The notes beneath the pieces were generated by a model that saw only the letters and a program-made list of their open reading frames with translations, did no database searches and was not told the origin of the DNA. Made by a program: the position numbers and the translations under genes. A DNA stretch of 35,382 nucleotides from an uncultured Pelagibacteraceae bacterium (GTDB taxonomy: Bacteria; Pseudomonadota; Alphaproteobacteria; Pelagibacterales; Pelagibacteraceae), in NCBI GenBank assembly GCA_902566805.1, contig CACFKJ010000008.1, positions 1 through 35,382 on the forward strand, read 5' to 3'. Of this stretch, positions 1 through 35,382 are shown one piece after another. How positions within the stretch are numbered: the stretch's first letter is position 1; each line of letters opens with the position of its first letter.

Positions 1-2
1 AT

Positions 3-131
3 TCAGAGTCGGGTATTATAAATAGAAAATCAGGTGAATTAGTTCATGAAATTACAAGAAATGTAAAACAAGAAAATTCAGAAAAAGACATTTCTTTTTA
101 TTCATGTATAAAAAAAGAGGAAAATGCCTGA
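3..131 (+). CDS. C-terminal fragment of an upstream CDS (5' end outside window), unknown product
   Basis: Open frame from position 3 to TGA at 129-131: SESGIINRKSGELVHEITRNVKQENSEKDISFYSCIKKEENA*; the other two plus frames hit stops within the first ~25 nt. Confidence 0.5.
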   Translation, partial: SESGIINRKSGELVHEITRNVKQENSEKDISFYSCIKKEENA

Positions 132-165
132 TTTTTTTTTAATTAATTTGGTGTAAAATGCTGTT

Positions 166-543
166 ATGAAAAAATTTATTTTAAGTGTGTTTATCGTTTT
201 TTTTGTTGCATCCGCAGCTATGGCTCGTAGTACTGGATGCAAAGAAGGAAATTGTGAAAATGGGTATGGTAAATGGGTTTATACAGATAAAACAACTTAT
301 GAAGGCGAGTGGGTAAACACAAAAAAACATGGTCAAGGAACAGAAACTTGGCCAAATGGATATATTTACAAAGGTGAATTTAAGAATAGCGAGTGGAGTG
401 GGAAGGGTACATTAACTTTTCCAAATGGCGCAACTTATGTTGGCGAATGGGCTAATGGTTTTATGAATGGAAAAGGAACTTTTACCTGGTCTGATGGTAA
501 GGAAAAAACAGGCACCTGGGTAAATGGAAAATTACAAGAATAA
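166..543 (+). CDS. Secreted MORN-repeat protein
   Basis: N-terminal signal peptide (MKKFILSVFIVFFVASAAMA) followed by tandem MORN-like units: TYEGEWVNTKKHGQGTETWPNG, YIYKGEFKNSEWSGKGTLTFPNG, ATYVGEWANGFMNGKGTFTWSDG. Confidence 0.85.
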   Translation: MKKFILSVFIVFFVASAAMARSTGCKEGNCENGYGKWVYTDKTTYEGEWVNTKKHGQGTETWPNGYIYKGEFKNSEWSGKGTLTFPNGATYVGEWANGFMNGKGTFTWSDGKEKTGTWVNGKLQE

Positions 544-551
544 TTAATTCA

Positions 552-1103
552 ATGCTAAAAGATAATTATTTAAATAGATTAAAAGATTTACCAGAAACAG
601 TAAAACAGTTTGGGGGTCTCATTGTTTTAACAATTTTCATAATTTTATCTTTTAGTGTTTTAAATATTTATTGGGGTGGTGGAGATGAATTAATTAGAAA
701 AATGAAATTAGAAGAAGAAAGAATTGCAAAAGAAAAAAAACTTAATGCATTAATTTCAAAACTTCCATCTGGTATTCTAGTAACCTTTGATGGAACAGAC
801 AATCATAAATTGACTGATGAATTATATGAAGCAGTTTGTAATGCTACAAAACTTATTCCTCAACGAGCCATCATGGCTGCTCATTTTCTAAATTATGAAG
901 CGTATGAATTATACACTATCAATGGTAATAAAATTGATGATACATTTGTTAAATGGGACAAAGATAAAAATAAATGTTTTGCAGGTTATACAGTAAGTGG
1001 AAATAACGTCGGAGTAAATAAAACAGCAAAAGTTAGCGGTGAAGTTTTGAGTTTTTTAAGTACTGGTATTGATACCAGAGTATATTTTATTAAAAATTTT
1101 TAG
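552..1103 (+). CDS. Hypothetical membrane-anchored protein
   Basis: 183-aa ORF with one N-terminal hydrophobic segment (GLIVLTIFIILSFSVLNIYW) and a charged helix; starts 9 nt after the MORN gene. Confidence 0.6.
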   Translation: MLKDNYLNRLKDLPETVKQFGGLIVLTIFIILSFSVLNIYWGGGDELIRKMKLEEERIAKEKKLNALISKLPSGILVTFDGTDNHKLTDELYEAVCNATKLIPQRAIMAAHFLNYEAYELYTINGNKIDDTFVKWDKDKNKCFAGYTVSGNNVGVNKTAKVSGEVLSFLSTGIDTRVYFIKNF

Positions 1104-1167
1104 GGAGGAAAAGAATAATTATATAGATTTTATTTTAATTAAATTTCGTATAACTTATTAATATATT

Positions 1168-2199
1168 ATGAGTAATCCAGTAATTAAGTGTGAATCTGTT
1201 TACAAAATTTTTGGTGTGAATGCTAAAAAGATGCTTCGTGAGTCAAATGGAAATGTAGATGCAAAAAAATTTCAAGAAAATGGATGTATAGTTGGTGTGA
1301 ATAATGCTTCTTTTGAAGTTTCTAAAGGAGAAATGTTAGTTGTAATGGGTTTATCCGGCTCAGGTAAATCAACATTGTTGAGATGCATTTCTAGATTAAC
1401 AGATGCTACGGATGGAAAAATTTTTATAGAAGGACAAGATTTACTATCATTAAACAATAAAGAACTTATAGAACTTAGAAGAAACAAAATGGGAATGGTT
1501 TTTCAAAGTTTTGCTCTACTTCCTCATAAAACAGTTGTAGAGAATATTGCTTTTCCACTGCAAATTAAAGGAATTAAGACTGAAGACAGTATTAGTAAGG
1601 CAATGGACATGGTTAAACTCGTTGGACTTGACGGAAGAGAAAATTATTTTCCAAGAGAGCTTTCTGGTGGACAACAACAAAGAGTAGGTATAGCTCGATC
1701 ATTAGCTGTTGAACCTGATATTTGGTTTTTAGACGAACCATTTTCTGCGCTAGATCCGTTAATAAGAAAAGAAATGCAGGATGAATTTTTAAGACTTCAA
1801 GACAAATTACAAAAAACAATCATGTTTATTACTCATGATTTTGATGAAGCATTAAAATTAGCTGATCGTATTGCAATTATGAAAGATGGTATAATTGAAC
1901 AATTAGATACACCTGCAAATATTGTTTTAAATCCAGCAACTGAATATGTAAGGAAATTTACTGAGGAGGTGCCTAGAGAAAAAGTTTTATTAATACAAGA
2001 TGTAATGGACCCATCTACTTCTGATAATTTGGGTGATTTGAAAGTTTTAAAAGATGAAATTATTGAAAATGTAGCTGAAAAAATTTTAACTCAGGAAAAA
2101 ACAGTTGCAGTGGTGGATAATAACAAAAAAATTGTTGGCTCTATTAATCCGACAAAAATAATTAATACAGTTTTTGGAGGAAGAAAAAATAATAATTAG
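1168..2199 (+). CDS. Glycine betaine/TMAO-type (ProV/OpuAA-like) ABC transporter ATP-binding protein
   Basis: Walker A GLSGSGKST, Q-loop VFQSFALLPHKTV, signature LSGGQQQRVG, Walker B IWFLDEPFSALD; ProV-like N-terminal extension and C-terminal regulatory region. Confidence 0.92.
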   Translation: MSNPVIKCESVYKIFGVNAKKMLRESNGNVDAKKFQENGCIVGVNNASFEVSKGEMLVVMGLSGSGKSTLLRCISRLTDATDGKIFIEGQDLLSLNNKELIELRRNKMGMVFQSFALLPHKTVVENIAFPLQIKGIKTEDSISKAMDMVKLVGLDGRENYFPRELSGGQQQRVGIARSLAVEPDIWFLDEPFSALDPLIRKEMQDEFLRLQDKLQKTIMFITHDFDEALKLADRIAIMKDGIIEQLDTPANIVLNPATEYVRKFTEEVPREKVLLIQDVMDPSTSDNLGDLKVLKDEIIENVAEKILTQEKTVAVVDNNKKIVGSINPTKIINTVFGGRKNNN

Positions 2200-2202
2200 A
2201 TT

Positions 2203-4356
2203 ATGGAATTTATAAATAAATATCCAAAGTTATTTCAATGGTTGTTTTTATTGGTTGTTTTTTTTGCATTATGTTTTGCAATCGAGGTTCCAGAAACATA
2301 TAAATTTATACGGGGCCAAGCAGAATTTGTTAAAGATCCTAACCAAAGTTCGTTCGTCTTTCTTGGTAAAGAAGTAAGATATTACGCTTTTGATGTATTT
2401 TGGAGACTTCCCCCGTTACTTGGATGGCTACCTATCTGGATAAATGATTCATTGTTTTTCTTAATGAATGAATGGATGCCTATAGAGTTTTGGAATGAAG
2501 ATACGCAAGAATACAAAACAAGACCTTTAGTTTTACAAATAAGTAGAAATTTAACAGCGTTTATGACGTTTTTAATAGAGCTTATTAGAGAGATTTTATT
2601 AGGTGGACTTGAAACCATTGTTGCATTTACAAGTTGGGATTGGATAGACAAAAACCCTTGGGCAGAGTTGCCAGGTTTACCATGGACTATCGTTGCCGCA
2701 GGTGCAGCAATTCTTTCATATAAATTAAGCGGAAAGGGTTTAGCTATTTTTGCAGGCTTAACCATGGTTTACATTTCTATTTTTGGTCAATGGAAACCTT
2801 CAATGCAAACTCTTTCTTTTATATTAGTTGCAGCACCACTATCATTTATTTTTGGTTTAGGTTTAGGTATAGCCGCATTTAAGAGCAAACGTATTGAAAA
2901 AGCTTTATATCCAATACTCTTAGTTATGCAAACAATGCCACAATATGCAGTATTAGTTCCTGCATTAGTTCTTTTTGGAGTTGGTGATCATGCTGCAGTA
3001 ATTATTACTATGGTTGTAGCTGTTCCACCAATGATATTGTTAACAATTTTAGGTTTAAGAGCAATACCACCTGAAGTTATTGAAGCAGGTAGAATGAGCG
3101 GATGTAATAATTGGCAATTAATGTTTAAAGTTTTAATTCCAACTGCAAGAAGGGATATCTTAATTGGAGTAAACCAGGTCATAATGGTGTGTTTTTCAAT
3201 GGCGGTTATTTCTGCATTTATAGGTGCAAAAGGTTTAGGTTTTAACTTATTGCTAGCTTTAAACCAGTTGAATATCGGATTAGCCTTAGAAGCTGGATTA
3301 TGTATTAGTTTAATTGCAATTCTTTTAGATAAAATGTCTCTAGCTTGGGCAAATAAACAAACAGATTATTTTGGCAATCTTTCATTTTTACAAAGAAATA
3401 GAAATATTTTATTTTTTGCTGCAACGGTAATTATTGGGATTGTACTTGCATATATTGGAACTTTTTTGTTTAAGGGTAGTTACAATTATTTGTTTGAAAT
3501 TCCACACAATAAAGGAATATCAACAGCAGATTTCTGGAACAAAGGAGTTGATTGGATTTTTGATACCTTCTTTGTCTATATAAAAGCATTTAATACGTGG
3601 TTAATTCAAGATGTGCTTCAACCAATGAGAGCATTGTATTTAAGAATGCCAGCTGTAGCAACAATAGTTTTAGTTGTTGGAGCTGGATATTTAATTGGTG
3701 GTATTCGTTCTGCTTTAGTTGTTTGTGCATTAACTTTATTCATAGCATTAAGTCCATGGTGGGATAGAGCTTTGGTTACAGCCTACATGGCCACTTTTGG
3801 AGTTATTGTATCATGTATAATTGGATTTACAGTTGGAACTTTGTGTTTTCAAAATAAACATTCTGCAAGTTTTATGCTTGGAGTTTGCGATATATTTCAA
3901 ACTTTTCCTTCGTTCGTGTACTTAATTCCAGTGATGATGCTTTTTGGTATAACCGATACATCAGTTTTAATTGCCGTTATAGTCTATGCCACAATACCTG
4001 CAACAAGGTATACTATTGAAGGTCTAAGAAGTGTTCCTGTAGGTTTGCATGACGCTGCAACAATGTCAGGTGTAAATAAATTTCAAAGATTAACTAAGAT
4101 AGAATTTCCTCTAGCTTTTCCTCACATGATGCTTGGTTTAAATCAAACAATCGTATTTGCATTGTTTATGGTAATCATTGGAGCATTTATTGGAACCGAG
4201 GATTTAGGACAATATATTCTAAAAGCATTATCTGATAAAAAAGGAGCGGGCATAGGATTCACACTTGGAATTTGCGTTGCTTTTATAGGTTTAATATTTG
4301 ATAATTTAATTAGAACTTGGGTTGAAAAAAGAAAAAAACATCTTGGCATAAATTAA
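2203..4356 (+). CDS. Double-length ProW/TmoW-like ABC permease (two fused permease domains)
   Basis: 717 aa with two related BPD_transp domains: ...ILLVMQTMPQYAVLVPALVLFGVGD...EAGRMSGC... and ...GVCDIFQTFPSFVYLIPVMMLFGITD...DAATMSGV...; 3 nt after the ATPase. Confidence 0.92.
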   Translation: MEFINKYPKLFQWLFLLVVFFALCFAIEVPETYKFIRGQAEFVKDPNQSSFVFLGKEVRYYAFDVFWRLPPLLGWLPIWINDSLFFLMNEWMPIEFWNEDTQEYKTRPLVLQISRNLTAFMTFLIELIREILLGGLETIVAFTSWDWIDKNPWAELPGLPWTIVAAGAAILSYKLSGKGLAIFAGLTMVYISIFGQWKPSMQTLSFILVAAPLSFIFGLGLGIAAFKSKRIEKALYPILLVMQTMPQYAVLVPALVLFGVGDHAAVIITMVVAVPPMILLTILGLRAIPPEVIEAGRMSGCNNWQLMFKVLIPTARRDILIGVNQVIMVCFSMAVISAFIGAKGLGFNLLLALNQLNIGLALEAGLCISLIAILLDKMSLAWANKQTDYFGNLSFLQRNRNILFFAATVIIGIVLAYIGTFLFKGSYNYLFEIPHNKGISTADFWNKGVDWIFDTFFVYIKAFNTWLIQDVLQPMRALYLRMPAVATIVLVVGAGYLIGGIRSALVVCALTLFIALSPWWDRALVTAYMATFGVIVSCIIGFTVGTLCFQNKHSASFMLGVCDIFQTFPSFVYLIPVMMLFGITDTSVLIAVIVYATIPATRYTIEGLRSVPVGLHDAATMSGVNKFQRLTKIEFPLAFPHMMLGLNQTIVFALFMVIIGAFIGTEDLGQYILKALSDKKGAGIGFTLGICVAFIGLIFDNLIRTWVEKRKKHLGIN

Positions 4357-4360
4357 AATT

Positions 4361-5833
4361 GTGAAAAAATTTCTTGTTGCCATTGATCAAGGTACAACAT
4401 CATCAAGAACTATACTATTCGATGTAAAAGGCAATATAAGGTTTAAATCACAATTAGAGTTTAAACAATATTTTCCAAAAAATGGATGGGTAGAACATGA
4501 TCCAATGGAGATTTGGAATACTACATTGAAAACTTTGAAAAATGTTATTAAAAAAGCTTCAGATTTAAACGGAAAAATAATTAGTTTAGGAATAACAAAT
4601 CAAAGAGAAACAACTATTCTTTGGAATAAGAAAACTGGAAAACCTATTTACAATGCTATTGTTTGGCAAGATAGACGAACACAAAAATACTGTGAAAAAT
4701 TGAAAAAATATGAAAAAAATTTTAGAAAAAAAACTGGTTTATTTATTGATCCATACTTTTCTGCTACAAAAATAAAATGGATTTTGAATAATGTAAAACA
4801 AGCAAAAGAATTATTAAAATCTAATAATTTATTATTTGGTACTGTAGATAGTTATTTGATTTGGAAACTTACAAATGGTAAAATGCACTTAACAGAGGCA
4901 ACCAATGCAAGTAGAACAATGTTATTTAATATAAATAATAATAAATGGGATAAGGAAATTTTAAAAAAATTAAAAATACCATTAAACATTCTACCTAAAG
5001 TACAAAATTCTGCAGATAATTTTGGTTTAACAGATAAAAAAATTATTGGAAAAGAAATACCAATTTCGGCTGTATTAGGTGACCAACAAGCTGCCGCAGT
5101 AGGACAAACTTGTTTTGAAAGAGGATCAATTAAAAGCACATATGGAACAGGAGCTTTTGTAATTATGAATACTGGATCAAAAAAGATATTTTCAAAAAAT
5201 AAATTGTTAACAACTATTTGTTATAGATTACATGGAAAAAATACATTTGCTTTGGAAGGATCAATCTTTATTGCTGGAGCTGGTATACAGTGGTTAAGAG
5301 ATAAAATAAAATTAATTAATAATGCTTATGAGACAGAAAATATAGCTAGATCAAAAAAAAATAATGATGGAGTTTATATAGTACCTGCTTTTAGTGGAAT
5401 AGGTGCTCCTTATTGGAGATCTGATGCAAGAGGATTAATAACTGGTTTAACCAGAAACAGTGATTGGAAAAGTTTAGTCAGAGCTGTAGTAGAGTCTGTT
5501 GCATATCAAAGTTATGATCTATTCTATTCAATGAACAAAGATGGATTAAAACCTAATGCATTAAAAGTTGATGGAGGAATGGTTGCCAATAATTGGTTTT
5601 CTCAATTTTTATCGGATATTATTAATTTAAAAGTAACAAGGCCAAAAATACTAGAGACTACAGCTTTAGGAGTTGCTCTTTTTGCCGGATATCAAGCCGG
5701 AGAATTTAAGTCATTAACTCAAATAAAGAATATATGGAAAAAGGATAGAATCTTTTATCCAAAACTAAATAAATCATTGAGAAATAACTTATTGCAAGGA
5801 TGGAAACTAGCAATTAGAAAAACTTTAGCATAA
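4361..5833 (+). CDS. glpK: Glycerol kinase (GTG start)
   Basis: FGGY kinase motifs: AIDQGTTSSRTILFD, GWVEHDPMEIW, GITNQRETTILW, AIVWQDRRT, YGTGAFVIMNTG, PAFSGIGAPYWRSDARG, VDGGMVANNW. First codon is GTG. Confidence 0.93.
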   Translation: MKKFLVAIDQGTTSSRTILFDVKGNIRFKSQLEFKQYFPKNGWVEHDPMEIWNTTLKTLKNVIKKASDLNGKIISLGITNQRETTILWNKKTGKPIYNAIVWQDRRTQKYCEKLKKYEKNFRKKTGLFIDPYFSATKIKWILNNVKQAKELLKSNNLLFGTVDSYLIWKLTNGKMHLTEATNASRTMLFNINNNKWDKEILKKLKIPLNILPKVQNSADNFGLTDKKIIGKEIPISAVLGDQQAAAVGQTCFERGSIKSTYGTGAFVIMNTGSKKIFSKNKLLTTICYRLHGKNTFALEGSIFIAGAGIQWLRDKIKLINNAYETENIARSKKNNDGVYIVPAFSGIGAPYWRSDARGLITGLTRNSDWKSLVRAVVESVAYQSYDLFYSMNKDGLKPNALKVDGGMVANNWFSQFLSDIINLKVTRPKILETTALGVALFAGYQAGEFKSLTQIKNIWKKDRIFYPKLNKSLRNNLLQGWKLAIRKTLA

Positions 5834-5841
5834 TTTTAATT

Positions 5842-6870
5842 ATGAAAAAAATTTTGATAATAGGGGCAGGAGCCATGGGTTCTGCTTTTTCTGTACCATG
5901 CGTGGAAAATGGTAATGAAGTTACTTTATTAGGAACATTTTTAGAAGATGAGATAATATCAAATATTAAATCTAAAAATAATTTTCATCCCATTATAAAT
6001 ACAAATCTTCCTGAAAAAATTAATATTCATAACTTTGAAAATTTAAACAAAGTAACTAAAAATGGAATAGATATAATCGTAGTAGCAGTTAGCTCAGTTG
6101 GCATAGACTGGGTAGGTGAAGAAATTTCTAAATTTTATAAAGACGCGATACCAATAATTCTATTAACAAAAGGTCTATCAATAAATAATGATCAATTAAT
6201 AACTCTATCAGAAAAATTAGAATACAAATTAAATGAAAATGGACATAAAGAAGTAAATATTTCATCTGTAAAAGGCCCATGTTTAGCCTCAGGGTTAGCA
6301 AATAAAATGCGGACGGATACTATAATTGCAAATAAGGATGTTGGTGAAGCAAAAAAAATCAAAGAAATAATTGAAACAGAATATTATAAGTGTGAGATAT
6401 CAGATGATATATCAGGAGTAGAATTTTCATCTGCAATAAAAAATTTGTATTCAATGTTAATAGGTGGTTCGCAAGGTTTAAGCAATCCTTCAGCAGCAAA
6501 AGATATTCAAGAAAAGTTTTATTTAAATACAGCCGCCAGCTTAATTCATAGATCAATTTCAGAGATGGTAGAAATTGTTTCGTATTATTCAGGTAGACCA
6601 GAAACTGTATATGGTTTGGCTGGACTTGGAGATTTGTATGTAAGTGTTTCTGGTGGAAGAAATAGTAAAATGGGAAAGCTTTTAGGAAAAGGATATTTAT
6701 ACAATGAAGCTAAAAATAAATTTATGAAAGAAATAACTGTGGAAGGAGCTCAATTGGCTATAGATATAGGACCAAAATTAATTTCAAATTTTGAAAAAAA
6801 GAAATTCCCTCTTCTTTTTAGTATTTTAGAATGTATTTGTGAAAATAAAAAACTACGAATTGATTGGTAA
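5842..6870 (+). CDS. NAD(P)-dependent glycerol-3-phosphate dehydrogenase-like (GpsA family)
   Basis: N-terminal IIGAGAMGSAFSVPCVENGNEVTLLGT Rossmann motif; IILLTKGL, SSVKGPCLASGLANK, SSAIKNLYSMLIGG, YGLAGLGDLYVSVSGGRN match the GpsA family. Confidence 0.85.
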   Translation: MKKILIIGAGAMGSAFSVPCVENGNEVTLLGTFLEDEIISNIKSKNNFHPIINTNLPEKINIHNFENLNKVTKNGIDIIVVAVSSVGIDWVGEEISKFYKDAIPIILLTKGLSINNDQLITLSEKLEYKLNENGHKEVNISSVKGPCLASGLANKMRTDTIIANKDVGEAKKIKEIIETEYYKCEISDDISGVEFSSAIKNLYSMLIGGSQGLSNPSAAKDIQEKFYLNTAASLIHRSISEMVEIVSYYSGRPETVYGLAGLGDLYVSVSGGRNSKMGKLLGKGYLYNEAKNKFMKEITVEGAQLAIDIGPKLISNFEKKKFPLLFSILECICENKKLRIDW

Positions 6871-7034
6871 TGGATAATACAAAAATAAATATTATTGGAT
6901 GGATTTTATTTTTAATATCTGCAATTGGTTTTATAATGTCGAGTATTGGTAATTTTTGGGCTATGTTTGGAAGTATTTTCTTTTTTATTGGTTGCGTAGC
7001 TTTTCTTATACCTTTTTTTAGAAAACAAAAATAA
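6870..7034 (+). CDS. Small two-TM membrane protein (54 aa, below the ORF-track size cutoff)
   Basis: ATG at 6870 overlaps the gpsA-like stop (TAATG): MDNTKINIIGWILFLISAIGFIMSSIGNFWAMFGSIFFFIGCVAFLIPFFRKQK*; two hydrophobic segments. Confidence 0.55.
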   Translation: MDNTKINIIGWILFLISAIGFIMSSIGNFWAMFGSIFFFIGCVAFLIPFFRKQK

Positions 7035-7038
7035 ATTA

Positions 7039-8379
7039 CTATTTATTTTCTTTATTTAAAAAAGTTTTTAATGAATCGTCCATTGCTGTTGCCCAAGGTG
7101 TATGGTGTATAGGAGCAACAGAACCAGTAACAGGAGAGGAAAAAGATTTATTTCTATAGGTCATAATATTTTCTACCTTATGATGTTCCCATTCTTTAAA
7201 ATGCTTTCTAATTAATTCAAAGTCAATTTTTGGATAATCAGATAATTTATGAAGCTCTTTCGTATATTCAGTTTGAAAATCAATCATCTGTTCTGGATTT
7301 TCTAGTTTTTCCTCCAAAGCAACCCATTTATTAATATCTTTTTCTATGTCTGCATCATTTGGGATTTTTATTTTATTCATAATTATATCTCTCGCATACC
7401 ACGCCTGACAATCAAACATATTAAACGTATGAAACTGATCTTGCATGCCAAGATAAAGCAATTTGTGGTTATTTTGCCAAACAATACCTTTATACAATTT
7501 CGGTGGATATAATCTATTTCGAGTCTTTAATTTAAGATCTTCATCTAAGAAAGGAAAATGGTGAAGATATCCTGAGCATAATATTATTGCATCAGCTTCT
7601 TGTTTATGACCATCTTTAAAAATTGCTTTGTTTCCCTCTAATCTATCTAAATAATGTACTTCTTTTACTCCACTTGGCCATTTAAATCCCATAGCATTGT
7701 GTCTATAACCTATGGTTACAGTGTTCGCTCCATACTTATGACATTGGAGAGCTACATCTTCCGCTGAATAACTACTACCTAATACAATAACATTTTTACC
7801 TCTAAATTCTTCAGCATCTCTGAAATCATGTGAATGCATTATTCTGCCAGGAAAAGATTTCATTCCCGGGTATTCAGGTATAAAAGGTACTGAAAAGTGT
7901 CCAGTTGAAACAACTACATAATCAAATATTTCTTTAGAGAATTTTTCATTTTTTTTATCGAGTGAAGTAACTTCAAAATTATTTCCTTTAAAATTAACAT
8001 TAGTAACACTATGACTAAATCTAACTTTATTTTTTAATTTTCCTTTTTTAACTCTTCCAATAATGTAATTGTATAAAACTTCTCTTGGAGGAAAAGACGG
8101 AATAGCTTTCCCAAAATGTTCATCAAAAGAATAATCTGCAAATTCTAAACATTCTTTTGGTCCATTTGACCAAAGATATCTGTACATACTATTTGGCACT
8201 GGGTCGCCATATTGATCGGAACCAGTTCTCCAACTATAATTCCATAATCCACCCCAATCCTCTTGTTTTTCAAAACAAACAATTTCAGGTATTTTCTCAC
8301 CCTTTTTTTCTGCTTGTTCAAAAGACCTCAACATTGAGAGACCACATGGACCTGCTCCAATAATTGCTACTTTTGTCAT
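7039..8379 (-). CDS. tmm: Flavin-containing monooxygenase, probable trimethylamine monooxygenase (Tmm-like)
   Basis: FAD motif VAIIGAGPCGLSMLRSF; NADPH-site region VIVLGSSYSAEDVA; FMO-type SHDFRDAEEFRGK; Tmm-like block YGDPVPNSMYRYLWSNGPKECLEFADYSFDEHFGK. The track ORF reaches 8427, but an internal ATG at 8379 (MTKVAIIG...) is preceded by GAGGGA and is preferred. Confidence 0.82.
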   Translation of the reverse strand: MTKVAIIGAGPCGLSMLRSFEQAEKKGEKIPEIVCFEKQEDWGGLWNYSWRTGSDQYGDPVPNSMYRYLWSNGPKECLEFADYSFDEHFGKAIPSFPPREVLYNYIIGRVKKGKLKNKVRFSHSVTNVNFKGNNFEVTSLDKKNEKFSKEIFDYVVVSTGHFSVPFIPEYPGMKSFPGRIMHSHDFRDAEEFRGKNVIVLGSSYSAEDVALQCHKYGANTVTIGYRHNAMGFKWPSGVKEVHYLDRLEGNKAIFKDGHKQEADAIILCSGYLHHFPFLDEDLKLKTRNRLYPPKLYKGIVWQNNHKLLYLGMQDQFHTFNMFDCQAWYARDIIMNKIKIPNDADIEKDINKWVALEEKLENPEQMIDFQTEYTKELHKLSDYPKIDFELIRKHFKEWEHHKVENIMTYRNKSFSSPVTGSVAPIHHTPWATAMDDSLKTFLNKENK

Positions 8380-8456
8380 TAAACTTCCCTCATTAAATTC
8401 AAATTTATAAATGTATTTTACTAACAAAAAAGGGAAAATTGAAATAATATTTTATT

Positions 8457-9614
8457 ATGAAAATTAATTGGAATTATCCCACTTCTGTATGGTTAGGGGA
8501 TAATAGAATTAAAGATTTATCAAAAGCTTGCAATGATTTAGAAATATCCAAACCATTATTTGTAACAGATAAAGATCTAATAAATCTTGAAATGGTTAAA
8601 GATATAGTTTTAGATCTAAAAAAAATTTTTAATGATTTTACAATATTTTCAAATTTCGCAGGAAATCCAATTGGAGAAAATGTTGAGGAAGGAGTAATAA
8701 AATTCAAAGAAAATGGATGCAATGGAGTGATCGCTTTTGGAGGCGGGAGTGCTCTTGATGTAGGTAAAGCAATAGCATTCATGTCTGGACAAACAAGACC
8801 AATTTGGGATTTTGAAGATATTGGTGACCATTGGAAAAGAGCAAACCAAAAAAAAATTGCTCCAATTATTGCGATTCCAACAACTGCAGGAACAGGATCA
8901 GAAACTGGAAGAGCATCAGCAATAATAAATAAAAAAACAGGAATTAAAAAAATAATTTTTCATCCTAAAATTTTACCTTCAATAGTAATTTTAGATCCAG
9001 TATTAACAATTGATTTGTCTCCTAGATTGACTGCCGCAACAGGAATGGATGCATTAGCTCACAATCTTGAAGCCTTTTGTGCACCCGGTTTTCATCCAAT
9101 GGCAGATGGAATTGCAATTAAAGGAATGCAATTAATTAAAAAATCTTTATTAAACGCAGTAAAAAATGGAAATGATTTAGAAGCAAGAACTGATTTACTC
9201 GCAGCAGCAAGCATGGGATCTACGGCTTTTCAAAAAGGATTAGGTGCAATACATTCATTGAGTCATCCAGTTAATGCTCAGTTTAATATTCATCATGGAC
9301 TATCAAATGCAATTTTTATGCCATATGTATTAACTTTCAATAAAAATCTAATAGAAAAGAAAGTCATCTCTATATGCGATTATCTTAATTTAGATAAAAA
9401 TTTTGCCAGTTTTGTTAATTGGATTTTAGAGTTAAGAAAAGAACTTAAAATACCGCATAAACTTTCTGAAGTTATAGAAATAAATGAGAAACAAATAGAA
9501 GAACTCTCAAAAATGGCACTTGAAGATCCTTCAACTGCCTCAAATCCAATTAAAATGACGGTTGACGATATGAAAAAATTATATGAACATAGTATTTCTG
9601 GAGTTTTATTTTAA
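8457..9614 (+). CDS. Iron-containing (group III) alcohol dehydrogenase
   Basis: Fe-ADH motifs: FGGGSALDVGKAIA, IPTTAGTGSETG, DPVLTIDLSPRLTAATGMDALAHNLEAF, GLGAIHSLSHPVNAQFNIHHGLSNAIFMP (metal-binding His residues). Confidence 0.9.
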   Translation: MKINWNYPTSVWLGDNRIKDLSKACNDLEISKPLFVTDKDLINLEMVKDIVLDLKKIFNDFTIFSNFAGNPIGENVEEGVIKFKENGCNGVIAFGGGSALDVGKAIAFMSGQTRPIWDFEDIGDHWKRANQKKIAPIIAIPTTAGTGSETGRASAIINKKTGIKKIIFHPKILPSIVILDPVLTIDLSPRLTAATGMDALAHNLEAFCAPGFHPMADGIAIKGMQLIKKSLLNAVKNGNDLEARTDLLAAASMGSTAFQKGLGAIHSLSHPVNAQFNIHHGLSNAIFMPYVLTFNKNLIEKKVISICDYLNLDKNFASFVNWILELRKELKIPHKLSEVIEINEKQIEELSKMALEDPSTASNPIKMTVDDMKKLYEHSISGVLF

Positions 9615-10411
9615 TGAAAAATTTAAATTTATTGATTGTCGAAGGAAATATTGAAAAAGAAAATAATAACTTCAAAGAAAATGGAATTCAGACCCATGCA
9701 GAAAGTCTTCAAGATAGCATAGGTCATTATGCTAATGACTTAAATATTGAAGTATTCAATCCTTGTTCAGAAAAAAATTTCAATAAAATTATATCAGATA
9801 TTAAAAAGTATGATGGAATGATATGGGGAGGAAGTAGTTTAAATATATATAATGATTGTATTGAAATTCGTAGACAGATTTCTTTTATGAAGGAGTGTTT
9901 TAAAAGCATTAAAAAAATCTTAGCAATTTGTTGGGGAATGCAGGTAGCAGTTACGGCAGCAGGAGGCCAAGTAAAAAAATCTACTAATGGAGCTCATATA
10001 GGTATAGCTAACGATATTGAAATTAATAATGACGGAATTAATCATCCTTTATATTTTTCTAAAGCAAAAAAATTTAATTCTCCAGCATTCAATTTTGATG
10101 AAGTAGTAATGCTGCCAAAAGGAGCAGTTCATCTAGCCTCAAATAAAATCAATAAAGTCCAAAGCATACATTTTAAACATGGTATTAGCGATGTTTGGGG
10201 TTTACAATATCATCCAGAAATTACTTACCATAAAATGATTACACTAATAAAATTTAGAAAAGATAGACTTATTAATGATAGAAAATGTTTTAAAGATGAA
10301 GAAGAAATTAAAAATCATATTAATTTTATTGAAGAAGAAATTAAAAGATCAGAGAAAAATTCTAGAATGTTAGAATTAAAAAACTGGCTAAACCACCTTA
10401 AGGCAGCTTAA
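9614..10411 (+). CDS. Class I glutamine amidotransferase-like protein
   Basis: GATase nucleophile elbow ILAICWGMQVAVTAAGG and His/Glu motif WGLQYHPEITY; overlaps the ADH stop by 1 nt. Confidence 0.8.
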   Translation: MKNLNLLIVEGNIEKENNNFKENGIQTHAESLQDSIGHYANDLNIEVFNPCSEKNFNKIISDIKKYDGMIWGGSSLNIYNDCIEIRRQISFMKECFKSIKKILAICWGMQVAVTAAGGQVKKSTNGAHIGIANDIEINNDGINHPLYFSKAKKFNSPAFNFDEVVMLPKGAVHLASNKINKVQSIHFKHGISDVWGLQYHPEITYHKMITLIKFRKDRLINDRKCFKDEEEIKNHINFIEEEIKRSEKNSRMLELKNWLNHLKAA

Positions 10412-12094
10412 TTAAAATAAACCCTCAACTTCTCCACTATCATTTATTTTAATAGAATCGGCAGCTGGAATTTTTGGCAATCCTGGCATTGTCATGATAG
10501 ATCCACAGATAACTACTATAAATTCTGCCCCAGATGAAAGTCTTACTTCTCGGATAGGAACCACATGTCCTGAAGGAGCTCCTTTTAAATTTGGATCTGT
10601 AGAGAAGCTATACTGAGTTTTAGCAACACATATTGGTAGATTTCCAAAACCTTTTGATTCAAAATCTTTTAATTGTTCTCTAATTTTAGTATCGGCCACA
10701 ACTTCACTTGCATGATAAATTTCTTGAGCAATAGTTTGTATTTTTTTAAATAAAGGAGATTTGTCCTCATATAAATATTTAAATGAGTTTTTATTACTAC
10801 AAATATCCACAACAATATTTGCTAGATCTTTTGTACCTTCTCCACCATTTGACCAATGTGAACAAATAGATGACTTAACACCTAAAGTTTTACAAAAATT
10901 CATAATCTCATCGATTTCTTTATCTGTGTCAGTAATAAAATGATTTACAGCAACAGCTACTGGTAAACCAAATTTTCTTACATTGTTTATATGTCTTTCT
11001 AGATTCACTAACCCCTTATTAAGAGCTTTAACATTTTCATTTTTTAAATCTTCTTTAGCAACACCACCATGCATTTTCAAAGCACGAATTGTTGCTACTA
11101 TTACAACACAGTCAGGTTTTAAACCTGATTTTCTACATTTAATATTTATAAATTTTTCGGCTCCTAAATCAGCGCCAAATCCAGCTTCGGTTACAACATA
11201 GTCTGAAAGTTTTAATCCAGTTTTTGTAGCAATAACCGAGTTACAACCATGTGCAATATTTGCAAATGGTCCACCATGAATTATTGCAGGATTATTTTCT
11301 AATGTTTGAGTTACGTTAGGTCTAATTGCGTCTTTTAATAATACCGTCATTGGACCTTGAGCATTTAAATCTTTTGCATAAATTGGCTTCTTGTCTCTAG
11401 TATAAGCTACTGTAATATTTCCAATTTTCTCCTCTAAGTCTCTCAAATTTTTTGCTAAGCAAAATATAGCCATAATTTCTGAAGCTACTGTAATATCAAA
11501 ACCATCTTGTCTAGGATATCCATTTGCAACCCCGCCAAGATCAACAACTATTGATCTTAATGATCTATCATTCATATCCATGACTCTTTTCCAAACAATT
11601 CTTCTAACATCAATGTTTAATTTATTACCCCAATAAATATGATTATCTATCAATGCAGACAGTAAATTGTGAGCAGATGTAATTGCATGAAAATCTCCTG
11701 TGAAATGTAAATTAATTTGTTCCATTGGAACAACTTGTGCATATCCACCACCAGCTGCTCCACCTTTCATACCAAAAGATGGACCTAAACTTGGTTCACG
11801 AAGACAAACTATAGATTTTTTTCCAATTTTATTTAATCCATCACAAAGTCCTACAGATGTAGTTGTTTTACCCTCACCGGCAGGCGTTGGCGTGATCGCA
11901 GTAACTAAAATTAATTTCCCATCTTTTTTATCTTTAAAATTTTCTAGATACTCAGATTTAATTTTAGCCATGTATCTTCCGATTGGACTATATGCCTCAG
12001 CTTTATCTGGCACATCTATTCCATCAAGAATATCTTGTATGGGTTTCATTTTAGCTGCTCTAGCTATTTCTATGTCCGATTTAATTTTACCCAT
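10412..12094 (-). CDS. fhs: Formate--tetrahydrofolate ligase
   Basis: [89 protein letters not shown] are diagnostic for Fhs. Confidence 0.97.
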
Positions 12095-12222
12095 TCTGAT
12101 ATTTTATATTCATTCAAATTATTTGTGGATTGATATATCTTTTTAAGGATTTTTTAAAGTTCTAAAAAATATATATAAAAAAAATAAAGAACTATTTATA
12201 CTTATTATTATAAAAAATAGTC

Positions 12223-13479
12223 ATGCAAAAGTATTCCGTATTTAGTCTGATAAAAAATGCTTTAAAAGGGCACAAAGACTGGGAAGTTGCCTGGAAGGAC
12301 CCAGCTCCCAAAAGTGAATATGATGTTATAATTATAGGTGGAGGTGGACATGGTTTAGCCACTGCATATTACCTAGCAAAAGAGCATAATATTACAAACG
12401 TAGCTTTAGTTGAAAAAAGCTGGATTGGAGGAGGGAACGTAGGAAGAAATACTACAATACTCAGATCAAATTATATGCATGATGAAAATGGTTTGTTCTA
12501 TGAAAAAGGAATGGATCTATGGAGAAGCATGAGTCAAGATTTGAATTTTAATGTAATGTATTCACCTAGAGGAATAATTAATCTTGCTCACTCTGATGCC
12601 CAGATGAATGCTTATTCGAGAAGAGGAAATTCAATGAGGCTAAATGGAATTGATGCAGTTCTATTAGGTAGAGAGGAAGTAAAAAAATTAGTTCCAATGT
12701 TAGATTTTTCTGACAATGTTAGATTTCCAATTTTTGGTGGTTTAATGCAACCAAGCGGGGGAACCGCAAGACATGATGCGGTAGCTTGGGGTTATGCAAG
12801 ACAAGCAGATTCAATGGGAGTAGATATAATTCAACATTGTGAGGTTAGTGGATTTGACATAGCTAACGGAAAAATAAAAGGAATAAGAACCTCCAAAGGA
12901 AATATAAAAGCAAAAAAAGTTGGATTATGTGTTGCAGGAAGTACTTCGGTATTAGCAGAAATGTTAAACATGACATTACCAATCGAAACACATTTATTGC
13001 AAGCTTGTGTATCAGAACCGATAAAACCAATATTAGATCATGTAGTAACATTTGGTGCTGGACATTTTTATTGTAGCCAATCTGATAAAGGAGAAATGGT
13101 TATGGGTGGAGATTTAGATGGATATAATAGTTACGCACAAAGAGGAAATCTTCCTACATTACAACATGTTTTAACAGAAGGAATTGCGATGTTTCCATTT
13201 CTTAGCAAATTAAAAATGCTAAGAACTTGGGGTGGTATAATGGATATGTCAATGGATGGATCTCCAATTATTGATAAAACACATATTGATGGTCTTTACT
13301 TGAATTGTGGTTGGTGTTATGGAGGGTTTAAAGCTACACCAGTTTCAGGTTGGACTTTTGCTCACACAATAGCCCAAGATAGAGTTCATGAATTAAATGC
13401 TGGTTTTAGTTTAAGTAGATTTAATACTGGTCATTTAATAGATGAAAAAGGCCTTGGTACCAAAACATGGATTTCATAA
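12223..13479 (+). CDS. soxB: Sarcosine oxidase subunit beta
   Basis: DAO-type FAD motif VIIIGGGGHGLATAYYLAKEH, VALVEKSWIGGGNVGRNTTILRSNY; followed by delta, alpha and gamma subunits. Confidence 0.95.
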   Translation: MQKYSVFSLIKNALKGHKDWEVAWKDPAPKSEYDVIIIGGGGHGLATAYYLAKEHNITNVALVEKSWIGGGNVGRNTTILRSNYMHDENGLFYEKGMDLWRSMSQDLNFNVMYSPRGIINLAHSDAQMNAYSRRGNSMRLNGIDAVLLGREEVKKLVPMLDFSDNVRFPIFGGLMQPSGGTARHDAVAWGYARQADSMGVDIIQHCEVSGFDIANGKIKGIRTSKGNIKAKKVGLCVAGSTSVLAEMLNMTLPIETHLLQACVSEPIKPILDHVVTFGAGHFYCSQSDKGEMVMGGDLDGYNSYAQRGNLPTLQHVLTEGIAMFPFLSKLKMLRTWGGIMDMSMDGSPIIDKTHIDGLYLNCGWCYGGFKATPVSGWTFAHTIAQDRVHELNAGFSLSRFNTGHLIDEKGLGTKTWIS

Positions 13480-13749
13480 ATGTTATATATTAAGTGTCCT
13501 TATTGTGGAATGAGATCTCAAAATGAGTTTGCTTATGGTGGAGATGCTAATGTTAAAAGACCGGAATTAAACGAAGAAGTATCAGACAAAATTTGGGATG
13601 AATTTGTTTACTTACGAAAAAGTCCAAGAGGTAAACATATAGAGCTTTGGCATCACATATCAGGATGTAGACAATGGTTTAAAGTACAAAGAGATACAAC
13701 CACACATGAAATTTTTAGAACAGCCGCGATTAATGAAGATATAAAATAA
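13480..13749 (+). CDS. soxD: Sarcosine oxidase subunit delta
   Basis: MLYIKCPYCGMRSQNEFAYGGDA... and HHISGCRQWFKVQRDTTTHE; Zn-ligand Cys; position between soxB and soxA. Confidence 0.95.
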   Translation: MLYIKCPYCGMRSQNEFAYGGDANVKRPELNEEVSDKIWDEFVYLRKSPRGKHIELWHHISGCRQWFKVQRDTTTHEIFRTAAINEDIK

Positions 13750-16745
13750 TGTCCCAAGAATATAGATTAGACAAAGTTGGATTAGTAAATAGAGATAAAA
13801 AAATCTCTTTCAAATTTAACGGAAAAAAATATTTTGGTTATGAGGGAGATACACTCGCATCTGCATTAATAGCTAACGGAGTACATCTGGTAGGAAGAAG
13901 TTTTAAATATCATAGGCCAAGAGGTTTTTTTGGAGCTGGTGTAGATGAACCATATGCAATTGTTCAATTATATAGAAATGGAGAAACAGATCCAAATTGC
14001 AGAGCAACAGAACAAGAATTATTTGAAGGCTTAGAGGCAAAAAGTGTAAATTGCTGGCCAAGTGTTAATTTTGATATTGGTGCAATAAATAATTTTTTAA
14101 ATATATTTTTACCTGCAGGTTTTTATTACAAGACTTTTATGTGGCCTCGAAGTTTTTGGTATAGAATTTATGAGCCATTTATAAGAAAAGCCGCAGGTTT
14201 TGGATCAGCATCAAAAAAACATGACAAAGAAAGATATGAGCATAAGTATGAATATTGTGATTTACTTGTTACAGGATCAGGACCTTCTGGTTTAGCAAGT
14301 GCTTATTCAGCAGCCAAAAATGGCGCTAAAGTAATATTAGCTGAAGATAAACCTAGATTTGGGGGAAGCTTATTAACTAGCGAAGCTAACATTGGAAACC
14401 AAAGTGGAAAGGAGTGGGCTGAAAAAATTATTTCTGAACTACAAGAAATGCCAAATGTAACAGTTAAAAATAGATCTCAAGTTTTTGGATATTACGATCA
14501 TAATATGTTAGTTATGTCTGAAAGGATAAGCGATCACTTACCCGAGACTAAAAAATTTACTCCTAAACAGAGACTTTGGTATATAAGAGCTAAAGAAGTT
14601 GCGATTTCTTCAGGCTCAATTGAAAGACCTATTGTTTTTGGAAATAATGATACACCTGGAGTGGTTTTGTCATCAGCGGCAAAAGAGTATTTAAAAGTCT
14701 ATGGGGTTCTTGTTGGAAAAAAACCATTAATTTTTACAAATAATGATAGTGCTTACGAAACAGCAATCGAATTTAAAAAAAATGGAATTACTCCTGTAGT
14801 ATTAGATTCAAGAAGTAATCCAGACTCTGAAATTATAAGCGAAGCGGTATCAATGGATATTGATATTAGATTTTCTCATGTAGTAGTTGCGGCAAAAGGT
14901 TATAAAAAAGTAAAAAAGGCAGAAATTACTAAAATTTCTGAAGATAAAAATGAATTAGGTAAAATAGAAAATATTAATTGTGATTGTATATGTGTATCTG
15001 GTTTTTGGACACCAACAATACATTTGTCTTCACAATCAGGAAATAAAACTAAATTTGATGAAAAAATTGATGCTTTTATACCTGGAAAATCTAAACAAAA
15101 TGAAACAACTTTGGGCTCAGCTAATGGAGTTTTTAATCTAGAAGATACTTTAAAAACTTCATTTGAAGCTGGATATGAAATATCTAAAAAAATAACAAAA
15201 AATGATAATAAAATATCTATACCGCAGTCTTATGAAAAAAAACAATCAAAACATGATAAGTTTTGGTGTGTCCCACTTCCTAAAAATAAAAAATATAAAA
15301 GATTTTTAGATTTTCAAAATGATGTATCCGTAACTGATATTGAGCTTGCATTAAGAGAAGGTTATAGATCTATTGAGCATGTAAAAAGATATACAACTTT
15401 AGGGATGGCAACAGATCAAGGAAAAACAAGTAATCTTAACGGTTTGCAACTTGTTTCAAGTATAGAAAACAAAGTAGTTCCATCTGTTGGTCATACTACT
15501 TTTAGACCACCATATACACCTGTTTGTATCGGAGCAATTGTTGGTAGAGAAATAGGAAAGCATTCTAAACCAACAAGAAAATCCCCAATGCATTCTTGGC
15601 ATGAAAAAAATAATGCCGTATTTGTAGACGCTGGAGTTTGGTTAAGACCAAGATATTATAAACGTGGAAATGAAAATTTATTTCTTGCATCAAAGAGAGA
15701 AGCAGAGAATGTAAGAAAAAATGTTGGAGTATGCGATGTAACCACATTAGGAAAAATTGATGTAAAGGGACCCGATGCTGCAGAGTTTTTAAATAGGGTA
15801 TATACAAACGCTTGGTTAAAGCTTCCGATTGGTAAAGCTAGATATGGAGTAATGTTAAGAGAAGATGGAATTGTAATGGATGATGGAACAACTACAAGAA
15901 TATCAGAAAATCATTACCATATGACTACAACTACTGCACAAGCAGCAAATGTTTTATCTCATCTTGAATATTACCTACAGGTAGTTTGGCCAAAATTAAA
16001 TGTTAATGTGGTATCAACAACAGAGCAGTGGGCAGGTGCTGCTATCGCAGGACCAAAATCAAGACTGTTAATGCAAAAATTATTTAAAGACTTAGATGTT
16101 TCCAATGAAAGTTTACCGTTTATGGGTTATGTTGAAAGCAATTTATCAGGAGTACCTGCTAGGATATTTAGAATTTCTTTTTCTGGTGAACTTGCTTACG
16201 AAGTAAACGTTGAGTCGGATAATGGTAACTTTATGTGGGAAAAAATAATGGAAGCAGGTCAAGAATTTCAAATTCAACCCTATGGGACTGAGGCTTTATC
16301 AACTTTAAGAATTGAAATGGGACATGTAGCAGGTTCGGAATTAGACGGAAGAACAATTCCGTATGATAATGGTTTAGACGGGTTAGTGAGTAAAAAGAAA
16401 GATTTTATTGGAAAAAGATCATTAATTAGAAAAGCATTTACTGCTAAAGATAGACAAAGAGTAGTAGGAGTAGTTCCTTTAGATAAAAAAACAAGTATAC
16501 CAGAAGGATCTCATCTAGTTAAAGATGCAAAAGCAAAACTACCAAATCCAAAACTGGGTCATATTTCAGCGTCATGTTGGAGCGTTGAACATAACAATCC
16601 ATTTTCATTAGCAATTTTAAAAGATGGAAAAAATATGATAGGGCAAAAATTATTCGCTATGTCTCCGTTAAAAAATAAAACTATTCCTGTTGAAATTGTG
16701 TCTTCACATTATGTAGATCCCAAAGGCGAAAGAGTAAGATCATGA
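13749..16745 (+). CDS. soxA: Sarcosine oxidase subunit alpha
   Basis: N-terminal FNGKKYFGYEGDTLASALIANGVHLVGRSFKYHRPRG, NAD/FAD domain LLVTGSGPSGLASAYSAAKNGAKVIL, C-terminal GcvT domain (GVCDVTTLGKIDVKGPDAAEFLNRVYTN). Confidence 0.95.
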   Translation: MSQEYRLDKVGLVNRDKKISFKFNGKKYFGYEGDTLASALIANGVHLVGRSFKYHRPRGFFGAGVDEPYAIVQLYRNGETDPNCRATEQELFEGLEAKSVNCWPSVNFDIGAINNFLNIFLPAGFYYKTFMWPRSFWYRIYEPFIRKAAGFGSASKKHDKERYEHKYEYCDLLVTGSGPSGLASAYSAAKNGAKVILAEDKPRFGGSLLTSEANIGNQSGKEWAEKIISELQEMPNVTVKNRSQVFGYYDHNMLVMSERISDHLPETKKFTPKQRLWYIRAKEVAISSGSIERPIVFGNNDTPGVVLSSAAKEYLKVYGVLVGKKPLIFTNNDSAYETAIEFKKNGITPVVLDSRSNPDSEIISEAVSMDIDIRFSHVVVAAKGYKKVKKAEITKISEDKNELGKIENINCDCICVSGFWTPTIHLSSQSGNKTKFDEKIDAFIPGKSKQNETTLGSANGVFNLEDTLKTSFEAGYEISKKITKNDNKISIPQSYEKKQSKHDKFWCVPLPKNKKYKRFLDFQNDVSVTDIELALREGYRSIEHVKRYTTLGMATDQGKTSNLNGLQLVSSIENKVVPSVGHTTFRPPYTPVCIGAIVGREIGKHSKPTRKSPMHSWHEKNNAVFVDAGVWLRPRYYKRGNENLFLASKREAENVRKNVGVCDVTTLGKIDVKGPDAAEFLNRVYTNAWLKLPIGKARYGVMLREDGIVMDDGTTTRISENHYHMTTTTAQAANVLSHLEYYLQVVWPKLNVNVVSTTEQWAGAAIAGPKSRLLMQKLFKDLDVSNESLPFMGYVESNLSGVPARIFRISFSGELAYEVNVESDNGNFMWEKIMEAGQEFQIQPYGTEALSTLRIEMGHVAGSELDGRTIPYDNGLDGLVSKKKDFIGKRSLIRKAFTAKDRQRVVGVVPLDKKTSIPEGSHLVKDAKAKLPNPKLGHISASCWSVEHNNPFSLAILKDGKNMIGQKLFAMSPLKNKTIPVEIVSSHYVDPKGERVRS

Positions 16746-17329
16746 CTTCTATATCCCCATTATCAAATGTTGTTGAAAAAGGTCTAAAAGGAAATCATGA
16801 GAATAAAAAAGAGGAAAATTTAATTAAAATTTCTGAAATTAAAAATTTACTTATTATTCAAATAGTTCAGTATAAAAGTTCCACTATTTCAATTGAAGAT
16901 ATTAGTATAGATAATTTAAATTTAAAAAATGAACCATTAACTGTAGCTAGTAATAGTAACACAAGGATTTTATGGAATGGTCCAAAAAACTGGCTTTTAG
17001 TATCTACAAAAAAAAATTTAATTAAAAACATTTCCGAGATATTTAACGAAAATGACTTTGCAATAACAGATTTATCACACTCACGTGCTATTATTGAATT
17101 AGAGGGAAGTGAAGCGATAGAGGTTATTAAGAAAGGATGTCCTTTTAATTTTAATACTTTAGAAAAAAATAATTCAATTAACTCCACATACAATGGAATT
17201 ACATTTACAGTTGATATGATTAGTGACAATCCATGTAAAATTAGATTATTTGCTTTACGTAGTTTTGGTGAATCTCTTTACCATTCTATTACAGATGCAT
17301 CTTTAGAATTTGGATTTAAATCTTCTTAA
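16742..17329 (+). CDS. soxG: Sarcosine oxidase subunit gamma
   Basis: ATGA overlap with soxA; SoxG-like RILWNGPKNWLLVS and AITDLSHSRAIIELEGSEAIEVIKKGCPFN. Confidence 0.88.
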   Translation: MTSISPLSNVVEKGLKGNHENKKEENLIKISEIKNLLIIQIVQYKSSTISIEDISIDNLNLKNEPLTVASNSNTRILWNGPKNWLLVSTKKNLIKNISEIFNENDFAITDLSHSRAIIELEGSEAIEVIKKGCPFNFNTLEKNNSINSTYNGITFTVDMISDNPCKIRLFALRSFGESLYHSITDASLEFGFKSS

Positions 17330-17800
17330 TTAAATATTTAGAGAATAATAACATGAGTTCGGATCTTCTTGATAATGAGCAAAAGGTTTACATTTTTTAA
17401 ATCCAAACTTTTTGAATAGTTTTCTAGCAGGTGCAAAAAATTCTCCTGCTCCAGTTTCAGTACTAAGCTTTTTAATTCCTATCTGTTTGGCTTGATCAAT
17501 TAAGTGGGAAATTATTTTTTCACCCATGCCACTTTTTCTAAATTTGTCGGCTACCCTTACGGATTTAAATTCTCCATGATCTTTTTCTATTAGTTTTAAA
17601 GCACCACAACCAACTAATTCATTTGCATCCCATAAACTCCAAAATTTTATACTTGGATCTTTAAGACCTGGGATATCTAATACGTGAGTACTACCTTCAG
17701 GTGAAACTGATCTTAATTCAATGAAATGTTTTGTTAAAAGCTCATTTACTTGAGGATCATCAAAGTTATTTTCTATTGATTTCATAATTTCGAAAAACAT
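17330..17800 (-). CDS. GNAT family N-acetyltransferase
   Basis: GNAT pattern: ELVGCGALKLIEKDHGEFKSVRVADKFRKSGMGEKIISHLIDQAKQIGIKKLSTETG...FAPARKLFKKFGFKKC. Confidence 0.85.
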   Translation of the reverse strand: MFFEIMKSIENNFDDPQVNELLTKHFIELRSVSPEGSTHVLDIPGLKDPSIKFWSLWDANELVGCGALKLIEKDHGEFKSVRVADKFRKSGMGEKIISHLIDQAKQIGIKKLSTETGAGEFFAPARKLFKKFGFKKCKPFAHYQEDPNSCYYSLNI

Positions 17801-17840
17801 ATAATCTAAATTTAAATTAACAAGAAATAAATTTGATTTT

Positions 17841-18461
17841 ATGTGTGGAAGATATGTAGTTACAAGCCCTGTTTCTAAAACAAAAAAAATTGTAAAATCA
17901 GCAATAAAAGTCCAAGATATAGAAAACTATAATGCTCATCCTTATCAAAATCTTCCAGTTATAAAAAAGTATTCAAATGGAAATACACTCGAAAATTTGA
18001 AGTGGGGAATGATTCCTTCGTGGTCAAAAAATAAAGATTTTAAACCTTTAATAAATGCAAGACTTGAGACTATAAATGAAAAAATATCATTTAAGAAATT
18101 AATAAAATTAAGCAGATGTGTTGTAATTGCTGATGGATTTTATGAATGGAAAAGAGAGGAGAAAAATAAAACACCATATTATTTTTTAAGAAAAGATAAA
18201 AAAAATATTTATTTTGCTGGAATATATCAAAATAATGAGTTTTGTTTAATAACTGAGAAAGCAAGTGAAAATGTAAACGAAATTCATCATAGACAACCAG
18301 TTATACTTAATGAAACAGATATAAACAAATATTTAAATATTGAAATAGAAGGATCTATTTTTTTAAAAGATTGTAAAAAACCAAGTTTAGATTTTTATGA
18401 GATAGCAAAAGATGTTAACAAACCAACAAATAATAATATTTCATTAATTCAAAAAATTTAA
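17841..18461 (+). CDS. SOS response-associated peptidase / HMCES-YedK (SRAP) family abasic-site protein
   Basis: Starts MCGRYVV (catalytic Cys2); KWGMIPSWS, LINARLETI, RCVVIADGFYEWKR, HHRQPVIL. Confidence 0.93.
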   Translation: MCGRYVVTSPVSKTKKIVKSAIKVQDIENYNAHPYQNLPVIKKYSNGNTLENLKWGMIPSWSKNKDFKPLINARLETINEKISFKKLIKLSRCVVIADGFYEWKREEKNKTPYYFLRKDKKNIYFAGIYQNNEFCLITEKASENVNEIHHRQPVILNETDINKYLNIEIEGSIFLKDCKKPSLDFYEIAKDVNKPTNNNISLIQKI

Positions 18462-18467
18462 AAATAA

Positions 18468-19523
18468 TTATTTTAAAATATTTTCTAATTTTTCGACTTG
18501 TCCTATTTTAAATATAATTGCATCATCCGGATGATAACCATATTTTTTTGAAGAATTTTTAAATCTTTTTGGTGGTTCAAATATTGGTTCAAGAGATAAA
18601 ACTACAGTTCCCCAGTGCATTCCTAAAACCTTTTTACTTTTTAAATCTTTACCGATATTCAAAGCTTCCTCAGGATTAGTATGGTAAATAGATTTATCTT
18701 TTATTGATGCCATTGGGTAGAAATTATAAGCGCCTATATTAATTAAAGTAAGATCTATAGGGCCATATTTATTACCTAGTTCTTTATATATATTTCCATA
18801 ACCAGTATCACTTGCAAAAAAAATTTTTTTATTTTGATATTCAATCAAAAAGCTACCCCACAGTGATTTATTTGTATCCCACAAACTTCTTTTTGACCAA
18901 TGTACTGCTGGCATTAAAGTTATTTTTAGATCGTTAACTTTTATTTCATCATACCAGTCCATTTCATTAACATTTGAATAACCATTTTTTGTAAAATATT
19001 TTCCAAGATTTAAAGGTGTCAAAACCTTTGTTTTTTTATATGGAAATCGTTGAATAGTTCTTGTGCTTAAATGATCATAATGATTATGAGTTAATAAAAA
19101 TAAATTTATCTCAGGTAATTCTTTTAAATTTATTGCTGGATCAACAAATCTTTTTGGTCCAAAAATTAAAGGACCCATATTTTTTTCAAAAACTGGATCA
19201 GTAATAATTGTAGTTTCACCTAATTTTATTAGAAATGTAGCATGACCTATCCAAGCTATATAGTTTTCGTTTTCGTATTTTTTTAGATTTTTTAAAACTA
19301 TATCTTTTTTAATTACATGGTCGTCTGGGATATTCATGTTTAATTTTTTCTTTTCTTCATTGAATATTTTGAAACTCCAATTAAACGATGAGTCTCTTTG
19401 TGGAGATCCTTCAGGATTTCTGAAAGTTCCATCTTGTAAATGATGGTACGGTTTATTTTCCATTGAATAAGAAATAATAGGATAAATATTTATAATCAAT
19501 AGGGCAATTAGGAATTTTTTCAT
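18468..19523 (-). CDS. Exported metallo-beta-lactamase-fold hydrolase (COG2220 / NAPE-PLD-like)
   Basis: Signal peptide; AWIGHATFLIKLGETTIITDPVF, FLLTHNHYDHLS metal motif, FFASDTGYGN, GMHWGT. Confidence 0.85.
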   Translation of the reverse strand: MKKFLIALLIINIYPIISYSMENKPYHHLQDGTFRNPEGSPQRDSSFNWSFKIFNEEKKKLNMNIPDDHVIKKDIVLKNLKKYENENYIAWIGHATFLIKLGETTIITDPVFEKNMGPLIFGPKRFVDPAINLKELPEINLFLLTHNHYDHLSTRTIQRFPYKKTKVLTPLNLGKYFTKNGYSNVNEMDWYDEIKVNDLKITLMPAVHWSKRSLWDTNKSLWGSFLIEYQNKKIFFASDTGYGNIYKELGNKYGPIDLTLINIGAYNFYPMASIKDKSIYHTNPEEALNIGKDLKSKKVLGMHWGTVVLSLEPIFEPPKRFKNSSKKYGYHPDDAIIFKIGQVEKLENILK

Positions 19524-19549
19524 TTATGATACAATATTAGTATATTTAT

Positions 19550-20593
19550 TTATAATTTAATTGTAGTTAAATGACCCATCTTCCTATTGTTTTTAATTTC
19601 TTTTTTTAAATAATCGAAGAAAAACTCACTATCTTTAAAGTTTTTGTTTCTATAGTTTGAAATTTCATCACCTATCAAGTTCTTCATATTTGCATCGTGT
19701 AATTTTTTAACTTTGATTTTTTCTAGGCCACATATAGCCCTTATATGATTTTCAAATTGACTAATATTATGAGAATTTATTGTTAAGTGTCCTGAATTAT
19801 GCACTCTAGGAGCAATTTCATTTAAATAAAGATTATCATTTTTATCTATAAAATATTCTACACATAATGTTCCAATATAATCAAGTTCATCAGCAACTAT
19901 CGTTGCATGATCAATAGATAAATTTGAAATCTTTTCGCTGATGTTGGCTGGAATTTTTGAAGTTCTTAGAATTTGATCCTCATGATGATTTTCTATAGGT
20001 TCATAAATTTCGAATTTTTGGTGTCCAAATCTTGTAATAATTACTGATATTTCTTGTTTTAATTTTACTAATTTTTCTAGAATATAATCTTTACTAAAAT
20101 CTATATTTAATCTTTCTAAATCTTTTACATCGTTAATTTTAAATTGTCCTTTACCATCATATCCCAATGTAGTGGTTTTTAGTATTCCTGGAATTAAATT
20201 TACATTAGATCTTAATTCATTTTCATTTTTAACACCTACGTATGATGTCGTCCTAATATTTAATTTGTTAACAAAATCTTTCTCAGAAAGTCTATTTTGA
20301 ATTATTTTATTAATTCTAGGTTTTGGTAATACTTTCTTTACTTCATTTATTAGTTTTAATGTTTCAACAGGTATATTTTCAAATTCAAAAGTAACTAAAT
20401 CTACTTTGCTAGTAAATAAATTAATTTTTTCTTGATCGTCATATTCTCCAAAAATAAATTCGTTACAAAAATTTCGAGCAGGAGCATTTTCATCATCAGA
20501 AAAAATTATTGTTTTTATGTTTAGCTTTTTTGCTGCCGTACATAATAAACTTCCTAGTTGGCCACCACCAATGATTCCTAAATTTTCAACCAT
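19550..20593 (-). CDS. purK: 5-(carboxyamino)imidazole ribonucleotide synthase
   Basis: LGIIGGGQLGSLLCTAAKKL, GILKTTTLGYDGKGQ, EIAPRVHNSGHLT; directly follows purE. Confidence 0.95.
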   Translation of the reverse strand: MVENLGIIGGGQLGSLLCTAAKKLNIKTIIFSDDENAPARNFCNEFIFGEYDDQEKINLFTSKVDLVTFEFENIPVETLKLINEVKKVLPKPRINKIIQNRLSEKDFVNKLNIRTTSYVGVKNENELRSNVNLIPGILKTTTLGYDGKGQFKINDVKDLERLNIDFSKDYILEKLVKLKQEISVIITRFGHQKFEIYEPIENHHEDQILRTSKIPANISEKISNLSIDHATIVADELDYIGTLCVEYFIDKNDNLYLNEIAPRVHNSGHLTINSHNISQFENHIRAICGLEKIKVKKLHDANMKNLIGDEISNYRNKNFKDSEFFFDYLKKEIKNNRKMGHLTTIKL

Positions 20594-21088
20594 TTACCTT
20601 GGTTTTTTGTTCACAGCTTTAGATTGTTTTTTTCTCCAAAGATTTAAATTTTTTTTTATTTTTAAATCACTCAAAGAAATTATTGATGCAGCTAATAAAC
20701 CAGCATTTATTGCTCCATCTCTACCTATTGCAACCGTTCCAACAGGTATCCCCTTAGGCATTTGAACAATTGAAAGCAAACTATCAAGCCCTTTTAATTT
20801 TTTACTCTCTATTGGAACGCCTATGACAGGTATTCTTGTTATTGCAGCTATCATTCCTGGAAGATGTGCCGATCCTCCGGCTCCAGCAATTATTACAGAA
20901 ATGTTATTTTTCTCTGCAGTTTTTGCAAATTTATACATTCTATCTGGTGTTCTGTGTGCTGATACAATTTTTGACTCATGCTTTACTTTTAATATTTTAA
21001 GTACTTCAGAACAATATTTCATAGTTGAGTAGTCTGACTGACTGCCCATAACTATGGTTACTTTACATTGATTTTTTTTATGAGACAT
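20594..21088 (-). CDS. purE: 5-(carboxyamino)imidazole ribonucleotide mutase
   Basis: [54 protein letters not shown]. Confidence 0.96.
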
Positions 21089-21137
21089 TTATATCTTTTA
21101 ATATCAAATATTTGCCTACTAATATATATTTATTCTT

Positions 21138-22109
21138 ATGAATTATAAAATTGATAATTTACAGTACTGCAATTGGTCTAGGGAAGTATTCGAAATTAAT
21201 CGTGAAGCAGGATTAGATGCTGTTCATGTTACTGTAGTTTATCACGAAGACTATAAAGAGTTTCAAAAAAAAGTTGAAGAATGGAACAATTTGTTCAAAA
21301 ATAATAAAGATTTAATTTTTTTAGGTAAAGATTTTAAAGATATCGAAAAAGCAAAGAATGAAAATAAAACAGCGATATTTTTTGGTTTTCAAAATTGCTC
21401 TCCTATAGAGGACGATATTGAATTAGTGGAAAAAGTTTATGAATCTGGATGTAGATTTATGCAACTCACATATAATAATCAATCCCTTTTAGCGACCGGA
21501 TGTTACGAAAAAAATGATAGTGGTGTTACAAACTTTGGTAAAGAAGTAATCAAAGAAATGAACAGACTGGGCATAGTTGTAGACATGTCCCATTCTGCAG
21601 AGAAAAGCACATACGATGCAATTGAGCTTAGCCAAAAACCTATTGCTATTACTCATGCTAATCCAAATTTTTGGTATAAAGCTATAAGAAATAAATCTGA
21701 TGAATTATTGAAAACTTTATCAGACAGTGGAGGAATGTTAGGATTATCTTTATATGCTCACCATTTAAAAGATAAATCAGATTGTACAATTGAAAGTTTT
21801 TGTGAAATGGCTGCTAGAACAGCAGAAATAATGGGTGTAAAAAATATAGGTATTGGATCTGACCTTTGTTTAAATCAGCCTGACAGTGTAGTTGAATGGA
21901 TGAGAAATGGAACGTGGGCTAAAACAAAAAACTACGGAGAGGGAACAAAAGAAAAATCTGGTTTTCCAAAACAACCAGAATGGTTTACAGACGCAAGAGG
22001 ATTTAAAAATATAGAAAATGGATTAATTAAAATTGGATTTAGCATCCAGGAAGTTTACGGTATATTAGGAAATAATTGGTTTAATTTTTATAAAGGTATT
22101 CACAAATGA
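21138..22109 (+). CDS. M19 (renal/membrane dipeptidase) superfamily protein, atypical
   Basis: M19-like core: FFGFQNCSPIEDDIELVEKVYESGCRFMQLTYNNQSLLATGCYE, GIVVDMSHSAEKSTYDAIELS, PIAITHANP, NIGIGSDLC, GNNWFNFYKG. The protein begins MNYKIDNLQYCNWS, so no canonical N-terminal DxHxD is present. Confidence 0.82.
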   Translation: MNYKIDNLQYCNWSREVFEINREAGLDAVHVTVVYHEDYKEFQKKVEEWNNLFKNNKDLIFLGKDFKDIEKAKNENKTAIFFGFQNCSPIEDDIELVEKVYESGCRFMQLTYNNQSLLATGCYEKNDSGVTNFGKEVIKEMNRLGIVVDMSHSAEKSTYDAIELSQKPIAITHANPNFWYKAIRNKSDELLKTLSDSGGMLGLSLYAHHLKDKSDCTIESFCEMAARTAEIMGVKNIGIGSDLCLNQPDSVVEWMRNGTWAKTKNYGEGTKEKSGFPKQPEWFTDARGFKNIENGLIKIGFSIQEVYGILGNNWFNFYKGIHK

Positions 22110-23767
22110 AAGTGCAACTAAGAGAGCCAAAATTTGTAATGAAATTATCAAAACTAGGTTCCTTTCATCAAACTAAATTATCTTTTTTAAGATCTTTTTT
22201 AAATGAATTTAAGGATTGGAAATATAAAAGAGATTTGTTTGATTTAGATGAATATGGTTATGGTAGAGCGGTATATTCATTTCAAAAAAAAAAAAGAATT
22301 TATTCTTTAGTTTGTTTTGCAAATAAAATAAATGATGATGAAAGATCAGACAGAGTTATTGCAACAAAATGGGATGCTGCATTCACTTTACATGATGGGA
22401 TACCAACTAAACTTGACCTAGACCGTTTATCGGAAAACGTACCAAAACAAGAAGTTGGAAGAGTTTCTTATAAAGAGCTCACTCTTTCAAGAGCAAATAA
22501 ATCTTTGAGAATTTTTGAACATGTTGTTGAAAGTTTATCTAATGGAGTTCAACCAGATAAAAATATTTTATCTAAAGTTGGTTATTTATATAGAACGACA
22601 GCAGTCTATGGATCAGGTAAATTTGGCCTCGCAGATAGATTTAGAATTAAGAATAGAAAAGAAATAAATGGACCTTTTAGATTAGAAATGATGCTAGTTT
22701 ATTTAGTTAGGCAATTTACTTTTGACCAAGTAAATCATATTGCAAAAAATAAAAATCCAAAAAAAGCAGTTGAACTAGATCCAGATATTTGCAGAAATTT
22801 GGGAATTGGCAATTCAACTGGACTTGGCATGGCACCTTTTATTGTAAATCATCCAACTCTCTTGAATAATTGGATACTTGCTAAAGAGACAGTACTTAAA
22901 AAAATTAGAGAAATTAAAAATGTTGACCCAAAAGAATTAGAATTATTTAGAAATTGTTTAATAAAATCTCAAAAAAATATTGAAAACTGGAAAACTGAAA
23001 GTGAATTTCAAATAAAAAAAATTAATGAATTAAAAATTGATTTAGAAAAATTTTCTAAATATCTAAATAATCAATTAGATATTAATAAAGAATATTTATT
23101 TAATGATATATATAATTGGGCCGAGAATAATTTAACTGATGAAGGTATAGAATATATTGTATCTTTAATGATGGAGCCTTACGATAATATAGTTAAACCA
23201 ATGATAAATGAAATGAGCTCTGACGAAGATGAATATTTTGAAATTCCTACAAGTAGAACTATTCAAGAGCTTAGAAATATTTTGGAAAATAATTACTCAG
23301 AAATATTAAAAATTGATTTTTCAGATAAGCAAAGTAATCAAAATTTTTGGTTTATTTCAAAAAATAAAGAAGAACCAAGACTGGCTGATAGATATTTGCA
23401 AAAAGGATCTGAACTGGAACAACCTTTAGCAATAGCAAGAGATATTAAAAGGCTATATCAAAAAATATCTAATGAAAAAAATAGCTCGTCAGTCGGGAAT
23501 TTTTTAATTAAAAATAGTGAACTTAGACATGTTGTAAGAAGAGCATTTATTGTAGAGAAATTTCCCTATGCTGAAATTCAAGACAATATTATTGGTTCAA
23601 AATTAATCCCAATTGATATGTTGAGATTAAAATTATCTTTCTTTGGTGCTAATAAATTTGATCCAAGATCAGATAAATGGTTAAGAATATGTATGTTCCA
23701 AGGTGCTCCACTTCCAAATGAGCTTAACTCATTTAGCGAACAGTGGATTTATAATTCATTAAATTAA
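22106..23767 (+). CDS. Conserved-looking hypothetical protein (553 aa)
   Basis: Long ORF translationally overlapping both neighbours (ATGA with the M19 gene; TAATG with the next gene). No signal peptide or assignable catalytic motif recognised. Confidence 0.8.
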   Translation: MKVQLREPKFVMKLSKLGSFHQTKLSFLRSFLNEFKDWKYKRDLFDLDEYGYGRAVYSFQKKKRIYSLVCFANKINDDERSDRVIATKWDAAFTLHDGIPTKLDLDRLSENVPKQEVGRVSYKELTLSRANKSLRIFEHVVESLSNGVQPDKNILSKVGYLYRTTAVYGSGKFGLADRFRIKNRKEINGPFRLEMMLVYLVRQFTFDQVNHIAKNKNPKKAVELDPDICRNLGIGNSTGLGMAPFIVNHPTLLNNWILAKETVLKKIREIKNVDPKELELFRNCLIKSQKNIENWKTESEFQIKKINELKIDLEKFSKYLNNQLDINKEYLFNDIYNWAENNLTDEGIEYIVSLMMEPYDNIVKPMINEMSSDEDEYFEIPTSRTIQELRNILENNYSEILKIDFSDKQSNQNFWFISKNKEEPRLADRYLQKGSELEQPLAIARDIKRLYQKISNEKNSSSVGNFLIKNSELRHVVRRAFIVEKFPYAEIQDNIIGSKLIPIDMLRLKLSFFGANKFDPRSDKWLRICMFQGAPLPNELNSFSEQWIYNSLN

Positions 23768-24375
23768 TGAAAAGTTATAGCGAAATAGACACTACAGTAA
23801 AAAGAGCGAGCAAAGCTATCGGATTTTCTTGGGGAGACTCTGAAGAAATTGGGAAATGTATAAGATTACTCGAAATGTTAGGAATTTCTGGAGTAAGAAA
23901 TTTAAATAGTTACTTCAAGGTATATAACAAACAAAAGTTTCAAAACATTAATTTAATTTCAAAAGATAACTCTTCATCAATACCATATTGTCCAATTTCA
24001 GCTGGTTTGAACTTTTTAAATCAAATATCGCATATGGAAGAGCTAAGTGAAATTTCAATTAGTAATATTGCTTACCCAGTTCTTTTGATACCTTTTATAA
24101 GTCGCGCATCTTATATTTCAGGAAAGAAAATACTATTGAAAATTGATGGACAAAACTTGCTATTAAATTTTAATCAATCAATATATTCAAATTTTTCAGG
24201 TAAAGATGTATTAGAAAAATCAAAGTCTATAAATATTAAATTTCTAGAAAATGTAAATTTATTTTCAGAAGATGAATGGAAAGAGTTATATAAATTATCA
24301 GAAGATACATTCGTCGAGGAAAGTGATGAACTCAAGGAAGTAGCTGCAGGAGCAGGTCTAACAGATAATGACTGA
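23767..24375 (+). CDS. DUF3726-like hypothetical protein
   Basis: N-terminus YSEIDTTVKRASKAIGFSWGDSEEIGKCIRLLEMLGISGVRNLNSYF resembles the recalled DUF3726 pattern (E...A..AARGAG..WG.AEE.G...RWL). Family call is from memory. Confidence 0.6.
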   Translation: MKSYSEIDTTVKRASKAIGFSWGDSEEIGKCIRLLEMLGISGVRNLNSYFKVYNKQKFQNINLISKDNSSSIPYCPISAGLNFLNQISHMEELSEISISNIAYPVLLIPFISRASYISGKKILLKIDGQNLLLNFNQSIYSNFSGKDVLEKSKSINIKFLENVNLFSEDEWKELYKLSEDTFVEESDELKEVAAGAGLTDND

Positions 24376-24538
24376 TAATTCTGATTTTAAACAAGTAAAA
24401 GAAAATGACTTGAAAGACCTAGATAATATTTGTGAAGAATGTAAAAAAATAGATGAAACGGTTTCTCAAAATCTTATTTTAAATAGTTTCAAAGTATGTG
24501 ACTCTTGTAAAACATCAAAAACATTATTTCCTATTTAG
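24368..24538 (+). CDS. Small Cys-pair (possible zinc-ribbon) protein, 56 aa, below ORF-track cutoff
   Basis: ATG overlaps the previous gene's stop by 8 nt: MTDNSDFKQVKENDLKDLDNICEECKKIDETVSQNLILNSFKVCDSCKTSKTLFPI*; CxxC...CxxC pairs. Confidence 0.6.
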   Translation: MTDNSDFKQVKENDLKDLDNICEECKKIDETVSQNLILNSFKVCDSCKTSKTLFPI

Positions 24539-25080
24539 CTAATATTACTTACTGGTAGAGCATTCATTCTGCTCATTACAAATGAAATAGATAAAAAAGC
24601 AATAATCAGAAAAGATAAAAATACAATTCCAAAAGATTTCAAATTAGATTTCAAATTTAAAATTTGCTTTAAAGAAATAATTAGTGATGCAAATATCCAT
24701 AATTGAGTTAAAAATATTATTGGTATAACAAACTCTGGAGTAACAGCAAAAAACCTTAGTATTCCAGGTGCATGTGCATATCCAACAGCGATAAGTACTT
24801 TTTTAAATGGAATTCTATTTTCCTTGTCAGAAAATAATTTAACGCCAATTACATAAACTAATATGGACCAAATAAACCAAGTAAATATTGCTGTAAGACC
24901 TGAAACACCAATTGATGTTTTTATAATAGTGTTTGCTGCTACTGCTCCAGCAACACCATCAAGTATCATAACTAACCCAGCAAAATATATTCCTGCTTCA
25001 CCAAAATATTTTGCCTCTCTGTATAAAGATCTATCCAATTTAATTGATCTAACTATAATATTTAAAAATTGTGCAAACAT
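24535..25080 (-). CDS. YIP1-family-like integral membrane protein
   Basis: Multiple TM segments; YREAKYFGEAGIYFAGLVMILDGV and FKKVLIAVGYAHAPGILRFFAV resemble bacterial YIP1-domain proteins. Confidence 0.65.
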   Translation of the reverse strand: MFAQFLNIIVRSIKLDRSLYREAKYFGEAGIYFAGLVMILDGVAGAVAANTIIKTSIGVSGLTAIFTWFIWSILVYVIGVKLFSDKENRIPFKKVLIAVGYAHAPGILRFFAVTPEFVIPIIFLTQLWIFASLIISLKQILNLKSNLKSFGIVFLSFLIIAFLSISFVMSRMNALPVSNIS

Positions 25081-25145
25081 TAATTTGTTTCCTAAATTGA
25101 CTAGGATAAGTAATTATTAAATGATTAATAAAGATTATGCAAATG

Positions 25146-25172
25146 TTGTAGGGGGAATATACCCCCCTACAA
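25146..25172. terminator. Strong GC-rich stem-loop 3' of the minus-strand GcvT-like gene (probable terminator / mRNA 3'-end hairpin)
   Basis: ttgtaggggg-aatatac-ccccctacaa: perfect 10-bp stem, 7-nt loop, about 10 nt beyond the stop of 25183..26541. No clear U-tract. Confidence 0.6.
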
Positions 25173-25182
25173 AGAATACTGG

Positions 25183-26541
25183 TTAGCCTTTTACAACTTC
25201 TCTTGTGTTTGCGTTGAAAGACTCTTTAAAAGGTATATCTACTACTACTGCATCAACAGGCGTGCCAGGTGTATCAGAATATTTAGCTGGTAAATGTACT
25301 TTATATTTGGTCCCAACTTTCCCTTTTGGAAAACCATTTGCATTTAATGTTCCATCAAATGGCACATATCCCATAGCTATATTTTGTTTTTTTTCTGGGT
25401 GATACCAAGGAGATGTGATAAATCCAACAGGATCTCCTCCATCTGCATTAGAAATCAACCAAAAGTCAGGAGCATATTCTTCAATTGGCTTTCCACCCAA
25501 TTCAAGTCCTACTAATTGTAGTTTGTAAGGTTTTTTACCTGCTTTAATTTCTGCACCCATTTTTTCTAAAGCTGCTTTTCCTACATAGTCAGATTTTTTA
25601 TTCCATTCTCCTTTTCCAGATAAAGAAACTTGATATCCTAAATTACATTGAAAAGGATTATGCTGATGGTCCATATCTTGACCCCATGAAAGAATCCCTG
25701 CTTGAATTCTTCTATGATGTGCAGGTGCAATAACCATTAAATTATGTTTTTTTCCAGCTTCAAGTACTGCATTCCACATATCATCCGCATATAAAGTTGC
25801 ATCTCTTAAATAAATTTCATATCCAGCTTCTCCTGAGAAACCAGATTGAGAAATTACACAACTTCTACCAGCAACATTAACTTCTGCTAATCCGTAGAAT
25901 GGCATATTATCTAGATCAACTTGATCGCCAAGTAAATCTTTCATTAAAGCTTTTGATTTAGGTCCTTGAATTTGTACAGGACAAGCATCAATTTCTTCAA
26001 TAGTACAATTAAATTTTCCATCATGGTTTACACCTTGAAGATACATACCAATATCAGAGTCTGATAGTGAAAACCAAAATTCATCTTTTGAAATTCTAAG
26101 AAGAATTGGATCATTTAAAACTCCACCATAAGCATTGCATAAAATTACATACCTTGCTCTCATTGGTGAGATTTTTGTTGCATCTCTAGTTATTACATAA
26201 TCAGTAAATTTTTCTGCATCTGGTCCTTTAACTCTAATTTGTCTTTCAACCGCAACATTCCACATTGTTACGTGATTAACAATTGCATCATATTCAACCA
26301 TTGCTCCACCATCTTCAGGTTTTACATATCCTCTTGGATGGTAAATTCTATTGTATACTGTCGCTCTCCAACATCCAGCTTGCATCGATAAATGCCAGTA
26401 AGGTGATTTTCTTACTCTTGTTGAAATTAACATCTCAACTTTTGTAGGCCCACTTTGTCTTAAGTTATATGGAACTTCTCGATCAGATTGATCCACAGAA
26501 GTTGCATGTTTTAGTTTTGTATAGTCAAATTCGTTAGACAT
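25183..26541 (-). CDS. GcvT/DmdA-like THF-dependent aminomethyltransferase/demethylase family protein, substrate unknown
   Basis: GcvT-type motifs: VERQIRVKGPDAEKFTDYVITRD, PMRARYVILCNAYGGVLNDPILLRIS, VQIQGPKSKALMKDLLGD, SQSGFSGEAGYEIYL, DYVGKAAL, LVGLELGG. The N-terminal ISTRVRKSPYWHLSMQAGCWRATVYNRIYHP recalls the DmdA-type opening. Confidence 0.85.
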   Translation of the reverse strand: MSNEFDYTKLKHATSVDQSDREVPYNLRQSGPTKVEMLISTRVRKSPYWHLSMQAGCWRATVYNRIYHPRGYVKPEDGGAMVEYDAIVNHVTMWNVAVERQIRVKGPDAEKFTDYVITRDATKISPMRARYVILCNAYGGVLNDPILLRISKDEFWFSLSDSDIGMYLQGVNHDGKFNCTIEEIDACPVQIQGPKSKALMKDLLGDQVDLDNMPFYGLAEVNVAGRSCVISQSGFSGEAGYEIYLRDATLYADDMWNAVLEAGKKHNLMVIAPAHHRRIQAGILSWGQDMDHQHNPFQCNLGYQVSLSGKGEWNKKSDYVGKAALEKMGAEIKAGKKPYKLQLVGLELGGKPIEEYAPDFWLISNADGGDPVGFITSPWYHPEKKQNIAMGYVPFDGTLNANGFPKGKVGTKYKVHLPAKYSDTPGTPVDAVVVDIPFKESFNANTREVVKG

Positions 26542-27262
26542 ATTTGTTCTCCATCAACCACTTGTTAGTTTCCTTCAAGCCGCCGAATGTATAAATGTGG
26601 AAGAAATCAGTATGCGATTTAACTTTCCCAATTAAATCATTAGGGTCTCTAGGTTTCATTAAATCTAATGCCTTACTAAAATTAGATTTAAGAAAGTTTA
26701 AGGAATTTTTAGCACCTACAATATTAGCAAATTTTATTAAGCTAGTTATTTTTAGTGGTCCAGTAATTCCCACATGTACTGGAACTGTTTGTTTAGAAAT
26801 GAAATCTATGATTAACTGAGTATCTAATAACCATTGAGTTACTATATAGTCAGCGTAAGGCTTTTTATCTTTCATAGCTTTCTCCAATTTGGAATCGGAT
26901 ATATCAGGACTCCCCTCCGGATGTCCAGCGATTCCTATCTTGATACCCTCAAAATAACCGGTCTCCAAAAGCTGAATTGAACTATCAAATTTTCCAATTG
27001 GCTCTCTACTTCCACCTATTACAAGAACTTGCTTCACACCCCCATCTTTGCACCTAGCAACATACTCTTTAAGTTGTGCATCATTTTCAATAGATCTAGC
27101 TGGAAAATGAGGTATTGGATTACAACCTTTTTGAACTAATTTAATCGCTTGATCAGAGGTTTCTTTATAGTCACCCCCTGGAAGCATAGTAACATATACA
27201 TCTTTTAATGATGGTAAAGTGTCTAAGTCAGTTTTAGGCCCAATTTCTAAAGAAAAATTCAT
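26534..27262 (-). CDS. Compact methylenetetrahydrofolate reductase-like (MetF family) protein
   Basis: MetF-like landmarks: FSLEIGPK (cf. FEFFPP), IPHFPAR, QVLVIGGSREPIG, IAGHPEGSPDI, ADYIVTQWLLD (cf. TQFFFD), HVGITGP, FHIYTFGGLKETNKW. Only 242 aa. Confidence 0.8.
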   Translation of the reverse strand: MNFSLEIGPKTDLDTLPSLKDVYVTMLPGGDYKETSDQAIKLVQKGCNPIPHFPARSIENDAQLKEYVARCKDGGVKQVLVIGGSREPIGKFDSSIQLLETGYFEGIKIGIAGHPEGSPDISDSKLEKAMKDKKPYADYIVTQWLLDTQLIIDFISKQTVPVHVGITGPLKITSLIKFANIVGAKNSLNFLKSNFSKALDLMKPRDPNDLIGKVKSHTDFFHIYTFGGLKETNKWLMENKYV

Positions 27263-27325
27263 TATTGGATATTTATTTATTTTAAAATATCTGTCTATAA
27301 AAATCGAGATTATGCGATAAGAAGA

Positions 27326-28210
27326 CTACTTCTTCATTCCTCTATGCTTTTGTATTCTCTTACCATATTGTTGAGCAGCCCTATCAAAAATTATGGCTAA
27401 AGCTACTATCGCGAGTCCATTAAATAGACCTAGAGCAAGATATTGGTTTAAAACAGCTCTTAAAATAGGGACTCCTAGACCTTTAACTCCTATCATGGAT
27501 GCAATAACAACCATCGCTAAAGCCATCATTATTGTTTGGTTTACACCCGCAAAAACAGTTGGAAGAGCCAGAGGTATTTGAACTGTTCTTAATTTTTGTA
27601 ATTTTGTTGCTCCAAAGGCTTCACTAGCTTCAATAGTCTCTTTATCTACTTCTCTTATACCTAGATTTGTTAATCTTATTATTGGAGGGACTGCATAAAT
27701 ACAAATAGCAATTAACCCAGGCACTTTTCCAATTCCTAGTAACATTAATATTGGAATCAAGTAAACAAAACTTGGAATAGTTTGCATCATATCTAGAATA
27801 GGTAAAACTGATTTTTCAACTCGATCGGAACGTGCCATTAATACCCCAACAGGAATACCTACGGCCATACATATGATTACGCAGACTGTAATTATTGCTA
27901 CTGTAGCCATACAATCTTTCCACATTCCAAAATAACCTATTAAAAAAAATGATATTGCCGTTCCTAAAACAAGCTTCCAACTTCTTGATGCAATCCATGC
28001 TAGTCCACAAATTACACCTATTATTATTGGCCATGGTGAATTAATCATTAGTTTTTCTAGCCATACTAAAAAATATAGTAATGGATCAAAAAATGCTTCT
28101 ATTCCATCACCGTAAGCTTTTGAAAAATCTCTAAAAGCAAAGTCTATGCTTTTTCTGAACTCAGCAAGTTCAGCACGTTTCATTACAGGAAATTTAGTAA
28201 AAAATTCCAT
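27326..28210 (-). CDS. ProW/OpuAB-like ABC permease (single domain)
   Basis: ILDMMQTIPSFVYLIPILMLLGIGKVPGLIAICIYAVPPIIRLTNLGIREVDKETIEASEAFGATKLQKLRTVQIPLALPTVFAGVNQTIMMALAMVVIASMIG. Confidence 0.93.
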   Translation of the reverse strand: MEFFTKFPVMKRAELAEFRKSIDFAFRDFSKAYGDGIEAFFDPLLYFLVWLEKLMINSPWPIIIGVICGLAWIASRSWKLVLGTAISFFLIGYFGMWKDCMATVAIITVCVIICMAVGIPVGVLMARSDRVEKSVLPILDMMQTIPSFVYLIPILMLLGIGKVPGLIAICIYAVPPIIRLTNLGIREVDKETIEASEAFGATKLQKLRTVQIPLALPTVFAGVNQTIMMALAMVVIASMIGVKGLGVPILRAVLNQYLALGLFNGLAIVALAIIFDRAAQQYGKRIQKHRGMKK

Positions 28211-28225
28211 TTAATTCCTAAAAAA

Positions 28226-28257
28226 TTAACGAGCCTATTTAGTTATAGGCTCGTTAA
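28226..28257. terminator. Intercistronic stem-loop between binding-protein gene and permease gene (attenuator / RNA stabiliser candidate)
   Basis: ttaacgagcctat-ttagtt-ataggctcgttaa: perfect 13-bp inverted repeat, 6-nt loop; followed on the minus strand by a short T-run. Confidence 0.7.
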
Positions 28258-28275
28258 AAAATTAAGTTTTATATT

Positions 28276-29301
28276 TTATAAACCAATACCTTTTCTGATT
28301 TTATCTGCAACATTAGAAGGTACCCACTTTGTCCATACATCTGGATAACGAACTAAAAACTCAATAGCCGCATCCGAACCTTTTGCTTGGTTATCAGCCA
28401 TATATACAAGCATTCCATTCATTACTTCACCTGGATAAGTTCTTTTCTCTACATACTTAGTAGGACCTTTTCCAGCTTTCTCTTTAAAGCTTTTTGTAAT
28501 TAATGAATTAACTTCTGATTTTGTCCAAGCAGTTGGTTTTGGATTTGCACATTCACCAGCTGGTTTCATTATACAGTTATCCCAGTTATCTCTTCCAGCA
28601 AACTCTACGCCGAATTCAACAGGAATTAATCCATATTTACCAACCATTGATGTAGGGTTCCAGTAGTAACCAAACCAAGGTTTACCTGAGTCTGATGCTT
28701 TAGAAATTGTACCATCTAGACCTGCAGCAGAACCTGGATCAATTAACTTCCAACCTTTTTTTTCCATTTCATAAGCTACAAATAAATTTGCATTTGCTAG
28801 CTGACATCCCCAACCTGCAGGACATCCAACAAAAGCTCCTTTTGACGGATCTTCTTTATCTGGAAATAAATCCGGTCTTTCCAAAATTTGAAGAGCTGTC
28901 ATACCTTTTAACTCAGGATGTTTTTCAATTGATCCTGGAGTTAACCACCAACCTTCACCTAAGCCAGTAATCGGAGCTCCATTTGCTACGAATATTCTTT
29001 TTTCTTTAACTGCTACTTTTAAAGGTTCGTATACAGCATTTGCCCATTGCTCAGGGTTCATGTCTGGAGTACCTTTATCATTCATAGAAGTAAAAGTCGG
29101 CATAGTAGCACCTGGAACAAGTTCTACTTCACAACCATAACCTTCCTCCAGAATAACTTTATCTACGTTAGCCATTAACTCGGCAGATGCCCAGTTTTGT
29201 TCAGCAATAACTAGACTTCCACAATTTGCATTTGCGACATTACTTAATGAAGTAAATCCCAATATTACAAGTGCAGAAATAAGTATTCTTTTTATTTTCA
29301 T
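28276..29301 (-). CDS. OpuAC/ProX-type quaternary ammonium (osmolyte) ABC substrate-binding protein
   Basis: Signal peptide (MKIKRILISALVILGFTSLSNVANA); CGSLVIAEQNWASAELMANVDKVILEEGYGCEVELVPGATMPTF; Trp/Tyr-rich EGWWLTPG and WFGYYWNPTSMVGKYGLIPVEFG, consistent with an aromatic cage. Confidence 0.92.
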   Translation of the reverse strand: MKIKRILISALVILGFTSLSNVANANCGSLVIAEQNWASAELMANVDKVILEEGYGCEVELVPGATMPTFTSMNDKGTPDMNPEQWANAVYEPLKVAVKEKRIFVANGAPITGLGEGWWLTPGSIEKHPELKGMTALQILERPDLFPDKEDPSKGAFVGCPAGWGCQLANANLFVAYEMEKKGWKLIDPGSAAGLDGTISKASDSGKPWFGYYWNPTSMVGKYGLIPVEFGVEFAGRDNWDNCIMKPAGECANPKPTAWTKSEVNSLITKSFKEKAGKGPTKYVEKRTYPGEVMNGMLVYMADNQAKGSDAAIEFLVRYPDVWTKWVPSNVADKIRKGIGL

Positions 29302-29591
29302 ATTTTCTCCATATTAAATTTAATAAAAAAGAAGAGAACATATTGAGTAAAAAAAAGCAAATGGAATACAATTATAGGTTGTGTGAATATTGTCTTTGCT
29401 AAGGAAAAAATTAATATGTAAAGTTAAACATGTTCATAATGACTAAAAAATTTATAAAAGAATATATAGTTATGGGTTATTCGAGGTTCGACCACATATA
29501 TTTAAATAGGTTTCATTATAGACTTCATTCAAACTATTTCCAGAAAATCTAATTAATTAAAATAAAAAATTAAATTAATTAAGGAGGAAAT

Positions 29592-30638
29592 ATGAAAAAA
29601 GATTTAATTACAAGACTTAACGAAGGACCTGTTCTTTTTGCTGAGGGATATTTATTTGCAATGGAAAGAAGAGGCTACCTATCAGCTGGAGCTTTTGTTC
29701 CTGAAGTTGTTTTAGAACATCCTGAAGTTGTTTCTCAATTACATAGAGAGTTTATAAGAGCTGGTTCAGAAATTGTACAAGCATTTACTTACTATGGTCA
29801 CAGAGAAAAATTACGTTTAATTGGTAAAGAAGAATTATTAGAACCTTTACAAAAAAATGCACTACAGATTGCTAAAGATGCAAGAGATGAATTTAAAGAT
29901 CTTGATTTATTAGTTTGTGGTGATGTTGCTAATACAAATATTTATGATCCAAATAATAAAAAAAGTCATTTGGAGTGCCAGAAAATGTATGAAGAACAAG
30001 TTGCTTGGGCAAAAGAAGCAGGTGTTGATTTTATAGTTGCTGAAACAATAAATTGGACAGAAGAAATGAAAATTGCTCTTAAAGCAATTAAAGACGAAGG
30101 ATTAATTGCTGTTACTAATTTTTCAATTAAAAAAGGTGATAAAACTAGAGAAGGTCATACTCCCGGCGATGCTTGTAAAATGATGGAAGATCTTGGAGCA
30201 GATGTAGTTGGTTTAAATTGTTATAGAGGACCAAAAATGACGATGAAGCTTTTACCAGAAATAAGAGAGAAAGTTTCATGTCATGTTGCTGCTTTACCAG
30301 TTCCATATAGAACTACAGAGGAACAACCAGGTTTTCTAAATCAAACCGATCATGGCTGCGATTGTATTCCTGGAGGTAATGCTTTTCCTGTTGCGCTAGA
30401 TAATTTATATTGCAATAGATTTGAAATGGCTGAGTTTGCAAAAGATTGTCAAAAACAAAATATTAACCTAATTGGAATTTGTTGTGGAGCTGAACCTCAC
30501 CATGTAAGAGAAATGTCAGTTGCTCTTGGAAGAAAACCAATCTCATACAAATATTATCCTGATATGAGTAGACATTGGCTTCATGGAAAAGATAAATCTT
30601 TTTTAGAATTAAATACTATGATGAAAGACAAATATTAA
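29592..30638 (+). CDS. bhmT: Betaine-homocysteine/homocysteine S-methyltransferase family protein
   Basis: VLFAEGYLFAMERRGYLSAGAFVPEVVLEHPEVV...HREFIRAGSEIVQAFTYYGHREKL; Zn-Cys motifs VVGLNCYRGP and LIGICCGAEPHHVREM; strong Shine-Dalgarno AAGGAGGAAAT upstream. Confidence 0.88.
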   Translation: MKKDLITRLNEGPVLFAEGYLFAMERRGYLSAGAFVPEVVLEHPEVVSQLHREFIRAGSEIVQAFTYYGHREKLRLIGKEELLEPLQKNALQIAKDARDEFKDLDLLVCGDVANTNIYDPNNKKSHLECQKMYEEQVAWAKEAGVDFIVAETINWTEEMKIALKAIKDEGLIAVTNFSIKKGDKTREGHTPGDACKMMEDLGADVVGLNCYRGPKMTMKLLPEIREKVSCHVAALPVPYRTTEEQPGFLNQTDHGCDCIPGGNAFPVALDNLYCNRFEMAEFAKDCQKQNINLIGICCGAEPHHVREMSVALGRKPISYKYYPDMSRHWLHGKDKSFLELNTMMKDKY

Positions 30639-33043
30639 TGGAAAAAAATGCCAAAGTGGTAATAATTGGTGGTGGTGTAGTTGGATGTTCTATTCTTTAC
30701 CATCTCTCTAAATTTGGATTAAAAGACTGCATTCTTCTTGAGAGGAATGAGTTGACTTCAGGATCTTCTTGGCATGCTGCTGGAAATGTTCATGTAATCT
30801 CTAATGATCCAAATATTTCTAGAATGATGGCTTATACAATTGGCCTCTACAAAGAAATAGAGAAAGAGTCAGGACATTCTTGTGGATTTAAACCAAGTGG
30901 AGGATTTTACTTAGCTTCAAATGATGTTTGGGCCGAATATCTTAAGAGAGAAAGGTCAAAAGCAAGATACATGGGATTAGATCAGGAATTTATTTCACTT
31001 GATGAAGTAAAAAAGAAAAACCCATTAATTGATCCTTCAAGATATCTTTTGGCATTATGGGATCCAATTGATGGAGAAGTTGATCCATCAGGAGTAACTT
31101 ATGCATTTGCAAAAGCAGCAAAAGTTCATGGTGGAAAATATTATACACATACAGTTGTTAAAGACACTAAACAAAAAGAAGATGGATCATGGAATGTTGT
31201 CACTGACAAAGGAAATATCAATGCAGAGATTGTAATTAATGCTGGTGGATTATGGGCAAGAGAAGTTGGTAACTTAGCTGGATTAAATTTACCTGTCCAA
31301 CCTATGGAACATCATTATTTAATTACAGAAGCTATTCCAGAAATTGAAGCTTTAGGTGACCAAAGACTTCCAATTGGAACTGATTTTGAAGGAAATATTT
31401 ATTTCAGACAAGAAGGAAAAGGTATGTTGCTTGGAACTTACGAACAAAAATCTACCCCATGGAAGGTCGATGGAACTCCAATGAATTTTGGACATGAATT
31501 ACTAGAACCTAAGCTTGATAATATACAAGATAGATTAGCAATTGGTTTTGAAAGAATGCCTGCGTTAGAAAAAGCTGGTATTAAAAATATAGTTAATGGA
31601 CCTTTCACTTTTGGTCCTGATGGAAGTCCCTTAATAGGACCTGTTCCTGGAATGAAAAATTATTGGGTAGCAGTTGGTGTAATGGCTGGTTTCTGCCAAG
31701 GTGGTGGAGTAGGAAAATGCATTGCTGAATGGATAATTGATGGAGAACCATCTATTGATGTTTGGGCAATGGATGTTGCAAGGTTTGGTGATTATGCATC
31801 TCCTCAATATGGAACAATAAAATCCTCTGAAAACTATGAAAGAAGATTTATTATGACTTTTCCTAACGAAACATTGCCAAAAGGAAGAAAACAAAAAACT
31901 ACAGCTTTATATGATCGCTTCATACAACAAGGAGCTGTAATGGGAGACTCTTTTGGACTAGAAAATGTTTTGTGGTTTGCAAAAAATAAAGAAGATGCTT
32001 ACGAAGAACCGACTATAAAAAGATCAAGGTCACACAATTATGTTTCTCAGGAAGTTATAAACGTTAGGGAAAATGTTGGCGCAATAGAAGTTGCAAATTT
32101 TTCTAAACATGAATTTAAAGGACCTGATGCTAGAAAATTTTTAGATTATATAATGGCAGGGAGAATACCTAAGCCTGGAAGAATTTCATTAAGCCCAATG
32201 CTCACATATAGAGGTAAACTTTATGGCGATCTTACTATTTCTTGTATAGATGAAAATGAATTTATGATTTTTGGATCTGGAGCAGCACAAGAAATGCATA
32301 GAAGATGGTTTGAAAGTCATATTAATAAATTTAATTTAAGTTATAAAAATCGTTCAGATGATTTTCATGGAATAGGTATTGCAGGACCAAAATCTAGAGA
32401 TTTACTTCAAAGATTAGTCAGAGAAGATGTTTCTAATGATAAGTTCAAGTTTAGAGATAGCAAAAGAATGTTTGTTGCTGGTGTGCCAGCTATAGTAAAC
32501 AGAATATCATTTACAGGGGAATTGGGTTATGAAATCTATGTAGCTCCACATTATCAAATTAAATTGTATGAAGAATTAATGAATGCTGGAAAAGAATTTA
32601 ATATCAAGCCTTTTGGATCAAGAGCGTTGATGTCTATGAGACTTGAAAAAAATTGGGGTGCATGGACATTAGATTATAGACCAGATTTTACGGCAAAAGA
32701 AACTGGATTAGATAAATTCATTAACTGGGATAAAGAATTCATAGGAAAAGAATCGGCTAAAAAAGACAATAGCCAAAGTAAACTAGTTCCTCTTATGGTA
32801 GAGACCAACGATATAGATGTTACTTACAATGAAGCGGTTTTAAAAGGTGATAAGAGTATAGGCTACGTTACATCCGGTGGTTTTGCACATTTTGTAAACA
32901 AGAGTGTTGCTTTTTCATATTTAAATACAAAAGAATTAAATTCTGAAAAAGGTATACAAGTAGAAATTAATGGAGACTTGTTTAATTGTTTAATAATCAA
33001 AGAACCACTTTATGATCCAAGTGGTCAGAAAATGAGAAGTTAA
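30638..33043 (+). CDS. Dimethylglycine dehydrogenase-like (DAO FAD domain + GcvT domain)
   Basis: VVIIGGGVVGCSILYHLSKFG, LTSGSSWHAAGNVH (covalent-flavin-type context), GPDGSPLIGPVPGMKNYWVAVG, C-terminal GIGIAGPKSRDLLQRLV, RISFTGELGYEIYV, FIGKESA; overlaps bhmT-like stop by 1 nt. Confidence 0.88.
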   Translation: MEKNAKVVIIGGGVVGCSILYHLSKFGLKDCILLERNELTSGSSWHAAGNVHVISNDPNISRMMAYTIGLYKEIEKESGHSCGFKPSGGFYLASNDVWAEYLKRERSKARYMGLDQEFISLDEVKKKNPLIDPSRYLLALWDPIDGEVDPSGVTYAFAKAAKVHGGKYYTHTVVKDTKQKEDGSWNVVTDKGNINAEIVINAGGLWAREVGNLAGLNLPVQPMEHHYLITEAIPEIEALGDQRLPIGTDFEGNIYFRQEGKGMLLGTYEQKSTPWKVDGTPMNFGHELLEPKLDNIQDRLAIGFERMPALEKAGIKNIVNGPFTFGPDGSPLIGPVPGMKNYWVAVGVMAGFCQGGGVGKCIAEWIIDGEPSIDVWAMDVARFGDYASPQYGTIKSSENYERRFIMTFPNETLPKGRKQKTTALYDRFIQQGAVMGDSFGLENVLWFAKNKEDAYEEPTIKRSRSHNYVSQEVINVRENVGAIEVANFSKHEFKGPDARKFLDYIMAGRIPKPGRISLSPMLTYRGKLYGDLTISCIDENEFMIFGSGAAQEMHRRWFESHINKFNLSYKNRSDDFHGIGIAGPKSRDLLQRLVREDVSNDKFKFRDSKRMFVAGVPAIVNRISFTGELGYEIYVAPHYQIKLYEELMNAGKEFNIKPFGSRALMSMRLEKNWGAWTLDYRPDFTAKETGLDKFINWDKEFIGKESAKKDNSQSKLVPLMVETNDIDVTYNEAVLKGDKSIGYVTSGGFAHFVNKSVAFSYLNTKELNSEKGIQVEINGDLFNCLIIKEPLYDPSGQKMRS

Positions 33044-33672
33044 TGGCTCAAAAAGATGTAGGTAACAAAGTACCTATCTATAAATTAAAAAAAACTGATG
33101 AAGTCATGAAGTATTATGACGAGTGGGGTGAGGGAAACAAGTATGATAAAGATATGGTTGATTGGAATTACACTGGTCCAAAAGAAACTACAGAAGTATT
33201 TATAAAATATTGTAAAGATAAAGATGCCAAAATATATGATGCTGGATGTGGCACAGGACTAGTCGGTGTAGAATTAAAAAAGTATGGGTTTAAAAATTTT
33301 TATGGAGCAGATCTTTCACAAAAACTTCTAGATTTAGTTCCAAAAGATCTTTATCAAAAATTAGATAAAGTTGATCTTAATAAATCAATTGAGGAAGAAG
33401 ACAACACATTTGATGCTATTATGTGTGTTGGAACATTTACTTTTGGACACGTAAAACCTCCAGCATTAGATGAGTTTATAAGAATAACAAAAAACAAAGG
33501 ATTAATTTGTTTTACTATTAACGAAGGAATTCACGAAGAATATGGATTTGACAAAAAAATAGAACAACTAAATAAAGATAATAAATGGAAAGAAGTTGAA
33601 TTTTTTAAGTCAAACTATATTGCAAGTAAAGATGTAAATGCTTGGCTGGGTTTATACGAAGTAATTAAATAA
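33043..33672 (+). CDS. Class I SAM-dependent methyltransferase
   Basis: AKIYDAGCGTGLVGVELKKYGFKNFYGADLSQKLLDLV SAM-binding motif I; FDAIMCVGTFTFGHVKPPALDEFIRITKNKGLICFTI. Confidence 0.85.
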   Translation: MAQKDVGNKVPIYKLKKTDEVMKYYDEWGEGNKYDKDMVDWNYTGPKETTEVFIKYCKDKDAKIYDAGCGTGLVGVELKKYGFKNFYGADLSQKLLDLVPKDLYQKLDKVDLNKSIEEEDNTFDAIMCVGTFTFGHVKPPALDEFIRITKNKGLICFTINEGIHEEYGFDKKIEQLNKDNKWKEVEFFKSNYIASKDVNAWLGLYEVIK

Positions 33673-34847
33673 TGTCTGAAATTTACAATATAATTAATAA
33701 AAAAAAATTAGATGTTGTAAGTGCACCAATCGAAAAATCTCATGGACTTCCAAACGAATGCTACACAAGCGATCAATATACTAAAATAGAAAGAAAAAAA
33801 TTATTTGAAGATAAGTGGGTAGTTATTGGTGTGGCAAGTTCTTTTCCAAATAAAGGTGATGCCAAACCTTTTGATCTTTTGGGTATTCCAATTATGATTT
33901 TAAGAGATAAACAAAATAATATTAGAGTATTTCATAATGTTTGTAGCCACCGTGGATATAAAATTTTGCAAGAAAGCTGCAAAATTAAAAATCTTATACG
34001 CTGCCCTTACCATTCATGGTCTTATGATACTTCAGGAAAACTAGTTGCCACACCACATATAGGTGGAATGAATAAACACACTTCAAGTAAATTCAACAAA
34101 GAAGAAAGTGGTTTAAAGGAAATTAGATCATATGTATGGCTTGATATGATTTTTATAAATCTTAGTGAAAACGAATTACCTTTTGAAAAATATATTAAAC
34201 CTTTAAGTGATAGATGGGAAAAATTTTGGCCAACAAAAGATAGAGAATTAATGGTTTATTCTAATGATTATGGATACTTTAATTTAAATGCAAAATGTAA
34301 TTGGAAATTTGCTATTGAGAATTATTGTGAAAGCTATCATTTACCTTGGGTGCATCCTGGATTAAATTCATATTCTAAAATAAGTGATCATTATCATATT
34401 CAAGGTCTACCTAACCGTTTTGCAGGACAGGGTACTAGAGTTTATAATCCAAAGTTTAAAGGAAAAGAGAAATTTCCATGCTTTCCTAATTGGCCAAAAA
34501 ATAAAGAACATATTGCTGAATATGTAGCATTATTTCCCAATGTTATGCTTGGTATTCATAAAGATCATTTTTATGCATATTGGCTTGAACCTGTAGATTA
34601 TAAGTTTACTAAAGAACACATGGAAATTTATTATGTAGGAGAAAAAGCTGCCAATTCAAAAAAATTTAAAAAATTAAGAAAACAAAACTACAAATTGTGG
34701 AAAGATATCCAAAGAGAAGATGTTGGAATTATTGAAGGAATGCAAGAAGGAAGAAGCTCACCTTCATATAATGGTGGAAATTTTTCACCAGTAATGGATA
34801 ATCCAACACATCACTTCCATAAATGGGTAGCAACTAATATAGTTTAA
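33672..34847 (+). CDS. Rieske [2Fe-2S] aromatic-ring-hydroxylating-type oxygenase alpha subunit (choline/glycine-betaine monooxygenase-like)
   Basis: Rieske ligands CSH-X17-CPYH (VCSHRGYKILQESCKIKNLIRCPYHSWSYD); mononuclear-Fe region CNWKFAIENYCESYHLPWVHPGL. Confidence 0.9.
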   Translation: MSEIYNIINKKKLDVVSAPIEKSHGLPNECYTSDQYTKIERKKLFEDKWVVIGVASSFPNKGDAKPFDLLGIPIMILRDKQNNIRVFHNVCSHRGYKILQESCKIKNLIRCPYHSWSYDTSGKLVATPHIGGMNKHTSSKFNKEESGLKEIRSYVWLDMIFINLSENELPFEKYIKPLSDRWEKFWPTKDRELMVYSNDYGYFNLNAKCNWKFAIENYCESYHLPWVHPGLNSYSKISDHYHIQGLPNRFAGQGTRVYNPKFKGKEKFPCFPNWPKNKEHIAEYVALFPNVMLGIHKDHFYAYWLEPVDYKFTKEHMEIYYVGEKAANSKKFKKLRKQNYKLWKDIQREDVGIIEGMQEGRSSPSYNGGNFSPVMDNPTHHFHKWVATNIV

Positions 34848-34849
34848 TT

Positions 34850-35382
34850 ATGAAATTTAATAGAAAAATTGCACCTAACACAAAATCAAAAGTAAATTTT
34901 ATTACCAAAAAAAGATTACATGAGGACGAAATTAACTTTGATAAATTAAGATCTTACAGGCTTGATAGAGTAAAAAAAGAATTAGTAAAAAATAATTTAG
35001 AAGCTTGCATCTTATTCGATCCAGTAAACATTAGGTACGCTTTAGATACTGTGAACATGAGTGTTTACAATATGCATAATTTAACAAGGTATTGTTTTGT
35101 ACCAGTTGATGGACCAACAATTTTATATGAATATTTCAATTGTGAGATTTTATCTAAGCATTTGGATTTAATAGATGAAATTAGACCATCAATAACATGG
35201 GATTATTTCAGCAACGGAGACCAAGCAAGTTCTCAGCTTAAAAAATGGGTAAATGAAATAAAAGATTTATCTAATAATTATTTTAGAAGTAAAAAAGTAG
35301 CAATTGATGTTATCAATGGACCAGCAGTCACTGCTTTAAATAAGTTAGGAATTGAAGTAGTTGATGCAAAATTAATTTTAGA
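34850..35382 (+). CDS. M24/creatinase (Xaa-Pro aminopeptidase/DddP-like) family protein, truncated by window end
   Basis: ATG at 34850 open to window end: MKFNRKIAPNTKSKVNFITKKRLHEDEINFDKLRSYRLDRVKKELVKNNLEACILFDPVNIRYALDTVNMSVYNMHNLTRYCFVPVDGPTILYEYFNCEILSKHLDLIDEIRPSITWDYF...; creatinase N-domain pattern. Catalytic domain not in window. Confidence 0.75.
   Translation, partial: MKFNRKIAPNTKSKVNFITKKRLHEDEINFDKLRSYRLDRVKKELVKNNLEACILFDPVNIRYALDTVNMSVYNMHNLTRYCFVPVDGPTILYEYFNCEILSKHLDLIDEIRPSITWDYFSNGDQASSQLKKWVNEIKDLSNNYFRSKKVAIDVINGPAVTALNKLGIEVVDAKLIL

Follow-up and report, generated by a model that had tools for sequence, protein, structure and literature searches.

A GcvT-like protein paired with a compact MetF in Pelagibacteraceae is a predicted glycine betaine:THF methyltransferase

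A gene pair in the 35,382-nucleotide stretch of Pelagibacteraceae DNA that we analysed (the window) encodes a GcvT-like protein and a compact MetF-like protein. The GcvT-like protein belongs to a distinct clade with a THF-type fold and a catalytic Asp equivalent, whose genes lie next to MetF genes and are recurrently linked to dimethylglycine and sarcosine catabolism. We propose that it is probably a cobalamin- and oxygen-independent glycine betaine:THF N-methyltransferase, with the MetF-like partner oxidising 5-methyl-THF; a known fold family would thus gain a new clade and, for that clade, a new predicted substrate. We infer glycine betaine as the substrate from gene neighbourhood, and we infer the product and the direction of the MetF reaction given below.

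In the proposed pathway the GcvT-like protein would take one methyl group off the quaternary nitrogen of glycine betaine and pass it to THF, without corrinoid or oxygen, releasing dimethylglycine and 5-methyl-THF; this would be DmdA chemistry with an ammonium replacing the sulfonium. The MetF-like protein would convert 5-methyl-THF to 5,10-methylene-THF, which would enter C1 oxidation (FolD, Fhs, formate dehydrogenase), while dimethylglycine would be processed by DMGDH/DMGO and then SoxBDAG to glycine. Because SAR11 lacks MetE and MetH (PMC12478193), it has no methionine sink for 5-methyl-THF. The adjoining importer may act as an optional betaine/DMSP-type uptake cassette.

The locus and its accessory importer

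The first-pass annotation had read four minus-strand genes (binding protein, permease, MetF-like, GcvT-like) at the positions listed here, and all four ORFs are present there, each with an ATG start. The 8-nt overlap that it had described between the last two frames is also present and likely reflects translational coupling. The ORFs represent more than chance: ~50 genomes of the order carry the GcvT-like protein at 84-98% identity, and the MetF-like protein is conserved in the genus at 79-87% identity. The relevant features of the window are:

1168..2199, plus strand: ProV-type ATPase (TIGR01186, 339.5 bits, cut-off 326.6)
10412..12094, minus strand: formate-THF ligase (fhs), C1 oxidation (NF010030, 917.5 bits, cut-off 652)
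12223..13479, plus strand: SoxB, sarcosine oxidase beta family (TIGR01373, 676 bits, cut-off 529)
13749..16745, plus strand: SoxA, sarcosine oxidase alpha family (TIGR01372, 1311 bits, cut-off 1164)
25183..26541, minus strand: GcvT-fold protein, 452 aa (PF01571), proposed glycine betaine:THF methyltransferase
26534..26541, minus strand: 8-nt overlap of the MetF-like and GcvT-like frames (ORF coordinates)
26534..27262, minus strand: compact MetF-like protein, 242 aa (PF02219), proposed 5-methyl-THF oxidising partner
27326..28210, minus strand: permease of a betaine/choline-type ABC importer, 294 aa (PF00528), accessory, outside the conserved core
28226..28257, minus strand: terminator-like hairpin (13-bp stem and T-run) between binding protein and permease
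28276..29301, minus strand: OpuAC-type binding protein, 341 aa, with a DmpX-like pocket (PF04069), accessory
29592..30638, plus strand: betaine-homocysteine methyltransferase-like protein (PF02574, 147.5 bits), divergent from the binding protein
30638..33043, plus strand: dimethylglycine dehydrogenase-like protein, 801 aa (human DMGDH 5l46, 595.6 bits, nearly full length)
33043..33672, plus strand: SAM-dependent methyltransferase (PF08241), same variable cassette as BHMT/DMGDH, a place kept in several relatives
33672..34847, plus strand: Rieske oxygenase, distantly GbcA-like (NF058607, 118.5 bits, cut-off 670)

An Rfam search of the window for riboswitches gave zero matches. By context, the MetF-like and GcvT-like genes correspond to SAR11_1264 and SAR11_1265 (the latter as ortholog) of Ca. 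P. ubique, a pair with the same order and families (PMC3160333). In 2011 the function of this AMT was left unknown and MMPA demethylation was offered only as a guess (PMC3160333). The two genes change in the same direction in HTCC1062 (PMC5069961).

The first-pass annotation regarded all four genes as one self-contained uptake-demethylation unit with a dedicated importer, a reading that we now consider improbable. In its favour, full-length close homologs of the binding protein were found in 10 same-genus genomes and adjoin the MetF-GcvT pair in every one. Comparison of the four-gene neighbourhood nevertheless refuted it as a conserved unit, since across the genomes examined the linkage is not kept and only the MetF-GcvT pair persists, throughout the order. 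The binding protein and permease are patchy, occurring in ~10 of 37 same-genus genomes, most of which carry the pair without the binding protein. The hairpin splits the set, and the importer is located elsewhere in the sister family, where the SBP-permease-ATPase genes lie at a distance from the pair (next to BHMT-DMGDH in two of the five cases examined). Binding protein, permease and ATPase, which together make up an OpuAC-type ABC importer, are thus complete in the sister family, but no ATPase was found within the four-gene set of the window. The nearest, the ProV-type ATPase at 1168-2199, has homologs of 46-49% identity that adjoin SBP-permease in the sister family and is a candidate energiser. 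Where the missing ATPase was sought in the gaps of relatives, one held an amidinotransferase-like gene and another an arginase-family gene. Both the hairpin (28257-28226) and the absence of an ATPase from the set had been overlooked in the first reading.

The binding protein matched OpuAC (PF04069, 149.6 bits) and PDB entry 7yle (165 bits), and the permease matched BPD_transp_1 (PF00528, 99.3 bits) and, below the cut-off of 363, ABC_choXWV_perm (265 bits). Seven of the eight RnDmpX pocket residues are identical in the binding protein, with A153 replaced by G, and the pocket includes the Tyr contacting the DMSP sulfur (PMC10030565). The set thus resembles the DmpXWV DMSP importer (PMC10030565) in its pocket and differs from it in having no adjacent ATPase.

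Family, fold and MetF-like partner

The GcvT-like protein matched GCV_T (PF01571) with 136.3 bits (cut-off 25.6) and GCV_T_C with 26.3 (cut-off 25.9). HMM and phylogenetic placement, suggested in the first-pass annotation, put it outside the characterised DmdA, GcvT, LigM and Tdm groups, which upholds and extends the earlier view that it is not an obvious GcvT, DMGDH or SOX subunit. It scored 228.7 for DmdA (NCBIfam equivalog cut-off 410), 39.7 bits for LigM (580) and 145.2 for Tdm (1100), and for GcvT of glycine cleavage 148.2 (300) and 131 (235.85); the tree led to the same four rejections. DmmD was set aside on a report that dmmDABC is absent from SAR11 (PMC5520151). In the tree, 23 proteins of the target clade form one side of a branch with support 100/99, and the DmdA clade lies elsewhere (100/100).

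The nearest PDB protein by both sequence and fold is DmdA (3tfh), which was the best Foldseek hit (TM 0.82 by target) of an AF2 model of moderate quality (pLDDT 72; residues 1-70 below 50). D144, invariant in 34 orthologs, is equivalent to D96 of GcvT, which we take to be the catalytic Asp position. Invariant W and H residues also lie in an SPYWH..GCWR stretch. The protein shares with DmdA the GcvT fold, this Asp equivalent and an N-D-P motif that is absent from the GcvT, DMGO and DMGDH alignment rows, and methyl transfer to THF is expected of both. Unlike DmdA, to which it is ~31% identical, it falls in a separate clade, has an N-terminal VDQSDR..NLRQSG block that the aligned DmdA sequences do not show, and is linked to MetF and dimethylglycine genes. 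LigM, a vanillate/3-O-methylgallate O-demethylase of similar length, is likewise a THF-dependent GcvT-fold demethylase producing 5-methyl-THF, but acts on an aromatic substrate.

The closeness to DmdA, together with a similar abundance in GOS data (PMC3160333), would suit a second demethylation in the DMSP pathway, in which MMPA becomes mercaptopropionate, a role raised speculatively for SAR11_1265 by Sun et al. (2011). We consider this very unlikely, as MMPA is a thioether and not an onium compound, and as Actinobacteria, Acidobacteria and Gemmatimonads also have orthologs, many of them adjoining dimethylglycine genes.

The MetF-like protein matched MTHFR (PF02219) with 26.9 bits, above the cut-off of 24, and PDB entry 7xg9 with 109.9 bits, but did not qualify as canonical MetF (TIGR00676, 22.4 against a cut-off of 293.7). 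It is the sole MTHFR match found in the source genome, which is incomplete, and its gene adjoins the GcvT-like gene in 20 of 20 relatives examined. A search for canonical MetF found none in the SAR11 (marine), HIMB59 and SAR86 genomes that were checked. By contrast, two genomes of the same family that lack the clade encode canonical MetF, and neither has a match to DMGDH-type enzymes. The MetF pairing fits the demethylation to 5-methyl-THF originally suggested.

Gene neighbourhoods and the predicted substrate

More than 590 candidate loci of the GcvT-like clade were found in several phyla. The best 80 of these, most with 71-78% identity to the query, came from Alpha- and Gammaproteobacteria, Actinobacteria, Gemmatimonadota, Acidobacteria and others, an uneven sample because they are the loci most similar to one alphaproteobacterial query. 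Neighbours were counted at 49 loci with full flanks from outside SAR11 and HIMB59, with 18 paralog loci as control. DMGDH/DMGO was among the neighbours at 34 of the 49 clade loci and at none of the 18 paralog loci (Fisher p 1.1e-7), and the same comparison gave 19/49 versus 0/18 for MetF and 13/49 versus 0/18 for fhs. The gene order is SoxB-D-A-G-DMGO-MetF-GcvT in HIMB59, where DMGO scored 733 bits to 1pj5, and GcvT-MetF-fhs in Halomonadaceae and Marinobacter; GbdR (493.3, cut-off 480) is near the clade gene in Marinobacter. These neighbourhoods in other bacteria narrow the substrate, left open in the first-pass annotation, to glycine betaine as the predicted donor.

The same mechanism might act on another quaternary or sulfonium donor (e.g. 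proline betaine, choline, carnitine, homarine or DMSP), with dimethylglycine genes nearby for other reasons. DmdA as nearest relative and the DmpX-like pocket, with its sulfur-contacting Tyr, would agree with this, as would the lack of any betaine gene near the clade gene at several loci (SAR86, two Arthrobacter-type, some Gemmatimonads). We regard another donor as unlikely, given that linkage to DMGDH/DMGO, SoxBDAG and GbdR recurs across several phyla, that the same genus encodes DmdA separately (82-86% identity to 3tfh), and that outside the genus the importer is not linked to the clade.

Linkage to steps releasing formaldehyde also brings up a role proposed for DmmD (PMC5520151), that of a formaldehyde-to-THF trap, which would serve DMGDH, SOX or Rieske demethylases and yield 5,10-methylene-THF; Halomonadaceae carriers indeed have GbcA. 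However, 5-methyl-THF is implied by the MetF partner present at 19 of the 49 outside loci and in every SAR11 examined, the N-D-P motif is that of the methyl-transferring DmdA, and GbcA is missing from many carriers, making a trap doubtful in our judgement.

Relation to known routes of betaine demethylation

Few osmolytes in the sea are as abundant as glycine betaine. How marine bacteria demethylate it was still called 'elusive' in a 2025 study, which assigned only BHMT to SAR11 (PMC12478193). The proposed enzyme would share its first step, betaine to dimethylglycine, with GbcAB betaine monooxygenase and BHMT, but GbcAB uses oxygen and Rieske chemistry with formaldehyde, and BHMT uses homocysteine as methyl acceptor. 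MtgBCD with MetF2 similarly passes the betaine methyl to THF for oxidation by MetF, with the later betaine steps adjoining, but is cobalamin-dependent and consists of three unrelated proteins; MtgC is absent from Pelagibacteraceae (PMC12478193). In the published open-access papers searched, no GcvT-type betaine demethylase was found.

Eighteen of 39 carrier genomes show no known betaine demethylase (no MttB, no GbcA-like match of at least 300 bits and no BHMT-like match of at least 40% identity), and all 18 have a DMGDH-type match. Because some carriers also encode BHMT (HIMB59, sister family), GbcA (Halomonadaceae) or MttB, the last of these in one case (L148) in the same cluster as the clade gene, the clade enzyme would not be the sole route there.

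With BHMT, betaine use depends on the demand for methionine, yet HTCC1062 does oxidise the methyl groups of betaine (PMC3160333), which a folate-only enzyme would explain without cobalamin. We lean slightly towards the view that a B12- and O2-free betaine:THF methyltransferase, present in several phyla, is an overlooked aerobic demethylation route beside GbcAB, BHMT and MtgBCD, by which SAR11 would oxidise betaine methyls without making methionine. If so, it could supply the step that is lacking in bacteria with dimethylglycine genes but no recognised betaine demethylase. A pathway described as 'incomplete' accompanies growth on betaine in Arthrobacter sp. Rue61a (PMC3534580). It would also give a name to a core SAR11 gene left 'unknown' since 2011, in a pair previously annotated just as 'aminomethyltransferase' and small MetF.

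The MetF-GcvT pair and the adjoining importer genes

The first-pass annotation had described a binding protein, a permease, a MetF-like and a GcvT-like gene as a candidate self-contained module. The four open reading frames are present as annotated, and the claimed 8-nt overlap between the MetF-like and GcvT-like genes is real. They lie beside a BHMT cassette:

28276-29301, minus strand, OpuAC-type binding protein
27326-28210, minus strand, permease
26534-27262, minus strand, compact MetF-like protein
25183-26541, minus strand, GcvT-like protein
29592-34847, plus strand, BHMT cassette (BHMT-like, DMGDH-like, SAM-dependent methyltransferase and Rieske oxygenase genes)

Pfam assigned OpuAC, BPD_transp_1, MTHFR, and GCV_T plus GCV_T_C domains to the four proteins, respectively, the MTHFR match being weak and barely above the cut-off. 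A Pfam MTHFR match at threshold was absent from G012, one of the genomes carrying the GcvT-like clade (carriers), though a protein search finds the MetF-like gene there; the MetF-like partner is divergent.

Comparison with other genomes showed that the linkage of all four genes is not conserved. The MetF-GcvT pair was retained in all 20 fetched genomes, the binding protein and permease in only six, where they were accompanied by the BHMT, DMGDH, methyltransferase and Rieske genes. Full-length close binding proteins occurred in 10 of 37 same-genus genomes (our own counted), adjoining the pair in all 10, and one further same-genus binding protein is a fragment at a contig edge. The sister-family importer is complete, ATPase included, with the pair located elsewhere, and adjoins BHMT-DMGDH in two of five fetched loci. 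No ATPase gene is adjacent to the window's binding protein and permease, and a 13-bp hairpin followed by a T-run lies past the binding-protein gene. The four-gene set is a composite, with no conserved four-gene module; the observation itself is real and of greater interest than first described.

The closest solved structure to the binding protein is 7yle, whose chain we read from its residue numbering as RnDmpX; seven of the eight RnDmpX pocket residues (listed in PMC10030565) are conserved in the window's protein, and the importer likely takes up betaine or DMSP. Elsewhere in the window, a 717-aa permease (2203-4356) with two stretches matching the choline permease model adjoins a ProV-type ATPase and is apparently a fused double permease. 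A 553-aa protein with no Pfam match and its 202-aa neighbour (22106-24375) lie near the pair in most same-genus genomes.

Extent and placement of the GcvT-like family

Clear orthologs of the GcvT-like protein (at least 53% identity) were found in 18 of 388 genomes sampled class-wide, our own genome being extra, and were separated by a gap from paralogs, which reached at most 41%. The genome collection held more than 590 candidates, of which 80, from several phyla, were retained for analysis. The clade is widespread and unnamed. In the phylogenetic placement suggested by the first-pass annotation, the 23 target proteins formed a single branch (100/99) outside DmdA and the other SAR11 paralog groups, in a tree where certain deep branches are long and of unsure order.

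DmdA was the first PDB match of an AF2 model of the GcvT-like protein (pLDDT 72). In the alignment, an aspartate at the equivalent of GcvT D96 is invariant in the family, and an N-D-P motif is common to the family, DmdA and DmdA's neighbours and absent from the aligned GcvT, DMGO, DMGDH and SoxA rows. A second uncharacterised DmdA-like clade (FGFGTQIRKSPYFDATVRWGA; loci L173-L177 and L064-L074) is common in Alphaproteobacteria, and its neighbourhoods contained none of the dimethylglycine, MetF and fhs genes.

Gene neighbourhoods and known betaine demethylases

Across 49 full-flank loci outside SAR11 and the marine group HIMB59, DMGDH/DMGO lay near the GcvT-like gene in 34, a MetF-like gene in 19 and fhs in 13; each was found in 0 of 18 paralog-family loci, which served as the control. 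The HIMB59 loci, counted separately as near-copies, have the order SoxB-D-A-G-DMGO-MetF-GcvT, with a DMGO scoring 733 bits to the reference 1pj5. Marinobacter shows the order GcvT-MetF-fhs, plus a DMGDH-like gene and GbdR above cut-off, and a Nocardioides neighbour protein scores 515 bits to DMGO. The DMGDH-like neighbours seen in Gemmatimonads and Acidobacteria are distant and putative (23-25% identity to the window's).

At one locus an MttB-family protein (L148:17223-18764) shares a cluster with GcvT-like, GbdR-like and DMGDH-like genes, and a HIMB59 locus (L213:5911-8006) holds a tandem pair of BHMT-like genes, both sharing about 73% identity with the one in the window. Two relatives have an extra gene between the DMGDH and methyltransferase genes of the BHMT cassette (L037:1952-3061 and L042:16428-17417), amidinotransferase-like in one (a weak arginine deiminase family match) and arginase-family in the other; guanidino compounds, e.g. 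creatine, may be further substrates of the cassette.

Among 39 carriers, MttB was present in five, GbcA above cut-off in three (another five had hits of 300-640 bits) and BHMT-like proteins with at least 40% identity in 15. By our own tally all three were missing in 18, several carriers being incomplete and absences from draft genomes weak evidence. A DMGDH-type match was found in all 19 carriers checked (those 18 and G012), and none at threshold in two same-family genomes that lack the clade and carry canonical MetF.

SAR11 counterparts and the proposed chemistry

Our own genome (0.90 Mb, 51 contigs, 74% complete) belongs to a small-genome group. DmdA genes of same-genus genomes share 82-86% identity with 3tfh, the P. 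ubique structure, indicating a SAR11-type organism. In SAR11, SAR11_1264 (metF) adjoins SAR11_1265 (gcvT-like, substrate unknown) (Sun et al., 2011; PMC3160333), and, compared with exponential phase, both shift the same way (PMC5069961). We took the window's pair to be their orthologs, judged by family and gene order.

Adjacency to MetF points to 5-methyl-THF as the product and hence to a DmdA-type reaction, in which an onium donor passes on its methyl group without oxidation. Because glycine betaine is the onium compound upstream of dimethylglycine, it is the proposed donor: the GcvT-like protein would transfer a methyl group from glycine betaine to THF, yielding 5-methyl-THF. MetE and MetH are absent from SAR11 (PMC12478193), and the best reading of the MetF-like protein there is therefore that it oxidises 5-methyl-THF. 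THF-dependent demethylation of glycine betaine is the most likely activity of the clade, with the substrate, the product and the direction of MetF all inferred.
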